IMG/VR virus record: IMGVR_UViG_3300011114_000309
Coordinates: 1-58,426 of that record
Length of the DNA: 58,426 nucleotides
Direction: 5' to 3' (one strand)
Origin: a virus
Shown: positions 1 through 58,426 of the stretch, piece after piece
Numbering within the stretch: the first letter of the stretch is position 1
How the letters are laid out: each line of letters starts with the position of its first letter
Made by a program: the position numbers and the translations under genes
Notes under the pieces: model-generated
Databases searched by the model: none
Seen by the model: only the letters and a program-made list of their open reading frames with translations
What the model was told of the DNA's origin: nothing

Positions 1-208
1 TCAAGTAGCTTCTATGTTGCCTAACGAATTAGCTGGAGCTGGTAAAAACGCTGTCACCCAACTTGTAACAACAGGAAAACTCGACCCAACAGTTTTAGCA
101 ACAAGAGTCGGAATGCAAACTGCAACCGATGCGTTAGCCGCTGAAACAGGAATGGATAAAGCTACGGCAAGTCGTCTTGTCAAAGCTGGCGTGACCGCAA
201 TAAGTGGA
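1..208. repeat. Terminal redundancy of a circular genome (left copy)
   Basis: Bases 1-208 match 58219-58426 base for base except position 82 (c) versus 58300 (a). The mismatch is in the third base of a Leu codon (ctc/cta), so it is silent. This is how an assembler writes a circular or circularly permuted genome; the sequence joins in frame across the ends. Confidence 0.95.
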
Positions 209-2326
209 AACGAAATTGGTGCGTTAACACAATTATTTAACGCGGCTGTCACAGGAATAAAACCAGCTACACAAACTGATGCACAAACTACTGCGGCACC
301 AACATTATTAACAGAAACGCAGGCATCAGATCTGCTTAAACTTGGCGGCTTTGATACATCAAAAGATGATCCAGTAGCGCAAGCAATCATAAAAAATCTT
401 TCTGGTACAGAGTACGCGCAAGCATTACCAGTAGGAACACCTACAACAACAATTATTCAAGATGGATTCATTCGTGCGTTGCCGCAGTTAGTACAAGAGG
501 CTGCAAACGATCCAACGATGCAAAGATCGTTGTGGGGAAGGATGATTGATTTTGCAAAAGGTTTGGGAACTGATGCGCTTGCTCGAGTAGGCGCAGCTGC
601 TGCAACACTGTTTTATTCACCTAATTTAAATACAGGTGAACAAGAAGCTTTAGATCGTATTAAACAAGAAGCAGCAAACAACAAAGACTTGGCTAACGAG
701 ATTCAAAGACTTCTTAATCGAGTCCCTGCCCCAACGGCAAATCAAAGTGCAAATGACGTTACGCAACTTGTTATACGTTCAACAAGACTGTTTGACCCAA
801 ACGTCACGCCAGAAACAGAAAAAGAAGTTGTACCCTCTGACGATCCTGATTGGGAAGAATTTAAGCGGCGCATTTTAAAACCTGCGGAACCAGCTACAAC
901 GGCTGCGCCGACCACGCCTACACCTACAACTAAAGCACCAGAAACTAGTGCGGCTCCAACAACAACGGCTGCACCTACTACGCAACCTGCAACAACAAAA
1001 GCTCCTAGCACCACACAAGCACCATCAACAACTCAAAAACCTTTTAACCCGTACGACCCAACGACATGGCCGGATCCGGAAGCCAATCCGGTTTTTAACC
1101 CAGCAGATCCAAAAACTTGGCCCGAAGAAAATACGACTGCTGCGCCAAAGCCATATGATCCAAATAAACCCGTGTTTGATCCAAGAGATCCAACGACATG
1201 GCCCGATCCGGACATAAATCCAGCATTTGATCCAGCCAATCCAAAAACATGGCCGGATACCAATGTTCCACCCAAAACAGTACCAACGACGGGATTACCG
1301 CAGACAACGGTAACGCCTGCCACAACTGCCGTCCCTACTACAAAAGCACCAGTTACTACACAACAGCCAGCAACAACGCAGGCTCCTTCAACGACGTCGC
1401 AACCCGCTACAACGCAGGCACCGGCTACTACAGCGCAGCCAGCCACAACGCAAGCACCTGCTACAACCGGCCAACCTGCAACAACGCAACAACCCGCTAC
1501 AACGCAAGTTCCAGTCACCACAGTAAAACCGTCTGAGCAGCCTACACCATCGACTACTGGAATGCCTTCGACTACCCAGGCACCTGCAACAACACAAGCA
1601 CCAGCAACATCGTTAGCACCAGCTACGTCACAAGCACCTTCTACGTCTTTGGCACCAGCAACATCGTTAGCACCAGCAACATCGTTAGCACCAGCTACGT
1701 CTTTGGCACCGGCTACGACCGTTTCTCCTGTAACGACAGCGTTTCCAGTAACAACTGTAGAACCAGCGACAACAGTAATTACACAAACAACAGTTAAGCC
1801 TGAGATAGGAACAACTGGTGTCCCAACGACAATTCCAGCAACAACTGGTGTTCCAACAACAGTTCCCCCTACAACTGAAGTTCCAACGACGATACCGCCA
1901 ACCACGATAGAACCGACAACTACAGTTAGTCCTACGACAATCGCACCAACTACAGTCGCCCCAACAACAGCGGCACCAAGAGTTACGATTGCGCCTACTA
2001 CAACGCCGTCAACGCCAGGACAAATGGCATGGCCCATGGCACAAGCTATTGCGGCATCATTTGGTATGCCTCAGTTAGCGAATGTCTTTTATTACGGCAA
2101 AGAGTTTGGATCAAAGAAACAGAAGCTAACCAAAGAAGGAACGATTGAAGAAGAAGAATATAAGCCTCTTAGTGTTACTCAAGCTGGTGTAGAACCAGAA
2201 CAAATTGCTGAACAGATTGAAGGCAAAGAGAAAAGAGAGGAAAATTCTGTCGATCAAGTACTTAGGGCAGTTGATGACGACAGCTTATCGTTTGATGACT
2301 TGATACGAATTTTAAGAGGGCAGTGA
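1..2326 (+). CDS. Mucin-like Thr/Pro-repeat virion protein, C-terminal part (N-terminus at 56930)
   Basis: This is the continuation of the gene that starts at 56930; the frame is open from base 2 and matches the frame at the window's end. Joined, the product is about 1204 residues. The visible part has an Ala/Gly-rich helical stretch (up to about base 260), a folded segment (about 300-870), then a long low-complexity stalk (about 890-2010) built from TTxAP and ATSLAP units, with two copies of a WPDP...NPxFDP...PKTWP unit at about 1051-1262. A charged tail follows base 2015. Composition resembles mucin-type stalks. It precedes the ejection-protein genes and follows the nozzle and a fibre-like gene, so a tail or ejected virion protein is likely. 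No enzyme motif seen. Confidence 0.85.
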   Translation, partial: QVASMLPNELAGAGKNAVTQLVTTGKLDPTVLATRVGMQTATDALAAETGMDKATASRLVKAGVTAISGNEIGALTQLFNAAVTGIKPATQTDAQTTAAPTLLTETQASDLLKLGGFDTSKDDPVAQAIIKNLSGTEYAQALPVGTPTTTIIQDGFIRALPQLVQEAANDPTMQRSLWGRMIDFAKGLGTDALARVGAAAATLFYSPNLNTGEQEALDRIKQEAANNKDLANEIQRLLNRVPAPTANQSANDVTQLVIRSTRLFDPNVTPETEKEVVPSDDPDWEEFKRRILKPAEPATTAAPTTPTPTTKAPETSAAPTTTAAPTTQPATTKAPSTTQAPSTTQKPFNPYDPTTWPDPEANPVFNPADPKTWPEENTTAAPKPYDPNKPVFDPRDPTTWPDPDINPAFDPANPKTWPDTNVPPKTVPTTGLPQTTVTPATTAVPTTKAPVTTQQPATTQAPSTTSQPATTQAPATTAQPATTQAPATTGQPATTQQPATTQVPVTTVKPSEQPTPSTTGMPSTTQAPATTQAPATSLAPATSQAPSTSLAPATSLAPATSLAPATSLAPATTVSPVTTAFPVTTVEPATTVITQTTVKPEIGTTGVPTTIPATTGVPTTVPPTTEVPTTIPPTTIEPTTTVSPTTIAPTTVAPTTAAPRVTIAPTTTPSTPGQMAWPMAQAIAASFGMPQLANVFYYGKEFGSKKQKLTKEGTIEEEEYKPLSVTQAGVEPEQIAEQIEGKEKREENSVDQVLRAVDDDSLSFDDLIRILRGQ
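1597..1715 (+). repeat. Tandem 18-bp repeats coding ATSLAP units
   Basis: Units such as gcaccagcaacatcgtta and close variants repeat head to tail, coding Ala-Thr-Ser-Leu-Ala-Pro. Some neighbouring copies are identical at DNA level, which suggests recent slippage or unequal recombination within the Thr/Pro stalk. Confidence 0.8.
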
Positions 2327-2327
2327 A

Positions 2328-3191
2328 ATGGACGGCGATAATGTTACATACGACACCAGCATCTATGGCGACAATGATTTAGAAGCTGGCGACCCTTATG
2401 GTGGCGATCCATTTAGTACTTCAACGTCAGATAATTTAAATCTGTCGGATTATTTCAAATCGCTACCAAGTGATGTAACTGGCTCTGGATCTTTAAGTGA
2501 CATCATTAAAGGCATAGGCTCTTTATTTGCTGGAACTTCTAGTCTTGGAAAAGGTGGACAACTTGCCGGTTTGTTAGGTGCTGCCGCACTAGCCAACAAA
2601 ATGTTTGGATCTAGTGGAGGCGGTGGATTTGCTGGATATCAAGGTGGTATTCCATCCTATACCGCTTCGCGTACGATGAACGCGATACCAACAACCATGA
2701 CGGTTCCTAAACAAGGTGGTGGTACGCAAGTAGTCCCACGTCGTCCTGGTTCAGGAGGTATTTCGTACTTTAGTCCTATGACTTACACCTTAAAACCAGC
2801 AACAACTTCTGGCGCTACAACAGTTACCGGAGGGGCAGGTAACGACACTGTATCTGGAGGTAACGATACGGTTCAAGGTGGCGCAAGTGGTGGGATTATG
2901 TCGTTGCGTAACGGTCATCTAGGTTCTTATTCAGACGGTGGTCAACTGCTTCGTGGGCCTGGAGATGGAGTAAGTGATGATATTCCTGCAACTATCGCAG
3001 ATAAACAGCCTGCACGTCTCGCTGATGGTGAATTCGTGATTCCCGCAAGAATTGTTTCTGAACTTGGCAATGGTTCTACCGAAGCAGGGGCAAGGAAACT
3101 TTACGCCATGATGGATAGGATTAAGAAAGCAAGACGCAGTGCTAAAGACATTGCGGCTGATACTAAAACTGATCGTTATTTGCCGAGGTAA
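2328..3191 (+). CDS. Virion structural protein with conserved ADGEFVIP C-terminal domain
   Basis: 287 residues, starting one base after the previous stop, so in the same operon. An acidic, Gly/Ser-rich N-terminus is followed by a Gly-rich hydrophobic stretch near residues 85-110 and two RTX-like GGxGNDTVSGGNDTV elements near 170-185. The C-terminal ~75 residues (GPGDGVSDDIPATI, LADGEFVIPARIVSELG, then a helix with GARKLYAMMDRIKKAR) match a module I recall from ejection and tail-associated proteins of many marine and freshwater podoviruses. Its biochemical role is unknown. Placement among ejection-type genes supports an internal virion protein. Confidence 0.75.
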   Translation: MDGDNVTYDTSIYGDNDLEAGDPYGGDPFSTSTSDNLNLSDYFKSLPSDVTGSGSLSDIIKGIGSLFAGTSSLGKGGQLAGLLGAAALANKMFGSSGGGGFAGYQGGIPSYTASRTMNAIPTTMTVPKQGGGTQVVPRRPGSGGISYFSPMTYTLKPATTSGATTVTGGAGNDTVSGGNDTVQGGASGGIMSLRNGHLGSYSDGGQLLRGPGDGVSDDIPATIADKQPARLADGEFVIPARIVSELGNGSTEAGARKLYAMMDRIKKARRSAKDIAADTKTDRYLPR

Positions 3192-3193
3192 TT

Positions 3194-4018
3194 ATGGCTA
3201 CTACTACCACACCAGCCGCTGGAACATCTACTCAGTCAACGCTGTCTGAGTGGGCCGGTCCTTATGTAACTGGCATGTTAGGTAAAGCACAAGCTTTATC
3301 TGAACAGCCTTATCAAGTTTATGGTGGTCCAATGACTGCTGGCGAGTCTGCCTTGCAGTCAAAGTACTTTTCAGGATTAGGTGGACTTACGTTTCCTACA
3401 CAGTTAGGACAAAGCTTTTCGTCTTCGACGGCTCCAACGTTACCGACGGCTACCGGACCGGCAGGATCTACCACGCCAACCGGACCAGCGGCGCAGTATA
3501 TGAATCCGTATCTCCAAGCGGTTCTTGCGCCACAGTTAGAGGAGCTTCGCCGTCAGGCTGGAATCGCGCAACAGACACAAGCAGGCAAAGCCGCACAAGC
3601 TGGTGCATTTGGTGGATCTAGATATGGCTTGATGGAAGCAGAAGGTGCAAGAAACCTGATGCAAGAAATGAACAAAACCATCGGCACGGGTTATGCCAAT
3701 GCCTACGATAAAGCCATGCAACAGTTCAATGCTGAACAAGGCCAAGCCAAGACACTGGCCGACATGATGGCAAGTGCTGGCGCGCAACAGCGTGGTATTG
3801 AGCAAGAAGGTATTACAGCGGATTACAACGAGTTCCTTGCACAGAGAGACTATCCGCAAAAACAAGTTCAGTTCTTACAGTCTATGTTGCAGGGATTACC
3901 CATTTCCACAGTATCCACTTCGCAAGCACAGCAATCAGGAATTGGGCAGTTGGCTTCAACCGCTGGCGCATTAGGATCGACCTACGATCTATTGAAGAAA
4001 TTAGGTGTTATTGGTTAA
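3194..4018 (+). CDS. Putative DNA-ejection / internal virion protein
   Basis: 274 residues, two bases after the previous stop. Ala/Gln-rich and helical in its centre and C-terminal half, with the motif AGAFGGSRYGLMEAEGARN near residues 135-155. That motif recurs in proteins annotated as internal virion or injection proteins of podoviruses. No signal peptide or catalytic motif seen. Position between two other ejection-type genes supports the call; the exact role (pore, chaperone or scaffold in the capsid) cannot be read from sequence. Confidence 0.65.
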   Translation: MATTTTPAAGTSTQSTLSEWAGPYVTGMLGKAQALSEQPYQVYGGPMTAGESALQSKYFSGLGGLTFPTQLGQSFSSSTAPTLPTATGPAGSTTPTGPAAQYMNPYLQAVLAPQLEELRRQAGIAQQTQAGKAAQAGAFGGSRYGLMEAEGARNLMQEMNKTIGTGYANAYDKAMQQFNAEQGQAKTLADMMASAGAQQRGIEQEGITADYNEFLAQRDYPQKQVQFLQSMLQGLPISTVSTSQAQQSGIGQLASTAGALGSTYDLLKKLGVIG

Positions 4019-4027
4019 GGAATAGCT

Positions 4028-5842
4028 ATGAACCTTGTTCAAATCCAAGAGCGACTCAAGGACATGCCGCTTCAAGCGGTGATGCAGTATGCCAACGGCA
4101 TGAACCCGGAGGTTCCTCCGTACCTAGCGCTTGGGGAATTGAACCGGCGAAAGAAGATGGAACAGGCCATGCAGCCTGCTGAGATGCCGCAAGGCACAGT
4201 TAAGGAACAACTTGAACAAGAGGTTGGTCTTGCTGCACTGCAAAAACAACTAATGAATCAGTTGCAGACTCAAGGTCTTCGCCAACAACAAGCGGCTATG
4301 AGTCAGGGTCAGCAGATGGCAAACATGCCTGGTCCTGCACCACAGGGTGTACCGCAACCAGAAGTTCCTGAAGAAATGGCAAGCGGCGGTATTACTACGA
4401 TCAACGTACCAGACGATCAGTTTGAGTTTGGATCGGGCGGGATTATTGCGTTTAAAGAGGGTGGGGATAAGGGAAGAAGAATACCCACATCTGAATTAGA
4501 CATAGACCCATTAGGAACGTCAGAAGCTGGAACAGAGGCTTACTTAGCAAAGTTAGCTAAAGAAGCGGAAGAAAAGAAAAAACAAGAAGACGCAGCAAGA
4601 CTTGAGTTCTTGGAAAGAGCTGGCGTTCCTGTGGATATGGTTAAAGCAACCCAAGAAGGACGTGTTTTAACAACCAATCCAATAACACCAGATAGGGGCT
4701 TTCCTGACAATCGTGGATCAGCCCAACGATTCCCACCAGGACCGCCACCTGCTCCTTCGGCGGCTCCTGCTCCTGCACCAGCAAGACAGCCTGTTGCTCA
4801 AGCGGCTGCGCCTCAAGGGATTGCTGCTGTTGCACCGCAACAAGTTGCATACCCACAGGCTGGTCCTATGCAACAAGCGTTAGCAGCTATGGCTACTGGA
4901 CCACAAGCGCCATATCCAAGTTATGAGCAAATGCGTAAAGAAGCAGAAGCTAAAGATGAGTATCTTACGAAACGTCCAGGCGAAAAGCTTGAGCAATATT
5001 TAGCCACGTTGGAACGACGTGACCGAGAAGATCAAGAACGTTTCCAAGAGATGGAGAAAGAACGTACCCGTGGTGCGTTGTGGAAATCATTGATGGCTGC
5101 TGGAGAAGCGTCTCGAGGACAACGAGGAATCGGCGCATTGTTAGGTGGATTTGGCAGAACATCTGAAACCGAGATGGAAGCTGCTCGAGGCCGTGAAGAA
5201 AAGCAACGTGCTTTGATGCGTGAACGTGAAATGAATCGCGTCAAGATGTCGCAAGAAATTGAAAGCGCCAGGATTGCAGCATCAGAAGGTCGGTTCAAAG
5301 ATCAACGTGAACACGAACAAAAAGCCGCGCAGTACAACCAAGAAAACAAAAAGATTGATGTTCAATTGGCTACCACACAAGCGGGTATTGAAGCGGCTCA
5401 ACAAGGTAGGCAGTACGAATCTGCAAGTGCTATGGCGCGAGAGCAACTTCGTATTGAAGCCGAAGCAAGAGAAAGAAAGTTGGATCGGCAATCTCGGGAA
5501 AGCATTGCCAATTTACCTACGGGTGAAGAACGCATGGCAAGTGCTTTCATTAATAACTACATGAAGGAAAATCCCGGAAAGAAATATCACGAAGCATATG
5601 CTGCGTATAAACAATCTGGACAAGGTGGGATACCTGCTGAACGTCAACAGTTGGCAGAACTCAAAGCTTTACAGAGTAGTTTAAAGAGTCAATTAGAAAC
5701 AACCTTTAAAACCGAAGATCGTAAGAAAGTTCAAGAACAACTTAATCAAGTGAATGAGGCTATTGGCCGTATGGCTGGAATTGGTGCGGCGCAAAACCTA
5801 CCTTCAGATATTCAAGATATCCTTAAAAGATATTCTAGATAG
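4028..5842 (+). CDS. Large coiled-coil internal virion protein
   Basis: 604 residues, rich in Gln, Glu, Arg and Ala with long heptad-like stretches (about residues 300-500), so largely coiled coil. The N-terminus (MNLVQIQERLKDMP...PPYLALGELNRRKKME) is a conserved start for ejection-type proteins in this kind of phage. A short GGIIAFKEGG motif near residue 140 is shared with other virion-region proteins of such phages. A Pro/Ala linker spans about 235-290. Probably packaged in the capsid and ejected with DNA; no enzymatic domain recognised. Confidence 0.65.
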   Translation: MNLVQIQERLKDMPLQAVMQYANGMNPEVPPYLALGELNRRKKMEQAMQPAEMPQGTVKEQLEQEVGLAALQKQLMNQLQTQGLRQQQAAMSQGQQMANMPGPAPQGVPQPEVPEEMASGGITTINVPDDQFEFGSGGIIAFKEGGDKGRRIPTSELDIDPLGTSEAGTEAYLAKLAKEAEEKKKQEDAARLEFLERAGVPVDMVKATQEGRVLTTNPITPDRGFPDNRGSAQRFPPGPPPAPSAAPAPAPARQPVAQAAAPQGIAAVAPQQVAYPQAGPMQQALAAMATGPQAPYPSYEQMRKEAEAKDEYLTKRPGEKLEQYLATLERRDREDQERFQEMEKERTRGALWKSLMAAGEASRGQRGIGALLGGFGRTSETEMEAARGREEKQRALMREREMNRVKMSQEIESARIAASEGRFKDQREHEQKAAQYNQENKKIDVQLATTQAGIEAAQQGRQYESASAMAREQLRIEAEARERKLDRQSRESIANLPTGEERMASAFINNYMKENPGKKYHEAYAAYKQSGQGGIPAERQQLAELKALQSSLKSQLETTFKTEDRKKVQEQLNQVNEAIGRMAGIGAAQNLPSDIQDILKRYSR

Positions 5843-5850
5843 GAGCCGTC

Positions 5851-8800
5851 ATGGCAAACATGAACGATCTTTATGACGCACTGCGTCGTGCGGATGCGGC
5901 TGGTGATACAGAAAGCGCAAGAAAACTAGCAGAGTACATAAGGTCGTTACAGGCTCCTGCACCACAACCACCGTCTAAACAACGTACCTACGGGGAAGCA
6001 CTTCAAGATATTGGTGCTGGTGTAGTCGGTGGTATTGGGTCGTTAGTTCAACTACCAGGCCAGCTTTATGGTTTGGCTACGGGTGATATGAGTCGTACCG
6101 GCGCATTAGGCGTTGGTAAAGATATTGAGGAATACGCAGAGACACTGAAGTCTGCTGGCCTTAAAGCCAGAGAAGAAGCAAGACGCAAAGCTATTGAAGA
6201 AGCAACCGCTAAAGAAGGACAGTTTGGTGCGTTCAAATCTGCATTCTCTGAGACGGTCAAAGATCCGGCATTACTGCTTACGTTCCTAGCCGAGCAGGCT
6301 CCACAGTTACTTGTTCCTTTTGGCGCAGCAAAGATTGCTAAGGGTGTTACTGCTGCCAAGGGTGCAGAAGCCGCCGCACAGGCTGGCGTACGCGGTGCTA
6401 TAGGTGCTGCTGGTGTACAGCAAGGTGCAGACGTAGGTGCAGGTGCATACGAAAACATTTACGCAGAACTGAAGTCTAAAGGCGCATCAGATAAAGAAGC
6501 GGCTGAAGGCGCATTGAATCTTGCTCGAGCAGCAGGCGCATCTGGTGCGATTATTTCTGTACTGGCTCAACGACTTCCTGGTGCGAAGGCGTTGGAAGAA
6601 ACATTTGCTGGTGTGCCGGGAACAGCAGGCAGGGCTGCTCGTGTATCTCGAGGTGCATTAGGTGAAAGCGCAGGCGAGATAACCGAGGAAGTTGGCGGTC
6701 GTTTCGGCCAGAACCTAGCGATGCGGGAAGTCAAACCAGAACAGTCATTGACTGAAGGTCTGGGTGAGACTGCTGGTATGGCTGCTATTGGTGGTGGCTT
6801 ATTAGGTGGCGTAGCAGGGTTGGCTCGCCGTCCTCAGCCACCAGAAGCGCCAGTAATAGAACCACCTCCACCACCTCCTATTACATCGCCAGAACAACAA
6901 AGAATTGAACAAACAACCGGCGTTGAAAGACCATCCGCTGTAGGTATTGAAGGGCTGTTATCGGCGGAAGAAGCAGAACGTCAGCGTATTGCTATGCTTC
7001 GTGAAAGATCTGACGAAGCAGCAAGACAACAAGCTGAACGTGCAAGAACAGAAGGTGTTATAGGCGAGACTCAATTCCCTGTATCTGTACCGGAAACGCC
7101 AAGGTTTGAACCGGAACCAGTTACTAAAACCCAAGAAGAACTTGCAGCGCAACAAGCAGAAGTAGATCGTCGTCGTCAAGAAGCAGGTCTTCCTACTGCG
7201 GCGCAACAAAGAGCTGGCATCACTGGGGTAGAGAAACCAAAGATTGCTCAGAGTTCGCCCGTACCTAAGCTTGTAGACCCACGTCCGCTTACAGAACAAC
7301 AAGCGAATGCAAGGCTTGGTGTTTTGAGGGATATGTTGTCTATTGAAGGTGGCGATCCTAATAGTCTTGGTATCGTTCCTCATCCTACCGTTCAAGGTAA
7401 GTTTGCAATCAAGTCGTTTGACTTACCATTTAAGTTATCCCCAGAAACCCAAGCCACGGCATTTGGTACGCCAGAGAAACCGGTAGTCATCGATCCGGTG
7501 GAGGCGTATGTCAATATCGCTAGACAGACGAATACGCCTGCGGCCAAACGGTTTGTCAAAGACTGGGAAGCAGGACGTATCCCAAGAGAGGATGTTGAAC
7601 GTGCGTTACAGACAGAACGTCAACTGTTGAGTCTGCCACCGCTAACATTCCTTGGATCACCTGGGGCGAAGATCTCTCAACAACCTATTGCTGGCCCAAC
7701 GCTAGAAGGTGTGAGAGATGTATTTGATCGCCCAATTACTAATGTTGCAAAGCCTCCCCCTAAACCATACGATGTACCTACTCCTAGCGTTCCATTTTCA
7801 TCAACGACTTGGAATGTATCAGCCGGTCAGGTTGAACCAACAAGCAATCTTGAGTTGCCTGCTATCCAATTTTTGAACAACCCGAGTGTAGATCCTGTGG
7901 ATTATTACATTCGCATGTTGACGAACCTGACAAATATAGATCCAGCATCGTTAACAACAAACGAAGAGAAATCGCAATTCCAAAAAATTAAAACATTCCT
8001 TGAAGCATACAGCCAAAACAAAATACCAAGATCATTTATTGAAAACGCATTAAAACGAACAAGTCCAACTGGAACACCGGTAACCCAACAGCCTCCTACA
8101 CAACAGCCTCCTACGACTGGTCAAGAAGCAGAAGTAACAACGCTGGAAGAATTTAAAAAACGTATGCCTGTTCTAAGGCAAAACGCTGAAGTTGAGGCGG
8201 CAAACTTAGCAGGAGATTTGAAAAAACTTGGAGAAGCGTTAGCTAAGAGTTCAAACCCAGCTATTGCACGGGTTGGAGAACTTACTAACTTAATTGTTGG
8301 TAAAGTGACTTTGAAGAAGCCTCGTAAATTAGCGGCTGGCGTTGCGGGTCAATACGCATACGCTGACGATTCTATTCAAATGGATCGCAGTTATGCAGGG
8401 GATGAACATACTAGCGCGCATGAAATTATTCACGGCTTAGTTGCAAAGTCACAAAGATTCCCTGGACCAAAACAAAAGCGTTATGCAAAAGATCTGCAAA
8501 CGTTATATGAACATGTCAGAACAGAACTAAATAAACAAGGCATGGGATGGGGAAGAGGATATAAAACTCAAGTTTACGGTTTGCTTAACGAGCGAGAGTT
8601 TGCATCAGAAGCAATGACGAACCAAGAGTTTCAATTCATGCTAATGAAAATCCCATACAAAGGGAAAAAGTCAGCATGGTCACAGTTTGTTTCCATCGTT
8701 GCTAATCTTTTAGGCATCAAAAATACAAATGCCTTAAGCGAAGCAATGCTGTTAATTGAAAATCTTGCAAAGGCTGGAAGACCCCTGAAGACACCGATTG

Positions 8801-11439
8801 ACCCGTCGCTTGTCGATGCACGGGTGACAGCAGAGCAAGTAAAAGAGAAGGCCAAACAAGCGTTACAAAAACGTGGTCCGCTAAAACTTGCTCCACAGGT
8901 ATCCGAAGAAACAGCAACAAAGTTACAACAAACATTTGCTCCTGAGAACAAGACCATCATCGATAAGATCGAAGGTCTTAAGGATCGTTTCTGGCAGCGC
9001 ATGTCTCAGGGTATTGCTGATCAGTTCAGGTCTATCAAAGAGTACGACGAGAAAGCCTACATGCAGGCGCGTCTGTCAAAGTCTGTTGACGGTGGACTAG
9101 AAGGTCTACTGTTCTACGGTGAGGTCTATAACGACGACGGCGCATTGAACATTCGTAAAGACGGCAAAGGTTTGATCAAAGTCTTGGAACCTGTAGGGAC
9201 TGAAGTCGATAACTTCATGATTTGGGTGGCGTTGAACCGTGAGGAACAGCTCCAACGGGAAGGGAAGATTCCCTCTATCCCTGAAGACTTGATCGCAGAG
9301 AAGAACAACCTATCAAGCGGTACGTTGAACGGCCAGCCAAGACTGCAAGTCTATAAGCGCGTATTAGAGGACATGAACAAGTTAAATCGTTCTGTCTTGA
9401 AGATTGCGTTAGACACTGGTCTTATTGATCAAAACGGCTACGATAAGTTTTCAAGTGATATCTATTACGTTCCATTCTACAAAGAGATGGAAGGCAAAGA
9501 CATTGATGCGCCGTCTACTGCGTCAGGTCTAACAAGTCAGTACTTCTCTAAGCAACTTAAAGGTGGCGAACGTCCATTTGGTGATTTGGTAGAAAACACC
9601 TTGCGGAATTGGAATCACATCCTCTCTGCGGCCATGAAGAACCAGGCTGCGGTATCCACCATACAGTCTGCGTCACGGTTTAGGTTAGGTGATACACCAG
9701 TTGTAGAACCTACAACTGAGAAAACCGGATCTGCAAAGATCATGGTTGATGGGCAGGCGCAGTACTTTAAGATCAATGATCCCTTGCTGTTTGAAGCTAT
9801 CTCTGCAATTGGATACTTAGGTCCGAAGTCTAAGTTCCTTGATGTCGCAAGAGACTTTAAAAATATCCTACAGTTTGGTGTGACACTGTCGCCTGCTTTC
9901 AAGGTTAATAACTTGATACGTGACTCGGTTTCTGCCATGGCTGTCACGGAACTTAACAAGAACCCGATTGCCAACGTTCTTAACGGTGTATCGATCTTTA
10001 ATAAAAACGATCCGACATACATATCAGCACTCGCTGGTGGGGCAATCTTTAACTTCGGTACAGCGTACGAAGGCGATCAATCAAAATTGATTAAACGATT
10101 AATTGAAAAAGGAATTAATCGTGACACTATTCTAGATACTCCAGACCGAATTAGAAAGGGTCTTCGGATGGCTTGGGATAAATACCAAGACTGGGGTAAT
10201 GCATCGGAAGCGGCTAATAGATTGGCGTTGTATAAACAGTTGCGTGACAAGGGTATGAGTCACCTCGAGGCTACATACCAAGCCCGTGATCTGTTGGACT
10301 TCTCGATGCAGGGATCATGGCCTGCATTCAGGTTGGTTACACAAGTTGTACCGTTTATGAACGCACGTATCCAAGGTTTGTATAAGCTTGGACGTGATGG
10401 CGTGATACCGACGTCACGAGTTCTTTATAACGTTGCAACAGGCAAAGAGATCGAAGGAACCGACAAACATAAAGCCGAGGCATTTGGATTGGTTACTGGT
10501 GCGGTCATGCTTGCATCGATGGCGTTGTACTTGACGTTCAAAGATGATGAGGAATACCAAAAACGTGATGAGTGGGATCGTGACAATTTCTGGTGGTTTA
10601 AGTTACCAGGTATGGACGTAGCGTTACGGGTTCCAAAGCCTTTTGAGATTGGTGCATTTGGTACGCTGACTGAACGTATCCTCGAGCAAGTAGTTGATGA
10701 AGGCGCAGAAGGCAAACAGTTTACTGACGCACTGACAAGGATGTTGGGAGATACGTTTGCACTGAACCCAACACCACAAATGGTAAAGCCGCTACTTGAT
10801 CTATACGCCAACAAAGATTCGTTTACTGGCGCGCCTATCGAGTCGGCAGGGTTAGAACGGCTATCGAAACAAGAACGTGTCAACGATAACACCAGCGCTT
10901 TAGCTATAGCACTAGGTGGTATATCAACAGTCTTCCCAGAGAAGTTCCAGTTGTCCCCGGTACAAGTGGACTACGCAATCAAAGGATACTTTGGGTGGTT
11001 AGGTGGATTAGCATCAACGACTTCTACCTATGCAGTCATGCCATTCAAAGAAGGTTCGTATCCTGATACCAAGTGGATCGACAGGGCGAGTCTTGGGTTA
11101 GCTCGTGACCTACCTTCTAACCAAGCAAGGTACGTCACGGCGTTCTATGAGAATGGAAAAGAAATCAATCAAGCCTATGCCGACATGCGTCATTACGCAG
11201 AAGTTGGTGATGCGGAAAAGGTAGAAAAGATTCTCGAGGAAAAGGGTGACAAGATTGCGCTGGCTAAGTTCTACGATAAGACTGCAAAGAACATGTCAGA
11301 AATTCGCAAGCAGATCAGAGTCATCATGGCTGACACCACCATGGATGGCGCAGCCAAACGAGAAGAGATTGATCGTATGAAGATGATCATTGCTGAACTA
11401 GCTAAACAGGCTGAAGAAGCTAGAAAGTCATTCAAGTAA
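5851..11439 (+). CDS. Giant polyvalent virion protein with zincin-like metallopeptidase motif
   Basis: 1862 residues, the largest gene. Small hydrophobic/Gly-zipper segments lie in the N-terminal third (near residues 55-75 and 305-325) and a transmembrane-like segment (GLVTGAVMLASMALYLTF) near 1543-1560. HEIIH at residues 857-861 is the HExxH zinc-binding signature of zincins, followed by helical regions. The C-terminal third contains VVPFMNARIQGLYKLGRDG near 1500, which resembles the phage LPD38-type 'large polyvalent protein' domain from memory. Polyvalent proteins are thought to enter the host with the DNA and act as effectors. Last gene of the late operon; its stop overlaps the converging - strand gene by 12 bases. 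Confidence 0.75.
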   Translation: MANMNDLYDALRRADAAGDTESARKLAEYIRSLQAPAPQPPSKQRTYGEALQDIGAGVVGGIGSLVQLPGQLYGLATGDMSRTGALGVGKDIEEYAETLKSAGLKAREEARRKAIEEATAKEGQFGAFKSAFSETVKDPALLLTFLAEQAPQLLVPFGAAKIAKGVTAAKGAEAAAQAGVRGAIGAAGVQQGADVGAGAYENIYAELKSKGASDKEAAEGALNLARAAGASGAIISVLAQRLPGAKALEETFAGVPGTAGRAARVSRGALGESAGEITEEVGGRFGQNLAMREVKPEQSLTEGLGETAGMAAIGGGLLGGVAGLARRPQPPEAPVIEPPPPPPITSPEQQRIEQTTGVERPSAVGIEGLLSAEEAERQRIAMLRERSDEAARQQAERARTEGVIGETQFPVSVPETPRFEPEPVTKTQEELAAQQAEVDRRRQEAGLPTAAQQRAGITGVEKPKIAQSSPVPKLVDPRPLTEQQANARLGVLRDMLSIEGGDPNSLGIVPHPTVQGKFAIKSFDLPFKLSPETQATAFGTPEKPVVIDPVEAYVNIARQTNTPAAKRFVKDWEAGRIPREDVERALQTERQLLSLPPLTFLGSPGAKISQQPIAGPTLEGVRDVFDRPITNVAKPPPKPYDVPTPSVPFSSTTWNVSAGQVEPTSNLELPAIQFLNNPSVDPVDYYIRMLTNLTNIDPASLTTNEEKSQFQKIKTFLEAYSQNKIPRSFIENALKRTSPTGTPVTQQPPTQQPPTTGQEAEVTTLEEFKKRMPVLRQNAEVEAANLAGDLKKLGEALAKSSNPAIARVGELTNLIVGKVTLKKPRKLAAGVAGQYAYADDSIQMDRSYAGDEHTSAHEIIHGLVAKSQRFPGPKQKRYAKDLQTLYEHVRTELNKQGMGWGRGYKTQVYGLLNEREFASEAMTNQEFQFMLMKIPYKGKKSAWSQFVSIVANLLGIKNTNALSEAMLLIENLAKAGRPLKTPIDPSLVDARVTAEQVKEKAKQALQKRGPLKLAPQVSEETATKLQQTFAPENKTIIDKIEGLKDRFWQRMSQGIADQFRSIKEYDEKAYMQARLSKSVDGGLEGLLFYGEVYNDDGALNIRKDGKGLIKVLEPVGTEVDNFMIWVALNREEQLQREGKIPSIPEDLIAEKNNLSSGTLNGQPRLQVYKRVLEDMNKLNRSVLKIALDTGLIDQNGYDKFSSDIYYVPFYKEMEGKDIDAPSTASGLTSQYFSKQLKGGERPFGDLVENTLRNWNHILSAAMKNQAAVSTIQSASRFRLGDTPVVEPTTEKTGSAKIMVDGQAQYFKINDPLLFEAISAIGYLGPKSKFLDVARDFKNILQFGVTLSPAFKVNNLIRDSVSAMAVTELNKNPIANVLNGVSIFNKNDPTYISALAGGAIFNFGTAYEGDQSKLIKRLIEKGINRDTILDTPDRIRKGLRMAWDKYQDWGNASEAANRLALYKQLRDKGMSHLEATYQARDLLDFSMQGSWPAFRLVTQVVPFMNARIQGLYKLGRDGVIPTSRVLYNVATGKEIEGTDKHKAEAFGLVTGAVMLASMALYLTFKDDEEYQKRDEWDRDNFWWFKLPGMDVALRVPKPFEIGAFGTLTERILEQVVDEGAEGKQFTDALTRMLGDTFALNPTPQMVKPLLDLYANKDSFTGAPIESAGLERLSKQERVNDNTSALAIALGGISTVFPEKFQLSPVQVDYAIKGYFGWLGGLASTTSTYAVMPFKEGSYPDTKWIDRASLGLARDLPSNQARYVTAFYENGKEINQAYADMRHYAEVGDAEKVEKILEEKGDKIALAKFYDKTAKNMSEIRKQIRVIMADTTMDGAAKREEIDRMKMIIAELAKQAEEARKSFK

Positions 11440-11685
11440 ACGTTCAATCGTTACAGAAAGTGCATCAAGTTCATCCATCTTACGGATGGACCATGCTCTT
11501 TTCTGGCCATGCCAACCAAGGATAGAACCTTGGTGGCAGTCTTTGCATAAGGCAACCACGGTGTATTGTTGATGTTGCTTTACGTGGTGTGCATCCGAAG
11601 GACCAGGCGCATCACATACGGAGCAGGGTAAGGACTTCACCCTGCGTACGTGTTCACGTTCCTTTGCGGTTAACTTGTTGTTCAC
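11428..11685 (-). CDS. Ref-like HNH nuclease
   Basis: 85 residues using the GTG at 11685, which gives MNNKLTAKEREHVRRVKSLP, the usual beginning of this family. An ATG at 11766 would add 27 residues but overlap the upstream gene by 113 bases. A zinc-binding CxxC (CSVC) is followed by DAHHVKQ and ALCKDCHQGS, then LGWHGQKRAW, typical of RecA-dependent nuclease Ref-type HNH proteins common in phages. It probably nicks or cuts DNA during recombination. Last gene of the leftward replication operon and convergent with the polyvalent protein gene. Confidence 0.8.
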   Translation of the reverse strand: MNNKLTAKEREHVRRVKSLPCSVCDAPGPSDAHHVKQHQQYTVVALCKDCHQGSILGWHGQKRAWSIRKMDELDALSVTIERLLE

Positions 11686-11860
11686 GTTTCTTTCTTTCGC
11701 GCAGCATCTCTTCTGCAATGTTGAAACAGGTTTCTGGTAATTCGTTGTAGGGAATCTTGCTTGCAAAACTCATCAACGCAAAACTGGCATACCAGTCCAA
11801 CATCGTCAGTTCAGAAACGGATTGATCCTCGGTAGATACCAGTGATTCAACCCCGCGCAT
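11654..11860 (-). CDS. Small DWYASFAL-type phage protein
   Basis: 68 residues from the ATG at 11860, which overlaps the upstream stop by 14 bases; longer starts would run through the upstream gene. The body (LDWYASFALMSFASK ... CFNIAEEMLRERKKRE) is the same module as the C-terminal half of the gene at 19888-20199 (LRDYFAAKALQQM ... YAMADAMLKAREK). This module is common in phages and has no assigned function. Confidence 0.65.
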   Translation of the reverse strand: MRGVESLVSTEDQSVSELTMLDWYASFALMSFASKIPYNELPETCFNIAEEMLRERKKREQQVNRKGT

Positions 11861-12098
11861 CTTGTTCACCGTGGGCAAATAGGCTTCTCCAGTAGGCCCA
11901 TTTCTTTTGGTATGCCGGATCTTCCGTCGGTGGAATCCAGAGTACTTCCGTGTCGGGCCATTCAAGTTCTTCTCGTTCGATGGGAATTGGTTCGCTCTTT
12001 TTTCCATACAGATCAATCTTCACTACATGAGTGGGTGCTTTTTGTTTTCTCCAAAGTGCCATGGCATCTGCGCCAGACTTCCAAAGTCTTTCATTCAT
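11847..12098 (-). CDS. Hypothetical protein
   Basis: 83 residues, Trp-rich (LWKSG, ALWRKQ, EWPDTEVLWIPP, KKWAYWRS). Starts within a 4-base overlap with the upstream gene stop (12095-12098), typical of translational coupling. I do not recognise a family; composition suggests a small soluble protein that may bind a partner through its tryptophans. Confidence 0.6.
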   Translation of the reverse strand: MNERLWKSGADAMALWRKQKAPTHVVKIDLYGKKSEPIPIEREELEWPDTEVLWIPPTEDPAYQKKWAYWRSLFAHGEQDARG

Positions 12099-12400
12099 TT
12101 CTTTTTCCTATTTGGTTTTTGATGAACGATCATCGGGGTTAATAAGTCTTCGATGTAATACGCTAAGGTCAAGCCTTTAAGACCGATCAGGTTGCAGTAA
12201 TCGTCTTCGTGTAAAGCACTGATCACATCTCTGATTGCTTTGTTATAACCAGCGTTGAATTCGTCATTGCCTTCAATCATCATTGTGATGGCATCACGTA
12301 CCAACGCCGTGGCTTTACGGTCTTGTGCGGCCTCTTTGACCTTTAAGTAAATATCCTCCCTCAGATGGACTGAGTAGGGGATGAGACGTTTGCTTTCCAT
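12095..12400 (-). CDS. Ribbon-helix-helix-like DNA-binding protein
   Basis: 101 residues from the ATG at 12400 (MESKRLIPYSVHLREDIYLK). The first ~45 residues fit a ribbon-helix-helix fold: a short strand (IPYSVHL), helix (REDIYLKVKEAAQDRK) and a second helix (TALVRDAITMMIEG). A ~55-residue C-terminal extension is helical. It overlaps the upstream gene by 40 bases. Likely a small transcriptional regulator of the replication operon. Confidence 0.6.
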   Translation of the reverse strand: MESKRLIPYSVHLREDIYLKVKEAAQDRKATALVRDAITMMIEGNDEFNAGYNKAIRDVISALHEDDYCNLIGLKGLTLAYYIEDLLTPMIVHQKPNRKKK

Positions 12401-12801
12401 GAATTGAATTCCTGTTCGATAACGAATAATCGTTTGGCTAATGATGGCTTGTCTTTTAGTTCTGACCGAGAGGAAATACCTAGCGTGTCTTTGAGCCAAT
12501 CAGTGGCGGCGCTTTCAGACTCCTCAAAGGTATTGCCTGTCTCTACCAAGAAGTTATGAAAGACTGGATCCTTGCATAACATGGCAGAAGCTCTTACGGG
12601 ATCACGACCGTACTCACGTTCACGAACCATTGGGGTTTCGTCGTTGTTAAGCCGGACCATGACAACCTGGTATCTGGCCCCAACAAAGTCCCTGAGTATT
12701 TCATCAGGGATCTCATCGGGGTGTATACACAACGTTAATACATAGCCCGTCTTATCCTGTTTGATTGCCACCTTAGCGGCTTCAAATTGGGAAGTCTTCA
12801 T
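12361..12801 (-). CDS. Conserved SSB-linked phage protein
   Basis: 146 residues, begins two bases after the SSB stop. The central stretch GYVLTLCIHPDEIPDEILRD followed by FVGARYQVVMVRLNNDE is a conserved core I have seen in uncharacterised proteins encoded beside phage ssb genes. No catalytic motif seen. Position suggests a role in replication or recombination. Confidence 0.65.
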   Translation of the reverse strand: MKTSQFEAAKVAIKQDKTGYVLTLCIHPDEIPDEILRDFVGARYQVVMVRLNNDETPMVREREYGRDPVRASAMLCKDPVFHNFLVETGNTFEESESAATDWLKDTLGISSRSELKDKPSLAKRLFVIEQEFNSWKANVSSPTQSI

Positions 12802-12803
12802 GA

Positions 12804-13181
12804 TCAGAACGGGATGTCTTGGTCATCATCCTGCTTGATAGCAGGCTTCTCAGGACGGCCAGCCTCACGAGTTCCACCAAGCATTGTCATGGCTGAACAA
12901 ACGATATCAACGGTGGTCTTTTCTACGCCGTCTTTGTCGGTGTATTTGCCGTACTTAATCGATCCTTCCACGTAGATCTGGATACCTTTCTTGACCCACT
13001 CGGCAACGATCTCGGCAAGCTTGCCAAAGAAAACCAATCGATGCCATTGGGTTTCTTCCTGACCTTTTACTTTCTGTGAAGTAGCAAGGGATACGTTGGC
13101 AATAGCCATGCCGTCGCCGGTGTAACGAACGACAGGGTCTTGTCCTACGCGACCGATTAGGGTTACGCGATTTACACTCAT
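12804..13181 (-). CDS. ssb: Single-stranded DNA-binding protein
   Basis: 125 residues: an OB fold with the SSB pattern MSVNRVTLIGRVGQDPVVRY, WHRLVFFGKLAEIVAEWVKKG and YVEGSIKYGKYTDKDG. It ends in the acidic tip DDDQDIPF, the tail bacterial SSB uses to recruit partners. Overlaps the erf-type gene by 4 bases (ATGA), so it is coupled to it. Coats single-stranded DNA during phage replication and annealing. Confidence 0.95.
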   Translation of the reverse strand: MSVNRVTLIGRVGQDPVVRYTGDGMAIANVSLATSQKVKGQEETQWHRLVFFGKLAEIVAEWVKKGIQIYVEGSIKYGKYTDKDGVEKTTVDIVCSAMTMLGGTREAGRPEKPAIKQDDDQDIPF

Positions 13182-13882
13182 GCTTCATCTCCTTTTTCAA
13201 ACTTAGCTTTCTTTCTGGAAAAGTCTTCCATCAAAAGCTTGTAGGTACCAGGGTCTAACTGTTTGAGTTTGTCAAAGATGTTCCTGTTGACTTTGAATAA
13301 GTCAGTCACATCCGTTTTGTTTTCACAGAACGCAAGCCCAGTCATTGCGATTTGGGTTACTTTCTCTGACCAGTCCTCGAGGTTTGCCTCTGGTGTCACG
13401 GTGACTTTGATCTGCCAGCCGGTATCGAATCCTTCGATGTGAGCTGGGATCTTTGACTCGACCTTTGGTTCTACCTTGGGTTCAGGTTTGGGTTCAGGCT
13501 TAACAAACTTCTTACTAGCGGCGTTAGCGTCATCGTCTTCTGGTGCGATGCCACACGCAGCCATAAGGCTATATCTTCTTGCATAAGTTAACGCCGAGCC
13601 ATACCCTTGGGGATCTTGTTTGGCCGCGGGGACGTGGAGTCGTCCGTTACTCAACATCTCCCCCGACTCATGGACAAAGATGGTTTCAACAATGACGCCG
13701 TTGTCGCAGTCATGAGTCTGTTGAACCAAAGCAATCCCGTTATCGTTTAAAGCGTCTATGACGGCCTCAACGCAGGCGGATAGGTCTGCATACTTCGTAC
13801 GGAAATGCGGGTTCGTAGAGGACTTTAGAGCCGGTCCAAAGGCCTTCTGTGCTTTAACGAATGACTGGGCGATCTTCTGCAT
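13178..13882 (-). CDS. ERF-family single-strand annealing recombinase
   Basis: 234 residues. The N-terminal ~120 residues match the ERF superfamily: FVKAQKAFGPALKSSTNPHF...KYADLSACVEAV...LNDNGIALVQ and later PQGYGSALTYARRYSLMAACGI. A Lys/Pro/Glu linker (about 135-155) and a C-terminal domain follow. A strong AGGAG sits just upstream of the ATG at 13882. With SSB and the Cas4-like exonuclease nearby it forms a phage recombination set (exonuclease, annealing protein, SSB). Confidence 0.92.
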   Translation of the reverse strand: MQKIAQSFVKAQKAFGPALKSSTNPHFRTKYADLSACVEAVIDALNDNGIALVQQTHDCDNGVIVETIFVHESGEMLSNGRLHVPAAKQDPQGYGSALTYARRYSLMAACGIAPEDDDANAASKKFVKPEPKPEPKVEPKVESKIPAHIEGFDTGWQIKVTVTPEANLEDWSEKVTQIAMTGLAFCENKTDVTDLFKVNRNIFDKLKQLDPGTYKLLMEDFSRKKAKFEKGDEA

Positions 13883-13976
13883 CGTCGTCTCCTCTTAAAA
13901 TGATTTCTATTTCCAACAACATTTGTCTGATGTCGTAGATCAAATACATCAGTCGGTTCATATCTTCTTGGCTCAT
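13854..13976 (-). CDS. 40-residue hypothetical protein between nuclease and annealing operon genes
   Basis: Small ORF (MSQEDMNRLMYLIYDIRQ... ending EDRPVIR). Its ATG overlaps the upstream stop by 4 bases (ATGA, 13973-13976) and its end overlaps the annealing-protein start by 29 bases. Amphipathic helix with many Leu/Ile/Met, then an acidic patch. The overlap pattern matches the rest of the operon, so it is likely translated. Confidence 0.55.
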   Translation of the reverse strand: MSQEDMNRLMYLIYDIRQMLLEIEIILRGDDDAEDRPVIR

Positions 13977-14230
13977 GCTGGCTTCCTTCCTGGCTTGGCC
14001 CGTGGTGTGCCGTCTTTCTTAAGACCGTACTTGGCTTTCTTGGGTTTGGTTTCTACGGGTTGTTCAGCTTGTTGGTATGCAAGTTTCTTTTGTTCGTACT
14101 CTAAGTTGATGCGATGGTTCTTCTCGATGTTCTGAAGACGGGTGATGAGATGGTTTACTTCCACCCAAGGAAGAACCATCAGTCCACGGAATACCAGTTC
14201 AAGATCTTTTGATCCAAGTTCTACGTTCAT
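13973..14230 (-). CDS. Hypothetical protein with basic AT-hook-like tail
   Basis: 85 residues; starts in a 4-base overlap with the Cas4-like gene. An N-terminal part with LVFRGLMVLPWVEVNHLITRLQ, a helical middle, and a Lys/Pro-rich tail (KKAKYGLKKDGTPRAKPGRKP) with a PGRKP core like an AT hook. May bind DNA; family not recognised. Confidence 0.55.
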   Translation of the reverse strand: MNVELGSKDLELVFRGLMVLPWVEVNHLITRLQNIEKNHRINLEYEQKKLAYQQAEQPVETKPKKAKYGLKKDGTPRAKPGRKPA

Positions 14231-15105
14231 GTTTTCTCCAAATAAGTTTTGTACTGCTTACAAAAATTAGCGACCTGACAGTACGATTTGCAACGTACTC
14301 GCTCGCCTTCTCTAACCTCCACGGTGTAACCCTTGGAGTCCTTCAAAGAAGTGAATGCAGCATTCGCTTCCTCTAAAGTCGGGTGAACTGACTTAGCCCG
14401 GACATTCCCGGTCTTGATCAGTGCGTAGGTTGTGGGCCTCTCCCACATCTCCTCTGATGAACACTCCGGCATGTCATCGTCTAACTGGAGTGCAAAGTAC
14501 GCATCGTTGTGTTTCGATAATCTGGATTTGACATAAGCCTCACGGGCCTCAGAAGGCCACAGGGGGATGTCAATCACAGCGACGGGGGATTGTGGGTATC
14601 CGTCCTTCGTTTGCGCTTCACGGGCCGTCCAATCCCTTACGATGGCTACGATCTTGGCGGCTTTGACTGGAACGTTCTTGCACCGTTCAATCAACCAGGC
14701 GTAAACGTTTAACTGGTTATGCCAGTCTTGCTTCTCATTCATCACGGCCCAAGCACCGGTGACTTTGTAGTCAGAGATGATGATGCCGTCTGGTTCAACT
14801 TCTTGTAGGTCCATCTGTCCTGACAATGTCCAGCCGTCGAGTTTTGTGTAGAGGCGTTCCTCGATGACGTGATGGGAGTCCTTGCCATGCTCGAGGACTT
14901 TATGAACGGCGGAGCCGAACAGTTGCCATACCATCTCCGAAGCATCCTGTTCTAAATCATCCCAATGCTTATGCTTAAGACTCACAATCTGAGGAGAGTT
15001 AAGCAATTCAGTCACCGAGATATGAGAGTCACCCTTGGTATAGGTAGGCCTCTTGATGACGTTGATAAACGTCTGAGGTAACTCAAACTTGTTTGTTAGC
15101 TTCAT
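14227..15105 (-). CDS. Cas4-like PD-(D/E)XK exonuclease
   Basis: 292 residues with the PD-(D/E)XK nuclease layout: GSAVHKVLEHG (H68), GQMDL (D99), SDYKV (D112, K114) and QLNVYAWL (Q131). Cysteines 272, 276 and 282 at the C-terminus resemble the Fe-S cluster cysteines of Cas4/AddB proteins, but the usual N-terminal fourth Cys is not obvious. Likely resects DNA ends for the annealing protein encoded two genes downstream. Overlaps the upstream gene by 23 bases. Confidence 0.85.
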   Translation of the reverse strand: MKLTNKFELPQTFINVIKRPTYTKGDSHISVTELLNSPQIVSLKHKHWDDLEQDASEMVWQLFGSAVHKVLEHGKDSHHVIEERLYTKLDGWTLSGQMDLQEVEPDGIIISDYKVTGAWAVMNEKQDWHNQLNVYAWLIERCKNVPVKAAKIVAIVRDWTAREAQTKDGYPQSPVAVIDIPLWPSEAREAYVKSRLSKHNDAYFALQLDDDMPECSSEEMWERPTTYALIKTGNVRAKSVHPTLEEANAAFTSLKDSKGYTVEVREGERVRCKSYCQVANFCKQYKTYLEKT

Positions 15106-15343
15106 GGATAGACCAATTTAAAAGTTTGTAAAAGCACATCGAGTCTTTGTTAGATCCGCCTAACCACGTTTGCCATGTAGGACTAACTTCGTCATAGGTA
15201 AAAAGAAGCATGAGGTGGTAGTACATAGCGGCGTCATACTCTTCGTTCTGGTAGTAGTGCCACATCAGGTCTAAGTTTTTGGCTTGCTCACTGACGTAAA
15301 AGGCGTATTCCCTGGCACGTCGGATAACTTCTAATCGTGTCAT
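15083..15343 (-). CDS. Hypothetical protein, first gene of leftward replication operon
   Basis: 86 residues, aromatic-rich (YAFYVSEQAKNLDLMWHYYQNEEYDAAMYYHLML). No family recognised. Preceded by CAGACAGGAGATG leader with a strong Shine-Dalgarno site and the consensus-like promoter at 15373-15401. As the promoter-proximal gene of the recombination operon it is probably expressed early. Confidence 0.65.
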   Translation of the reverse strand: MTRLEVIRRAREYAFYVSEQAKNLDLMWHYYQNEEYDAAMYYHLMLLFTYDEVSPTWQTWLGGSNKDSMCFYKLLNWSIHEANKQV

Positions 15344-15345
15344 GT

Positions 15346-15362
15346 CATCTCCTGTCTGCTAG
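15346..15362 (-). promoter_or_regulatory. Shared early leader / ribosome-binding site (copy 1)
   Basis: The - strand reads CTAGCAGACAGGAGATG, a strong AGGAG site. 16 of the 17 bases recur in the leader of the other leftward operon at 22088-22104, so both early transcripts probably have the same translation signal. Confidence 0.7.
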
Positions 15363-15372
15363 TTGTGCAGTC

Positions 15373-15401
15373 AATATAGCAGGTAGGTTCTGACATGTCA
15401 A
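15373..15401 (-). promoter_or_regulatory. Sigma70-type promoter for leftward replication operon
   Basis: On the - strand TTGACA (15401-15396) and TATATT (15378-15373) are separated by 17 bases, close to the sigma70 consensus. Transcription would begin about 20 bases before the CAGACAGGAGATG leader of the 15343 gene. Confidence 0.75.
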
Positions 15402-15409
15402 CTAGGTTT

Positions 15410-15435
15410 AAACTCCATAAATATTTATGGAGTTT
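15410..15435. promoter_or_regulatory. 26-bp perfect palindrome, candidate operator (site 1)
   Basis: Half site AAACTCCATAAAT followed directly by its exact reverse complement. It ends two bases before the VRR-NUC ATG, so its right half contains that gene's ATGGAG ribosome-binding site. The same palindrome with only the two central bases changed stands at 29281-29306. Probably bound by a dimeric regulator; the LexA-like protein at 29333 is the best candidate. Confidence 0.75.
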
Positions 15436-15437
15436 TG

Positions 15438-15725
15438 ATGCGACGCGCAGCCAGGGTTGATGAAAATCAAGGACTTATCGTCAAGGCGTTACGCGCTTGT
15501 GGGGCGACGGTACGGGTCATTTCGCAGGGTGATGGCATACCTGATCTGTTAGTTGGGTACCGAGGCCATACGATTCTGATGGAAGTGAAGGACGGGAATA
15601 AGCCTCCTTCGGCGAGACAGCTCACCACGGCAGAGCAGATCTTCTTTGACCAATGGACTGGCGGGAAGTTATTCATTGTGAACAGCGTAGAAGAAGCGCT
15701 TGATGTATTGAAGGATTGCCGATAG
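15438..15725 (+). CDS. Small VRR-NUC family nuclease
   Basis: 95 residues from ATG 15438 (MRRAARVDENQGLIVKALRA). The motif GIPDLLVGYRGHTILMEVKDG gives the PD...(E)xK active site of VRR-NUC/PD-(D/E)XK enzymes, followed by SARQLTTAEQIFFDQWTGG. Stand-alone VRR-NUC proteins in phages are thought to cut branched DNA such as Holliday junctions. It is the only + strand gene here and is followed by a terminator, so it is an isolated transcription unit under the palindrome. Confidence 0.85.
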   Translation: MRRAARVDENQGLIVKALRACGATVRVISQGDGIPDLLVGYRGHTILMEVKDGNKPPSARQLTTAEQIFFDQWTGGKLFIVNSVEEALDVLKDCR

Positions 15726-15773
15726 CATGAGGGCTGTAGTCCATGTTGTCTCCTGTTGGTCTTCCCAACTTTT

Positions 15774-15800
15774 GCCCCTTGCAATAAGGGGCATTTTTTT
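15774..15800 (+). terminator. Rho-independent terminator after VRR-NUC gene
   Basis: Stem GCCCCTT / AAGGGGC with loop gcaat (15774-15792), followed by a run of seven T. Confidence 0.85.
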
Positions 15801-15808
15801 GGTATAGT
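15779..15808 (+). promoter_or_regulatory. Possible promoter of the structured-RNA region
   Basis: TTGCAA (15779-15784) and TATAGT (15803-15808) with an 18-base spacer; start expected near 15815. The -35 lies in the terminator loop, so the assignment is tentative. Confidence 0.4.
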
Positions 15809-15811
15809 CAT

Positions 15812-16211
15812 CTGGTCGGTGTGGCAACCGGCAGCGCTAAGGTGAACCCCAGAGCATTTAGGTGGGGCTTGTGTGGTCACAATGTCTTCCTTAGCAGACT
15901 GCGTGATTGCCCATGCCAAGGGCCATGCCCCTCCTAAGTCTTCTGGGGTTTTGCTTTTGGCACTGACCGTACTCCGCACGAGAGTAGGGGCCGCAAGTGG
16001 GGCTGCTCGGAGTTAAACCGCACACGGTATGCCGTTAGGCTAGGGGGCAGATCCCGAACAATCCGTGGGACTCGCCGTAGGCCCAAGTCCGGGGGTGTGA
16101 GAGTTAACCCGTCTCGCACATGGGCCTCCCGCAAGGGGGTGGAATCCTCTCTCTCTATCCTGTATGGGGTAGGGGGAGCCTTTGGGTGGAAATACCCACA
16201 GATGTGTTTTT
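15812..16211 (+). ncRNA. Candidate large structured non-coding RNA (unidentified)
   Basis: About 400 bases without a convincing gene on either strand and visibly richer in G+C than the surroundings. Helices that can be drawn on the + strand: 15831-15842 with 15889-15902 (GCAG and GCTAAGG against CCTTAGC and CTGC); 15914-15920 with 15956-15962, enclosing CCCC/GGGG; 15971-15976 with 16008-16013; 16024-16035; 16068-16072 with 16086-16090; 16095-16101 with 16113-16119; 16126-16139 with a GCAA tetraloop; a 12-bp hairpin 16149-16178; and 16183-16198 followed by TTTTT at 16207. Several helices need G-U pairs that only work as + strand RNA. It resembles the large ornate RNAs of phages in style, but I cannot assign it to a known class. 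Confidence 0.6.
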
Positions 16212-16422
16212 AGGTGGTTTGGCCGTCGATAAATTCGTCGAGGCCTGAGCCGGTCAGGACATAAGCGGCGTCCTTATATTCCACAGTGATTAGCTGTTGT
16301 CTTAGCCACTCGTATCGTTTGAGTTGGTGTTCTAGTTCTTCAAGTCTTACTGCTGCTCGCTTCGCTACAGCGGCGTCGGCCCAGGGACCGTTAATCCCCT
16401 TTAGCTGGTCGATCAAGTTCAT
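16210..16422 (-). CDS. Hypothetical small protein
   Basis: 70 residues, mostly helical (ADAAVAKRAAVRLEELEHQLKRYEWLRQQ) with a short C-terminal strand region. Overlaps the upstream gene by 32 bases. Last gene of the leftward accessory island; no family recognised. Confidence 0.6.
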   Translation of the reverse strand: MNLIDQLKGINGPWADAAVAKRAAVRLEELEHQLKRYEWLRQQLITVEYKDAAYVLTGSGLDEFIDGQTT

Positions 16423-16576
16423 TGGTTAAATCCTTCAGAAGTTCTTCGGCCAAAGCTTTAAGCGCGATGGACTTTAGCATCAGGGTATAGGCCTGACGAT
16501 AGGCATGTTCTGCTTCGTCGTGGAGCTGCTCCACACGGACTTGAAGTTGGACTCTTGGATCAATTTTTAACATCAT
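16391..16576 (-). CDS. Hypothetical small helical protein
   Basis: 61 residues from the ATGATG at 16576 (MMLKIDPRVQLQVRVEQLHDEAEH), overlapping the sigma-like gene's end by 17 bases. Long amphipathic helix, probably coiled coil. The longer reading upstream is a shadow of the sigma-like gene. Confidence 0.55.
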   Translation of the reverse strand: MMLKIDPRVQLQVRVEQLHDEAEHAYRQAYTLMLKSIALKALAEELLKDLTNELDRPAKGD

Positions 16577-17405
16577 GTAACCCCTGTTTCCACCCCTCAC
16601 GGAAGGCATCCACGATGTAAACGTCGTTGAGAGGGATCTTGTTAAAGTGACTGTAGGCGGTCCAGAAATGTGATCGACTAACCACCCGCTTTGCACAATT
16701 CTGAGTGGCTCTGTCATAGGCATAGTAAAAGGCTTGTTCACAGGCATCAAGAAGTTCTTTGCCAGGTTTCTTTCTTGCCACAAAAATATGCCAAGCGGCA
16801 GAACGTTTACTGGAAAACGTGTCTATATCAAGGCATGACATTAACTTGTCTTTACGATCTCTAAGTTTGATTAGTCCTTTATGTTCAATCTGCCTAACTC
16901 TTTCCCTTGTCACATCAAAGGCTCGACCAACTTCTTCTAAGTTGTGTTCTTTGGAGCCGTCCATGCCGTAACGCATCTTGATGATCTTCGCTTCCTTTGG
17001 CGACAAAGTATGTAAGACCTCGTGGACTTTCTCTTGGATTTCTTTTTTGTGAACCATGTCCTCGAGGGATAAGGTCTCTTCGTCACCGCCGTAGGTGAGA
17101 ACGGACATCTGATGTTTATCCAACAAGACCTGGCCTTTGTTGGTGGTCAAGGTATTCCAGAGTTGTTCTTCGGACCAAAGATCTTCAGGTAAAGCACAGA
17201 AGTAATCTAATAACTTTTGTGCGGTGGCTGTGAACGTACCGTCTTGTTTCAGCGGCGCTTCTTTTAAGGTTATTAATCGGTGAATGGACTGCATGTGAAC
17301 GCCGATGTCTCGAGAGAACTCAGCAATTGATTTAAACCCAGCATTTTCTATGGCACTTAGCAGTAGATTGTTTTTTATTTTTAGTTCTACGCGGTATTCT
17401 TTCAT
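16560..17405 (-). CDS. HTH / sigma-70 region 4 regulator
   Basis: 281 residues from the ATG at 17405, which has AAGGAG seven bases upstream and overlaps the previous stop as ATGA. An N-terminal XRE-like helix-turn-helix (SIAEFSRDIGVHMQSIHRLI) is followed at about residues 134-182 by a clear sigma-70 region 4 (LSPKEAKIIKMRYGMDG, then LEEVGRAFDVTRERVRQIEH). Region 2 (the -10 binding part) is missing, and the C-terminal ~85 residues match nothing I know. It could tether host RNA polymerase to phage promoters or compete with host sigma at region 4 contacts. It lies downstream in the early accessory operon. Confidence 0.8.
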   Translation of the reverse strand: MKEYRVELKIKNNLLLSAIENAGFKSIAEFSRDIGVHMQSIHRLITLKEAPLKQDGTFTATAQKLLDYFCALPEDLWSEEQLWNTLTTNKGQVLLDKHQMSVLTYGGDEETLSLEDMVHKKEIQEKVHEVLHTLSPKEAKIIKMRYGMDGSKEHNLEEVGRAFDVTRERVRQIEHKGLIKLRDRKDKLMSCLDIDTFSSKRSAAWHIFVARKKPGKELLDACEQAFYYAYDRATQNCAKRVVSRSHFWTAYSHFNKIPLNDVYIVDAFREGWKQGLHDVKN

Positions 17406-17653
17406 GGTTTCTCCTTCCATGCTGCTTCAAACCCTTTAAGCCAAGCCTTCTCCCAGGCGATACACCACAGGTCATAAGACCCATCAAGTGGAAACTTGAA
17501 ATCTTCCTTGCCTTTCATCATGGCTTTAACATCTTTGCGCTTGATGAATGCCTCCCAAGCTTTGTCTCTGTCAGGGTTAACAAGGGGTACGTCGTCAAAC
17601 AGTCCTTTCTTACTGCCTTTACTTTTCTGGTGCATGTTGTGATCGCCACTCAT
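17402..17653 (-). CDS. Hypothetical protein
   Basis: 83 residues from the ATG at 17653 (MSGDHNMHQKSKGSKKGLFD); AAGGGGA stands upstream and the start overlaps the previous stop. The C-terminal DLWCIAWEKAWLKGFEAAW segment resembles a motif of phage accessory proteins (W...A...GF..AW). The longer start would run through the previous gene. Function unknown. Confidence 0.65.
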   Translation of the reverse strand: MSGDHNMHQKSKGSKKGLFDDVPLVNPDRDKAWEAFIKRKDVKAMMKGKEDFKFPLDGSYDLWCIAWEKAWLKGFEAAWKEKP

Positions 17654-17886
17654 TGCTTTCCCCTTGCTCGCGTCCGTAGCCGTAGCGTCTGCACTGCACT
17701 GTCCTTGCTTCGTTGCCCTCTGTATACCGTTCCGTCCCCGTAGCAATTACCACCATCGACAAGTGCTTGGCGCAGTTCGTCAATTTCTTCCTGCATCCGC
17801 GCTTGGATCATCGACTCGCTAATCATGCCCATCTGATGATCGGGATGCTCCTCGCATCTTTCGTTCCAAGTCTTAATGTGTTTCAT
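17650..17886 (-). CDS. Small accessory protein ending in RARGKQ
   Basis: 78 residues: MKHIKTWNERCEEHPDH..., a helical EEIDELRQALVDGG segment and the terminal RTRARGKQ. The codons for RARGK are the same DNA cassette that ends the next three paralogues and provide the AAGGGGA ribosome site of the following gene. It shares a 22-bp identical segment (LRQALVD) with the gene at 19099-19521. Related proteins are common in Burkholderiales phages; function unknown. Confidence 0.65.
   Translation of the reverse strand: MKHIKTWNERCEEHPDHQMGMISESMIQARMQEEIDELRQALVDGGNCYGDGTVYRGQRSKDSAVQTLRLRTRARGKQ
17657..17670 (-). repeat. 14-bp gene-junction repeat (copy 1 of 4)
   Basis: - strand CGAGCAAGGGGAAA. Codes Arg-Ala-Arg-Gly-Lys/Asn at the gene end and serves as Shine-Dalgarno site for the next ATG. 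Confidence 0.8.
17754..17775 (-). repeat. 22-bp in-frame repeat shared by two accessory genes (copy 1)
   Basis: Identical to 19392-19413; in both genes it codes LRQALVD in the same frame. Suggests local gene conversion or modular duplication within the accessory island. Confidence 0.75.
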
Positions 17887-18161
17887 TTATTTCCCCTTGC
17901 TCGTATGGCGCCTTCGCTGTAGTCGGGACGAACCCACTCGCTTTTTGCCACGGCGATGCAGTCGTTCGAATCCAGCATGTAATCGCCTTCGGTGACGCAG
18001 TAATCGTCTTCCTCTTTGATCGCCTTGCAGATGCGATCAAGCTCGGCGGCAGCAACAAGGGCAGCGAAGCGTTCGAGCTGCCCTTCCCAGCAGGTCCAAC
18101 CAAGCCCGTGCTTGGCGATGCCAGCCTTCCGCGCCAGCTTAATAATTTCCTCGTGGGTCAT
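17883..18161 (-). CDS. Tandem paralogue A, LERFAALVAAAE...AIRARGNK family
   Basis: 92 residues from the ATG at 18161 (MTHEEIIKLARKAGIAKHGL). Shares with its two upstream neighbours an N-terminal EEIIxxAxxxG helix, the core QLERFAALVAAAELDRICKAI and the C-terminal GAIRARGNK. Its middle (DDYCVTEGDYMLDSNDCIAV) is unique. Starts in an ATGA overlap. This family is widespread in phages of Burkholderiales; no function is established. Confidence 0.75.
   Translation of the reverse strand: MTHEEIIKLARKAGIAKHGLGWTCWEGQLERFAALVAAAELDRICKAIKEEDDYCVTEGDYMLDSNDCIAVAKSEWVRPDYSEGAIRARGNK
17890..17903 (-). repeat. 14-bp gene-junction repeat (copy 2 of 4)
   Basis: - strand CGAGCAAGGGGAAA at the end of paralogue A; ribosome site for the gene starting at 17886. 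Confidence 0.8.
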
Positions 18162-18421
18162 GTGTTTCCCCTTGCTCGTATAGCTTTCTTGCAATCCTCG
18201 GCATCAGGTTTGTTTCTGTAAGCCTCGTCCTCGTCTTCAAATTCTTGATTGCACCAGTCATGAAACATCTGGTCACACAACCTTGCACATGACTCGCGTT
18301 CATGCGCGGCAACAAGGGCAGCGAAACGTTCAAGGTCTTCAACGTGTGCCGTTGTGACAAAGTAGGAGAAATGCGACATGCCCGACTCCAGCGCCATGCG
18401 GATTATTTCTTCTCTGTTCAT
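18158..18421 (-). CDS. Tandem paralogue B, LERFAALVAAHE...AIRARGNT family
   Basis: 87 residues from the ATG at 18421 (MNREEIIRMALESGMSHFSY), with DLERFAALVAAHERESCARLC and the end CKKAIRARGNT. Cys-rich compared with paralogue A (four Cys). ATGA-coupled at both ends. Probably arose by tandem duplication with A and C; function unknown. Confidence 0.75.
   Translation of the reverse strand: MNREEIIRMALESGMSHFSYFVTTAHVEDLERFAALVAAHERESCARLCDQMFHDWCNQEFEDEDEAYRNKPDAEDCKKAIRARGNT
18165..18178 (-). repeat. 14-bp gene-junction repeat (copy 3 of 4)
   Basis: - strand CGAGCAAGGGGAAA at the end of paralogue B; ribosome site of paralogue A. Confidence 0.8.
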
Positions 18422-18654
18422 TTGTTTCCCCTTGCTCGTATGGCGGCGGCGCAGTCTTTTCCATGCTTGTACCACTCAGGTCCACCATTAAATACATTCA
18501 ATGCCGGATGCACCCCAAGCCCCTCACACACCTTCGCACACGCCTCACACTCGGCAGCAGCAATGATGGTGGCGAACTCTGCGAGTGACTCTGCGGTAAA
18601 AGCATAAATGCCGTACTCGTTCCTCGCCATGCGGATGATGTCTTCTCTATCCAT
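18418..18654 (-). CDS. Tandem paralogue C, AAAECEACAKVCEG...AIRARGNK family
   Basis: 78 residues: MDREDIIRMARNEYGIYAFT, ESLAEFATIIAAAECEACAKVC, then KDCAAAIRARGNK. Carries the same N-terminal and C-terminal motifs as A and B around a different middle. Overlaps the upstream gene by 8 bases and the downstream start by 4. Function unknown. Confidence 0.75.
   Translation of the reverse strand: MDREDIIRMARNEYGIYAFTAESLAEFATIIAAAECEACAKVCEGLGVHPALNVFNGGPEWYKHGKDCAAAIRARGNK
18425..18438 (-). repeat. 14-bp gene-junction repeat (copy 4 of 4)
   Basis: - strand CGAGCAAGGGGAAA at the end of paralogue C; ribosome site of paralogue B. Confidence 0.8.
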
Positions 18655-19102
18655 GATTCTTCTCCTTCAAGGCTTGCTCAATGGCTTTTGCAAAGGCAAG
18701 CACACCATAATTCTTACCACCATCGTAGAGATTTGTATCTGCCAGCTCAAACACAGCATCATCCGTCAGTGAAACCCATTCACGCTTTGGGATTACTTTT
18801 TCATGGTACGTCTGATCGTTCATTACTGCCATAGCAAGTGACACGCAGGTTTGGCATGGTGCGGTGTAGAGAGGTGTCCATCGCTCAGGATGACGGCCAA
18901 TATCTGCTGGTATGTGCGTGATGACATTATTCGTAATAAAGTTGTGCATCCACGCCACCGGCTCTTGCTCTGTCTCTAATGCTTCGTGCAACCGGCGCAG
19001 TTCGACGGCTGATTCCCTGCCCGTGCTATTGCTTATTCGTCCTTGCACAAACTCAGCGTCCAGCGCATCAGCCAGCCGCAGGGCTTTGGGTTGTGTGCTC
19101 AT
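18647..19102 (-). CDS. EPVAW...PLYTAP accessory protein (paralogue 1)
   Basis: 151 residues. N-terminus ALRLADALDAEF...SAVELRRLHEALE is a classic Burkholderiales phage accessory start; then EQEPVAWMHN, WTPLYTAP, KREWVSLTDDAVFELAD and a terminal AFAKAIEQALKEKNHG helix. Shares the EPVAW/PLYTA/REWV-LT/KEKN order with the next upstream gene and part with the one after it. Function unknown; coupled by a 4-base overlap. Confidence 0.7.
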   Translation of the reverse strand: MSTQPKALRLADALDAEFVQGRISNSTGRESAVELRRLHEALETEQEPVAWMHNFITNNVITHIPADIGRHPERWTPLYTAPCQTCVSLAMAVMNDQTYHEKVIPKREWVSLTDDAVFELADTNLYDGGKNYGVLAFAKAIEQALKEKNHG

Positions 19103-19521
19103 GCGTTCTTCTCCCGCAGCTTGGCTTCGATGTATCGGGCAAACCTCACACCGTCCTCATTCAAGAAAAGTGCTTCCATGTCCTCCTCCGTCAGCCCAAC
19201 CCATTCACGCTTTGGTGATGCGGTGTAGAGGGGTATGTCATCTGGATTGGGGCCGATCAGGTTGCCTTCTTCGTCAAATTTTGATGATTGATACCACCAA
19301 AGTTCGCCTTTGCCCCCATCGGTAATCCACGCCACCGGCTCATGGTCAGTTTTCACCATTTCATCGACACGTTTTTGCGATGTGTCGTCGGCATCGACAA
19401 GTGCTTGGCGCAGGATGGCGATGGCTTCAGCGTAGTAATTTTCATCGCCCGTTTCCATCAACATCTGTGCGCTTGCATCCTCCAGCACCTCTATCGCTTC
19501 TTCAATATCTTCCCTGCTCAT
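19099..19521 (-). CDS. EPVAW...PLYTAS accessory protein (paralogue 2)
   Basis: 140 residues. A helical N-terminus (MSREDIEEAIEVLEDASAQM...AIAILRQALVDADD) then HEPVAWITDGG, IPLYTASPKREWVGLTEEDME and a YIEAKLREKNA tail. The C-terminal half is paralogous to the 18647-19102 product; the N-terminal half instead shares DNA with the gene at 17650, so the protein looks mosaic. Function unknown. Confidence 0.7.
   Translation of the reverse strand: MSREDIEEAIEVLEDASAQMLMETGDENYYAEAIAILRQALVDADDTSQKRVDEMVKTDHEPVAWITDGGKGELWWYQSSKFDEEGNLIGPNPDDIPLYTASPKREWVGLTEEDMEALFLNEDGVRFARYIEAKLREKNA
19392..19413 (-). repeat. 22-bp in-frame repeat shared by two accessory genes (copy 2)
   Basis: Identical to 17754-17775; codes LRQALVD in both genes. 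Confidence 0.75.
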
Positions 19522-19745
19522 GTGTTTTTCCTTTTGATTGCTGCCTCTAGTGCTCTAGCAACATCAAGCCAACCGCCACCTTCAAGAACGTCATCAATTG
19601 CATCAAATACTTCTTTATCTGTCAGCGCAACCCATTGCTTGGCTGGTTTGCTTGAAATACAAGTGACTGTATAGGCTCTGCCACACTGACAACCCCAAGC
19701 TACAGGCCCGTCTGCGGATGACCTTGCGTTTTTGTTTTCACTCAT
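19518..19745 (-). CDS. Short EPVAW-type accessory protein (paralogue 3)
   Basis: 75 residues from ATG 19745 (MSENKNARSSADG), two bases after the upstream stop. Contains GPVAWGCQCGRAYTVTC, KQWVALTDKEVFDAIDD and a VARALEAAIKRKNT helix: a shortened form of the two downstream paralogues with an added CQC...C cysteine cluster. Function unknown. Confidence 0.65.
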   Translation of the reverse strand: MSENKNARSSADGPVAWGCQCGRAYTVTCISSKPAKQWVALTDKEVFDAIDDVLEGGGWLDVARALEAAIKRKNT

Positions 19746-19747
19746 AT

Positions 19748-19891
19748 TCACCACCACTTTTGAGGTTCAAGAAATAAAGCAGCACAGACTGCTGCCATCG
19801 CAAACCACCCACCTGCTGCCATTGCCATGGATATACCAAGGCCAAGCAACGCAAACATGCGGAACCACATATCAAATTCGCTTAACTTCAT
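19748..19891 (-). CDS. 47-residue membrane microprotein
   Basis: MKLSEFDMWFRMFALLGLGI... ending ALFLEPQKWW. Residues about 10-40 are almost wholly hydrophobic, giving one long or two short membrane segments. Start overlaps the upstream stop as ATGA (19888-19891) and follows AGGGAGAA. The coupling and clean start make it credible. Confidence 0.6.
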   Translation of the reverse strand: MKLSEFDMWFRMFALLGLGISMAMAAGGWFAMAAVCAALFLEPQKWW

Positions 19892-20199
19892 TTCTCCCTC
19901 GCTTTCAGCATGGCGTCTGCCATTGCATATGATTGCTCGGCAAGATCTTCAAATCCCCAATCTTCAAATTCTTCCCAAACCTCAAACATTTGTTGCAGAG
20001 CCTTGGCTGCAAAGTAATCACGAAGTGGCGTGTCGTTCTGAGGTTGGCAGCAATGTCCGCACCGAGGGCATTCAAATTGCTGTGACGCTTTCCTCAATCG
20101 ACTTACATGACCTTTGTTATAGCCAGTCTGTTGCGCGATATCTTTGATCGTAAGTGAAGGATCTTTGACCAACTCACGAACCTTTGTGTAACGGTTCAT
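19888..20199 (-). CDS. HTH protein with CxxC cluster and DYFAAKAL module
   Basis: 103 residues. A helix-turn-helix (SLTIKDIAQQTGYNKGHVSRLRKA) is followed by a metal-binding-like CPRCGHCC at about 44-51 and then LRDYFAAKALQQMFEVWEE...YAMADAMLKAREK. The last part is the same module as the gene at 11654-11860. Probably a small DNA-binding regulator; ATGA-coupled to its neighbours. Confidence 0.65.
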   Translation of the reverse strand: MNRYTKVRELVKDPSLTIKDIAQQTGYNKGHVSRLRKASQQFECPRCGHCCQPQNDTPLRDYFAAKALQQMFEVWEEFEDWGFEDLAEQSYAMADAMLKAREK

Positions 20200-20516
20200 G
20201 TCCTTGCTCCTAAACCAAACGGGTTATGCCAATTCATTGGCACTTTTGGTTTACGTGCTTGATAGGTTTTATGTTCTTCTTTGACTTCGTAGTAATTCAC
20301 GATGGTCTTTTTCCAAGGGATGGTTTGCTCTTTAAACCCTTTTGATTTCACAACCATATCGTCTGCTGCCATTTCATCTAACAGTTGACCGGCTCGCTTC
20401 GCTGTGAAGTCAAACTTCTCGCCAATGGTCCAAGCATTCACAGGATTCTTTAACTTCTTTAGATAGTCAAAGATCATTTGCTTTCTTTTTTCTTTATTCA
20501 TCTTTACTTGTTTCAT
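20196..20516 (-). CDS. Winged-helix-like protein
   Basis: 106 residues from ATG 20516, which has AAGGAG upstream. RKQMIFDYLKKLKNPVNAWTIGEKFDFTAKRAGQLLDEM fits a winged helix-turn-helix used to read DNA; a basic tail (KTYQARKPKVPMNWHNPFG) follows. Overlaps the upstream gene by 23 bases. Likely a regulator; no closer family recognised. Confidence 0.55.
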   Translation of the reverse strand: MKQVKMNKEKRKQMIFDYLKKLKNPVNAWTIGEKFDFTAKRAGQLLDEMAADDMVVKSKGFKEQTIPWKKTIVNYYEVKEEHKTYQARKPKVPMNWHNPFGLGART

Positions 20517-20730
20517 TAGCTTTCTCCTTTGCAAGCTTAGAAGCGTCAGCCATTGATAACCCTTCTGGAATATCTTCCAACTCAGAAGTCTTGACCCAAC
20601 GTCCTACATAAGTAAGACCGCCAACGTCTTCAGTATGAACAGCAAGAATGCCAAACCGTTTTGACATGACAAACTTCATTGATCCACCAGGTATGGCAAA
20701 CAGTACATCGTTTAATTTGTTTTTGTTCAT
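20494..20730 (-). CDS. Hypothetical protein
   Basis: 78 residues; predominantly beta at the front (VLFAIPGGSMKFVMSKRFGILAVHTEDVG) with a charged helical tail. Starts in a 4-base overlap. No family recognised. Confidence 0.6.
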   Translation of the reverse strand: MNKNKLNDVLFAIPGGSMKFVMSKRFGILAVHTEDVGGLTYVGRWVKTSELEDIPEGLSMADASKLAKEKANETSKDE

Positions 20731-21014
20731 GACCGTCCCTCGTAATCAATCTCTACCGTCTCAGCAAAACCAAAGACCCTGCCGTTATCTTCTGCATACT
20801 TAATATCTATATTCCTAGCCACCTCATACAGGGTTTTATATCCCTGAGTTTTAAAGATGTGGTCTTCCAACATCTGTACGGCGGGCAGGTATTTAGAACT
20901 CTGACGATCAGCTTCTTGTTTCCATTCTTGAATTTGTTTTTCTTGCTGTTGAATTAATTTGTCCTGTTGTTCTATTAACAGTTCGTACGCCTGAATTAGT
21001 AAATGATTTTTCAT
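20727..21014 (-). CDS. Coiled-coil hypothetical protein
   Basis: 95 residues; heptad-rich N-terminus (LLIEQQDKLIQQQEKQIQEWKQ) predicts a coiled coil, then a mixed domain. Its start (AGGAGATACAAC before the ATG at 21014) lies 107 bases inside the reading frame of the upstream gene. Confidence 0.65.
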   Translation of the reverse strand: MKNHLLIQAYELLIEQQDKLIQQQEKQIQEWKQEADRQSSKYLPAVQMLEDHIFKTQGYKTLYEVARNIDIKYAEDNGRVFGFAETVEIDYEGRS

Positions 21015-21348
21015 GTTGTATCTCCTGATTCAATATTGATTGTTCCCGTTCCATCTTTTTTCTAAGCTTCTGTTTGAATTTGTATCTCCTTGCTATTTCA
21101 GTTCTAGTTAGCTTAAATCGTGGCTTGTCTTCACCAACCCCAAGGGTGTAGATCTTTGTTGCGTCTGCACCTCTTTTATTCTTCACCCAACCCGAGATAT
21201 GCACCGCACCAACATCATGTAAAGCGCGAAGATAAGACTGTGCGGTCACAATATGCAGGCCTGTTTCTGCACAAATGTTTTGAGCTGTACACCCATCAAA
21301 CAACATCTTGATCATCCTGGCATACAGCCGTTCGTTCATCTTGATCAT
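20908..21348 (-). CDS. Winged-helix phage protein with long overlapping tail
   Basis: 146 residues. The front (MNERLYARMIKMLFDGCTAQ, NICAETGLHIVTAQSYLRALHDVGAVHI) is a MarR-like winged helix found in many phage proteins; GWVKNKRGADATKIYTLG is its usual wing. Related proteins as I remember them end soon after the basic RRYKFKQKLRKK segment. Here the frame runs on 107 bases into the next gene, giving a low-complexity Asn/Thr/Arg tail that may be a lost stop. Confidence 0.65.
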   Translation of the reverse strand: MIKMNERLYARMIKMLFDGCTAQNICAETGLHIVTAQSYLRALHDVGAVHISGWVKNKRGADATKIYTLGVGEDKPRFKLTRTEIARRYKFKQKLRKKMEREQSILNQEIQHEKSFTNSGVRTVNRTTGQINSTARKTNSRMETRS

Positions 21349-21611
21349 GCTTGGTCATTACCCCACAGCTTCCACTCTTCACCGTCTTTGACAATCTTCT
21401 TTGTATCTTCGATTGCAGCGTCATAACCGGCGCGGAATGCTCTGCCATAAGAGGATCTGGAGAACATGAACTTGTTGGCCTTGATGTCAATCTTCAGTTC
21501 TTCGTACCACTTGGCCCATGCGTCGTAGGCGGGATGAGATTCTGCTGGGCAGGCCTTCCCTTTGGTGCATTCACCGTGACATGGAGGACAGCTAGAAGGG
21601 TTCATTGTCAC
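21345..21611 (-). CDS. Small protein with N-terminal CPPC zinc-knuckle-like motif
   Basis: 88 residues. CPPCHGECTKGKACPAE near the start is a five-cysteine pattern shared with the gene at 21701-21937. The rest (SSYGRAFRAGYDAAIED) resembles the GRAFRAGYDAA helix of phage accessory proteins. Possibly zinc binding; ATGA overlap with the next gene. Function unknown. Confidence 0.65.
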   Translation of the reverse strand: MTMNPSSCPPCHGECTKGKACPAESHPAYDAWAKWYEELKIDIKANKFMFSRSSYGRAFRAGYDAAIEDTKKIVKDGEEWKLWGNDQA

Positions 21612-21765
21612 CAGCCTTTGTGCGTACTAACAAGGTAGCCATGCGTGACTCAGCGATAGCCTCTAGTCCACACTCAATGGCCTCTTCAAAGTTCTTGTCC
21701 TCACACAGGTTGTGCATCTTTTTCAGTGCGTTGATTGCTCTCATGATGTGTATCGCGTGATCCAT
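21592..21765 (-). CDS. 57-residue helical protein
   Basis: MDHAIHIMRAINALKKMHNL, then EDKNFEEAIECGLEAIAESRM, ending RTKAGDNEPF. Two or three helices, reminiscent of one TPR-like pair. Starts behind GAGGAACT, overlaps the upstream gene's tail by 65 bases and the downstream start by 20. Codon pattern and conserved feel support expression; function unknown. Confidence 0.55.
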   Translation of the reverse strand: MDHAIHIMRAINALKKMHNLCEDKNFEEAIECGLEAIAESRMATLLVRTKAGDNEPF

Positions 21766-21937
21766 AGTTCCTCACTTTAAATTCAATGGCTCGGGCAAAA
21801 GCGTATAAGAAGTTGTCTGCGGTAAGTGAATTGGGTATGTCGTCCATACAGGCTCGGATGTCTGCATCACTGATGCGAGCAGGACATAGACGACCTTGGT
21901 TACAAGTTTGATTACACGGCGGACAGGTCTTCATCAT
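21701..21937 (-). CDS. Second CPPC-type small protein
   Basis: 78 residues: MMKTCPPCNQTCNQGRLCPA then DADIRACMDDIPNSLTADNF and LYAFARAIEFKVRN. N-terminal cysteine pattern matches the 21345-21611 product. The last ~20 residues overlap the next gene and are low in character. Probably zinc binding; function unknown. Confidence 0.6.
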   Translation of the reverse strand: MMKTCPPCNQTCNQGRLCPARISDADIRACMDDIPNSLTADNFLYAFARAIEFKVRNYGSRDTHHESNQRTEKDAQPV

Positions 21938-22085
21938 GTCTTCTCAGAAATGACGGTTGCTGAGGGAAGTGGCACATCAGTTCAGACACTTCTGTCAGTG
22001 CATCCCATTCCTCTAAAACAATCATCAAGTGCATGTAATCTACAAGGATCTGCTTCTGCACATCCTGGTTCGTATAGTCTTTCAT
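21912..22085 (-). CDS. 57-residue protein, first gene of leftward accessory island
   Basis: MKDYTNQDVQKQILVDYMHL, MIVLEEWDALTEVSELMCHF, ending HDEDLSAV. Two amphipathic helices. AGGAGATGAA directly precedes the ATG at 22085 and the promoter at 22115-22143 lies upstream, so it is probably the earliest-expressed gene of the island. Function unknown. Confidence 0.65.
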   Translation of the reverse strand: MKDYTNQDVQKQILVDYMHLMIVLEEWDALTEVSELMCHFPQQPSFLRRHDEDLSAV

Positions 22086-22087
22086 TT

Positions 22088-22104
22088 CATCTCCTGTCTG
22101 TTAG
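22088..22104 (-). promoter_or_regulatory. Shared early leader / ribosome-binding site (copy 2)
   Basis: - strand CTAACAGACAGGAGATG, one base different from 15346-15362. Confidence 0.7.
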
Positions 22105-22114
22105 GTTAGACTCT

Positions 22115-22143
22115 AATATACCAGTTGACTTTGGTAAACGCAA
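22115..22143 (-). promoter_or_regulatory. Promoter for leftward accessory island
   Basis: - strand TTGCGT (22143-22138) and TATATT (22120-22115), spacer 17. Same -10 as the replication operon promoter at 15373, weaker -35. Confidence 0.6.
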
Positions 22144-22153
22144 GTGGTAATCT
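22125..22153 (+). promoter_or_regulatory. Promoter for ParB/helicase/primase operon
   Basis: TTGACT (22125-22130) and TAATCT (22148-22153), spacer 17, overlapping the divergent - strand promoter. Mutual interference is possible. Confidence 0.55.
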
Positions 22154-22170
22154 GACTACTCTTTCATACT

Positions 22171-22180
22171 TTTATGGAGT
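22171..22180 (+). promoter_or_regulatory. Half site of the 26-bp palindrome, at a ribosome-binding site
   Basis: TTTATGGAGT matches the right half of the palindromes at 15410 and 29281 and lies four bases before the ATG at 22185. No matching left half is present. Confidence 0.5.
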
Positions 22181-22184
22181 CGAA

Positions 22185-22331
22185 ATGGATCAGGCAAGGA
22201 AGATTTTTGAGACGATGTTGACTGCTTCGGGCAGGTCAGCACCGGTGTGGGACGGGAGGAAGTACACAACCAAGAACGTGCAAACCTACTGGCGCTGGTT
22301 CTGGCTGGGTTATTCGATGAGTGGCAAATGA
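22185..22331 (+). CDS. 48-residue hypothetical protein, first gene of rightward early operon
   Basis: MDQARKIFETMLTASGRSAP... ending WFWLGYSMSGK. The ATG at 22185 follows TATGGAGT; the longer upstream reading would cross the promoter. Trp/Tyr-rich C-terminus. Its TGA overlaps the next ATG (ATGA). Function unknown. Confidence 0.6.
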   Translation: MDQARKIFETMLTASGRSAPVWDGRKYTTKNVQTYWRWFWLGYSMSGK

Positions 22332-23083
22332 CAGCTATCAATATCGACATCATCAATATCGGAGCAGGGACTCAGTCTCGAGCCGAGATCAACGAGCAGG
22401 TAGTCAGCGAGTACGCCGAAGCGATGGACCACGGGTCTATCTTCCCACCTGTCCAGTTGTATTCAGACGGCGTTAATTATTATTTGGTTGATGGGTTCCA
22501 CCGGTATCACGCGCATCGTCGGCTTAAGAAGAAGGCGATCAACGCTGATGTTCTTCAGGGGACTCTGCGGGATGCGATCCTTCATTCGCTCGGGGCCAAT
22601 GCTTTGCATGGACTTCGGAGGACGAACGAGGACAAGCGCAAGGCTGTCATCACGATGTTGGAAGACATTGAATGGCAGGACTGGGCTGACAACGAGATAG
22701 CTAGGAACTGCAAGGTGTCAGCTCCTCTGGTAGCCAAGCTACGCAAGGAGATGGGTGCGGCTAGGACGACGAGAAAGTTCAACACCAAGACCGGCAAGAC
22801 ATCTGAGATCAAGGTTGAACCTCCGAAGGAGGAAGAGTTCAATCCAGAGAAGGACGCTGTTGACGATCTACTGGCAGAGAATGAATCGTTGAAGGATCAG
22901 CTAGCCGTAGCGAAGATGGGGACTACACCGGATGCATCGATGGCGCAGGAGACCATTGAATCCTTACGGGAGGAAATTAGACTCTTGAAGATTGAGAATG
23001 AAGCACTTCGTATATCTCGAGACACGTTTCAAAACGAGAACGCACAGTTGAAGAAACAAGTAGCCATGTTGCAGAAGAAATGA
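22328..23083 (+). CDS. ParB-like nuclease-domain protein with HTH and coiled coil
   Basis: 251 residues from ATG 22328 (ATGA overlap); the earlier ATG at 22247 lies inside the previous gene. The ParB/Srx-type domain shows SRAEINEQVVSEYAEAM, PPVQLYSDG and YYLVDGFHRYHAHRRL (G-H-R signature). A helix-turn-helix follows (WADNEIARNCKVSAPLVAKLRKEM), and residues about 180-251 form a Leu-rich coiled coil (ESLREEIRLLKIENEALRIS). Phage ParB-like proteins act as regulators or CTP/ATP-dependent nucleases. It heads the helicase-primase operon. Confidence 0.8.
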   Translation: MTAINIDIINIGAGTQSRAEINEQVVSEYAEAMDHGSIFPPVQLYSDGVNYYLVDGFHRYHAHRRLKKKAINADVLQGTLRDAILHSLGANALHGLRRTNEDKRKAVITMLEDIEWQDWADNEIARNCKVSAPLVAKLRKEMGAARTTRKFNTKTGKTSEIKVEPPKEEEFNPEKDAVDDLLAENESLKDQLAVAKMGTTPDASMAQETIESLREEIRLLKIENEALRISRDTFQNENAQLKKQVAMLQKK

Positions 23084-23313
23084 AGATCAACGCACGTAAA
23101 GCCATGACAATGGCTATTCAATCCTTGGAACTTTGGAAGAGGACACATGCCTTAGATTGGGAGCAGCATGATGAAGACGCACTTCAAGCATTGCGAGAGA
23201 GTTTGCATTTATGTGAAACGCCGATTCCGGAGGATCGTATGCGACTCCTTGCATTGGATTACAAAGGTTGGCGTTTAGTCAGGGCAACAGAGAAGGAACA
23301 CGGTATCTACTAA
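23080..23313 (+). CDS. Hypothetical protein
   Basis: 77 residues, overlapping the ParB-like stop by 4 bases. Helical throughout (ARKAMTMAIQSLELWKRTHA, then ALQALRESLHLCE). No family recognised. A 36-base gap with GGAG precedes the helicase. Confidence 0.6.
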   Translation: MKINARKAMTMAIQSLELWKRTHALDWEQHDEDALQALRESLHLCETPIPEDRMRLLALDYKGWRLVRATEKEHGIY

Positions 23314-23349
23314 CCCACGCCGAGGGGTGTCTCGGCAGGAGAAACGAAC

Positions 23350-24822
23350 ATGGAGTTGAAACTTCGACCTTATCAACTGGAAGCTTTGGAGCAACTGCGA
23401 CAGGGTTTTGCAGCAGGGAAACGAAAACAAGTTTTAGTTAGTCCCACCGGATCTGGAAAGACTGAGATGGCGATAGCTTTGCTGAACGCCACAAAACAAA
23501 AGGGCAACAAAGCAGCGATGATCCTTGACCGGATCATTCTCTGCGACCAAACCAGTAAACGACTCGATAGGTACAACATCGACCACGGTGTGTTGCAGGC
23601 CAAACACTGGCGTTGGAGGCCGTACGAAAACATCCAAGTTTGTTCGGCACAGACGTTGGAGAAGCGAGGATCGTTTCCTGGTCTTAACCTTTTGATCGTT
23701 GATGAGGCGCATACAACACGCCAACAGACGATGGACTTTATCAAGAACAATCCAGATGTCAGGGTGATTGGTTTGACTGCAACCCCTTTCACAAAAGGTC
23801 TTGGTTCGGTGTATGAGCATGTTGTATCCACGGTCACGACCAAGGAACTGGTCAATCAGGGAGTGCTTGTACCGCTGAAGGTCTTTGTGGCGAAAGAGAT
23901 CGACATGACCGGCGCAAAGAAGGTGGCCGGTGAGTGGTCATCAGGCGAAGCCGAGAAGCGTGGGATGGTCATCACTGGAGATATTGTTGCTGAATGGATT
24001 AAGAAGACTCATGAAATATTTGGTAAGCCAGAGAAGACTATTGTCTTTTGTTCTGGTGTAGCGCATGGAGCAGACCTTGCTCGGAAGTTCGCAGAGCAGG
24101 GATACAACTTCGTAGCCGTTTCGTATCTGGACGATGACAAGTTCAAACAAGAAGTGATTACGGAGTTCAGCAAACCGGACACCGAGATACATGGACTGAT
24201 CGCAACGGACATCTTGACCAAGGGTTTTGATGTACCGGATGTGAAGATCGGCGTAAGCGCCAGGCCATTTAGTAAATCATTATCCTCACACATCCAACAG
24301 ATGGGCCGTGTGATGCGTGGAGCCACGGGTAAGGATTTTGCCTTGTGGCTTGATCATTCGGGCAACTACGTTCGTTTTAGGGACGAATGGGAGGAAGTAT
24401 TCGAGGCCGGTGTTCAGGAGTTGGACGACGGCAAGGAGAAGGCTAAGAAAGAACCAAGCCAGAAGGAAAAAGAAGCCAGTAAATGTCCTGTCTGCTCGGC
24501 GTTATGGCCTAAAGGTTCGGATACGTGTGCGAACTGTGGTCATGTGAGGGAGAGGAAGAACAAGGTAGCTTCGGTGGCAGGAGAGCTGACCGAGTTGGGT
24601 GCGATGTCTAGGGAGAACAAGCAGGACTTCTGGAGTCAACTTCGGTGGAAGGTGATGTATGACGGTTGGCGGGAGGGTCGAGCAGCACACACCTACAAGG
24701 ATAAGTTTGGAGTATGGCCTCGAGGCCTGGACGATAAGACCGTTAAACAACCGACTTCTGAGACAGAACGGTTTATAAAACAACGGCTAAGACATTTCTT
24801 ATACAAGAGCAGGAAGATCTAA
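23350..24822 (+). CDS. SF2 DEAH-type DNA helicase with C-terminal zinc ribbon
   Basis: 490 residues. Q-like start LRPYQLEALEQLRQGF, motif I SPTGSGKTE (31-39), DEAH (118-121), motif III TATP (143-146), motif V DILTKGFDVPDV and motif VI HIQQMGRVMRG. A CPVCSALWP...CANCGH zinc ribbon lies near residues 377-397. This is a RecG/UvsW/RadD-like superfamily 2 arrangement used by many phages as the replicative or branch-migrating helicase. Its last base is the first base of the primase ATG, so the two are coupled. Confidence 0.93.
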   Translation: MELKLRPYQLEALEQLRQGFAAGKRKQVLVSPTGSGKTEMAIALLNATKQKGNKAAMILDRIILCDQTSKRLDRYNIDHGVLQAKHWRWRPYENIQVCSAQTLEKRGSFPGLNLLIVDEAHTTRQQTMDFIKNNPDVRVIGLTATPFTKGLGSVYEHVVSTVTTKELVNQGVLVPLKVFVAKEIDMTGAKKVAGEWSSGEAEKRGMVITGDIVAEWIKKTHEIFGKPEKTIVFCSGVAHGADLARKFAEQGYNFVAVSYLDDDKFKQEVITEFSKPDTEIHGLIATDILTKGFDVPDVKIGVSARPFSKSLSSHIQQMGRVMRGATGKDFALWLDHSGNYVRFRDEWEEVFEAGVQELDDGKEKAKKEPSQKEKEASKCPVCSALWPKGSDTCANCGHVRERKNKVASVAGELTELGAMSRENKQDFWSQLRWKVMYDGWREGRAAHTYKDKFGVWPRGLDDKTVKQPTSETERFIKQRLRHFLYKSRKI

Positions 24823-25625
24823 TGGACTTCATATCGTTTTGCAGGGGACACGGCATCATCATCGACCAGACACCACCAATCGGGGTGTGGAAAAGGTATC
24901 GAACTGAGGATCACCCAAACAAGAAGAACGGCGCAGTGAAATGGATGGGGACGTACGGATTCGTACAGAACCATGCGTTGGATACTGCTGTATCGGTGTG
25001 GCAGTCTGATAAACCGGACGACCTGAAATTTAAGAAGTTCATTCAGGCTGCGACCGATAAGACTCAAGAGACGCAGGAACGTGCGGCAAAGAAGGCCGGA
25101 TGGATTCTGAATCAGTGTGAACTGTTTACCCATGAGTACTTTCTACGGAAAGGTTTTCCGGATGAACGTGGGAATGTGTGGTTCAAGGATAATGAAAAGA
25201 TCCTGGTCATTCCGATGCGGATAGGGACTCGGTTGGTCGGATGCCAGATGATCAGTGAGACCGGAGATAAGAAGTTTTTGTTCGGCCAAAAGACCAGTGG
25301 GGCTGAATTTGTGTTTGATAACAAAGGCCCAAACTTTTGGTGCGAGGGATACGCCACGGCGTTAAGCCTTCGGATGATCTTAAAGTCGATGAAGCGTAGG
25401 TATACGATTCACGTTTGTTTCTCGGCACATAACATGCAGAAACTTGCCAAGGACGGGTATGTGATCGCGGATAACGACGCAAGCGAGACGGGTGAGACGG
25501 TAGCGAAGCGAAGTGGCTTGCCTTATTTCATGCCACCGGACGTTGGCGATGACTTCAACGATTACCACAGGAAAGTCGGGATACTAAAAGCCGGACTCTC
25601 GCTAACAAAATCACTGCGTTTGTAA
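24822..25625 (+). CDS. Toprim-domain DNA primase
   Basis: 267 residues. CEGYATALSLR (E175) and VIADNDASETGE (D217, D219) are the Toprim catalytic motifs of phage/plasmid primases; a DUF927-like or zinc-finger front is absent, the N-terminal ~100 residues being a short accessory region. Starts within the helicase stop. Probably lays primers for phage replication. Converges on the - strand gene at 25611, overlapping 15 bases. Confidence 0.87.
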   Translation: MDFISFCRGHGIIIDQTPPIGVWKRYRTEDHPNKKNGAVKWMGTYGFVQNHALDTAVSVWQSDKPDDLKFKKFIQAATDKTQETQERAAKKAGWILNQCELFTHEYFLRKGFPDERGNVWFKDNEKILVIPMRIGTRLVGCQMISETGDKKFLFGQKTSGAEFVFDNKGPNFWCEGYATALSLRMILKSMKRRYTIHVCFSAHNMQKLAKDGYVIADNDASETGETVAKRSGLPYFMPPDVGDDFNDYHRKVGILKAGLSLTKSLRL

Positions 25626-25817
25626 AGCATAAAAGACCCCTTCAACTTTCATGTGGGAGGGGTTTTCCCGTTCGGTATGCTTCAGGAACATGAGCATTTC
25701 CATGCCAAGGGAATAGCTAGCTTCGCCTGGGCCATAGTGATCGGCACTGACTCGTACAAAGCCGGTTTCATCTTCCATCAAATAGATGGCGAACATCGTC
25801 TTATTTTTCATGGTCAT
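25611..25817 (-). CDS. Hypothetical protein
   Basis: 68 residues from ATG 25817 (MTMKNKTMFAIYLMEDETGF); a second in-frame ATG at 25811 has better spacing from AGGAC. Beta-rich with VRVSADHYGPGEASYSLGME. Follows the DpdA-like gene by four bases, so part of that operon. Function unknown. Confidence 0.6.
   Translation of the reverse strand: MTMKNKTMFAIYLMEDETGFVRVSADHYGPGEASYSLGMEMLMFLKHTERENPSHMKVEGVFYALQTQ
25636..25666 (+). terminator. Possible terminator of helicase-primase operon
   Basis: ACCCCT (25636-25641) pairs with AGGGGT (25658-25663) followed by TTT; it lies inside the opposite-strand gene and the loop is long, so weak. Confidence 0.3.
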
Positions 25818-25821
25818 CGTC

Positions 25822-26550
25822 CTAGATGAACAAAGGCTTTTGATATTGCATGGTATTGATGCGATCTTCAAACACTTTCGCTTCCCGCCAATCATTTCCG
25901 TTGCGGCGTTCGTACCGAGCGGCAAAAGACCATGCCATAGAGTCTGCTGTGTAGAGTAATTCACGCACCAATCCGGATGATAGGGCAGTAGTCTTTACAC
26001 CAAACCCGTGAAGACGTAGATCGGGACGTTCGGTTTTGATAGCAAGCAGTACTTGCTCGATAGATGCGATGTTGTTATTGCGTTTGCATACGGACCCCAC
26101 ACCGACCCACATGCCTTGCTTTAGGCGGTCTCCGTACATACGGATGTGATTAACGTAGTCTTGTGGGTCGTACCCTTGCAGGACCGGAATGATGTAAACA
26201 CCTCCAACGTCATGTTGAAGCAGCTCGTCGTAGCGTTCGATGGTCATGCGTTGATGTTCGGGTATGGTTTTCCCGGTCATCTTCAGGACAAATGCTTCGC
26301 ACATAAAATCCTGGGACACTGCGGCTAGTAGGTTGCCGCAGGTGGAGAATCGTTTGATGTGATGGGCATATTCAGACACGGGGAAACGGTATCCCCCATG
26401 TCTGACCACCTCGGTAAATGCACCTGAATCCATGATCCAGTCGTTGACTGGGAAATGGCTTTTGCGATTCCGTATGGTGTTTACGGAAATAAAAGCAGAC
26501 TCAAAGTGTTTCGAGTCTGCGGGGTGATGCAGTCCAGTGAAAAACCTCAT
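25822..26550 (-). CDS. dpdA: DpdA-like 7-deazaguanine DNA transglycosylase
   Basis: 242 residues. WIMDSGAFTEV (D41 in a DSGxF motif), IIPVLQGYDPQDYVNHI, MWVGVGSVCKR, RLHGFGVK and ADSMAWSF follow the TGT/DpdA order seen in phage proteins that swap guanine in DNA for a 7-deazaguanine. D41 corresponds to the base-recognition Asp of queuine tRNA-ribosyltransferases. No preQ0 synthesis genes (folE, queD, queE, queC) are seen in the window, so the precursor would come from the host. Substrate cannot be told from sequence. ATGA-coupled to the upstream microprotein. Confidence 0.8.
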   Translation of the reverse strand: MRFFTGLHHPADSKHFESAFISVNTIRNRKSHFPVNDWIMDSGAFTEVVRHGGYRFPVSEYAHHIKRFSTCGNLLAAVSQDFMCEAFVLKMTGKTIPEHQRMTIERYDELLQHDVGGVYIIPVLQGYDPQDYVNHIRMYGDRLKQGMWVGVGSVCKRNNNIASIEQVLLAIKTERPDLRLHGFGVKTTALSSGLVRELLYTADSMAWSFAARYERRNGNDWREAKVFEDRINTMQYQKPLFI

Positions 26551-26645
26551 TCAGAAAACCACCATTTCACCATCATCCAACCAAGTGCAACACCGGATAC
26601 AACCATCACCACAAGGTCTAAGACCAAATCAGTTAAACGTTTCAT
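26547..26645 (-). CDS. 32-residue membrane microprotein
   Basis: MKRLTDLVLDLVVMVVSGVA... ending VKWWFSE: a single transmembrane helix with a basic start. ATGA overlaps at both ends (26642-26645 and 26547-26550) tie it to its neighbours. Confidence 0.55.
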   Translation of the reverse strand: MKRLTDLVLDLVVMVVSGVALGWMMVKWWFSE

Positions 26646-26863
26646 GCCCAAGCCTCCAAAAATTCAGCGTCTGACTTTTGACCCTCGAGAATCTGAGTGT
26701 TCAGCCAATGGTCATAGATATCGACCAAGGGTTCGAGGTTTTGACCGTGACGGTCTACGAACTCCCAAACTTGGATGAACGCATAGAGAAAATCGCGTTG
26801 ATCTTGAGTGAGTCGGGATCCGTATTCAAAAAGCATCTCGTCGGCGGTTCTATTGGGCATCAT
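26642..26863 (-). CDS. Hypothetical protein
   Basis: 73 residues, acidic and aromatic (DQRDFLYAFIQVWEFVDRHG). Helical, no family recognised. Coupled by a 4-base overlap to the microprotein downstream. The N-terminal NRTADEM resembles the start NRTADKV of the next gene upstream, suggesting a shared short module. Confidence 0.6.
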   Translation of the reverse strand: MMPNRTADEMLFEYGSRLTQDQRDFLYAFIQVWEFVDRHGQNLEPLVDIYDHWLNTQILEGQKSDAEFLEAWA

Positions 26864-27014
26864 GTTGATTTTCCTTTTGGTCTATTAAATCGCCCACGGC
26901 TAACCAGTAGCGGTAACCGAGGCTTTCGGATGGAAACTTGCTTGCCATGTACATACAAAAGACATAAGCATGCTCTCCGTACATGGCAACTACTTTGTCG
27001 GCGGTCCGGTTCAT
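26850..27014 (-). CDS. 54-residue hypothetical protein
   Basis: MNRTADKVVAMYGEHAYVFC, MYMASKFPSES, ending KENQHDAQ. Start overlaps the upstream stop as ATGA; end overlaps the next start by 14 bases. Shares NRTAD with the following product. Function unknown. Confidence 0.55.
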   Translation of the reverse strand: MNRTADKVVAMYGEHAYVFCMYMASKFPSESLGYRYWLAVGDLIDQKENQHDAQ

Positions 27015-27139
27015 TTCAGGATGAAATCGTCGATAACGTAGGACCGAAGGCCCAACTTGCGCGCGGCTTGAAGGGCTAAAGCTTCGGTGGTAAAGACGCC
27101 GATGACATCGACGCCGGACATGAGTACGAAGACTTTCAT
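27011..27139 (-). CDS. 42-residue hypothetical protein
   Basis: MKVFVLMSGVDVIGVFTTEA then LALQAARKLGLRSYVIDDFILK: a compact strand-strand-helix-strand pattern. Begins one base after the GP88-like stop. Function unknown. Confidence 0.55.
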   Translation of the reverse strand: MKVFVLMSGVDVIGVFTTEALALQAARKLGLRSYVIDDFILK

Positions 27140-27140
27140 G

Positions 27141-27809
27141 CTAATGCTCGATAAAGGCTATCGCCTTAGTCGTGGACCAACAAAGGCCGCATGTCAGGCA
27201 TGAGGAGGTTTTCCCGGTTTGTTCCGGGCATGTAATGCCTTCGCCCATGACGTTAGCCGACATGGATCCACCCTTGTCGGACCATCGGATCCACGCGCGA
27301 TCATTTTGCAGATTGTCGGCTATGGCATCGGCGATCGGACCGTCGGTTCTATGGGTGTAACCGAAGACATGCAACGAAGGGTATGCCCGAAGGGCATTAG
27401 CCCAAAAATCTACATAATCCGTACTGTAAAAGTCTCCTAAGACATGAAGACGAACTACAAACCCTTGCGGATGTTTCCGGGCTAAATAGTCCAGTTCGTC
27501 ATTAAGTCTCATTTCCAATAATTCGGGTTCGGACGAACTAATCCGGTGAGCGAACCCCATATTGTTCCCGAAGCATCGGTCCCATTGCTGACATGATCGG
27601 GAACAGGTAGCCCGTTCTTCAAGAGTAAGGGTGTACATGGGCATACCGGACCATTTACCCTTTGTGACTACGTTCGAACCCGCACCAAGCTTGGCATTTC
27701 CCGAAGCCGGTTTAAGTAGACGCGAAGCATAGTCGGCTAAGGGTTTAACCGTCTTCGGGTGAATTGTCACGGCATGCTCGAGTGCCGGGTGATTTGCGCG
27801 TAGTCTCAT
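27141..27809 (-). CDS. GP88-like cysteine-rich phage protein
   Basis: 222 residues from the ATG at 27809, which has GGAGATAAC upstream (an earlier in-frame ATG at 27833 is less well placed). YTLTLEERATCSRSCQQW then RCFGNNMGFAHR, FVVRLHVLGDFYS and HVFGYTHR match the phage 'gene product 88' family as I remember it. C-terminal CPEQ...SCLTCGLCW adds more cysteines, suggesting an Fe-S or zinc site. Function unproved. It sits in the same operon as the DpdA-like gene, so a link to DNA modification is possible. Confidence 0.75.
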   Translation of the reverse strand: MRLRANHPALEHAVTIHPKTVKPLADYASRLLKPASGNAKLGAGSNVVTKGKWSGMPMYTLTLEERATCSRSCQQWDRCFGNNMGFAHRISSSEPELLEMRLNDELDYLARKHPQGFVVRLHVLGDFYSTDYVDFWANALRAYPSLHVFGYTHRTDGPIADAIADNLQNDRAWIRWSDKGGSMSANVMGEGITCPEQTGKTSSCLTCGLCWSTTKAIAFIEH

Positions 27810-27834
27810 TGTTATCTCCGTTAGTAGGTCCACA

Positions 27835-27856
27835 AAAACCCTCCGCGAAGGGTTTT
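27835..27856 (-). terminator. Terminator between 27864 and 27809 genes
   Basis: AAAACCCT / AGGGTTTT eight-bp stem with a six-base loop; T-rich on both strands, so possibly bidirectional. Confidence 0.65.
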
Positions 27857-27863
27857 AATTGAC

Positions 27864-28160
27864 CTACTTGAGAGCAAGCTTCAAGGCCTTGATCCAGTAC
27901 TTTTCTTTTCTCTCCGGTCCTACGAAGTGCAAGTGTTCGGTCCTGTACTCTCCGGTCCTATAGTCTTGTTCGGGTTCGCTCGATACCCAAGTATCCGGAC
28001 CGATAACAGAACTTGAAGGGTGAGGAAAGAAACGTAACTGCCTGACTAAATCACGAAACGAAAAAGGCTCGAATTCGAACTCGAAGCCTGACTCCTCCAC
28101 TTCGCCATGCTCGGCGGACTCTTCGGTGATTACTTCGTAGGTTTTACTGATTAAAAGCAT
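27864..28160 (-). CDS. Conserved phage protein, ESGFEFE family
   Basis: 98 residues with ESGFEFEFEPFSFRDLVRQL, DTWVSSEPEQDYRTGE and HLHFVGPERKEKYWIKAL. This pattern is common in uncharacterised proteins of betaproteobacterial and actinobacterial phages. Acidic. Function unknown. Confidence 0.7.
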   Translation of the reverse strand: MLLISKTYEVITEESAEHGEVEESGFEFEFEPFSFRDLVRQLRFFPHPSSSVIGPDTWVSSEPEQDYRTGEYRTEHLHFVGPERKEKYWIKALKLALK

Positions 28161-28211
28161 TTTTTACACTCCAAAAAATAGGGTTTGAACCAGCTCCAAA
28201 TCTATAGCGGT

Positions 28212-28376
28212 TTACTCGTCTTCGACATCGATAATGTCAATTTGGTAGTCGGCGGAATTCAATTCCTCGTCGATGTCAGTACATCCATTGAGGATCAAAT
28301 CGCGCAACTCCTCCTCGGATTTGGCGCTGATTGCCCGGGTAACGGAAACGGTTACGGTTACGGTGTAGGTTTTCAT
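28212..28376 (-). CDS. 54-residue hypothetical protein
   Basis: Starts at ATG 28376 after GGAGCG: MKTYTVTVTVSVTRAISAKS, EEELRDLIL, ending DIIDVEDE. Beta-rich front, acidic tail, similar in layout to small phage proteins that modulate a partner enzyme. Promoter-proximal gene of its operon. Confidence 0.6.
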   Translation of the reverse strand: MKTYTVTVTVSVTRAISAKSEEELRDLILNGCTDIDEELNSADYQIDIIDVEDE

Positions 28377-28408
28377 GTATCGCTCCGGTGTTTGGTGTAC
28401 GAACTTCC

Positions 28409-28438
28409 ATCTTAGTACACTTAATCGCACCATGTCAA
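28409..28438 (-). promoter_or_regulatory. Promoter of DpdA/GP88 operon
   Basis: - strand TTGACA (28438-28433) and TAAGAT (28414-28409), spacer 18. Confidence 0.6.
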
Positions 28439-28458
28439 GCGATTATGCTGAGGGTTTG

Positions 28459-28487
28459 TTGTTTTCCTCTTTTGTTCCCATTAGAAT
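28459..28487 (+). promoter_or_regulatory. Possible promoter of the late operon
   Basis: TTGTTT (28459-28464) and TAGAAT (28482-28487), spacer 17, upstream of the small terminase. A GCCC-GAA-GGGC hairpin (28506-28516) follows before the ATG. Confidence 0.4.
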
Positions 28488-28522
28488 CGCGCGATGATCA
28501 ATAGCCCGAAGGGCAATAGCCT

Positions 28523-29203
28523 ATGAAGCTTTCACGTAAACAAGCAAAGGAAACGCTAGAAACAATCCCAAGTGAGATATTGCTAGGGAAGTCCGTTTCC
28601 AAAGGGTTAACCCATAAGCAAAGGGAATTTGCACGAAGGGTAGCAATGGGACAAACAAAGGCTAGTGCATACAGACAAGCGTATAAGGAAAACGCAAGCA
28701 AACGAACTCTAGCGTGCAAACCCTACGAACTAATGCGCGATGAGAGGATACAGAGAGAGATCCAAGCGTATGAACTGGCAATTGAGTCGGCGAAATATCG
28801 AACCCCTATTGCCCTTCGCGAACTTGTAATCCAATCCTTAGTTCAAACACTGATCGATCCCCAGGCTAAACACGCACAAAGGGTCGCGGCGGCGAAGGTA
28901 CTCGGAACCGTCGCAGAGGTATCCGCCTTCGTTGATCGCAAGGAGATTACTCACGTTTCATCGAGCGAACACGCTAGAGACCAAATCATGGACATGCTCT
29001 CGGACATGCTGAAGGCGAACGCCATCGACGTGGACCCCACCTCATTGATTCAGGAACTGGGGGGAACCCACCCCTCCCCCACCCCCCTTGACGCTGAATC
29101 GGAGTCCCCTCCGCATGTACATACTATTCCCCACGAATCAGCCACCTCTGAATCAGATACCCCCACCCCCTTTCAAAATTCCGACCAAGATAGTGATAAG
29201 TAA
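28523..29203 (+). CDS. terS: Terminase small subunit
   Basis: 226 residues. The segment LTHKQREFARRVAMGQTKAS followed by AYRQAYKE is the DNA-binding helix-turn-helix start of small terminases; RTPIALRELVIQSLVQTLID and a helical oligomerisation region follow. The C-terminal ~45 residues are disordered Pro/Ser/His. It would recognise phage DNA and feed the large subunit encoded three genes on. An insert of two other genes between terS and terL is unusual. Confidence 0.85.
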   Translation: MKLSRKQAKETLETIPSEILLGKSVSKGLTHKQREFARRVAMGQTKASAYRQAYKENASKRTLACKPYELMRDERIQREIQAYELAIESAKYRTPIALRELVIQSLVQTLIDPQAKHAQRVAAAKVLGTVAEVSAFVDRKEITHVSSSEHARDQIMDMLSDMLKANAIDVDPTSLIQELGGTHPSPTPLDAESESPPHVHTIPHESATSESDTPTPFQNSDQDSDK

Positions 29204-29280
29204 AATAGCGAAAACCCCCCATGTATGATTTGGTACCATCTTGTATGGGGATATATACCAACTTACAGCTATGCATACCA

Positions 29281-29306
29281 AAACTCCATAAACGTTTATG
29301 GAGTTT
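29281..29306. promoter_or_regulatory. 26-bp perfect palindrome, candidate operator (site 2)
   Basis: Half site AAACTCCATAAAC followed directly by its exact reverse complement, 27 bases before the LexA-like ATG. Differs from site 1 (15410-15435) only in the central two bases. A place where the LexA-like protein could repress its own gene. Confidence 0.75.
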
Positions 29307-29332
29307 GCGGTATAGGTTATAGAATATGTGAA

Positions 29333-29614
29333 ATGGTCAGTGTACCAAAGTTCACCAAGAATTCGACCTTTGAGGAGTGTATTGGAGTCATGTCGCCGGT
29401 ACAGAGGGATATGTTTATTTTGATTGATGAGTATTGGAAGAAGTTCCAATATAGCCCTACGTTGAGGGAGCTGGCGTACTTACGGGGGAAGATGGGGATA
29501 GGGAATACGAAACGGATTGTGGACCAGTTAGTGAGGATTGGCGCGGTTAAGAAGGTAGGTAAGAGAGGACGTACGATTCGGCCTATATATATCAACTTTA
29601 GGAATTTGGATTGA
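29333..29614 (+). CDS. LexA-like winged-helix DNA-binding protein without protease domain
   Basis: 93 residues from ATG 29333; the earlier ATG at 29225 would force the palindrome into coding sequence. Residues about 20-90 fit the LexA DNA-binding domain: MSPVQRDMFILIDEYWKKFQ, YSPTLRELAYLRGKMGIGN, TKRIVDQLVRIGAVKKVGKRG and RTIRPIYI. The S24 self-cleaving domain of LexA is absent, so it should not respond to RecA in the LexA way. It sits right after the palindrome at 29281 and is the best candidate to bind both palindromes. Confidence 0.75.
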   Translation: MVSVPKFTKNSTFEECIGVMSPVQRDMFILIDEYWKKFQYSPTLRELAYLRGKMGIGNTKRIVDQLVRIGAVKKVGKRGRTIRPIYINFRNLD

Positions 29615-30051
29615 GAAGGGTTGATTTAACGGAAGTGGAGAAGAAGGTAGTCATGATGGTGGCTAGGGAGAAGTATGAGTACAGTAGGGACCATCATGTA
29701 GATATGAAGCGGATGGAAGATGGGTTACAGGCAGATATAGATGGGATGATTGGAGAGGTTTGTTTTGGGAAGATGTTTAACTACTTTGTGAATTTAAGTG
29801 CAAGGAAGGCTGATGCGGACTTTTATACAAAAGATGGGAAGTCTATTGATGTGAAGAGTACGAGGTACAAGACGGGGAGATTAGTGGCGACGATTAATAA
29901 GAAGAGGAGTCCGTGTGATTTATATGTCTTGATGGTGATTGACGACGAAGGTGGTTGGTATAAAGGTTATGTGAGTAAAGAAGAATTATTTAGAGACGAG
30001 AACATTAAGGACTTAGGCCACGGGCCTACGTATGTCTATGAAATTAGATGA
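29611..30051 (+). CDS. PD-(D/E)XK-like nuclease upstream of terL
   Basis: 146 residues reading from TTG 29611 (overlaps the previous stop); an ATG at 29653 is an alternative. ADIDGMIGEVCFGKMFN followed by ADADFYTKDGKSIDVKSTR gives a D...DxK active site as in small resolvase-like or restriction-like endonucleases; CDLYVLMVIDD follows. Genes of this type often lie beside phage terminases. Probable role is DNA branch resolution before packaging. Confidence 0.65.
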   Translation: MRRVDLTEVEKKVVMMVAREKYEYSRDHHVDMKRMEDGLQADIDGMIGEVCFGKMFNYFVNLSARKADADFYTKDGKSIDVKSTRYKTGRLVATINKKRSPCDLYVLMVIDDEGGWYKGYVSKEELFRDENIKDLGHGPTYVYEIR

Positions 30052-31519
30052 CTTGATACAGAAGCTTCCTGTTGCAGAGCAGGAGAAGTTATTAAGTCAA
30101 GTCATGGCTTATAAAAACGCTGTAGAAAGAGAGCGATGCCAAGCAAAGTTCATGAACTACGTGAAGAAGATGTGGCCTGGATTTATATTGGGCAGGCACC
30201 ATGCCTTGATGGGGCAGAAGTTTGAAGAGATCGCAGAGGGGAAATTAAAAAGACTAATTATCAACATGGCGCCGAGACATACAAAATCGGAGTTTGCTAG
30301 TTACTTATTACCGAGTTGGTATCTGGGCAAGTTCCCTAAAAAGAAAGTTATACAAACATCGAACACGGCGGATTTGGCCGTTAACTTTGGTAGGAAAGTT
30401 AGGAACTTAGTGATAAGTGAGCAGTACGCCGAGGTATTTCCTAACGTTTCTTTAAGGCAGGATAGTAAAGCCGCTGGTCGTTGGGCTACTAATCATGACG
30501 GCGAGTACTTTGCTATCGGCGTAGGTGGTACGGTAACTGGTAAAGGTGCGGACCTTTTAATTATTGACGACCCACATTCAGAACAGGAAGCCACACTAGG
30601 CGATCCTTCTGTGTTTGATAAGGTCTTTGAGTGGTATACGTCAGGTCCAAGACAGCGTCTTCAACCTGGCGGGGCCATCGTCGTAGTCATGACAAGGTGG
30701 TCGGACAGAGACTTGACAGGAAAAATAATTAGTGAAGCGGCGAAAAGGGAAAAGCATGAAGAGTGGGAGGTCATTGAACTGCCTGCCATTATGCCAAGTG
30801 GTAATCCTTTATGGCCGGAGTTTTGGTCATTAAAAGAACTCGAGGATTTAAGGGAAGAACTCCCTCCTTCTAAGTGGAATGCCCAGTACCAACAACAACC
30901 CACCGGCGAGGAAGGTGCCATTATTAAAAGAGAATGGTGGCAGCTATGGGAAAAAGACGACCCGCCGCCTTGTGAATTTATTATTCAGAGTTGGGACACC
31001 GCATTTACAAAGAGTGAACGAGCTGACTTCTCAGCATGTACAACATGGGGTGTGTTTTATAAAGATGAGGATAAACGAGACGCTAACATCATCATGTTAG
31101 ATGCCTTCCAAAAAAGGATGGAGTTCCCAGAGTTAAAAGACAAAGCCTTAAATCAGTATAAATACTGGGAACCTGACGCTTGTATTATCGAGGCCAAAGC
31201 TGCTGGCGCGCCGTTAGTTTTTGAATTAAGACAAATGGGAGTGCCTGTTTCGGAGTACACCCCGGTAAGAGGAAACGATAAATTTGTTAGGATTAATTCG
31301 GTATCGGATCTTTTTAGGTCCGGTAAAGTGTGGCGACCTGATACCCGCTGGGCTGATGAAGTCGTTGAGCAAATGGCGGCATTCCCTAATGCAGAACACG
31401 ACGACCTCGTAGACTCAAGTGTTCAAGCGCTGATACGATTCAGGCAAGGCGGCTTCTTAAGACTGGCATCTGACGAGGAAGATGAGCCGCAAACCTTTCG
31501 ACGGAAAGCCTACTATTAA
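30032..31519 (+). CDS. terL: Terminase large subunit
   Basis: 495 residues. Walker A-like INMAPRHTKSEFAS (about 77-90), Walker B ADLLIIDDPH (about 173-182), and nuclease residues in QSWDTAFTKS, IIEAKAAGAP and AEHDDLVDS. Packages DNA into the procapsid and cuts the concatemer. Start 30032 overlaps the nuclease gene by 20 bases; ATG 30038 is an alternative. Confidence 0.96.
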   Translation: MSMKLDDLIQKLPVAEQEKLLSQVMAYKNAVERERCQAKFMNYVKKMWPGFILGRHHALMGQKFEEIAEGKLKRLIINMAPRHTKSEFASYLLPSWYLGKFPKKKVIQTSNTADLAVNFGRKVRNLVISEQYAEVFPNVSLRQDSKAAGRWATNHDGEYFAIGVGGTVTGKGADLLIIDDPHSEQEATLGDPSVFDKVFEWYTSGPRQRLQPGGAIVVVMTRWSDRDLTGKIISEAAKREKHEEWEVIELPAIMPSGNPLWPEFWSLKELEDLREELPPSKWNAQYQQQPTGEEGAIIKREWWQLWEKDDPPPCEFIIQSWDTAFTKSERADFSACTTWGVFYKDEDKRDANIIMLDAFQKRMEFPELKDKALNQYKYWEPDACIIEAKAAGAPLVFELRQMGVPVSEYTPVRGNDKFVRINSVSDLFRSGKVWRPDTRWADEVVEQMAAFPNAEHDDLVDSSVQALIRFRQGGFLRLASDEEDEPQTFRRKAYY

Positions 31520-31528
31520 GGATAGACC

Positions 31529-33877
31529 ATGTTAGATAAGCCCCTTGAGCCAATATTGTCCAGTGACTCAGAAATTGAAATTGAAATTGAAAACCCCGAG
31601 TCTGTAACCATCGGCATGGATGGACTCGAGGTCGTTTTAGAACAAGGTGAAGAAACCGCAGAAGACTTCGATGCAAACCTGGCTGACTATATGTCGGAGT
31701 CAGAACTTCAAACCTTGGCGTCTGATTTAATGGGTGAGGTAGACGCCGATATTGGATCCAGAAAAGACTGGGTCGATATGTACGTCAAAGGTTTAGAAGT
31801 CCTTGGTATGAAATATGAAGAGAGAACAGAACCTTGGAACGGTGCCTGCGGTGTGTTCTCCACCTTATTAACAGAAGCAGCCGTGCGGTTTCAATCAGAA
31901 ATGATTATCGAAACCTTCCCTGCCCAAGGACCAGTAAAAACAGAAATCATTGGTCAAATAACCAAAGAAAAAGAAGACTCCGCAGAACGTGTTCGTGACG
32001 ATATGAACTTTCGTTTAACCGAAACAATCCCAGAATACAGACCCGAACATGAACGGATGTTATTTAACTTAGGTCTTAGCGGCGCTGCTTTTAAGAAGGT
32101 TTACTACGATCCTAATTTAGGACGTGAGACATCCATTTTTATTCCGGCTGAGGATGTGATTATTCCTTACGGATCGTCAGGTGCAAGGACGGCGGAACGT
32201 GTCACCCATATGATGCGTAAGACTAAAAACGATATCCATCGTTTACAGGTAAAAGGTTTTTACAGAGACGTAGACCTTGGAGATCCAGTAAAAGTTATTA
32301 ATGATATCGAGGAAAAGAAAGCCGACGAAACAGGGTTTTCTATTAATGATGATGACCGATATCTCATTTGTGAAATACAGGTTGACTATAACTTACCTGG
32401 TTATGAAGTAGACGATGACATCGCGGTTCCTTACATTATTACGATTGATAAAGGAACTAATAAAGTCTTATCGATTTATCGTAACTGGCGTGAAGGCGAT
32501 CACTTATATAGGAAACGCCAGCACTTAGTTCAGTACGATTACGTCCCAGGATTTGGAGCCTATGGGTTTGGATATATCCATCTTATTGGAGGATATGCTC
32601 GAGCAGGCACGATGTTAATTAGGCAACTGGTAGACGCAGGGACATTATCTAACCTACCCGGAGGTCTTAAGTCTCGTGGTTTAAGAGTTAAGGGTGACGA
32701 CACCCCGATTGCACCTGGCGAGTTTAGAGACGTTGACGTACCTAGCGGTGCTATTAAAGACAACATCATGACGCTTCCTTATAAGGAACCGTCACAAGTT
32801 TTAGCTGCTTTATTAGACAAAATCAGCGAAGAAGGAAGGCGTTTAGGTTCTATTGCTGACATGAAAGTCAGTGATATGTCGTCTCAGGCTCCAGTCGGAA
32901 CGACCTTAGCCCTGTTAGAAAGACAGCTAAAGACCATGAGTGCCGTGCAAGCACGTGTTCATGCGGCGATGAAACAGGAATTTAAGCTGTTAAGGGACAT
33001 TATTCGGGACTATACCCCTGAAGAATATGCCTACATCCCTGAAGGTGGTAACCGAAAAGCCAAGCAAGAAGACTACGAACACGTCGATATTATCCCTGTC
33101 AGTGATCCTAACGCTGCAACCATGGCGCAAAGGATCATGCAGTACCAAGCGGTCATTCAATTAGCGGCTCAAGCACCTCAAATTTATGATTTGCCCCAGT
33201 TACACCGGCAAATGATTGAAGTTTTAGGGGTGAAAAACGCCGATAAGTTGGTTCCACTACCTGAAGATCAGCATCCTAAAGACCCTGTATCAGAAAACAT
33301 GGCGTTTTTGCGGATGGAACCCACAAAAGCGTTTATTTATCAGGACCACGACGCGCATATAGCGACGCATATGTCGTTTATCCAAGACCCAATGATCATG
33401 CAAATGATCGGCCAGAACCCTATGGCCCAGCAAATCGCGTCAGCAGTACAGGCTCACGTCGCAGAACACTTGTCTTTCCTCTATAGGAAGAAGATTGAAG
33501 AGCAAATCGGTGTTCCTTTACCGCCGCCTAACGAGAAATTACCTGATGACGTAGAGGTAGAGATCTCAAGACTGACCGCGCAAGCAGGCACACAGCTCTT
33601 GCAGATGAATATGGCCCAAGCCAAACAGGCTCAAGCTATGCAACAAGCCCAAGACCCCATGGTTCAGATGCAACAGGCCGAACTTCAAATCAAAGCCGAA
33701 GAAGTTAAGCGAAAAGCCGCTAAAGATGCAGCAGATATTGCACTTGCACAAGCCAGATTACAGGTTGAGCAAGAACGTATCGCTGTTGAAGCACGTAAAG
33801 AGCAGCAACGTATTGCGGCAAAGTCGTCTGACTTTGACAAGAAGTTAAAAGCTGATGTGTTAACTAAACTAAGGTAA
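31529..33877 (+). CDS. Portal protein
   Basis: 782 residues. After an acidic front with an EIEIEIE microsatellite come VDMYVKGLEVLGMKYEERTE, an FQSEMIIETF segment, the stem/wing core (GYIHLIGGYARAGTMLIRQL, ISEEGRRLGSIADMKVSDMS, then SQAPVGTTLALLERQ) and a long Gln/Ala-rich C-terminal barrel helix (about 685-780). Length fits P22-type podoviral portals. Lies between terL and scaffold, as expected. Confidence 0.9.
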   Translation: MLDKPLEPILSSDSEIEIEIENPESVTIGMDGLEVVLEQGEETAEDFDANLADYMSESELQTLASDLMGEVDADIGSRKDWVDMYVKGLEVLGMKYEERTEPWNGACGVFSTLLTEAAVRFQSEMIIETFPAQGPVKTEIIGQITKEKEDSAERVRDDMNFRLTETIPEYRPEHERMLFNLGLSGAAFKKVYYDPNLGRETSIFIPAEDVIIPYGSSGARTAERVTHMMRKTKNDIHRLQVKGFYRDVDLGDPVKVINDIEEKKADETGFSINDDDRYLICEIQVDYNLPGYEVDDDIAVPYIITIDKGTNKVLSIYRNWREGDHLYRKRQHLVQYDYVPGFGAYGFGYIHLIGGYARAGTMLIRQLVDAGTLSNLPGGLKSRGLRVKGDDTPIAPGEFRDVDVPSGAIKDNIMTLPYKEPSQVLAALLDKISEEGRRLGSIADMKVSDMSSQAPVGTTLALLERQLKTMSAVQARVHAAMKQEFKLLRDIIRDYTPEEYAYIPEGGNRKAKQEDYEHVDIIPVSDPNAATMAQRIMQYQAVIQLAAQAPQIYDLPQLHRQMIEVLGVKNADKLVPLPEDQHPKDPVSENMAFLRMEPTKAFIYQDHDAHIATHMSFIQDPMIMQMIGQNPMAQQIASAVQAHVAEHLSFLYRKKIEEQIGVPLPPPNEKLPDDVEVEISRLTAQAGTQLLQMNMAQAKQAQAMQQAQDPMVQMQQAELQIKAEEVKRKAAKDAADIALAQARLQVEQERIAVEARKEQQRIAAKSSDFDKKLKADVLTKLR

Positions 33878-33885
33878 GTCAAATT

Positions 33886-34737
33886 GTGAGAGATTTAACT
33901 ATCGGCATGGCGGTGTATGAAGATTTTGATGGCGTTTATTTCACTATTCAGGCTCTTCGTTATTATCACCAAGATGCCGATGTCTCTCGCATTAAATACC
34001 TTGTTATTGATAACTGTGTAAATGGCACTCACTCAAAACACATTGAGAACTTTCTAAAGTCTTATGTTCCAAACAGCAAATATATAAACACAGACAAGAT
34101 AAAAGGAACGGCTGTTAGGGATTTAATATTTGAAGAGGCTGATACCGAATATGTGATGTGTTTAGACTCACATGTTTTACTAGAGCCTGGTTCAGTTAAA
34201 AGACTTTTGGAATATTACGATCTAAATCAAGACACAAAAGATTTACTACAAGGACCGCTTGTACACGACGACATTTATTCAATGTCTACTCATTTCGAGC
34301 CTCAATGGAATGAAGGGATGTTTGGCGTATGGGGTTTTGATGAACGAGCAAGAAATAAAGATGGCGAACCTTTTGATATACCTGCACAAGGCCTTGGATT
34401 ATTCACATGTAAAAAGGACGCATGGTTAGGGTTTAATAGAAACTTCAAAGGTTTTGGTGGAGAAGAGTTTTATATACATGAAAAATTCCGCCAAGCAGGG
34501 AATCGAACATTATGCCTTCCGTTTTTAAGATGGATACATAGGTTTGGCAGACCCAACGGGACGAAATATAACAACGTGTGGGAAGACAGAATAAGAAATT
34601 ATGTAATAGGGTGGTTAGAAATAGGTCGTCCGATAGAAGATATTCAAGAGCACTTTTCCAAAATTATTGGGGAAGAGAAAACAAACAAAGTGATTGAAGA
34701 AACGATGAAAGAAATGGACCATGAACTCTGTGTTTGA
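33886..34737 (+). CDS. GT-A family glycosyltransferase (GT2-like)
   Basis: 283 residues from GTG 33886. LTIGMAVYEDFDGVYFTIQA, KYLVIDNCVNG, and VMCLDSHVLLEPGSVKRL (DSH in place of DxD) match the nucleotide-sugar binding core of GT2 enzymes; GFGGEEFYIHEKFRQAGNR is the usual acceptor-side ED motif. It sits inside the head operon between portal and chaperonin, so it may glycosylate a virion protein or host surface sugar. Its A+T-rich codons differ from the portal gene, hinting at acquisition. Confidence 0.8.
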   Translation: MRDLTIGMAVYEDFDGVYFTIQALRYYHQDADVSRIKYLVIDNCVNGTHSKHIENFLKSYVPNSKYINTDKIKGTAVRDLIFEEADTEYVMCLDSHVLLEPGSVKRLLEYYDLNQDTKDLLQGPLVHDDIYSMSTHFEPQWNEGMFGVWGFDERARNKDGEPFDIPAQGLGLFTCKKDAWLGFNRNFKGFGGEEFYIHEKFRQAGNRTLCLPFLRWIHRFGRPNGTKYNNVWEDRIRNYVIGWLEIGRPIEDIQEHFSKIIGEEKTNKVIEETMKEMDHELCV

Positions 34738-34915
34738 TTTACTTCAAAAGAAAATACAAGACCGCATTCAAAATTTGAATGAGTCTGTGAGCAACGGCTC
34801 GGCAAAAGATTATGCCGAGTACCGAGAACTGTGCGGCGTTATCCGAGGTCTACGATCTGCACAGATGGAAATACAAGACCTTGAGAGTCGTATAAAGGAA
34901 GATGAAGATGAGTGA
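34721..34915 (+). CDS. Small coiled-coil protein
   Basis: 64 residues; overlaps the glycosyltransferase end by 17 bases. LLQKKIQDRIQNLNES and LRSAQMEIQDLESRIKEDEDE form an amphipathic coil with acidic tail. Conserved in this position in similar phages; role unknown, perhaps in head assembly. Confidence 0.65.
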   Translation: MNSVFDLLQKKIQDRIQNLNESVSNGSAKDYAEYRELCGVIRGLRSAQMEIQDLESRIKEDEDE

Positions 34916-35309
34916 GTTACTAATCTCCCAAGATGGAGAGTCGGCAACAACGTTGCCTGAGACGGCAGAAGAAAAGGCAAAGCAGTTGCCTGAACCTTCT
35001 ACCTATCATGTGTTGTGTGTACTTCCCGAAGTGGATGAGGAGTACGACAGTGGACTAGTTAAGGCTGGATCGACTGTGTACTACGAAGAAGTATTATCAC
35101 CAGTTTTGTTTGTCGTAAAACTAGGACCAGATGCGTATAAAGATAAAACGCGTTTTCCTAGCGGACCTTCATGCAAAGTAGGTGACTTTGTTCTTGTTCG
35201 TCCTAACACTGGAACGCGAATCAAGATTCACGGTAAAGAGTTTCGGATCATTAATGATGATTCGGTTGAAGCCGTTGTTCAAGATCCTCGCGGCATTTCG
35301 AGAGCATAG
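34902..35309 (+). CDS. GroES-like co-chaperonin
   Basis: 135 residues. VLFVVKLGPDAYKDKTRF, KVGDFVLVRPNTGTRI and GKEFRIINDDSVEAVVQDP show the GroES/Cpn10 beta-barrel with an N-terminal extension; the mobile-loop region lies near residues 50-65. Phages use such proteins (T4 gp31 is the model) with host GroEL to fold the capsid protein. Neighbouring scaffold and capsid genes fit this. Confidence 0.8.
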   Translation: MKMSELLISQDGESATTLPETAEEKAKQLPEPSTYHVLCVLPEVDEEYDSGLVKAGSTVYYEEVLSPVLFVVKLGPDAYKDKTRFPSGPSCKVGDFVLVRPNTGTRIKIHGKEFRIINDDSVEAVVQDPRGISRA

Positions 35310-35317
35310 GAGGAGAT

Positions 35318-36211
35318 ATGAGCGAAGAATACAAGTTTCCTGACGAGAAGGAAGAGAAGATTGAAGTTGAGGTGGAGGGTGATGTAGAGGTTGAAATCGT
35401 CGAAGACGAAAAGCCTAAGTACCCAAAGCTTCGTGAAGATCCAAAACCTCTTGATGACTCAGAAGTAAAAGAGTACAGCGATAGAGTCAAACAACGGATT
35501 GATCATCTCTATAAAGGATACAAAACCGAAAAGAGTCGTGCTGAAGAAGCGGAACGTGCCAAGGAAGAAGCGTTTCGTGTAGCCCAGGCTATTGCCGAAG
35601 AGAACAAAAAACTAAAAAGTTCTTTATCGGAAGGGCAACAGGCTTTACTTGAGCAGGCTAAGAAAACGGTAGCCAAGGAGGTAGAAGACGCCAAGAAGAA
35701 ATACACGGAGGCGTATGAATCTGGCGACAGTGATCGATTAGTTTCGGCTCATGAAGAGTTAACTTCAGCCAAAATAAAGTTGGAACGAGTTAATAACTTT
35801 AGGCCGACTAGACAAGAGCCTGAAAAAGAAGTACATATTGAGGCACCGAGGGTTGATCCTAAAGCCGAATCATGGAAAAAGGATAATCCCTGGTTTGGCT
35901 CAGACGATGAAATGACTGGGTTTGTCTTGGCGTATCACTCCAAGCTCATTAAGCAAGGCGTCGATGCATCGTCTGATGAGTACTACGAGAAACTAAATAC
36001 TCGTATGAGACAAGTGTTCCCGGAATACTTTGACGCCGAGGAACCACCTGAAAGAGTTCAGCGTTCAGTTAAGTCAAATGTGGCACCTGCTACGCGCAGC
36101 ACAGCCCCTAAAAAGGTAAAGCTGACACAGAAACAGGTTGATTATGCTAATCGCTACAAGATACCTCTTGAGGTATATGCACGCGAAGTGGCAAAACTAC
36201 AAAGGAATTGA
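35318..36211 (+). CDS. Scaffolding protein
   Basis: 297 residues; very acidic front, central coiled coil (about 70-170, AEEAERAKEEAFRVAQAIAE and following), a DNPWFGSDDEMTGFVLAYHS segment and a basic C-terminus (APKKVKLTQKQVDYANRYK). Position just before decoration and major capsid genes and the acidic-helical-basic layout are typical of podoviral scaffolds. Confidence 0.8.
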   Translation: MSEEYKFPDEKEEKIEVEVEGDVEVEIVEDEKPKYPKLREDPKPLDDSEVKEYSDRVKQRIDHLYKGYKTEKSRAEEAERAKEEAFRVAQAIAEENKKLKSSLSEGQQALLEQAKKTVAKEVEDAKKKYTEAYESGDSDRLVSAHEELTSAKIKLERVNNFRPTRQEPEKEVHIEAPRVDPKAESWKKDNPWFGSDDEMTGFVLAYHSKLIKQGVDASSDEYYEKLNTRMRQVFPEYFDAEEPPERVQRSVKSNVAPATRSTAPKKVKLTQKQVDYANRYKIPLEVYAREVAKLQRN

Positions 36212-36212
36212 G

Positions 36213-36662
36213 ATGGAAAAGCAAGAACGAGGTCAACGCGAGTCAAGAGAAACGGTTGAACGTCCGAAGCAGTGGATGCCGCCGCAGTTATTGCCTGATC
36301 CGACACCGGAGCCTGGGTATAACTTTCGCTGGATTCGTATTAGTACTTTGGGTGAAGCTGATCCACGTCATATTTCTTCCAAGTTACGTGAAGGCTGGGA
36401 ACCTGTTAAAGCTTCGATGCATCCTGAGATTCAGATGATGGCTGGTCAAACCTCGCGGTTTCCAGACAGCATTGAGATCGGTGGTCTATTGCTTTGCAAA
36501 ACACCTTCAGAAATGGTCGGTCAGCGCAATGAGTTTTATCAGAAACAAACTGATGCTCAGATGCAATCTGTAGACAATAACTTCATGCGAGAAAATGACT
36601 CGAGAATGCCGTTGTTTAAAGACCGGCAAAGTAAAGTCACTTTCGGACGTGGAGCTTCTTAA
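36213..36662 (+). CDS. Conserved head-region protein
   Basis: 149 residues from ATG 36213. PGYNFRWIRISTLGEADPRH followed by ISSKLREGWEPVKAS is a conserved core in freshwater and marine podovirus head modules; the C-terminal part (EMVGQRNEFYQKQTDAQMQS) is helical. Exact role unknown. Confidence 0.7.
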   Translation: MEKQERGQRESRETVERPKQWMPPQLLPDPTPEPGYNFRWIRISTLGEADPRHISSKLREGWEPVKASMHPEIQMMAGQTSRFPDSIEIGGLLLCKTPSEMVGQRNEFYQKQTDAQMQSVDNNFMRENDSRMPLFKDRQSKVTFGRGAS

Positions 36663-36678
36663 ACTTAGGAGTTAAAAG

Positions 36679-37551
36679 ATGGCTTACCCCACTGTTGATG
36701 CTCCATACGGTTTCAAAGCTATTAATGAACTTAATGGCCTACCGTATGCGGGAGCAACCCGACAGATTCCCATCGCAAGTGGCTACACCTCCAGTCTTTT
36801 TTATGGTGATTTAGTCCAACTTACAACCGATGGTACTCTGATCAAAACGTCCTACTCTGCCGCTTCCAGCCCCACTTCAGTGATTGCTGGTCTTATTGGC
36901 GTGTTTGTAGGTTGTTCTTACACCAGCCCTTCAACCGGCCAGAAGTTGTTTGCTCAGTATTTCCCAGCAAACACTGCTGCTAACGACATCCTTGCATTTG
37001 TTGTGGATGATCCGTCTGCACTGTTCCGTGTTGCTATGGTTGGTCAAACCTCTAGCGAAAGCAATACTGCTTCGACCATTGGTTATGCTAATCAGTCGTT
37101 TGTTGGAACCAACGTGTACGCAATTACCGGCGTTGCTGGCAGCACGACCACGGGCAATTCCAAAATGGCAGTATCGGGTGACGGTCCTTCAAATGGTACT
37201 GGTAACGTTCGCGTTGCTTCAAGTTCGTTGCCGTTCCGTGTTGTTGCTATTGTTCCTGAGACGGCATACACCGTTAATGGAACGGGATCTTCGTCCAGCA
37301 CGACGATCACACTCGCAGCTGCTGTAACGGGCCTTCAAGCAGGTATGCAGGTTGTTTGCCCTGCCGCTACTGCTGGTGGAACGCCTGGTGACTATAACTA
37401 TGTCACCAATGTTAACGGCACTTCTGTAACGGTGGCTAAGACTTTGACAGCCGCTTCTGGTTCTTCGTTTAGCTTCGTTGGCTACCCTGAAGTTCTTGTG
37501 AAGTGGAACCAAGGTTGGCATAGCTATCAGTTCGCTACCGCACTTGCGTAA
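36679..37551 (+). CDS. Capsid decoration-like protein
   Basis: 290 residues. MAYPTVDAPYGFKAINELNG, ATRQIPIASGYTSSLFYGDLV is the standard start of a protein encoded just before the major capsid gene in many environmental phages. Beta-rich, low in charge. The segment near residues 190-265 (Ser/Thr-rich, TVNGTGSSSSTTITLAAAVT) looks like an inserted Ig-like or carbohydrate-binding module. Confidence 0.7.
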   Translation: MAYPTVDAPYGFKAINELNGLPYAGATRQIPIASGYTSSLFYGDLVQLTTDGTLIKTSYSAASSPTSVIAGLIGVFVGCSYTSPSTGQKLFAQYFPANTAANDILAFVVDDPSALFRVAMVGQTSSESNTASTIGYANQSFVGTNVYAITGVAGSTTTGNSKMAVSGDGPSNGTGNVRVASSSLPFRVVAIVPETAYTVNGTGSSSSTTITLAAAVTGLQAGMQVVCPAATAGGTPGDYNYVTNVNGTSVTVAKTLTAASGSSFSFVGYPEVLVKWNQGWHSYQFATALA

Positions 37552-37563
37552 AGGGGAAACTAA

Positions 37564-38472
37564 ATGGCTATTTCACGCGCACAACTACTGAAAGAGCTTC
37601 TCCCCGGCCTGAACGCACTGTTCGGTCTGGAGTATGCTCGTTATGGTGAAGAGCATAAGGAGATTTACGAAACTGAATCTTCTGAACGTTCTTTTGAAGA
37701 AGAAACCAAGCTGTCTGGCTTCAGTGCCGCACCGGTCAAACCGGAAGGCAGTGCGATTGCTTATGACAACGCACAAGAAGCATGGACCGCAAGGTATAAC
37801 CACGAAACCATTGCTATGGGCTTTTCGATCACCGAAGAGGCCGTGGAAGATAACCTGTACGACAGCCTGTCGTCGCGTTATACCAAAGCATTGGCTCGTG
37901 CCATGGCTTACACCAAACAGGTGAAGGCAGCAGCAGTTCTGAACAATGGCTTTAATTCGGCAGTTACCTACGGTGACGGCCAGCCCTTGTTCTCAACGGC
38001 TCATCCCCTCATCTCTGGTGGCACCAACAGCAACACGCCGTCTACCGCTGCTGACTTGAACGAAACGTCGTTGGAAAACGCCGTCATTCAAATCGCAGGC
38101 TGGACTGACGAACGTGGTCTGTTGATCGCAGCCAAGCCACGCAAGTTGGTAGTCCCCCCGAACCTCATGTTTACGGCAACCCGTTTGCTGCAAACCGAGC
38201 TTCGTGTGGCTACGGCAGACAACGATGTGAATGCACTGAAGATGATGGGTTCAATCCCTGAAGGCTATACAGTCAATCACTTCTTGACTGACACCAACGC
38301 CTGGTTCCTCACCACCGATGTTCCCAACGGATTGAAGCACTTTGTGCGTACACCGTTGAGTACGTCAATGGATGGTGATTTCGACACCGGAAATGTCAGA
38401 TATAAAAGTCGTGAACGCTACTCTTTCGGAGTCTCGGATCCGCTTGGTATCTTCGGTTCTCCCGGAGCATGA
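37564..38472 (+). CDS. Major capsid protein
   Basis: 302 residues. YARYGEEHKEIYETESSERS, FEEETKLSGFSAAPVK, WTARYNHETIAMGFSITEEAV and KPRKLVVPPNLMFTATRLLQ match the HK97-fold capsid proteins of this phage type (Mu gpT-like). The terminator at 38505-38528 right after it allows high expression. Confidence 0.9.
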   Translation: MAISRAQLLKELLPGLNALFGLEYARYGEEHKEIYETESSERSFEEETKLSGFSAAPVKPEGSAIAYDNAQEAWTARYNHETIAMGFSITEEAVEDNLYDSLSSRYTKALARAMAYTKQVKAAAVLNNGFNSAVTYGDGQPLFSTAHPLISGGTNSNTPSTAADLNETSLENAVIQIAGWTDERGLLIAAKPRKLVVPPNLMFTATRLLQTELRVATADNDVNALKMMGSIPEGYTVNHFLTDTNAWFLTTDVPNGLKHFVRTPLSTSMDGDFDTGNVRYKSRERYSFGVSDPLGIFGSPGA

Positions 38473-38504
38473 CCCATATAAATCAATCACTTAGATTGGT
38501 TTAG

Positions 38505-38528
38505 AACCCCGCTTAGGCGGGGTTTTTT
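38505..38528 (+). terminator. Rho-independent terminator after major capsid gene
   Basis: AACCCCGC-TTAG-GCGGGGTT stem-loop followed by TTTT. Confidence 0.9.
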
Positions 38529-38536
38529 ATTGTCTA

Positions 38537-38565
38537 TTGACATCAGAGGTTCCAAGCGGTACATT
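38537..38565 (+). promoter_or_regulatory. Promoter of homing endonuclease gene
   Basis: TTGACA (38537-38542) and TACATT (38560-38565), spacer 17. Gives the endonuclease gene its own transcript. Confidence 0.6.
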
Positions 38566-38598
38566 ACGAAGACAGTTTTATATCGCAAGGAGAAGTGT

Positions 38599-39519
38599 AT
38601 GTCGCAGGTCATCTACAAAATTATCAATCTTGTAAACAACAAGTTTTATATAGGAAGCACGACAAATAAAAAGGTAAGGTTTCGCCAGCACCGAAAGTTG
38701 TTGAGAGGCAATCGACATCATTGCAAACACCTTCAGGCGTCTTGGAACAAATACGGCGAAAACAAATTTGAGTTTGTTGTAGTTGAAGAAGTGCCACAAG
38801 AGATAGAACTTTGGAAAGTAGAGGACAAATGGTTGCAGCAACATGTTGGAAAAGAACATTGTTATAACAGCGGCTATGCTGCGGTGGCCCCTTGGCGTGG
38901 CGTAGTTGGCAAAAAGCATCCAAAATTTGGGGTTACCGTTACTCCATTACAGAAAGAACAAATCTCTAAGACTCTTAAAGATTTTTACGCAGCCGACTAC
39001 TTTAATCACCCTCGAGTTGGTAAGAAACATTCGGAAGAAACTCGTCAAAAGATAAGGCAAAACAGAACGCCAACAAGCGGCGAGAACCATTACCGCTACG
39101 GCAAGACCCTTTCCGAAGAAGTAAAGAAAAAGATTGGTGATGCACAAAGAGGCAAACCAAAAGCACCAGGTAGGAAAGTGTCAGAAGAAGGCTTGAAAAA
39201 AATCAGGCGAAATATTGAGGAAGGCCGCAGCCATAAATCTTTTTTAGGTAAGAAACATACAGACGAAACTAAATTGAAAATGAGAAAGCCAGTTTTTGCT
39301 ATGCCGGAAGGCATCCTCTTTCCTAGCCTTACAGAAGTGCTTTCATGTTACGACATACCTATGCCAACGCTTCGTCGCGCCTTAGCTTCGGGCAACCCAA
39401 TAAGCAAAGGCAAACTAAAGGGTTACACTTTTACTTACGCAGGAAAGGATGCAAGGCCAACAGAAAACGACCTTGCGTTAATCAAAGCCAAACGCATTGA
39501 CACCACCTCTATAAACTGA
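38599..39519 (+). CDS. GIY-YIG homing endonuclease with NUMOD repeats
   Basis: 306 residues from ATG 38599 (AAGGAGAAG upstream). VIYKIINLVNNKFYIGSTTN is the GIY-YIG core, with RQHRKLLRG and KYGENKFEFVVVEEV. Three NUMOD3-like motifs follow (GKKHSEETRQKIRQ, GKTLSEEVKKKIGDAQRG, GKKHTDETKLKM), then an IENR1/NUMOD1-like C-terminus. It interrupts the structural operon and has its own promoter, so it is best read as a selfish mobile gene. Confidence 0.9.
   Translation: MSQVIYKIINLVNNKFYIGSTTNKKVRFRQHRKLLRGNRHHCKHLQASWNKYGENKFEFVVVEEVPQEIELWKVEDKWLQQHVGKEHCYNSGYAAVAPWRGVVGKKHPKFGVTVTPLQKEQISKTLKDFYAADYFNHPRVGKKHSEETRQKIRQNRTPTSGENHYRYGKTLSEEVKKKIGDAQRGKPKAPGRKVSEEGLKKIRRNIEEGRSHKSFLGKKHTDETKLKMRKPVFAMPEGILFPSLTEVLSCYDIPMPTLRRALASGNPISKGKLKGYTFTYAGKDARPTENDLALIKAKRIDTTSIN
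38599..39519 (+). mobile_element. Free-standing homing endonuclease insertion
   Basis: The GIY-YIG gene between a terminator/promoter pair and the next leader hairpin behaves as a mobile genetic unit; neighbouring genes on both sides are virion genes. Exact insertion boundaries cannot be set without a phage lacking it. Confidence 0.5.
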
Positions 39520-39545
39520 TAAAACCATACTATTCCGGGGTTATC

Positions 39546-39593
39546 CGGTGTATTAGACAGTCCCGGCTGACGAACATGCAGACTAATACACCG
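39546..39593 (+). promoter_or_regulatory. Leader stem-loop before virion gene
   Basis: CGGTGTATTAG (39546-39556) pairs perfectly with CTAATACACCG (39583-39593) around a 26-base loop that holds CCCGGCTGACG. It lies 20 bases before the ATG at 39614 and has no T-run, so a cis-acting RNA, mRNA-end or stability element is likelier than a terminator. Confidence 0.6.
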
Positions 39594-39613
39594 TATCGCA
39601 TGTAAGGAATGAA

Positions 39614-39979
39614 ATGGCTAACACCACATTTACTGGTCCAGTTAGATCGGTTGCTGGATTCCAAGATATTTCAGTTAATGCCACGACGGGTGCTGTCACT
39701 GTTGACGCTACGTTTGCTGCTGCCACTTCTGTCGCTTCGCTTTCTGCCACGGGGAATGTTACTGCTGATAGCGGTACTGCTCCTGCTGCTGGCGGTATGG
39801 CAGCGTTCTTAATGTCTTCCACCGCTAACCTAGGTATTTTTGTAGGTTCTGGCGCGCCGACAATATCGGCAGCTCAAGGGTCGTTGTATCTCCGCACTGA
39901 TGGGTCTTCGACCAGTACTCGCGCCTACATCAATACGGACGGTGCTACGACTTGGACTGCTATCACGACCGCAGCCTAA
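39614..39979 (+). CDS. Small structural protein
   Basis: 121 residues. MANTTFTGPVRSVAGF and GSLYLRTDGSSTSTRAYINT followed by TTWTAITTA are conserved in environmental phage virion modules. Beta-rich, Ala/Thr-rich. Probably a head- or tail-associated protein. Confidence 0.7.
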   Translation: MANTTFTGPVRSVAGFQDISVNATTGAVTVDATFAAATSVASLSATGNVTADSGTAPAAGGMAAFLMSSTANLGIFVGSGAPTISAAQGSLYLRTDGSSTSTRAYINTDGATTWTAITTAA

Positions 39980-39980
39980 T

Positions 39981-39996
39981 TAGGAGTGCATCATGG
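39981..39996 (+). repeat. 16-bp ribosome-site repeat (copy 1)
   Basis: TAGGAGTGCATCATGG, identical at 44097-44112; in both it is the Shine-Dalgarno site and start codon of a virion gene. Confidence 0.7.
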
Positions 39997-40574
39997 GGAT
40001 GCAATATGATGTATGGTCGGTAAAGATTAGATCTAGTGCTAATTTTTATGTGACCTCCGTGACGCCTTCAGGGGCTGGTGCTTTGTCAATGGTAAAGAAC
40101 CAGCCAGGTATCAATGGGTATGGATATAAAGTATCCATCACTGGTGGTTCAAACGAGTCAGGCAAGACTTTTACGATTGTTGGCAAGACGGTTGCTGGAA
40201 ATACGGTGACTGAAGTTGTTACTGGTCCTAATGCCACAACGGTTTACAGTTCTAACTACTTTGCGTTTGTCACGTCTGTAACGGTAAGTGCTGCGACTAC
40301 TGGCGCAATTACGGTAGGTTATGGCGGCGCATTAGCTTTACCGCCGACGCGGATCAAAGGACTGTATTACTTAGCCAGTGCTACCGCAGGTACGGTGGTT
40401 GTAACAAGAAACAGTGATTCACAAATCTTGTTAGAAATTGACACCCCTGCTTCAGCCACTCAAGTAAATAGCTTATACATGGCGGCTGAAGGCATTCGTA
40501 CTGCGTACAGTAATAACGACTTTGCAATCGTTACGCCTACAGATGTCACGGCAGTGACACTGATCTGCGGATAA
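39993..40574 (+). CDS. Structural protein
   Basis: 193 residues. YDVWSVKIRSSANFYVTSVT, KSYK-like beta pattern and ITVGYGGALALPPTRIKGLY suggest a beta-sandwich decoration or head-surface protein; related sequences occur next to the preceding gene in similar phages. Function not established. Confidence 0.65.
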   Translation: MGMQYDVWSVKIRSSANFYVTSVTPSGAGALSMVKNQPGINGYGYKVSITGGSNESGKTFTIVGKTVAGNTVTEVVTGPNATTVYSSNYFAFVTSVTVSAATTGAITVGYGGALALPPTRIKGLYYLASATAGTVVVTRNSDSQILLEIDTPASATQVNSLYMAAEGIRTAYSNNDFAIVTPTDVTAVTLICG

Positions 40575-40577
40575 ACC

Positions 40578-40832
40578 ATGGCTAAGACACCGGCTTGGCA
40601 AAGAAAAGAAGGAAAATCCGAGAAGGGTGGATTAAATGCCAAAGGAAGGGCTTCATATAACGCAGCCAATCCGGGAAAGCCGGGACTTAAGCCACCTCAA
40701 CCAGAGGGTGGATCCCGTAAGAAATCATTCTGTGCCAGGATGGAAGGAATGAAAAAAAAGCTTACGTCGGCTAAAACCGCTAATGACCCAAACAGCCGTA
40801 TTAATAAATCGTTAAGGGCTTGGAAGTGTTAG
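40578..40832 (+). CDS. Small basic virion-module protein (AWQRKEGK family)
   Basis: 84 residues. MAKTPAWQRKEGKSEKGGLN AKGRASYN is a widespread phage opening (DUF6321-like, from memory); SFCARMEGMKKKL and INKSLRAWKC end it. Basic; role unknown. Confidence 0.75.
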   Translation: MAKTPAWQRKEGKSEKGGLNAKGRASYNAANPGKPGLKPPQPEGGSRKKSFCARMEGMKKKLTSAKTANDPNSRINKSLRAWKC

Positions 40833-41084
40833 ATGGAAACTGGTACGCTGATTTGGAATTTAATCACTTCTTTTTTAGTGGGGCTGGTGATGTTCATGTT
40901 GAAGAATTCTTCTGATGAACAGAAACGTATCCAGATCCTATTAAATAGAACTCGGGAGGAAATTGCCCGTGATCACATCACTCGTGCAGAAGTTCGTGCG
41001 GATCTTGAAAAAATTATGGAACGATTTGACTCAGGCTTTGAACGGCTTGAAGCAAAAATTGATGCCCTCGCTAAGAAAGGATGA
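40833..41084 (+). CDS. Membrane-anchored coiled-coil protein
   Basis: 83 residues. One transmembrane helix (LIWNLITSFLVGLVMFML, about 6-23) followed by a charged coil. Layout resembles small phage membrane proteins involved in lysis or virion attachment; not assignable. Confidence 0.65.
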   Translation: METGTLIWNLITSFLVGLVMFMLKNSSDEQKRIQILLNRTREEIARDHITRAEVRADLEKIMERFDSGFERLEAKIDALAKKG

Positions 41085-41308
41085 TCATGTCAGTGACAAA
41101 TAATGTACCCAGCCCACCAGATATGGCATCGTCTGAATACGATCCACGTCTTGCACCTAAGAAGCCTATGCCAAAACCAAAACCCAAGCCTGTTAAAAAA
41201 GCAGAATTGGAAGTAGAAGTGGCAACCGCTAAGAATGGTGGTTATGTCAAAGCAGCCGACGGATGCGTCAAGAAAGGACGTACTCGTGGCACGATGGTAA
41301 AGATGTAA
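41081..41308 (+). CDS. Small protein with ADG-KKGRTRG motif (copy 1)
   Basis: 75 residues. Pro/Lys-rich middle (KKPMPKPKPKPVKKAE) and the end VKAADGCVKKGRTRGTMVKM, which is the same motif as in the products of 41308 and 41982. ATG 41087 is an alternative start. Function unknown. Confidence 0.7.
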   Translation: MIMSVTNNVPSPPDMASSEYDPRLAPKKPMPKPKPKPVKKAELEVEVATAKNGGYVKAADGCVKKGRTRGTMVKM

Positions 41309-41709
41309 TGCCACCTGTTTCTGAAAAACAGAAACGTTTCATGCAGGCGGTGGCACATAGCCCATCGTTTGCAAAGAAGGTTGGTGTTCCAATGTCAGTA
41401 GGAAAAGAGTTCACTAAAAAGGATGGTGGTGAAGTGAAAGAATCCAAAGCAATGGTCAAGAAGGAAGTTGGCTTTATGAAAGCCAAAGGCGCGCCAAAGT
41501 CCATGATCAAACATGAGATGGAAGAAATGAAAGGCATGAAGCGTGGTGGTAAAGCTTATGCTGCTGGCGGTCTAGCTGCTGGTCATAAGGCTGCCGACGG
41601 CATCGCCAAGAAAGGTAAGACCCGTGGCATGGAAGTAACCATGAAAGGTTCTACCGGCATGAAGGCTGGCGGTAAGGTCAAGAAAATGAACTACGGCGGG
41701 AAATGCTGA
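41308..41709 (+). CDS. Small protein with ADG-KKGKTRG motif (copy 2)
   Basis: 133 residues; ATG shares bases with the upstream TAA (TAATG). MPPVSEKQKRFMQAVAHSPS and VGKEFTKKDGG are a known conserved phage start (DUF3008-like). The Gly/Lys-rich C-terminus holds KAADGIAKKGKTRGMEV. Function unknown. Confidence 0.75.
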   Translation: MPPVSEKQKRFMQAVAHSPSFAKKVGVPMSVGKEFTKKDGGEVKESKAMVKKEVGFMKAKGAPKSMIKHEMEEMKGMKRGGKAYAAGGLAAGHKAADGIAKKGKTRGMEVTMKGSTGMKAGGKVKKMNYGGKC

Positions 41710-41710
41710 G

Positions 41711-41989
41711 ATGATGGCTTCTCGTGGGATGGGGGCAATCATGCCTTCCAAAATGCCCACGGCTCGGCGTAAGAAGCGTCGGGACGATACGGACTTCATA
41801 GCCTTTGCAGAAGGCGGTGAGTCTCGTGTCAATGAAGCAGGAAACTACACTAAGCCTGGGATGCGTAAAGCATTGTTCAACAGCATCAAAGCTGGTGGCA
41901 AAGGTGGATCGCCTGGGCAGTGGTCAGCTCGTAAAGCACAGATGCTTGCTATGAAGTACAAGCAGCGTGGTGGAGGTTACCGTGACTAG
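41711..41989 (+). CDS. Conserved small virion-module protein (PGQWSARKAQ family)
   Basis: 92 residues. RKKRRDDTDFIAFAEGGESR, VNEAGNYTKPGMRKALFNSIK and GGSPGQWSARKAQMLAMKYK. This pattern is common in environmental phage structural regions, usually near portal or adaptor genes. Strongly basic; function unknown. Confidence 0.75.
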   Translation: MMASRGMGAIMPSKMPTARRKKRRDDTDFIAFAEGGESRVNEAGNYTKPGMRKALFNSIKAGGKGGSPGQWSARKAQMLAMKYKQRGGGYRD

Positions 41990-42248
41990 TTCGTATTTAA
42001 GTAGGTATTTAAAAAATGAGAAAAACGCTTTAACCCCTAATAAACCGGGGGATACGAAGCTAAAAACGTTTTACTTAGATAAAGAAGGTAACCAAGTAGA
42101 AAAAACAATTAGCCCCCCTCCAAAAGATAAAGAAGATTACCCAGAGGATGATCGAGGCGCATATAAAAAAGGCGGTAAAGTAGGTTCTGCTTCCAAACGT
42201 GCTGATGGTATAGCGCAGCGCGGCAAGACTCGTGGAAGGGTGGTGTAA
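41982..42248 (+). CDS. Small protein with ADG-QRGKTRG motif (copy 3)
   Basis: 88 residues from GTG 41982, with GGAGG just upstream. SSYLSRYLKNEKNALTPNKP, KTFYLDKEGNQVEKTISPPP and the end KRADGIAQRGKTRGRVV. Shares the C-terminal motif with the two genes above. Function unknown. Confidence 0.7.
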   Translation: MTSSYLSRYLKNEKNALTPNKPGDTKLKTFYLDKEGNQVEKTISPPPKDKEDYPEDDRGAYKKGGKVGSASKRADGIAQRGKTRGRVV

Positions 42249-42249
42249 T

Positions 42250-42516
42250 ATGGCACGGTTTCCAGATCTAAATAAAGATGGCGAAGTAACCCAAGCTGAC
42301 ATTCTTAAAGGTCGTGGGGTTTACAAAAAAGGTGGTATGGCTAAAGGTGGTAAGTGGATTCAGTCAGCCATCAAGAAGCCTGGAGCCTTACGCGCACAGC
42401 TTGGTGTCAAAGACGACAAACCGATTCCAGCAGCTAAGTTAGCTAAGGCAGCAAAAGCGCCAGGTAAGTTGGGTCAACGAGCAAGACTGGCGCAGACTTT
42501 AAAGAAGATGAAGTGA
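42250..42516 (+). CDS. Small protein with EF-hand-like loop
   Basis: 88 residues from ATG 42250. RFPDLNKDGEVTQADILKGRG contains DLNKDGEVTQAD, a calcium-binding loop pattern. Then a Gly/Lys-rich hinge and IQSAIKKPGALRAQLGVKDD, a conserved phage segment. Function unknown. Confidence 0.7.
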   Translation: MARFPDLNKDGEVTQADILKGRGVYKKGGMAKGGKWIQSAIKKPGALRAQLGVKDDKPIPAAKLAKAAKAPGKLGQRARLAQTLKKMK

Positions 42517-42758
42517 AAGCACCGCAGAAAAGTCTGAAGGATTGGACGGATCAACGTTGGAGGACACGCAGTGGCAAACCTAGCACACAGGGTCCAAAAG
42601 CAACTGGCGAACGATATCTCCCGGAGGCGGCAATTAAGTCTCTTACACCTTCAGAGTATGCTGCGACTACAAGAGCAAAACGAACTGGAAAAAGCGCAGG
42701 AAAACAGTTCGTTAAGCAACCGGCAAAAATTGCCTCAAAGACTGCGAGATTTAGATGA
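42513..42758 (+). CDS. DUF5872-like small basic protein
   Basis: 81 residues from GTG 42513 (GTGA overlap). SLKDWTDQRWRTRSGKPS, GERYLPEAAIKSLTPSEYAA, TTRAKRTGKSAGKQFVKQP match what I recall as DUF5872, found in phages and large eukaryotic DNA viruses. Very basic, possibly packaged with DNA. Function unknown. Confidence 0.75.
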   Translation: MKAPQKSLKDWTDQRWRTRSGKPSTQGPKATGERYLPEAAIKSLTPSEYAATTRAKRTGKSAGKQFVKQPAKIASKTARFR

Positions 42759-43693
42759 CCACTAGCGGTTCAACTGGGTTTTCACCAGAGTTCACAGAAA
42801 TAGCCGAAGAGGCGTGGGAGAGGGCTGGCCGTGAGATGCGGACTGGTTATGACTTACGCACTGCTCGGCGTTCCATGAACCTGATGACCATTGAGTGGCA
42901 AAACCGTGGCATCAACATGTGGACCATCGATCAGGGAACCATCACCCTGACGGCTGGTGTAAACACATATGCATTGCCTGTAGATACGATTGATTTGCTA
43001 GAACACGTCATTCGTACCGGTCAGAATGTATCGTCTACGCAGGCAGACCTAACAATTACACGTATTAGCGTTTCGACCTACGCTACGATTCCTAACAAAC
43101 TACAGCAGGCTAGGCCTATCCAAGTTTGGATTCAAAGACTCTCAGGTCAGGTATCCCCCGCTAATGCAACGTTGTCTTCGACGATTAACTCAACGACAAC
43201 GACAATCACCCTTAGTTCAACGGCAAGTCTTCCTAGCGCAGGATTTATTCGTATTGACAGTGAAGATATTCTCTATCAATGGTTAGATGGTAATTCGCTT
43301 GGCGGGGTAGTACGAGGGCAAAACGGCACCACGGCTGCAAGCCATACTTCTGGGGCAACGATATATAACCCCAACCTTCCGGCCATAACAGTCTGGCCTA
43401 CGCCAGACAACAGTACGACATACCAATTTGTCTACTGGAGAATGAGAAGAGTGCAAGACGCAGGAGCAGGTATACAGACTGCGGATATGAACTTCCGTTT
43501 CCTTCCATGTCTAGTTGCAGGACTTGCTTACTACATCGCTATGAAGCAACCAGAACTTGTTTCTCGAGTTGATATGTTGAAGATGGCTTATGAAGAGCAA
43601 TTCAACCTAGCAGCAGGCGAAGATCGAGAGAAAGCCGCTATCCGATTTGTCCCACGCCAACAGTTCATAGGATCTGGAGGTGGCTATGGGTAA
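42755..43693 (+). CDS. Head-tail adaptor (P22 gp4-like)
   Basis: 312 residues. AEEAWERAGREMRTGYDLRT, ARRSMNLMTIEWQNRGINMW and TYALPVDTIDLLEHVIR are the typical start of podoviral tail-accessory (gp4-like) proteins. Residues about 130-215 form a beta insert (Thr/Ser-rich, ending GVVRGQNGTTAASHTSGATIY). MNFRFLPCLVAGLAYYIAMK closes the helical domain. Binds below the portal. Confidence 0.75.
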   Translation: MTTSGSTGFSPEFTEIAEEAWERAGREMRTGYDLRTARRSMNLMTIEWQNRGINMWTIDQGTITLTAGVNTYALPVDTIDLLEHVIRTGQNVSSTQADLTITRISVSTYATIPNKLQQARPIQVWIQRLSGQVSPANATLSSTINSTTTTITLSSTASLPSAGFIRIDSEDILYQWLDGNSLGGVVRGQNGTTAASHTSGATIYNPNLPAITVWPTPDNSTTYQFVYWRMRRVQDAGAGIQTADMNFRFLPCLVAGLAYYIAMKQPELVSRVDMLKMAYEEQFNLAAGEDREKAAIRFVPRQQFIGSGGGYG

Positions 43694-44099
43694 TAGATAT
43701 GCCTCTGGAAAGCATTCAATTGCTATGTGTGATAGGTGTGGCGCGCAATTTAAATTAAAAAAACTTAGAACAGAAGTTATAAAAACCAAACGGTATAACT
43801 TATTGGTTTGTGACGAGTGCTTTGATCCCGATCAACCTCAATTGCTTCTTGGTATGTTTCCTGTGGACGATCCACAGGCTGTACGTAACCCAAGAAAAGA
43901 TACAACCTACGTCACTGCTGGGGTAAATGGTCTTGAGTTACTGCCTAATTCTTCTGGTGGATTTCCGACTGGAGGATCTCGAGATATACAGTGGGGGTGG
44001 AATCCAGTAGGTGGTGCTTCGGCATACGATGACGGACTAACACCAAACTACTTGGCCGCAGCAACGGCTGTTGGTACAGTAACGATATCTTTAACATAG
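43686..44099 (+). CDS. Zinc-ribbon virion-module protein
   Basis: 137 residues from ATG 43686. MCDRCGAQFKLKKLRTEVIK...LLVCDECFDPDQPQ is a CxxC...CxxC zinc ribbon, then LLLGMFPVDDPQAVRNPRKD. A short Gly/Ser/Pro tail may sit on the virion. Conserved beside adaptor genes in similar phages. Confidence 0.7.
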   Translation: MGNRYASGKHSIAMCDRCGAQFKLKKLRTEVIKTKRYNLLVCDECFDPDQPQLLLGMFPVDDPQAVRNPRKDTTYVTAGVNGLELLPNSSGGFPTGGSRDIQWGWNPVGGASAYDDGLTPNYLAAATAVGTVTISLT

Positions 44100-44112
44100 G
44101 AGTGCATCATGG
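44097..44112 (+). repeat. 16-bp ribosome-site repeat (copy 2)
   Basis: Identical to 39981-39996. Confidence 0.7.
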
Positions 44113-44282
44113 ATGCAAAGACTGCGGTACACAAACATGAAAAGGCAATGCACCCTGGCAAGCCTTTAACAAAACTAGCTAAAGGCGGAAAGACAAACGC
44201 TGATATGTTGAAGATGGGACGCAACCTAGCAAAGGTAGCGAACCAGAAAAAATCTTCGTTTACTTATCGGGGTATGAAATGA
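44109..44282 (+). CDS. 57-residue conserved small protein (HKHEKAMHPGK)
   Basis: MDAKTAVHKHEKAMHPGKPL, TKLAKGGKTNADMLKMGRNL, ending SFTYRGMK. Basic with a conserved KMGRNLAKVANQ helix; a familiar tiny protein of environmental phage virion modules. ATGA-like overlap (ATGAAATGA) with the next gene. Confidence 0.7.
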   Translation: MDAKTAVHKHEKAMHPGKPLTKLAKGGKTNADMLKMGRNLAKVANQKKSSFTYRGMK

Positions 44283-44431
44283 AAGATATTAAGGTTGTTA
44301 AAAAACCGAAACCCGTTCCTGTGGTTCATACGGCTGGGTATCCGGAGAAAGACATTAAAACCAGTGGCATAAAAATTCGTGGCACTGGCGCGGCAACTAA
44401 GGGTGTAATGGCTCGGGGGCCGATGGCGTGA
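44279..44431 (+). CDS. 50-residue conserved small protein (IKIRGTGAATKG)
   Basis: MKDIKVVKKPKPVPVVHTAG then SGIKIRGTGAATKGVMARGP and MA. The RGTGAATKG core recurs in many phages. Basic and Pro-rich. Stop overlaps the next gene's GTG start (GTGA). Confidence 0.7.
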   Translation: MKDIKVVKKPKPVPVVHTAGYPEKDIKTSGIKIRGTGAATKGVMARGPMA

Positions 44432-45339
44432 ATTATCAAGAGCTTGTTACGGCGGTAGAAGACTACCTCGAAACAACGTTTAAGACGGCGGACATGAACA
44501 CCATGATCCGCCAAGCGGAGCAACGTATTTACAATACGGTGCAGATTGCTAATCTGCGTAAAAACGTCACAGGCTCGTTAACGGCAAATAATAAATATTT
44601 GCAATGTCCCTCAGACATGCTTTCGGTATATTCGCTTGCAGTCATAAAAAGTAATGGTGAATACCTATACTTGTTAAACAAAGACGTTAACTTCATTAGA
44701 GAAGCGTACCCTGATCCAACGTCAACTGGCTTGCCAAAACATTACGCTTTGTTTGGTCCAGACTATCCAACGTTTCCAAACGAACTTGTATTTATTGTCG
44801 GTCCCACACCTGATACAGGTTACAGTGCTGAACTACACTATTACTTTTACCCGACATCAATTGTGCAACGCGCAATAAATAGCGTTGGTGCGATAGTTGG
44901 TGGATCAGGTTATGTAAATGGCACGTACTTTGATGTGCCGCTTACGGGAGGTAGTGGGTCGGCAGCGACGGCCACAATTACGGTATCCGGCAATGCAGTA
45001 ACAGCAGTTGCTATATCTAACCCTGGTTGTTTTTATGTGGCAAACGACTCGTTAACTTGTGCCAATACTTATCTAGGTGGCACGGGATCAGGATTTACAG
45101 TAGCCGTTTCTGCCGTAGACAACATAGCAGGTACAACGTGGTTAGGCGATAACTTTGATTCTGCGTTGTTAAACGCAACCATATTAGAAGGGACCACGTT
45201 CTTAAAACTTGAGCCGGATCTTATGAAGCTTGCTAGCGATAGATATGTCCAATCGATTGCGCTTCTCAAGAATCTTGGAGACGGTAAGCAAAGGATGGAT
45301 GCATACCGAGACGGCCAGGTTAGGGTTCAAGTGTCATGA
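44428..45339 (+). CDS. Tail adaptor / tubular protein A-like
   Basis: 303 residues from GTG 44428. LVTAVEDYLETTFKTADMNT, MIRQAEQRIYNTVQIANLRK and PSDMLSVYSLAVI are the T7 gp11-like start; YSAELHYYFYPTSI and the C-terminal DSALLNATILEGTTFLKLEP complete it. Residues about 148-230 are an inserted GSGYVNGTYFDVPLTGGSGS-type beta module that I know from other virion proteins. Forms the ring under the adaptor. Confidence 0.7.
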   Translation: MNYQELVTAVEDYLETTFKTADMNTMIRQAEQRIYNTVQIANLRKNVTGSLTANNKYLQCPSDMLSVYSLAVIKSNGEYLYLLNKDVNFIREAYPDPTSTGLPKHYALFGPDYPTFPNELVFIVGPTPDTGYSAELHYYFYPTSIVQRAINSVGAIVGGSGYVNGTYFDVPLTGGSGSAATATITVSGNAVTAVAISNPGCFYVANDSLTCANTYLGGTGSGFTVAVSAVDNIAGTTWLGDNFDSALLNATILEGTTFLKLEPDLMKLASDRYVQSIALLKNLGDGKQRMDAYRDGQVRVQVS

Positions 45340-45752
45340 GTATCGTCCAAGGGCAGACAACAAGCTTTAAGTATGAATTGTATTTAGGTATACATGACCT
45401 AGATACAGACGTATTAAAAATAGCTTTGTTTACTGCAAATGCGAACCTTAACCAAGGAACTACCGTTTACTCGTCAGCCAACGAAGTAAGCGGTACTGGG
45501 TATACACTTGGCGGGAAAGTATTGACAGGCGTTACAGTAAGTTATTCAGGTACGACGGCATACGTAGACTTTGATAATGTGATTTGGAATCCTGCTTCAT
45601 TTACAGCTCGATGTGCATTGATTTACAACAGCAGTAAAGCAGATCGTTCGATAGCAGTTTTAGATTTTGGATCTGACAAAACAACCACAACTCAATTTAC
45701 AATTACGATGCCGACCAATTCAGCAACCAATGCTTTGATACGGATGGATTAA
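45336..45752 (+). CDS. Tail-associated structural protein
   Basis: 138 residues. SFKYELYLGIHDLDTDVLKI, ALFTANANLNQGTTVYSS and VSYSGTTAYVDFDNVIWNPA form a beta-rich fold conserved in tail modules. No enzymatic motif. Function unknown. Confidence 0.65.
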   Translation: MSIVQGQTTSFKYELYLGIHDLDTDVLKIALFTANANLNQGTTVYSSANEVSGTGYTLGGKVLTGVTVSYSGTTAYVDFDNVIWNPASFTARCALIYNSSKADRSIAVLDFGSDKTTTTQFTITMPTNSATNALIRMD

Positions 45753-45754
45753 AG

Positions 45755-46336
45755 ATGGAAAAAGCAAAAGCGGGTGATCAAGTTTCTAGCGGGTTAGCCG
45801 CTAAAACATCGTGGGGTGAATCGGCTGTGGCCTGCGGTAGGTACTATGCAGAGTGCCATGACAAGGATGGCAACCTCAAGTGGACTGCTGAGGGTGATAA
45901 CTTGGTGGTTAACGTCGGTCTTCAGTACATGGCTGGCACAGCACTGGCAAACTCGGCAGCACAGATCACAACGTGGTATGTGGGCTTATACGGTGCTGCT
46001 GCAAGTAACACACCGGCTGCTTCAGATACGCTGGCAGTACACCCTGGATGGACCGAATTAGCAGGTGGCGGCTCCATTTATTCTGGGACTAGACCAGCGG
46101 CAACTTTTGCCGCTTCTACGAATGCTAATCCTTCCGTAGTAACAAACACCTCTAATAAAGCTGTTTTCAATATTACGGGTACTTCAACGGTTGGCGGTGC
46201 GTTTCTTTGCTCTGTTGCATCAGGCACTTCTGGTACGTTATTCAGTGCCGCAGACTTCCAGGCACCCGGAGATCGGTCGGTAGTTTCAGGTGATGTAATT
46301 TCTGTAACGTACCAATTTTCATTAACGGCAACATGA
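45755..46336 (+). CDS. Tail-associated structural protein
   Basis: 193 residues. EGDNLVVNVGLQYMAGTALA, ITTWYVGLYGAA and HPGWTELAGGGSIYSGTRPA are the usual marks of a widespread phage tail or decoration family. Beta-rich. Function unknown; neighbours are tail genes. Confidence 0.65.
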   Translation: MEKAKAGDQVSSGLAAKTSWGESAVACGRYYAECHDKDGNLKWTAEGDNLVVNVGLQYMAGTALANSAAQITTWYVGLYGAAASNTPAASDTLAVHPGWTELAGGGSIYSGTRPAATFAASTNANPSVVTNTSNKAVFNITGTSTVGGAFLCSVASGTSGTLFSAADFQAPGDRSVVSGDVISVTYQFSLTAT

Positions 46337-46809
46337 GTGAAGGCGGCTGGGGATCAGGTGCATGGGGAATTGGGCCTTGGGGCAGGTCAGCTTATGATCG
46401 TTCTGTTCTTGAACTGGCTTCAGGAAACGACACAGTTGCTGTGCCGGGGGTTGAGTATCCAGCATCTATTCTTGAAGCCGCATCGGGTAATGACCGTATG
46501 GAGGGCAACCCGTACTTCGCCGCCAATATTCTTGAAGCAGCCAGTGGTGCAGATACAATTGCAGGGGCTGCTAATTTTGGTGGAACGATTATTGAAACAT
46601 CTGCTGGTGCAGACAGTATTTCAGGTTCAGCAAGCTTTATTAGTTCTGTGCTTGAGAATGCGGCTGGTAATGACCTTGTTTCAATCAATCTTCAAATGCA
46701 GCTATCTGTACTTGAAAACGCATCTGGCGCTGATAGCATCTCTGCTGTATTGTTCTGGGAGCAGATCAATACAACACAAAACGCCGGTTGGTCGCAGATA
46801 ACGACGTAA
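46333..46809 (+). CDS. Short repeat protein with LEAASGxD units
   Basis: 158 residues. WG-rich start (GGWGSGAWGIGPWG), then six units of about 20 residues each carrying LExASGxD (VLELASGNDTVA, ILEAASGNDRME, ILEAASGADTIA, IIETSAGADSIS, VLENAAGNDLVS, VLENASGADSIS). Probably a short beta-solenoid or fibre segment. Function unknown. Confidence 0.7.
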   Translation: MSEGGWGSGAWGIGPWGRSAYDRSVLELASGNDTVAVPGVEYPASILEAASGNDRMEGNPYFAANILEAASGADTIAGAANFGGTIIETSAGADSISGSASFISSVLENAAGNDLVSINLQMQLSVLENASGADSISAVLFWEQINTTQNAGWSQITT

Positions 46810-46818
46810 GGAATAGTT

Positions 46819-49218
46819 ATGCCTTATACAAGTCTATTAGATTTAATTACCCCAGTCCAAGGAACCGAATCGGGAACTTGGGGTGATGCGGTCAATCGTG
46901 GCCTAACGGCTTATCTTGATATTGCAATTGCAGGTACACAGACATTAAGTACAGATGCTGATGTAACGCTGGTAAATACTCAAGGCACGAATTCAGCAAC
47001 AAATATTGGGACGACATCAGCCCAGTACATGATCCTGAACTGTACCGGTTCCAGATCGCAACTACGCTACATAAACGTACCCAATAGTAGTAAAGCCTAC
47101 ATTGTGATGAACAACACCTCTGGTGGGTTCAATGTCACGATCAGGGGAAGCACTGGGCCTACGACAGGTATTACGGTTGCTCCTGGCAAACAGACTTGGG
47201 TGGCCTGGGATACAAATGCCGGTGATTTCAAAGAGATTGCTTCGGGTGATGTAGACGGACCTTCGTCTTCTACTGATAACGCAGTTGCTCGGTTTGATGG
47301 TACGACCGGCAAGATCATTCAAAACTCAGCCGTTACGATTGCTGATACCACCGGTGATATTACTGGCGGGGCTTACAACAAAGTCACGATCACTGCTCCA
47401 GCATCTAGCGCAACACTAACGATTGCTGATGGCAAGACATTAACGGCTAGTAATAGCCTGACGCTAGCGGGTACTGATAGCACCACGATGACCTTTCCGG
47501 GGACCAGTGCAACGATTGCACGGACGGATGCGGCTCAGACATTTACGGGCATACAGACCTTTAGTTCGGCACCGATCTTATCCTCGGCCACGGCAAGTAA
47601 AGCAGTCTTTACGGATGGATCTAAAGCACTTACCTCTACAGGTACGCTAACCACGGATCAGGGTGGTACAGGTCAGTCTAGTTACACCGCTGGTGATTTG
47701 GTTTACTACGCCACGGGTACAGCGTTTACCAAGCTTGCGATTGGTTTAGGCACGACCATCCTTACGTCTTCAGGAACAGCACCGCAGTGGAGTGCTGCAT
47801 CAGGTGTGACGGTTGGGACGGCTACGAATCTTGCAGGTGGTGCAGCAGGGTCGGTGCCTTATCAGACAGGATCAGGTGCGACAAGCTTCTTATCCATCGG
47901 CACATCTAACTATGTCCTGACTTCCACAGGATCAGCGCCAACCTGGACAGCGAATACCGGTACAGGGAATGTCGTTAGAGCAACATCACCTACGCTTACC
48001 ACGCCTGTTCTTGGTGTAGCTACAGCAACAAGTTTGAATGGTCTAACGGTATCCACGACCACGGGTACGCTAACACTTGCAAATGGATCTACGCTTGCAA
48101 CCTCTGGTGCTAATAGCATCACGTTGACTTCCACGGGTGCTACAAACGTCACGCTTCCCACGTCGGGAACCTTGGCAACCACAAGCAATACCGTAGCAAC
48201 GATCTCATTTGGCACGACAGGTTTAACGCCAAGCACGGCAACAGGTGGTGCAGTAACGGTTGCGGGTAACTTAAGTCCTGCTAATGGTGGCACGGGTGTA
48301 TCTAACAATGCACTGAATACGATTACTTTCACGGGTAACTACAGTCTTGGGCTGACCTTAAATGGCAATACATCGGTTACCTTACCAACGACCGGCACGT
48401 TAGCGACGCTGGCAGGGGCAGAAACCCTGACCAACAAGACCATCAACGGTGCTAACAATACGATCAGTAATATCAACCTAGCCTCTCAGGTCACAGGTAC
48501 GCTGCCTTTTGGGAACGGTGGTACAGGCAATACGGCCACACCAACGAATGGTCAGTTGCTGATTGGTAATGGATCAGGCTTTAGCCTTGCTACGTTGACT
48601 GCTGGTTCGGGCATCACGGTTACTAACTCCTCTGGCGGCATCACTATTGCTGCATCGGGTGGCGGTGGATCGGGTACGGTTACTAGCGTTAGCTGGACGG
48701 GCGGTATTGTTTCTGTAGCTACAGCGACGACCACACCGGCATTTACGATTGCTGGTACGTCAGGTGGTATTCCATACTTCTCAAGCGGTACAACTTGGGC
48801 AAGCTCTGGTGCGTTGGCTGCTAATGCGATTGTGATTGGTGGTGGCGCAGGGGTTGCACCGAGTACAACGTCCACGGCGGCAGGCATTCTGACCTTCTTG
48901 GGTACGCCATCATCGGCTAACCTTGCAGCGGCAGTCACGGATGAAACGGGGTCAGGTTCTTTAGTATTTGCTACCAGCCCCACGCTAGTGACACCAACAC
49001 TTGGTGTAGCAACGGCAACAAGTGTTAACAAGGTTGCTATCACAGCACCGGCAACAAGCGCCACGCTAACACTGGCTAACGGTTCTACCTTGGCGACATC
49101 GGGTGCAAACAGTATTACCTTAACGTCAACTGGTGCAACGAATGTGACGTTGCCAACGTCTGGAACTCTTTCTACAACAGGTTTTGCTATAGCTATGGCT
49201 TTAGTTTTCGGAGGTTAA
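46819..49218 (+). CDS. Large tail-fibre protein with repeats
   Basis: 799 residues, Gly/Ser/Thr/Ala-rich and beta-solenoid-like. N-terminal about 150 residues (YTSLLDLITPVQGTESGTWG and following) are a conserved virion-attachment domain in environmental phages. The rest carries TLTLADGKTL, GTDSTTMTFPGTSA, GTGQSSYTAGDLVYY and similar modules. Two copies of a 36-residue segment (416-452 and 748-784) are identical in protein but not in DNA. Likely the receptor-binding or side fibre. Confidence 0.8.
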   Translation: MPYTSLLDLITPVQGTESGTWGDAVNRGLTAYLDIAIAGTQTLSTDADVTLVNTQGTNSATNIGTTSAQYMILNCTGSRSQLRYINVPNSSKAYIVMNNTSGGFNVTIRGSTGPTTGITVAPGKQTWVAWDTNAGDFKEIASGDVDGPSSSTDNAVARFDGTTGKIIQNSAVTIADTTGDITGGAYNKVTITAPASSATLTIADGKTLTASNSLTLAGTDSTTMTFPGTSATIARTDAAQTFTGIQTFSSAPILSSATASKAVFTDGSKALTSTGTLTTDQGGTGQSSYTAGDLVYYATGTAFTKLAIGLGTTILTSSGTAPQWSAASGVTVGTATNLAGGAAGSVPYQTGSGATSFLSIGTSNYVLTSTGSAPTWTANTGTGNVVRATSPTLTTPVLGVATATSLNGLTVSTTTGTLTLANGSTLATSGANSITLTSTGATNVTLPTSGTLATTSNTVATISFGTTGLTPSTATGGAVTVAGNLSPANGGTGVSNNALNTITFTGNYSLGLTLNGNTSVTLPTTGTLATLAGAETLTNKTINGANNTISNINLASQVTGTLPFGNGGTGNTATPTNGQLLIGNGSGFSLATLTAGSGITVTNSSGGITIAASGGGGSGTVTSVSWTGGIVSVATATTTPAFTIAGTSGGIPYFSSGTTWASSGALAANAIVIGGGAGVAPSTTSTAAGILTFLGTPSSANLAAAVTDETGSGSLVFATSPTLVTPTLGVATATSVNKVAITAPATSATLTLANGSTLATSGANSITLTSTGATNVTLPTSGTLSTTGFAIAMALVFGG
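48067..48174 (+). repeat. 36-codon fibre repeat (copy 1)
   Basis: Codes the same 36 residues as 49063-49170 although only 9 of 36 codons are identical. Confidence 0.8.
49063..49170 (+). repeat. 36-codon fibre repeat (copy 2)
   Basis: Codes the same 36 residues as 48067-48174 with 27 synonymous codon changes. Confidence 0.8.
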
Positions 49219-49219
49219 T

Positions 49220-49603
49220 ATGGCGGCGCCGAATATAGTTTCTGTAACAAGCATCGTACCCCATACGGTGTCCATCACCCCTGCTGATACCTCACGAAAT
49301 GCTTTGGTGACGGCACCTGCGACAGGGGCAACGCATAAGGTCAATTCATTGTTAGTGTCTAACATAGACACGGCATCGCCTTACAGTGCCACGGTAGAGT
49401 TGAGGCTGGCGGATGGAACGACTTATCGCTCTATCATTACATCGGTGACGGTTCCAGTTGGCGGCACGGTTGAGGTGATTACCACGGGAACTTCGTTGTA
49501 CTTACTGGATACAAGCGTGACAGGTGAGGCATCAACCTTATGGGTAACAAGCTCCACGGCATCTAAACTGACTTACACCTGTTCTTACACGACGATTTCT
49601 TGA
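49220..49603 (+). CDS. Tail-associated beta protein
   Basis: 127 residues. PHTVSITPADTSRNALVTAP, KVNSLLVSNIDTASPYSATV and SVTVPVGGTVEVITTGTSLY are a conserved beta-sandwich of tail modules, next to fibre genes. Function unknown. Confidence 0.65.
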   Translation: MAAPNIVSVTSIVPHTVSITPADTSRNALVTAPATGATHKVNSLLVSNIDTASPYSATVELRLADGTTYRSIITSVTVPVGGTVEVITTGTSLYLLDTSVTGEASTLWVTSSTASKLTYTCSYTTIS

Positions 49604-49613
49604 GGCATAGATC

Positions 49614-51359
49614 ATGGCTCAATTTCCATCTAACTATAACGCGACGGGTATCTGGTCGCTGAGGGATCAGTTTGTTGCTCGGATGGGCAATAACTGGCCT
49701 GGGCCGGTTACGGTTGTAGAGATTTTCACGTCATCCACAACATGGACTGCTCCCACGGGTGTTTCAAGTGTTGATTATTTAGTAGTTGCCGGTGGTGGCG
49801 GAGGTGGCGCAGGGGCAGGTACTCAAGCTGGCGGTGGTGGTGGTGGAGCAGGCGGTTTTCGCACAGGCTCCGGGTTTTCTGTAACCGCTGGAACTAGCTA
49901 CACAATAACAGTAGGCGCTGCGGGAGCGGCAAGTTCCGGTGGTAATGGTGGTGTTGGCGGTAACTCCGTATTTTCTTCCATAACATCAGCTGGCGGCGGG
50001 TATGGCGCAGTAATTGGCCCTGGTTCTGCTGGTGCTGCCGGAGGTTCTGGTGGTTCTGGTGGCGGCGCATCTAATGGAATTGGGTCGGCCCCAGGCGGCA
50101 GCGGAAATACTCCGTCTACATCCCCATCACAAGGAAATAATGGGGGTTCGGTGACTGGAACACCTCCATATTCTTCAGGTGGTGGAGGCGGCGCTAGCGC
50201 AGTTGGTTCTAATGCCGGTGGAAGTGGTGGCGGCGGGAATGGAGGCGCAGGTACTACATCATCTATTTCGGGGATGTCCGTAACCTATGCTGGTGGCGGA
50301 GGTGGTGGTGGCGGTGATTTATCTCCTTCTGGAACTCCAGGTGGGACGGGTGGAGCTGGAGGTGGCGGCAATGGTGGAAGAGGAAATAACCAAAGCCCTG
50401 CATCAACAGCTGGATCGCCAAACACAGGTGGTGGAGGTGGTGGAGCTGGTGGTAATCCTTCTGGAACAACTAATGGTTCCGCAGGCGGCTCCGGCATTGT
50501 CATTCTTCGTTACACCATAAACCCATCTACCCAAACAACTGGCATTCTTACATTCACTAGCAGTACCGTGTGGGTATGTCCTGCTGGTGTGACTTCGGTG
50601 GATTACCTAATTGTTGCCGGTGGTGGCGGTGGTGGTGCTGCTGCGGGTGGCGGTGGTGGTGCAGGAGGATTTTTAACAGCCTCTGGGTTTGCAGTAACAG
50701 CCGGGGATTCATATGTGATTTCTGTTGGAGCCGGAGGTGCCGCAAGCACAACTGCGAATACTACTGCTAGTTCTGGTGGTAGTTCCACATTTGGTTCTAT
50801 TAGAAGCGCCGGTGGCGGCGGTGGTGGTAGCGGTAATAGATCGGGAACATCAGGAGCAACTGCTGGAGCAAATGGTGGATCTGGCGGTGGCGGCGGCGGA
50901 TCATCTCCAGCGCCAGCTACATCAGGTGGAACAGGAAATACACCTAGTACAAGTCCATCACAAGGTAGCAACGGTGGGCAAGGTTATAAGGATGTTGGTG
51001 GTTCTGATGCTGAGTTAGGCGGAGGTGGCGGCGGTGCTTCTGCTGTCGGATCTGATTATTCAACCACAAGTAGTGGATTTGGTGGAAACGGCGGTAACGG
51101 CACAGCATCATCAATTTCTGGGTCTTCGGTTACATACGCCGGTGGCGGAGGTGGCGGTGGAAGAAGCGATGCATCAGGAGCCGGAACCGGCGGAACCGGA
51201 GGCGGAGGCGCTGGATCATTTGCCTCCCCATTCACTGGTACGGCAGGGACTGCAAACCTAGGCGGCGGAGGTGGTGGCGGCGGAGGCCAAAGCGGCTTTG
51301 GAACTGTCTATGGCGGTGGCAACGGCGGCTCTGGTATCGTCATCATTAAAACTTACTGA
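49614..51359 (+). CDS. Glycine-rich adhesin-like tail protein, two modules
   Basis: 581 residues; after a short attachment front (AQFPSNYNATGIWSLRDQFV) two similar Gly-rich modules follow (about 40-305 and 306-581), each starting with ...VDYLVVAGGGGGG / VDYLIVAGGGGGG and ending in GGSGIVIxx. Such proteins form polyglycine-helix adhesin tips (T4-type S16 gp38 is the reference structure). It precedes the small tail-fibre accessory genes, as an adhesin would. Confidence 0.8.
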   Translation: MAQFPSNYNATGIWSLRDQFVARMGNNWPGPVTVVEIFTSSTTWTAPTGVSSVDYLVVAGGGGGGAGAGTQAGGGGGGAGGFRTGSGFSVTAGTSYTITVGAAGAASSGGNGGVGGNSVFSSITSAGGGYGAVIGPGSAGAAGGSGGSGGGASNGIGSAPGGSGNTPSTSPSQGNNGGSVTGTPPYSSGGGGGASAVGSNAGGSGGGGNGGAGTTSSISGMSVTYAGGGGGGGGDLSPSGTPGGTGGAGGGGNGGRGNNQSPASTAGSPNTGGGGGGAGGNPSGTTNGSAGGSGIVILRYTINPSTQTTGILTFTSSTVWVCPAGVTSVDYLIVAGGGGGGAAAGGGGGAGGFLTASGFAVTAGDSYVISVGAGGAASTTANTTASSGGSSTFGSIRSAGGGGGGSGNRSGTSGATAGANGGSGGGGGGSSPAPATSGGTGNTPSTSPSQGSNGGQGYKDVGGSDAELGGGGGGASAVGSDYSTTSSGFGGNGGNGTASSISGSSVTYAGGGGGGGRSDASGAGTGGTGGGGAGSFASPFTGTAGTANLGGGGGGGGGQSGFGTVYGGGNGGSGIVIIKTY

Positions 51360-51368
51360 TAAAACACT

Positions 51369-51620
51369 ATGACCAAAACATACAGACTCTACGGTGTAGA
51401 TACAGCAATGGCACTGCTTCGTCCCGGTGCCAAGTGGGAGATTAGTAACTCTCATTTCACACGCTGGGATGATCCACGTCCTTGCCCGACATGGCAGGAA
51501 GTGCAAGACACGATGGAAAAGATCAAAGCCTTTGAGGATTCCATTAACACGATCTACACCGAAGAGCAGATCAAAGAGCATAACGCTTGGACAGACATGA
51601 TGAACAAGGCGGCGGCATGA
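51369..51620 (+). CDS. Small tail-fibre region protein
   Basis: 83 residues. ALLRPGAKWEISNSHFTRWD, DPRPCPTWQEVQDTMEKIKA is conserved behind fibre genes in environmental phages. Perhaps a fibre chaperone. Its stop overlaps the oxygenase start (ATGA). Confidence 0.65.
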   Translation: MTKTYRLYGVDTAMALLRPGAKWEISNSHFTRWDDPRPCPTWQEVQDTMEKIKAFEDSINTIYTEEQIKEHNAWTDMMNKAAA

Positions 51621-52219
51621 ATTTGCACGGCTTATTCGCCCAGCCGGTTGGGTTCTTTGACCTCAACAGGCCACTGTCTGATGAGGAGAAGTTCTTCCTC
51701 ATGGAGTTGGAACAGCGTCCCAACATGGGCAACCGCACAAGTGCGAACAACTTTGTCCTGCGCGATAAGCTGATGACGAGTCTGCGCGGCTGGATGGAAG
51801 ACTGTGTAGCTGAGTATTTCAAAGCCACAACCAACCCTAAGCACGATGTCACGCTAAGGCTTACACAGTCTTGGGTGAATTACTCGGAGCCAGGGCAATA
51901 TCACCACAAACACGCGCATCCGAATTCATTTGTGTCTGGTGTGTTTTATATCCAGACAAACCCCAACGACAAGATCTTTTTCTACCGTGACGGCTACAGC
52001 CAGATCAAATTCCCTCCTGCTGAGTGGAATAGCTGGAACAGTGAGTCATGGTGGTTTGAAGCGATCACGGGCAGGCTGATTCTTTTCCCGTCAAGTTTGA
52101 CGCACATGGTGCCGACGGTGGAAGGTGAAGATGTTCGTGTTAGCTTGTCATTTAATACCTTCCCTGCCGGAACGGTTGGCGAAGAGATGGATTTAACCGG
52201 ATTGAAACTGGAGGTTTAG
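51617..52219 (+). CDS. 2-oxoglutarate/Fe(II) oxygenase-like protein
   Basis: 200 residues from ATG 51617. SWVNYSEPGQYHHKHAHPNS, FVSGVFYIQTNPNDKIFFYR, LILFPSSLTHMVPTVEGEDV and RVSLSFNTFPAG give the HxH/D...H...R iron and 2OG-binding set of the phage 2OG-Fe(II) oxygenase type. Such enzymes near fibre genes may hydroxylate virion or host components. Substrate unknown. Confidence 0.8.
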   Translation: MNLHGLFAQPVGFFDLNRPLSDEEKFFLMELEQRPNMGNRTSANNFVLRDKLMTSLRGWMEDCVAEYFKATTNPKHDVTLRLTQSWVNYSEPGQYHHKHAHPNSFVSGVFYIQTNPNDKIFFYRDGYSQIKFPPAEWNSWNSESWWFEAITGRLILFPSSLTHMVPTVEGEDVRVSLSFNTFPAGTVGEEMDLTGLKLEV

Positions 52220-52220
52220 C

Positions 52221-52589
52221 ATGGCGCACTTTTGCAAACTGGATGCAAACAACGTAGTGACCCAAGTAGTGGTCATTGACAATCGGGATACCGCAGATGC
52301 CAGCGGTGTGGAAAAGGAACACATCGGCGCAGCATTTTGCGAACGACTTTTTGGCGGCACCTGGAAGCAGACTTCGTATAACGGCAATATCAGAAAGAAT
52401 TACGCCGGGATTGGTTATACCTACAGGGCTGACATTGATGCTTTCGTGGCACCAAAGCCTTTCCCAAGTTGGATTCTGAATGCCAACGCGCAGTGGGAAG
52501 CGCCAGTGGCTATGCCGACCGATGGTCAGATGTATAGCTGGGATGAAGCCACTACCTCATGGAAAGTGAATGAACCCGCTCAAGCTTGA
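52221..52589 (+). CDS. Tail-fibre accessory protein (conserved FGGTWKQTSYN)
   Basis: 122 residues. HFCKLDANNVVTQVVVIDNR, FCERLFGGTWKQTSYNGNIR and YAGIGYTYRADIDAFVAPKP are a highly conserved phage protein found by fibre genes in cyanophages and many others; often called a fibre connector or chaperone. Confidence 0.75.
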   Translation: MAHFCKLDANNVVTQVVVIDNRDTADASGVEKEHIGAAFCERLFGGTWKQTSYNGNIRKNYAGIGYTYRADIDAFVAPKPFPSWILNANAQWEAPVAMPTDGQMYSWDEATTSWKVNEPAQA

Positions 52590-52719
52590 ACTCACCCTTG
52601 ATGAAGTCAATACAGTGCTAGATACGCTGGGGAATCTTCCTTATAAGCAGATCGCAGCACTGTTTGAGAAGATCAAGTCACAGGCTGTAGCCCAGCTTGA
52701 GGAACAGAAGACGGACTAA
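52570..52719 (+). CDS. 49-residue helical protein
   Basis: MNPLKLELTLDEVNTVLDTL then GNLPYKQIAALFEKIKSQ and QLEEQKTD. A single helical hairpin conserved in many phages between fibre and lysis genes; overlaps the previous gene by 20 bases. Confidence 0.7.
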   Translation: MNPLKLELTLDEVNTVLDTLGNLPYKQIAALFEKIKSQAVAQLEEQKTD

Positions 52720-52734
52720 ACGTGGGAGACTGCT

Positions 52735-53004
52735 ATGAATTGGAGCGACGTCCTCAAGGCAGTCATCCCTGTCATCGTTGCATCATTAGCGTGGTTGTTA
52801 CAACAAGTAGCTGACTTCTCCACGCGGCTTACCAAGATTGAAGGTGCTATGCCTGCCTTGATTACTAAGGAGGGTGTGCCGACTGATTCGCCTATATCAG
52901 CCGAGAAGCGTGCTTTGCAGAAAGAGCAACTCATGCAACACATCAACGAACTTCAAGTCAAAGTCAGGCTGCTTGAAGAACGTGAAAAGATGGGGAGGAA
53001 GTAA
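52735..53004 (+). CDS. Membrane-anchored coiled-coil protein (lysis region)
   Basis: 89 residues; one N-terminal transmembrane helix (VLKAVIPVIVASLAWLLQQV) and a charged C-terminal coil. Such an N-in/C-out or reverse topology fits a spanin- or holin-like partner next to the holin below. Stop overlaps the next ATG. Confidence 0.7.
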   Translation: MNWSDVLKAVIPVIVASLAWLLQQVADFSTRLTKIEGAMPALITKEGVPTDSPISAEKRALQKEQLMQHINELQVKVRLLEEREKMGRK

Positions 53005-53492
53005 TGTTTGAGCTACTTGGCGGTGGTTTGCTCGGCTCCATCTTTGGCGGCATCTTCCGCCTTGCCCCTGAAGTCCTCAAGTTCTTAGACAAGAAGAACG
53101 AACGTCAGCATGAACTCAGTATGTTCCAACTCCAGACTGATCTGGAGAAGATGCGGGGCGAGTTCAAGATGGAGGAGAAGTATGTTGACTACTCTATCCA
53201 GCAGATGGACACGATTAAAGAGGCATTTAAGGAACAGGCCCAGACCGCAAAAGAGGCTGGCTGGTTCGCTAGCTTTATCACTGCTGTTACCCGCCCCGGT
53301 CTTACTTGGATTGCATTTGGCGTATACGTGGCTGTCAAAGCTGCTGGCCTGACGATTGCCTTCCAGACCAACGCTAACTGGGCTGAAGTTCTAACTAAGA
53401 GCTATGACGAGGATGACTTCGCCATGCTGAACATGATGTTAACGTTCTGGTTTGTAGGACGTTCTATAGAGAAGTACAGTAAAAGTGCTTAA
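53004..53492 (+). CDS. Three-TM holin (GTA-holin type)
   Basis: 162 residues. LLGGGLLGSIFGGIFRLAPE, FASFITAVTRPGLTWIAFGV then YVAVKAAGLTIAF, FAMLNMMLTFWFVGRSIEKY give about three membrane segments and the TRPGLTW / FWFVGRSIEK signature of the GTA-holin-3TM family. Would open the membrane for the lysozyme. Confidence 0.8.
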   Translation: MFELLGGGLLGSIFGGIFRLAPEVLKFLDKKNERQHELSMFQLQTDLEKMRGEFKMEEKYVDYSIQQMDTIKEAFKEQAQTAKEAGWFASFITAVTRPGLTWIAFGVYVAVKAAGLTIAFQTNANWAEVLTKSYDEDDFAMLNMMLTFWFVGRSIEKYSKSA

Positions 53493-53494
53493 TC

Positions 53495-53677
53495 ATGGAA
53501 GCCTTAATAGACTCACTTGCAAGAGTTTGGTTCTTGGGGGTCGCGCTTGTTGGCGTGGCCGTTTATGCCGTGACCATTAAGACGCGGCTTGATTACCTCG
53601 AGAAGGACCACGATAGGCAGATTCATGCGCTGTGGGAACACGTTAACCGACTGATTGCTGAGAAATCCGGTGAATGA
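53495..53677 (+). CDS. Small membrane protein in lysis cassette
   Basis: 60 residues; one TM helix (ARVWFLGVALVGVAVYAVTI) and a helical tail ending in EKSGE. Overlaps the lysozyme GTG start by 8 bases. Perhaps antiholin or spanin component. Confidence 0.65.
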   Translation: MEALIDSLARVWFLGVALVGVAVYAVTIKTRLDYLEKDHDRQIHALWEHVNRLIAEKSGE

Positions 53678-54137
53678 AGCAAAGAAGCTTTGCAAGGATG
53701 TATTGATCAAGCCCTTTGAAGGGCTAGCAAAGCGTTTGCCTGACGGACGAGTAACAGCTTATCCTGACCCCGGAACCCGTGGTCACCCTTGGACAATCGG
53801 CTGGGGTGCAACCGGCCCTGATATTAACCCCGGCACGGTATGGACAATTGAGCAGTGTGAGGATGCACTGGATCACCACGTTGAATACTTTCTCAGGGGT
53901 TTGTTTAAACTTTCCCCAAAGATTCAAACCGCACTACCCCGACGCATTGCCGCTGTGACTAGCTGGGTCTACAATTGTGGCCTAGGGAACTACCGAGTTT
54001 CTACGTTCAAGAAGCGGATAGATGCGGGGGATTGGGATGATGCAGCCGACCAATGTATGCTGTGGAATAAAGCCGCTGGAAGAGTCCTGCCGGGGCTTAC
54101 CCGCCGCCGAGCGGCAGAAGCTGCACTGATGAGGTGA
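53670..54137 (+). CDS. GH24 endolysin (lysozyme)
   Basis: 155 residues from GTG 53670, without signal peptide. FEGLAKRLPDGRVTAYPDPG with E17 and D33 and HPWTIGWGATG (T42) give the catalytic E-D-T of the T4-like lysozyme family; AVTSWVYNCGLGNYRVSTFK and GLTRRRAAEAALM complete it. Needs the upstream holin to reach the wall. Confidence 0.9.
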   Translation: MNEAKKLCKDVLIKPFEGLAKRLPDGRVTAYPDPGTRGHPWTIGWGATGPDINPGTVWTIEQCEDALDHHVEYFLRGLFKLSPKIQTALPRRIAAVTSWVYNCGLGNYRVSTFKKRIDAGDWDDAADQCMLWNKAAGRVLPGLTRRRAAEAALMR

Positions 54138-54140
54138 GCC

Positions 54141-56288
54141 GTGCCATTAGTCAAGACACTGTACAAGTCAGGCGTAAACAAAGAAAATACTCGTTATACT
54201 TCTGAGAACGGATGGTATGTCTCAGAGAAAGTTCGTTTCCGCCAAGGTACGCCTGAAAAGATTGGTGGTTGGGTAAGAATATCGCAAGCGGTTTTTCTTG
54301 GTATTTGCCGTTCTCTTTGGAACTGGGTAACTTTAGGTAACGCAAATCTATTAGGCGTTGGCACCAACCTTAAGTATTACATTGAGCAGGGTGGTGCTTA
54401 CTCAGATATTACGCCTATCAGGAAAACACAGTCTGTCACATTTGCTGCGGTTACTGTGTCACCTTTCTCCTCTACCATCACAGTCACATCTGCTAATCAT
54501 GGCGCAATCACTGGAGATTTTGTCACCTTTTCTGGCGCTGTAAGTCTTGGTGGAAATATTACTGCGGCTGTTTTAAATCAAGAATATCAAATCACATCAG
54601 TACCGACCTCAAGCACATTCACGTTTACAGCGAAAAATGCCAGTACGGGTGCGACAGTTACATCAAACGCGTCAGATGTTGGTAACGGAGGCGCATCTTC
54701 GGTTGGTGCTTTCCAAGTTAATACGGGTCCAGGTGTTGCTCAGGTTCCGCTGATTGGATGGGGAGGTGGCGCATGGGGTGGTGGATCATGGGGTGTTACA
54801 CCTACAGTCACTGATCCGTTACGGATATGGAATGCGAATAACTGGGGTGAAGATTTAGTCTTCGGGCCAAGAGCTGCTGGTCTTTACTATTGGGATGCCA
54901 CAGGTGGTTTGTCCTCAAGAGGCGTTGCTTTAAACAGCCTTGGGGGTACTGTAACTATTACGATTGCATCACCTGGGGTGGTCACATTCACCGTGTCCCT
55001 GGTAGAAGGTACAGCCGTATCGTTTACAACAACAGGTGCTTTGCCAACCGGTTTATCGGCAGGTACAACGTACTACTTGAGGAATGTATCCGGATTGACG
55101 GCAAACCTATCTGCCACACCAACCGGTTCAGTAATAACAACAAGCGGCACACAATCAGGTGTGCATTCGATGATTCTGGAAGATGTTCCAGATATTCAAT
55201 ACTCTTTGATTGTGTCGGATGCGTATCGATATTTATTAGTCTTTGGGTGCAACCCAATAGACTCTGCTGTTGCAGACCCAATGCTTATAAGATGGTGTAG
55301 CCAAGAGTCATTGGTAGATTGGAGTCCAGCGGCAACCAACACGGCTGGGTCATTAAGATTGTCTCGTGGATCTCAAATCATTACGGTCCAACAACAAAGA
55401 CAAGAAATACTTGCATGGACTGATTCGGCTTTATTCTCTATTCAATTTCTTGGCGCACCTTTGGTATGGGGTTCGCAGATCCTTGCTGACAATATTTCTA
55501 TCGCTGGGCCGAACGCTGTTGCAGTGGCTTCAAGTAAAACCTATTGGATGGGTATAGATAAGTTTTACATCTACGATGGGGTCGTAAAAACACTGAACTG
55601 TGACCTACGCAGATATATCTTTAATGATATAAATCTGTATCAAAACTTCCAAATATTCGCCGGTACAAACGAAGGCTTCAACGAGATTTGGTGGTTCTAT
55701 TGTTCAGAGAGTTCGTCCACTATAGACCGTTATGTCGTATTTAACTACGCTGAGAATAATGGTCAAGGCGTCTGGTACTACGGCACGATGGCACGAACTG
55801 CTTGGAGTGATTCAGGTCTGAGACAGTACCCTCAAGCAGCCACATACAGTAACAACATCGTAGACCATGAACGTGGCGTTGACGACAATGTATCGGGTAC
55901 GCCTGCGGCTATCAACGCGTATATTGAATCAGCAGAGTTTGATATCCAAGATGGTCATAATCTTGGATATGTTTATAGAGTCCTACCAGATATTACGTTT
56001 GATGGGTCAGAGACAAGTTCGCCCGCTGTCACTATGACGCTGATCCCTATGATGAACTCAGGATCTGGATACAACAATCCTCAGTCTAATAGCGGCTCAT
56101 CTTCAGCTTCAGTAGTGCGTACATCAACCACTACGATTGAGCAGTTCACAGGCCAGGTTTATGTCCGTGTGCGTGGACGTCAAATGATCTTTAAGGTTGA
56201 GTCCAATCAGTTAGGTTGTACATGGCAGTTAGGTGCGCCAAGGATAGACATTAGACAAGATGGTCGGGCTACAGGTCAAGGCGCATGA
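54141..56288 (+). CDS. Tail nozzle-like protein (P22 gp10 / T7 gp12-like)
   Basis: 715 residues. KTLYKSGVNKENTRYTSENG, WYVSEKVRFRQGTPEKIGGW then LGICRSLWNWVTLGNANLLG is the typical front of the podoviral nozzle; the middle holds two beta inserts (about 95-190 and 270-350). Later GRQMIFKVESNQLGCTWQLG is the usual end. Starts with GTG four bases after the lysozyme stop. Forms the distal tube. Confidence 0.75.
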   Translation: MPLVKTLYKSGVNKENTRYTSENGWYVSEKVRFRQGTPEKIGGWVRISQAVFLGICRSLWNWVTLGNANLLGVGTNLKYYIEQGGAYSDITPIRKTQSVTFAAVTVSPFSSTITVTSANHGAITGDFVTFSGAVSLGGNITAAVLNQEYQITSVPTSSTFTFTAKNASTGATVTSNASDVGNGGASSVGAFQVNTGPGVAQVPLIGWGGGAWGGGSWGVTPTVTDPLRIWNANNWGEDLVFGPRAAGLYYWDATGGLSSRGVALNSLGGTVTITIASPGVVTFTVSLVEGTAVSFTTTGALPTGLSAGTTYYLRNVSGLTANLSATPTGSVITTSGTQSGVHSMILEDVPDIQYSLIVSDAYRYLLVFGCNPIDSAVADPMLIRWCSQESLVDWSPAATNTAGSLRLSRGSQIITVQQQRQEILAWTDSALFSIQFLGAPLVWGSQILADNISIAGPNAVAVASSKTYWMGIDKFYIYDGVVKTLNCDLRRYIFNDINLYQNFQIFAGTNEGFNEIWWFYCSESSSTIDRYVVFNYAENNGQGVWYYGTMARTAWSDSGLRQYPQAATYSNNIVDHERGVDDNVSGTPAAINAYIESAEFDIQDGHNLGYVYRVLPDITFDGSETSSPAVTMTLIPMMNSGSGYNNPQSNSGSSSASVVRTSTTTIEQFTGQVYVRVRGRQMIFKVESNQLGCTWQLGAPRIDIRQDGRATGQGA

Positions 56289-56926
56289 CACTACGTTTAG
56301 ACAGTCCCGCTGCACCTAATTTACCTCAAGGTGCAGAAAGTTATTCTAAGGTTTATCAAGACCAGTTGAATAATGTATTGAGACTTTACTTTAATAGGCT
56401 TGAGAATATAACAAGAAGCTTGCTTGGGCCAGACGGCGGTCGGTTTATGAGTAATCCGTTTGGTGCTTGGTCAAGCGATACGGATCAGGTTGCGGTTAGT
56501 ACAACGGCAGCGTACGCAATTACTTATGATGTCACTGATATAGCCGATAGTGTTTATTTGCAAGGCAATTCTAAACTGACGGTTACTTATCCAGGCGTTT
56601 ACAACTTACAATTCAGTATTCAATTTGCCAATACCTCAGTTCAAATTCATGATGTTGATGTTTGGGCTGCGGTTAATGGCATCAATCTTGATAATAGCAA
56701 TTCAAAGTTTTCGGTTCCTAACAGTCATGGTGGTATAGACGGGCATCTTATTGCAGCGTTAAATTTGTTTTTGACTATGCAAGCGGGGGACTACGTAGAA
56801 CTTTATTGGCATACTGACAACACTAATGTGTTGATTGAACACCTTCCTGCTGCGTCTTCACCAACTCGCCCAGCCACGCCTTCTGTTATAGCAACGATGG
56901 TTTTTGTTTCATCAATACCGGCATAA
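56285..56926 (+). CDS. Fibre-like protein with C1q/jelly-roll-like domain
   Basis: 213 residues. YSKVYQDQLNNVLRLYFNRL is a conserved helix found at the start of several phage tail proteins; YPGVYNLQFSIQFANTSVQI and LFLTMQAGDYVELYWHTDNT resemble C1q/TNF-like jelly rolls. Probably receptor- or fibre-related. Confidence 0.65.
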   Translation: MTLRLDSPAAPNLPQGAESYSKVYQDQLNNVLRLYFNRLENITRSLLGPDGGRFMSNPFGAWSSDTDQVAVSTTAAYAITYDVTDIADSVYLQGNSKLTVTYPGVYNLQFSIQFANTSVQIHDVDVWAAVNGINLDNSNSKFSVPNSHGGIDGHLIAALNLFLTMQAGDYVELYWHTDNTNVLIEHLPAASSPTRPATPSVIATMVFVSSIPA

Positions 56927-56929
56927 ATT

Positions 56930-58426
56930 ATGGCGCTTAACTTACCCGGAGATTGGAGTACATATAGTGGTGAAGAAAAAGTTAATTTCTTCAACACGAT
57001 GGGTGTTACGCCGTCGCAACTTATAAGTGCAGGAGTACCTCAATCAGACATTAACTGGATGTATGAGTTTGGTGGGTATAACGTTTATGACCCAGAAACC
57101 GAAGCAGTTACAGGTGTAAAGCCTCGGCAAGGTATTGAAACATTATTAACAACTTCTGCACCGGTCATCACAACCGTTGCGCCAGTCATTACAACCGCAG
57201 CACCAGTTTATGTAGAACCCGTCTATACGTACAACCCTTGGCAAGAAAGCGAACAAGGTGGTTATGTAGAACCAACAACTATTGCCCCTGTTGTCACAAC
57301 TTTAGCACCTATTGTTACAACCCCTGCACCAACAACTGCAACACCTACCACATTAGCACCGACTACAACGTTTACACCGACAGCCACGGTTACAACTCAA
57401 GCCCCATCAATAACTACAACCGCTGCACCTGTTGCTACAACACTTCCACCGGTTACAACTAATGCACCGGTGACAACATCTTCGCCTGTTGTCTATGAAG
57501 AAACTACAACATCAAGCACACAGCCGGAAACTACAACTGTAATTCCATCCTATGGAACTGGTCCTTCAGTTACGGGTGTAACGCTTGATCAAAATCTTGT
57601 CAAACCTGTAGAAACAACTTATCGCGGCGTTCAAATACCAACGTTTACAGACCGTACCGTGTATACAGGTGGTGGTGAAAATGCGGGTATTTTTCAATCT
57701 GCCGCAGAACAATTGACAGCTTGGAAAAGTGAGCAAGATCGTCGAGCATCATTAACGCCAGCACAACGTGCAATCGAAGATGCTAGGTATGTTGTTCAAG
57801 GAGAAGGATCTAATACTGAAGCATTTAATCCTGTAACTCTTAATGGTCAAGAATGGACTGTAACGCCAGGTGGTGATTCACTTGTCAAGCTTTCACAAGA
57901 TCAATCCGGTCTTGGGGAAAAACAATACCGATATGAACTTTTGAATCCTGCTACAGGACAGGTAACGCAACAAATTGGGGTTGAAGGTCCAGGTCTGTTA
58001 AGAAGTTTTTTAACAAATCCTGTAACCGGAATGATTTTAGGATTAGCGCTTCCTGGTGTTGGTCAAGCTATTGGTTCTGCATTAGGCGCAACTGGAGCAG
58101 CGGCAGGTGCTTTAGGTTCAGGTGTATTGAATTTTGGTTTACAAGTTGCAACTGGTAAAGATCCTGTTGATGCTTTAAAAGGTGCGGTACTAAGTGCTGG
58201 CGCTGGCTTTGTAGGATCTCAAGTAGCTTCTATGTTGCCTAACGAATTAGCTGGAGCTGGTAAAAACGCTGTCACCCAACTTGTAACAACAGGAAAACTA
58301 GACCCAACAGTTTTAGCAACAAGAGTCGGAATGCAAACTGCAACCGATGCGTTAGCCGCTGAAACAGGAATGGATAAAGCTACGGCAAGTCGTCTTGTCA
58401 AAGCTGGCGTGACCGCAATAAGTGGA
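56930..58426 (+). CDS. Mucin-like Thr/Pro-repeat virion protein, N-terminal part (continues at 1-2326)
   Basis: This frame has no stop before the window end and continues at base 2 of the window; whole product about 1204 residues. MALNLPGDWSTYSGEEKVNF starts a short folded domain, then a Thr/Pro/Ala stalk (about 57080-57560, TTTAAPV units), a globular segment (57590-58000), and a Gly/Ala-rich hydrophobic region (58010-58230) like a membrane-inserting glycine zipper. A second Thr/Pro stalk follows in the first 2 kb. Cut by the window only because the circle was opened there. Confidence 0.85.
   Translation, partial: MALNLPGDWSTYSGEEKVNFFNTMGVTPSQLISAGVPQSDINWMYEFGGYNVYDPETEAVTGVKPRQGIETLLTTSAPVITTVAPVITTAAPVYVEPVYTYNPWQESEQGGYVEPTTIAPVVTTLAPIVTTPAPTTATPTTLAPTTTFTPTATVTTQAPSITTTAAPVATTLPPVTTNAPVTTSSPVVYEETTTSSTQPETTTVIPSYGTGPSVTGVTLDQNLVKPVETTYRGVQIPTFTDRTVYTGGGENAGIFQSAAEQLTAWKSEQDRRASLTPAQRAIEDARYVVQGEGSNTEAFNPVTLNGQEWTVTPGGDSLVKLSQDQSGLGEKQYRYELLNPATGQVTQQIGVEGPGLLRSFLTNPVTGMILGLALPGVGQAIGSALGATGAAAGALGSGVLNFGLQVATGKDPVDALKGAVLSAGAGFVGSQVASMLPNELAGAGKNAVTQLVTTGKLDPTVLATRVGMQTATDALAAETGMDKATASRLVKAGVTAISG
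58219..58426. repeat. Terminal redundancy of a circular genome (right copy)
   Basis: Repeats 1-208 with one silent change (a at 58300). Marks the closing point of the circle. Confidence 0.95.

What the first reader, a model, noticed from the sequence alone, without database searches (positions are those of the whole stretch)
25822..26550. DpdA-like enzyme: possible 7-deazaguanine-modified genome
DSGxF and later motifs match phage transglycosylases that insert preQ0-type bases in DNA, a known shield from restriction. No synthesis genes are visible, so the phage would draw on the host pool.
Basis: partly seen in the sequence, partly recalled or inferred. Interest (0 to 1): 0.65.

Follow-up and report, generated by a model that had tools for sequence, protein, structure and literature searches.

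The report
Phage DNA-guanine exchange enzyme, salvaged base
This phage carries a real gene for an enzyme of the kind that swaps guanine in DNA for a 7-deazaguanine base, but it makes no base of its own, and relatives suggest that the base comes from the host or through a transporter gene that this phage lacks; it is a good new member of a known class rather than a new system.

Summary
Window 25822-26550 (-) encodes a 242-aa PF23859 (DpdA) protein, E=1.6e-35. Its model (pLDDT 94) has solved DpdA 7ui4 as top Foldseek hit; D41 and D203 are invariant in 56 aligned rows. The first 208 bases recur at the end (99.5%), so the genome looks complete and its missing genes truly missing: no QueC, no QueD, no YhhQ-type transporter. 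A modified genome is not shown: the two DpdA-only phages measured in print had 0 and ~0.02% of G modified. dpdA is under strong purifying selection in seven siblings (dN/dS 0.00-0.04), so it is used. Added here: sibling L006 has one extra gene, a YhhQ/Vut_1 (preQ0-transporter-like) gene, right after dpdA. The pairing recurs: in 16 of 120 relatives of this DpdA, and 15 of 18 transporter loci examined from phage records have a DpdA-type gene within three genes (13 of 18 strictly); QueC is absent from all 17 of these records that were tested. Reading: orphan phage DpdAs run on salvaged base, imported or host-made; this phage depends on its host. Known kind, modest interest.

The parts
25822..26550 (-). 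dpdA: DNA-guanine transglycosylase-like protein, 242 aa
   Evidence: PF23859 E=1.6e-35; phrog_1279 E=1.2e-61; AlphaFold2 model pLDDT 94.2, 7ui4 DpdA top Foldseek hit E=6.7e-7
26428..26430 (-). codon of D41 in DSGAF, presumed active-site Asp (equivalence with the DSGGF Asp of TGT is recalled)
   Evidence: invariant in 56 of 56 rows; aligned with the DSGAF of CAjan DpdA
25942..25944 (-). codon of D203 in ADSMAWS, presumed nucleophile Asp (role recalled from TGT)
   Evidence: invariant in 56 of 56 rows; aligned with CDSSSW of CAjan DpdA
25814..25820 (.). junction directly after dpdA at which sibling L006 carries an extra YhhQ/Vut_1 transporter gene (about 460 bp)
   Evidence: alignment of window and L006, blastn pieces, transporter profile hit; PF02592 rings in the L006 record, not in the window
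25611..25811 (-). 66-aa gene of unknown function, directly after dpdA in the window and after the transporter in L006
   Evidence: spacing in six siblings
26642..26863 (-). small gene (73 aa, phrog_9962) upstream on the same strand
26850..27014 (-). small gene (54 aa) upstream on the same strand
   Evidence: kept in L006
27141..27833 (-). GP88-family gene (PF17338), same strand; not a dedicated partner of dpdA
   Evidence: PF17338 28.6 bits, cut-off 24.4; of 40 GP88 loci only siblings of this phage also show dpdA within the DNA held
1..208 (+). terminal overlap, repeats 58219-58426: the contig spans a whole circular or circularly permuted genome
   Evidence: 99.5% identity over 208 bp;
58219..58426 (+). 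second copy of the terminal overlap

Best explanation
dpdA encodes a phage DNA-guanine transglycosylase. After replication it opens the glycosidic bond of guanine at some sites in the phage DNA through an Asp nucleophile and puts a 7-deazaguanine base (preQ0 or a relative) in its place. The phage makes no such base. It takes it from the host's queuosine pathway or from what the host imports; some relatives add their own YhhQ-like importer next to dpdA, and this phage does not. How much of its DNA is modified depends on the host and may be low. Shown: family, fold, conserved Asp pair, selection, absence of QueC/QueD and of the transporter, recurrent transporter pairing in relatives. Inferred: DNA as substrate, identity of the base, protection from restriction.
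For: PF23859 and phrog_1279 matches; fold of TGT/DpdA, 7ui4 rank 1 by Foldseek and Z 17.8 by VIA-align; CAjan DpdA, whose deletion abolishes DNA modification (PMC6884629), aligns over 150 columns with the main motifs in register, E=7.7e-5; dN/dS 0.00-0.04 in all 21 pairs of seven siblings; no QueC/PTPS and a closed contig; a YhhQ-like gene next to dpdA in sibling L006 and in 16 of 120 relatives in all, at least 7 forced changes on the tree; Salmonella 7-11, DpdA only, carries dADG.
Against: No biochemical evidence for this subfamily here; VIA-align ranks an archaeosine tRNA-TGT slightly above 7ui4 (18.9 against 17.8). Mycobacteriophage Orion, DpdA only, has no modification. The host is unknown, so a base supply is not shown. 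Sibling L126 lacks dpdA, so it is dispensable in the lineage. 104 of 120 relatives show no transporter next to dpdA in the DNA held.
Confidence: 0.66

Rival explanations
1. A tRNA-guanine transglycosylase-like enzyme that acts on host tRNA (or another RNA) during infection, not on DNA.
For: Same fold as tRNA TGTs; the best VIA-align Z is an archaeal tRNA TGT, 18.9; named 'queuine tRNA-ribosyltransferase' in PHROGs.
Against: 242 aa and three Cys (71, 84, 155), so no Cys-rich C-terminal zinc site as in tRNA TGT (recalled); the profile gives no usable match to E. coli Tgt but aligns with CAjan DpdA; no tRNA genes in the genome; Pfam files it with DNA-acting DpdA.
Confidence: 0.12
2. An active enzyme with no useful substrate in the present host: the gene is carried but the DNA is unmodified, as in mycobacteriophage Orion.
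For: The phage lacks both synthesis and import genes; Orion is unmodified; the gene is absent in sibling L126.
Against: Strong purifying selection, also among siblings without the transporter, dN/dS 0.00-0.04, argues for use in most hosts met.
Confidence: 0.15
3. A transglycosylase that inserts a different base, or removes guanine, as an attack on host DNA or on a rival's DNA.
For: I know of no assay of this subfamily; dpdA is a cassette in a variable slot.
Against: Motifs match those of the base-inserting CAjan enzyme; the recurrent partner is a transporter of the preQ0-precursor kind.
Confidence: 0.05

Closest known systems
Sinorhizobium phage phiLM21 gp25 (YP_009221496.1) and Rhizobium phage RHph_TM3_3_3
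   Same: 56% and 55% identical over 96-98% of the protein; no QueC or PTPS in either record
   Different: phiLM21 has the YhhQ-like gene directly after dpdA; the window does not
DpdA-only phages of Hutinet 2019, third group (Salmonella 7-11, mycobacteriophage Orion)
   Same: dpdA without any preQ0 synthesis gene (PMC6884629)
   Different: Salmonella 7-11 DpdA is of another kind, close to the phrog_887 proteins; Orion's record is not held and was not compared
Escherichia phage CAjan DpdA (DNA preQ0 insertion shown genetically)
   Same: DSGAF, LHxFG and xDSxxW motifs align
   Different: 306 aa; CAjan carries FolE, QueD, QueE, QueC and its own transporter
Solved DpdA 7ui4 and tRNA TGTs
   Same: fold: Z 17.8, rmsd 3.5 A over 228 residues for 7ui4
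   Different: 16% identity; the solved chain is 413 residues, the window protein 242

Membership tests
DpdA (PF23859, DNA-guanine transglycosylase) | sequence match above the curated cut-off | tested here: met
   122.9 bits against 27
DpdA (PF23859, DNA-guanine transglycosylase) | TGT/DpdA fold | tested here: met
   7ui4 Foldseek rank 1, E=6.7e-7; Z 17.8
DpdA (PF23859, DNA-guanine transglycosylase) | two active-site Asp and the LHxFG histidine | tested here: met
   D41, D203, H181 invariant in 56 rows; in register with CAjan DpdA. Roles are recalled from TGT
DpdA (PF23859, DNA-guanine transglycosylase) | inserts a 7-deazaguanine in DNA | not testable with these tools
   needs LC-MS or digestion
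tRNA-guanine transglycosylase (Tgt) | C-terminal CxCxxC...H zinc site (recalled) | tested here: not met
   only Cys 71, 84, 155; protein ends at 242
tRNA-guanine transglycosylase (Tgt) | sequence kinship to Tgt | tested here: inconclusive
   hhalign with E. coli Tgt: 29 columns, E=0.11; the profile search of PDB sequences lists no TGT
Self-sufficient 7-deazaguanine phage (CAjan type) | encodes FolE, QueD, QueE, QueC | tested here: not met
   PF06508 and PF01242 absent; CAjan FolE and QueE probes negative
DpdA plus YhhQ-like importer pair | PF02592/Vut_1-type gene next to dpdA | tested here: not met
   absent from the window; present in sibling L006

The most novel reading that the evidence does not exclude
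Phage DpdAs without synthesis genes form a salvage class of DNA modification: distinct DpdA lineages (PF23859, phrog_887, probably phrog_15826) have repeatedly teamed up with a YhhQ-like importer in place of the four preQ0 synthesis genes, and the pair can be gained or lost as single genes between near-identical phages. This phage is the reduced form that lives off the host's own base, so its restriction shield would depend on the host's queuosine economy.
Probability: 0.55. Interest if true: 0.55.

Novelty: new member of a known kind. Interest (0 to 1): 0.36.

Why it matters
DpdA-only phages were the largest group in the 2019 survey, with a modification status called difficult to predict, and YhhQ was said to show no correlation with any group. 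The one-gene difference after dpdA between the window and L006 makes the question testable: the same dpdA with and without its importer. If true, such phages' resistance to restriction would vary with host and medium.

Tried and rejected
GP88-family neighbour (27141-27833) as a dpdA partner: rejected. 40 viral loci encode relatives; those that also hold dpdA are L005, L007, L124, L127, L128 and L130, all siblings of this phage; L126, a sibling without dpdA, keeps GP88; in named phages it is mostly in mycobacteriophages (156 of 162 records). Its model is weak (pLDDT 71.5) and no PDB chain stands out (best Foldseek E=0.086; best Z 6.2).

RNA switches: Rfam finds nothing in the window and no preQ1 riboswitch in ten relatives (L039 and L119 of the twelve first asked were left out for size).

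A DpdA-transporter fusion in L081 was suspected, but the transporter stretch lies in two frames upstream, so none is claimed. NCBIfam gave nothing for dpdA above its cut-offs; MetJ hits in Pfam, NCBIfam and the PDB are sub-threshold. A DNA-level search of named phages with 20000-44000 found no near relative.

Against the pairing: in mEp021 and MagusPhagus the transporter sits next to a phrog_757 methyltransferase, not DpdA; MT837598 has the transporter but looks like bacterial DNA without dpdA. Of 120 PF23859-type rows, 104 show no transporter next to dpdA in the DNA held. The NAR 2023 paper on DpdA subfamilies (recalled) is not held and could already report this pairing.

Full report
What is there. 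Window 25822-26550, minus strand, is an intact 242-aa ORF. Pfam places it in PF23859 (DpdA) at 122.9 bits, E=1.6e-35, and PHROGs in phrog_1279 at E=1.2e-61. Among 50,697 phage records tblastn finds relatives in 399, all under 60% identity, 390 of them named Mycobacterium phages; the best is Sinorhizobium phage phiLM21, 56.3% over 96%. IMG/VR gives 37 loci and bacterial genomes 80 kept of 113, mostly proteobacteria and actinobacteria.

Enzyme. I aligned the window with 17 of the 37 viral and 38 of the 80 genome relatives (A2). D41 of DSGAF, Q125, V149 and G152, H181 of LHGFG, D203 and W207 are invariant in these 56 rows; L021, left out of A2, reads DIGAF. The AlphaFold2 model has mean pLDDT 94.2. 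Foldseek's first hit is 7ui4, the DNA preQ0 insertase DpdA, E=6.7e-7; VIA-align gives it Z 17.8 over 228 residues, close to an archaeal tRNA TGT at 18.9. Fold alone therefore does not tell DNA from tRNA. Sequence leans to DNA: hhalign pairs the family with CAjan DpdA over 150 columns with the DSGAF, LHxFG and xDSxxW blocks in register (E=7.7e-5), and finds only a 29-column match to E. coli Tgt (E=0.11). The protein has three Cys and no C-terminal zinc site. The role of the Asp pair is recalled from TGT enzymology.

No synthesis, no import, and nothing hidden past the ends. The first 208 bases return at the end at 99.5% identity (seen also), so the 58.4-kb contig closes on itself. QueC (PF06508) and PTPS/QueD (PF01242) are absent from the window, with CAjan ringing as control; CAjan FolE and QueE probes are negative. 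The YhhQ family PF02592 is absent, and a hydropathy screen finds no ORF with three or more hydrophobic segments apart from a repetitive ORF at 1036-2070 (-), which lies antisense to the 770-aa ORF at 14-2326 (the L006 transporter scores 5).

Is it used? In seven siblings (window, L005-L010) all 21 pairwise dN/dS values are 0.00-0.04. In five of the six sibling loci the 66-aa gene's motif lies 23-31 bases after dpdA, which leaves no room for a transporter, and the window is the same; in L006 it lies at +491. So dpdA is kept by selection in phages without the importer. Yet sibling L126 lacks dpdA in the same slot while the 803 bases after it stay 92.7% identical: the gene is a cassette.

The transporter. 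L006, whose DpdA differs at 4 of 242 residues, carries one extra gene of about 460 bp exactly between the dpdA stop and the 66-aa gene. Its protein belongs to the YhhQ/Vut_1 family: PF02592 rings in that record at E=1.6e-11, and it was found with a profile seeded by the CAjan transporter. In the same family of DpdA, 16 of 120 distinct relatives have such a gene next to dpdA (L030, counted as without, has a transporter next to a second DpdA of the phrog_887 kind). On a quick tree the label needs 10 changes, at least 7 forced by well-supported branches, so the pairing arose or was lost several times; long branches make the exact number unsure. From the other side, tblastn with two transporters finds 21 and 19 phage records. 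I examined 11 and 7 loci. Of these 18, 15 have a DpdA-type gene within three genes: phiLM21 (PF23859 type), twelve phrog_887 (PEAT2, AB3P2, Opt-719, Tbat1_6, LHE71, RCIP0319, Phc, Lg3, ECO111 5-P, RHph_N3_2, RHph_X2_30, Pam5) and two phrog_15826 (Aoka, annotated as DpdA-like, and GreaseLightnin). The last two rest on an annotation and a weak cross-match, so the strict count is 13 of 18. Exceptions: mEp021, MagusPhagus, MT837598. QueC is absent from all 17 of these records that were tested (MT837598 was not); PTPS was asked of 12 of the 17 and is absent. For scale, this DpdA family is seen in 399 of 50,697 records.

How it most likely works. Step 1 (inferred): the base, preQ0 or a relative, is made by the host or imported. 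Step 2 (inferred from family and fold): DpdA exchanges guanine for it in DNA after replication. Step 3 (inferred): modified sites resist some restriction enzymes, as shown for CAjan by dpdA deletion (PMC6884629, passages). The level may be low: of the two DpdA-only phages measured, Orion had none and Salmonella 7-11 about 0.02% of G as dADG (section read). So the title 'modified genome' is a hypothesis that depends on an unknown host. The terminase is nearest to those of a seawater phage, a lake phage with a gammaproteobacterial host label, and Pelagibacter phages (53-58% identity; records), which does not fix the host.

Against what is known. DpdA without synthesis genes is the largest group in Hutinet 2019 (76 phages; section read). 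[quoted passage not shown] Archaeal viruses HCTV-1 and HCTV-16 with YhhQ, and HRTV-29 with DpdA alone, are reported in PMC8651126 (passages), and EC151 with a full pathway plus transporter in PMC8310023 (passages). The tight DpdA-YhhQ pairing in phages without synthesis genes was not found by the searches, but the 2023 NAR paper is not held, so I do not claim priority. Verdict: a new member of a known kind, with a useful natural pair (window and L006) to test the salvage idea.

Noticed in passing
window 27141-27833 (-): GP88-family protein (PF17338) with seven Cys (77, 81, 87 and 202, 212, 215, 218), all invariant in 21 rows. A weak model has a strand, then the first Cys cluster, then alternating helices and strands; radical SAM proteins (LIAS, Cfr, viperin) appear among middling fold matches (Z 4.4-5.0). 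It could be a radical-SAM-like or other metal-cluster enzyme; not shown.
   Followed up: partly
L030 7965-8669 (+) and 622-1317 (-): One viral contig carries two DpdA kinds, a PF23859 type and a phrog_887-like type next to a YhhQ-like transporter.
   Followed up: partly
L003 6001-6765: The dpdA of Microcystis phage Mwe-JY07 seems to change frame near residue 199 of the family, so it may be broken or mis-sequenced.
   Followed up: no
L165 3959-4471 and L171 3968-4471: In mEp021-like coliphages the YhhQ-like gene sits next to a phrog_757 methyltransferase, with another methyltransferase gene two genes upstream, and no DpdA near; its role there is unexplained.
   Followed up: partly
L103, L106-L109, L117, L119, L120: Several actinobacterial genome contigs have a transporter and DpdA pair of the same kind; whether these are prophages was not checked.
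   Followed up: no
window 38530-39519 (+): Homing-endonuclease-like gene (phrog_314, E=3e-39) inside the structural gene block.
   Followed up: no
window 34902-35309 (+): Phage-encoded GroES-like co-chaperonin (phrog_3188, E=8e-9); genes so annotated also occur in the related phages DSL-LC04 and 023Pt_psg01.
   Followed up: no
L006 7276-7896 (+): A 206-aa gene lies between the 73-aa gene and dpdA in L006 and is missing in the window: the slot around dpdA varies on both sides.
   Followed up: no

What the first reader, a model, noticed from the sequence alone, without database searches (positions are those of the whole stretch)
29281..29333. Matching palindrome upstream of a LexA-like gene: candidate autoregulatory circuit
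Site 2 differs from site 1 only in its two central bases and lies 27 bases before a gene whose product is a LexA-type winged helix. LexA-family dimers bind palindromes and commonly regulate their own gene. One regulator could therefore link the terminase-region gene with the early nuclease gene 14 kb away: a small two-site switch in a phage without visible integrase.
Basis: partly seen in the sequence, partly recalled or inferred. Interest (0 to 1): 0.8.

Follow-up and report, generated by a model that had tools for sequence, protein, structure and literature searches.

The report
Phage ParB-like regulator's dispersed binding sites
The two matching palindromes are real regulatory sites, but sequence covariation across dozens of related phages points to a ParB/KorB-like DNA-binding protein encoded 7 kb away as their reader, with the neighbouring LexA-like gene as one of its targets; each phage lineage has its own site-and-protein pair.

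Summary
Two perfect 26-bp palindromes (15410-15435, 29281-29306) differ only in the central two bases. None is expected by chance, and both positions are conserved in relatives with symmetric, compensatory changes. About 30 related lineages each carry their own palindrome, repeated 2-19 times per complete genome at module boundaries, almost always with one copy directly upstream of the LexA-like gene. The LexA-like protein stays nearly constant while operators change: two relatives differ by 1 residue in it yet have different operators. The operator instead tracks the recognition helix of gene 22328-23083, a protein with a ParB/KorB-like fold (ParB/sulfiredoxin domain, helix-turn-helix, coiled coil; AlphaFold pLDDT 83; nearest folds Noc, ParB, KorB). 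Two recognition rules were written down first and then held on unseen loci (p=0.007, p=0.03). There is no ParA and no integrase. Best model: a KorB-like phage regulator with a dispersed operator set of diversifying specificity; the LexA-like gene and the early nuclease are its targets. Direct binding, CTP use and the sign of regulation are untested. This is a new variant of a known kind.

The parts
29281..29306 (.). Site 2: 26-bp perfect palindrome, operator upstream of the LexA-like winged-helix gene
   Evidence: conserved with compensatory changes in relatives
15410..15435 (.). Site 1: same palindrome with TA centre, between the divergent early promoter and the small nuclease gene; right arm holds the nuclease gene's GGAG ribosome-binding site
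22328..23083 (+). Proposed reader: ParB/KorB-like protein (ParB/sulfiredoxin domain, helix-turn-helix with recognition helix SAPLVAKLRK, C-terminal coiled coil); the GTG at 22247 is an alternative start
29333..29614 (+).
15438..15725 (+). Small PD-(D/E)XK nuclease-like gene (relatives hit VRR_NUC/Hjc weakly); target of site 1
15373..15401 (-). Divergent sigma-70-type promoter TTGACA-17-TATATT (11 of 12) 8 bp from site 1, driving the leftward gene 15083-15343
15083..15343 (-). 86-aa gene of unknown function, first leftward gene after the divergent promoter
28523..29203 (+). Terminase small subunit; left border of the site 2 intergenic region
29611..30051 (+). DUF5843 protein (possible nuclease, by inspection) overlapping the end of the winged-helix gene, likely co-transcribed

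Best explanation
The palindromes are operators of a phage-encoded ParB/KorB-like DNA-binding protein (22328-23083). It probably dimerises through its coiled coil and binds the palindromes with its helix-turn-helix. Sites are dispersed at module boundaries: the divergent early region, the terminase small subunit/winged-helix junction, the late/early convergent junction, and just after its own gene. Bound protein most likely represses or road-blocks transcription of the winged-helix gene and the early nuclease gene. Each phage lineage has its own operator sequence, matched to its own recognition helix. Shown by computation: the site sets, their lineage specificity, coordinated change at distant sites, tracking of the recognition helix, the ParB-like fold. 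Inferred: physical binding, dimerisation, repression rather than activation. Untested: nucleotide-gated clamp sliding as in KorB.
For: (1) Close-pair test: window and G006 share recognition helix SAPLVAK and have ATAAA-NN-TTTAT operators; G001 has SHPFVSK and CAGTAACGTTACTG. G006's ParB-like protein is otherwise close to G001's (28 of 272 differences, 4 of them in the 10-residue helix segment), and the two winged-helix proteins differ by 1 residue. (2) Each lineage's palindrome recurs in its own genome and is essentially absent from others; a de novo search in several genomes returned the same element found upstream of the winged-helix gene as the top dispersed palindrome. (3) Operator distance correlates with this recognition helix (r=0.52) and still does after controlling for the rest of the protein and for the winged-helix protein (partial r=0.35, p=0.0002). 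(4) Unbiased scan of 3016 eight-residue windows in 10 proteins: the top window is this protein's helix-turn-helix; whole-protein r is 0.45, against 0.14 for the winged-helix protein, 0.19 TerS and 0.06 TerL, although the operator lies beside those genes. (5) Rules F at position 4 -> AA-CG-TT core (p=2e-5) and His at position 2 -> TGG half-site (p=9e-5) were written down before new loci were fetched and held: 8/11 against 0/6 (p=0.007) and 10/15 against 0/4 (p=0.03). (6) AlphaFold pLDDT 83; nearest solved folds Noc, ParB, KorB, Spo0J.
Against: No binding experiment. No operator lies upstream of the regulator's own gene (0 of 32 lineages), so classical autoregulation is missing. Lineages with helices such as SAEFVRQIK (G017, G031) and a few others show no clear palindrome upstream of the winged-helix gene. 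In the groups G012/G028 and G024/G025 nearly identical helices go with different operator centres, so only the arms would be read. Helicase and toprim-like neighbours also correlate, as expected from linkage, so the helix is not isolated statistically from its module. Fisher tests are not corrected for phylogeny. The winged-helix recognition helix keeps a small residual correlation (partial r=0.18, p=0.007).
Confidence: 0.78

Rival explanations
1. The LexA-type winged-helix protein is the reader and autoregulates from site 2, also controlling site 1.
For: A site lies directly upstream of its gene in most lineages; its helix is LexA-like; there is a residual correlation with operators. Mycobacteriophage repressors with identical helix-turn-helix can have distinct operators through their C-terminal region (PMC6550527).
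Against: Whole protein differs by 1 residue between G001 and G006 although their operators differ at several positions in both arms; recognition helix identical in the window, G001 and G006; whole-protein correlation 0.14, against 0.45 for the ParB-like protein.
Confidence: 0.08
2. Co-regulation: the ParB-like protein loads at the palindromes and the winged-helix protein is its partner at a separate constant DNA element, as KorA partners KorB on plasmid RK2.
For: KorB is a clamp that slides from its operator and is locked by the DNA-bound partner KorA at promoters (PMC11790492); here the partner-like gene is the most constant target and its DNA-binding helix is conserved as if it has a constant site.
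Against: No constant site for the winged-helix protein was identified; no interaction evidence.
Confidence: 0.2
3. A centromere (parS-like) partition system of a plasmid-like phage.
For: ParB fold; dispersed palindromes, some inside genes.
Against: No ParA (PF13614) in 15 genomes while all 14 control genomes have it; sites sit at module boundaries and next to start codons.
Confidence: 0.05
4. The palindromes are intrinsic terminators or other RNA hairpins, or mobile repeats.
For: Some copies lie at convergent gene ends; compensatory changes keep hairpin potential.
Against: Neither site was called as a terminator; all copies in a genome share one sequence, also inside coding regions; sequence tracks a protein helix.
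Confidence: 0.05
5. Operators of a host regulator borrowed by the phage.
For: Coordinated change of both sites could follow a host switch.
Against: Only 9 scattered hits in 84,980 bacterial/archaeal species genomes, in unrelated contexts; operators track a phage protein.
Confidence: 0.03

Closest known systems
KorB of plasmid RK2 (ParB-family CTPase clamp and repressor; operator OB)
   Same: ParB/sulfiredoxin N-domain plus helix-turn-helix fold (8qa8, 8qa9 among Foldseek hits); palindromic operators some distance from the genes controlled; long-range gene control; a small DNA-binding partner gene (KorA) exists
   Different: Phage-borne; C-terminal long coiled coil; DGFHRY motif instead of the ParB GERR motif; operator sequence differs in every lineage; CTP use untested
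Chromosomal ParB/Spo0J and Noc with parS/NBS sites
   Same: Fold (top Foldseek hits 7nfu, 7bnk, 6sdk); dispersed short palindromes, some within genes
   Different: No ParA partner found; specificity diverges between close relatives; sites lie at regulatory junctions
Mycobacteriophage cluster A immunity repressors and stoperators (PMC6550527, PMC9283540)
   Same: One phage protein, many dispersed sites, and a different site consensus in each lineage matched to its own repressor
   Different: Stoperators are asymmetric and bound by a monomeric repressor in temperate phages; here sites are palindromic, the protein is ParB-like, and no integrase was found
LexA repressor
   Same: The adjacent 93-aa protein has a LexA-type DNA-binding domain

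Membership tests
ParB/KorB CTPase-fold DNA-binding proteins | ParB/sulfiredoxin N-terminal domain | tested here: met
   Pfam ParB_N in 3 of 8 members (best E 4.8e-05); sulfiredoxin and ParB chains by profile; Foldseek to Noc/ParB/KorB E about 1e-07 to 1e-05
ParB/KorB CTPase-fold DNA-binding proteins | Central helix-turn-helix binding a palindrome | tested here: inconclusive
   HTH predicted (residues 121-142) and covaries with the palindromes; no binding assay
ParB/KorB CTPase-fold DNA-binding proteins | C-terminal dimerisation domain | tested here: inconclusive
   Long C-terminal coiled coil predicted (residues 173-250); weak leucine-zipper hits; dimerisation not shown
ParB/KorB CTPase-fold DNA-binding proteins | CTP binding and hydrolysis, clamp closure | not testable with these tools
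   Invariant D-G-x-H-R-Y and G-x-x-R residues fit a nucleotide site, but the ParB GERR motif is replaced
ParABS partition system | ParA ATPase partner | tested here: not met
   PF13614 absent in 15 of 15 genomes, present in all 14 controls
LexA repressor | LexA winged-helix DNA-binding domain | tested here: inconclusive
   PF01726 E=0.0023, 18.1 bits, below cut-off 23.7; LexA chain 3k2z E=0.024
LexA repressor | C-terminal S24 protease/dimerisation domain | tested here: not met
   Protein is 93 aa with no C-terminal domain
LexA repressor | Protein reads the operator upstream of its own gene | tested here: inconclusive
   By covariation not supported: helix and nearly whole protein constant while operator changes; binding not assayed
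Temperate-phage immunity repressor | Lysogeny module (integrase) | tested here: not met
   No PF00589 and no PF00239 in 15 genomes; partition-type lysogeny unlikely without ParA
Stoperator-type repressor system | Dispersed lineage-specific sites for one repressor | tested here: met
   2 to 19 copies per genome, lineage-specific

The most novel reading that the evidence does not exclude
A family of apparently virulent phages encodes a ParB-fold, nucleotide-gated sliding-clamp regulator that loads at lineage-specific palindromes and silences or insulates transcription modules. Its rapidly diversifying operator specificity gives each phage a private regulatory code, possibly also blocking related phages in the same cell.
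Probability: 0.25. Interest if true: 0.87.

Novelty: new variant of a known kind. Interest (0 to 1): 0.68.

Why it matters
ParB-fold proteins are known mainly for DNA segregation, with KorB as the well-studied gene-silencing exception. About 40 natural helix/operator pairs, including close ones, form a ready-made data set for reading the DNA recognition code of this fold and for asking why a lytic phage family keeps changing its operators. It also corrects a natural but misleading inference: the DNA-binding gene next to an operator need not be its reader.

Tried and rejected
(a) LexA-like protein as reader: rejected by the G001/G006 pair and the correlation scan. (b) Host operator: whole-collection pattern search gave only 9 scattered hits. 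(c) HTH-like small early gene at 19888-20199 as reader: its ortholog cluster keeps no common HTH. (d) Partition system: no ParA. (e) Terminators: not called at either site. (f) Autoregulation of the ParB-like gene: the window has one extra half-site TTTATGGAGT at 22171-22180, 0.12 matches expected in all by chance, but no lineage has an operator there (0 of 32), so it is probably a coincidence with a GGAG ribosome-binding site. (g) ORF 29225-29614 with the palindrome inside the coding region: rejected, stop codons in relatives. (h) Single-sequence AlphaFold model was poor (pLDDT 53); the alignment-based model was used. (i) Class II activator geometry at site 1: the spacing from palindrome to -35 box varies between relatives (8, 6 and 12 bp by inspection of the sequences), while the distance to the nuclease ATG is nearly constant.

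Full report
OBSERVATION. No other match exists in the window with up to 3 mismatches, and shuffled sequence gave none. The window is a complete assembled phage genome with a 208-bp end repeat. Site 2 lies between the terminase small subunit gene (28523-29203) and a 93-aa LexA-type winged-helix gene (29333-29614). Site 1 lies 2 nt before a small nuclease-like gene (15438-15725; relatives hit VRR_NUC or Hjc weakly) and next to the strongest sigma-70 promoter match of the 15000-30000 stretch, which faces the other way.

CONSERVATION. The exact palindrome occurs in 14 stretches of IMG/VR, always at one of these two positions and always with CG at site 2 and TA at site 1. Orthologues of the winged-helix gene from slightly more distant phages carry symmetrically altered palindromes: AAACTCTATAAATATTTATAGAGTTT in L030 and L032, AAACTCCAGTAACGTTACTGGAGTTT in L031, L033, L035 and L036, TCATAGTATAAATATTTATACTATGA in G005. 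In the phage that holds both loci on one contig (G001), both sites changed in the same way. This is the behaviour of a two-fold symmetric protein-binding site.

A LINEAGE-SPECIFIC SITE SET IN EVERY PHAGE. The winged-helix gene and the nuclease gene are conserved across a family of about 58-65 kb phages. I took whole genomes of 14 of them plus a 42-kb record of another, and large pieces of others. Upstream of the winged-helix gene nearly every lineage has a palindrome, but its sequence differs: GGGGTAACTAGTTACCCC, AAACGAAACGTTTCGTTT, GATGGAAACGTTTCCATC, AATGGCAACGTTGCCATT, CAACATAAACGTTTATGTTG, GAACCAA-6-TTGGTTC and so on. A search for over-represented palindromes that knows nothing of genes returned the same element as the top dispersed palindrome of several genomes: 19 copies of the core in G011, 10 in G013, 9 in G012, 5 in G009, 3 in G002 and G029. 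The elements are nearly absent from other lineages' genomes. Positions recur across lineages: before the winged-helix gene; in the divergent early region beside the exonuclease and nuclease genes; at the convergent junction after the long tail gene; at the end of the ParB-like gene before the helicase; before the terminase small subunit. Some copies are inside genes, mostly in G011, G013 and G020.

WHICH PROTEIN READS THEM. The LexA-like protein is a poor candidate. Its recognition helix is the same in the window, G001 and G006; G001 and G006 differ by one residue in the entire protein, yet have CAGTAACGTTACTG and TATAAATATTTATA operators. The gene at 22328-23083 fits instead. It has a ParB/sulfiredoxin domain, a helix-turn-helix and a long C-terminal coiled coil; its nearest solved folds are Noc, ParB, KorB and Spo0J. 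Its recognition helix reads SAPLVAK in the window, G005 and G006 (all ATAAA-type operators) and SHPFVSK in G001 (GTAACGTTAC). G006 is otherwise close to G001 in this protein, so the helix and the operator changed together. Over 26 distinct pairs, operator distance correlates best with this helix and remains correlated after controlling for the rest of the protein and for the winged-helix protein (partial r=0.35, p=0.0002). In an unbiased scan of 3016 windows in 10 conserved proteins the top window is this helix-turn-helix. The protein as a whole (r=0.45) outranks the genes that physically flank the operator (TerS 0.19, winged-helix 0.14, TerL 0.06). Its helicase and toprim-like neighbours follow it, as expected from linkage.

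A HELD-OUT TEST. From the first set two rules emerged: phenylalanine at helix position 4 goes with an AA-CG-TT centre (8/8 against 1/15), and histidine at position 2 goes with a TGG half-site (8/10 against 0/13). These were chosen after seeing the data, so I wrote them in the notebook before fetching new loci. On new helix/operator pairs: rule 1, 8 of 11 against 0 of 6 (p=0.007); rule 2, 10 of 15 against 0 of 4 (p=0.03). Of the three rule 1 misses, two are near misses with one extra central base (AACGGTT, AACCGTT) and one is ambiguous and was counted as a failure. The counts are not corrected for phylogeny; I scored the new pairs by hand from the printed palindromes.

MECHANISM. Most likely the ParB-like protein binds the palindromes as a dimer and controls transcription at module boundaries, probably as a repressor or road-block: site 1 covers the ribosome-binding region of the nuclease gene and abuts the divergent early promoter, and site 2 lies between the terminase small subunit and the winged-helix gene. 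KorB of plasmid RK2, a ParB-family clamp that slides from its operator and is locked by KorA at promoters (PMC11790492), is the closest functional model; a KorA-like role for the winged-helix protein is possible but unsupported. Not a partition system: no ParA in 15 genomes. No integrase or resolvase was found. No operator precedes the regulator's own gene in 32 lineages, which is unlike a textbook autoregulated repressor.

WHAT IS NOT SHOWN. No binding, dimerisation, nucleotide use or regulatory sign was measured. Some lineages (for example G017, G031) have the protein but no clear palindrome before the winged-helix gene. Hosts are unknown; the nearest annotated phages by terminase are 023Pt_psg01, DSL-LC04 and Pelagibacter phages HTVC027P/HTVC023P, and the annotated phage collection holds only distant relatives of the ParB-like protein and no match to the winged-helix protein.

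NOVELTY. The parts are known kinds (ParB fold, dispersed operators, diversifying repressor specificity). The combination, a ParA-less ParB-like regulator of phages without a detectable integrase, with a private palindromic operator set in each lineage, was not found in the papers searched, a search limited to open-licence full texts.

Noticed in passing
window 1-208 and 58219-58426: Identical 208-bp direct repeats at both ends: complete genome, terminal redundancy or circular assembly.
   Followed up: no
window 25822-26550 (-): DpdA-like gene (PF23859, E=1.6e-35), suggesting 7-deazaguanine DNA modification.
   Followed up: no
window 27141-27833 (-): Gp88-family protein (PF17338, E=1.6e-06).
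   Followed up: no
window 17650-18455 and 18759-19646: Several small leftward early genes share near-identical start regions (AGCAAGGGGAAA before the start codon) and other duplicated stretches, a family of short paralogues.
   Followed up: no
L038-L044, just before the conserved part of the winged-helix protein: A perfect DnaA-box-like TTATCCACA conserved in the DNA of all seven loci, within the likely coding N-terminus.
   Followed up: no
terminase small subunit/winged-helix intergenic region of most relatives: A conserved G-run followed by TATATA (for example GGGGTATATA) upstream of the operator; possibly a promoter or terminator element.
   Followed up: no
L037 near 3001: The ATG of the winged-helix gene lies inside the palindrome, so the operator has moved relative to the gene.
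   Followed up: partly
window 22171-22180: The only isolated half-site (TTTATGGAGT) in the genome lies upstream of the ParB-like gene; relatives show no operator there, so probably chance.
   Followed up: yes
L353 19947-20287: Eight evenly spaced operator copies in alternating 40- and 60-bp steps between terminase small subunit and winged-helix gene.
   Followed up: no
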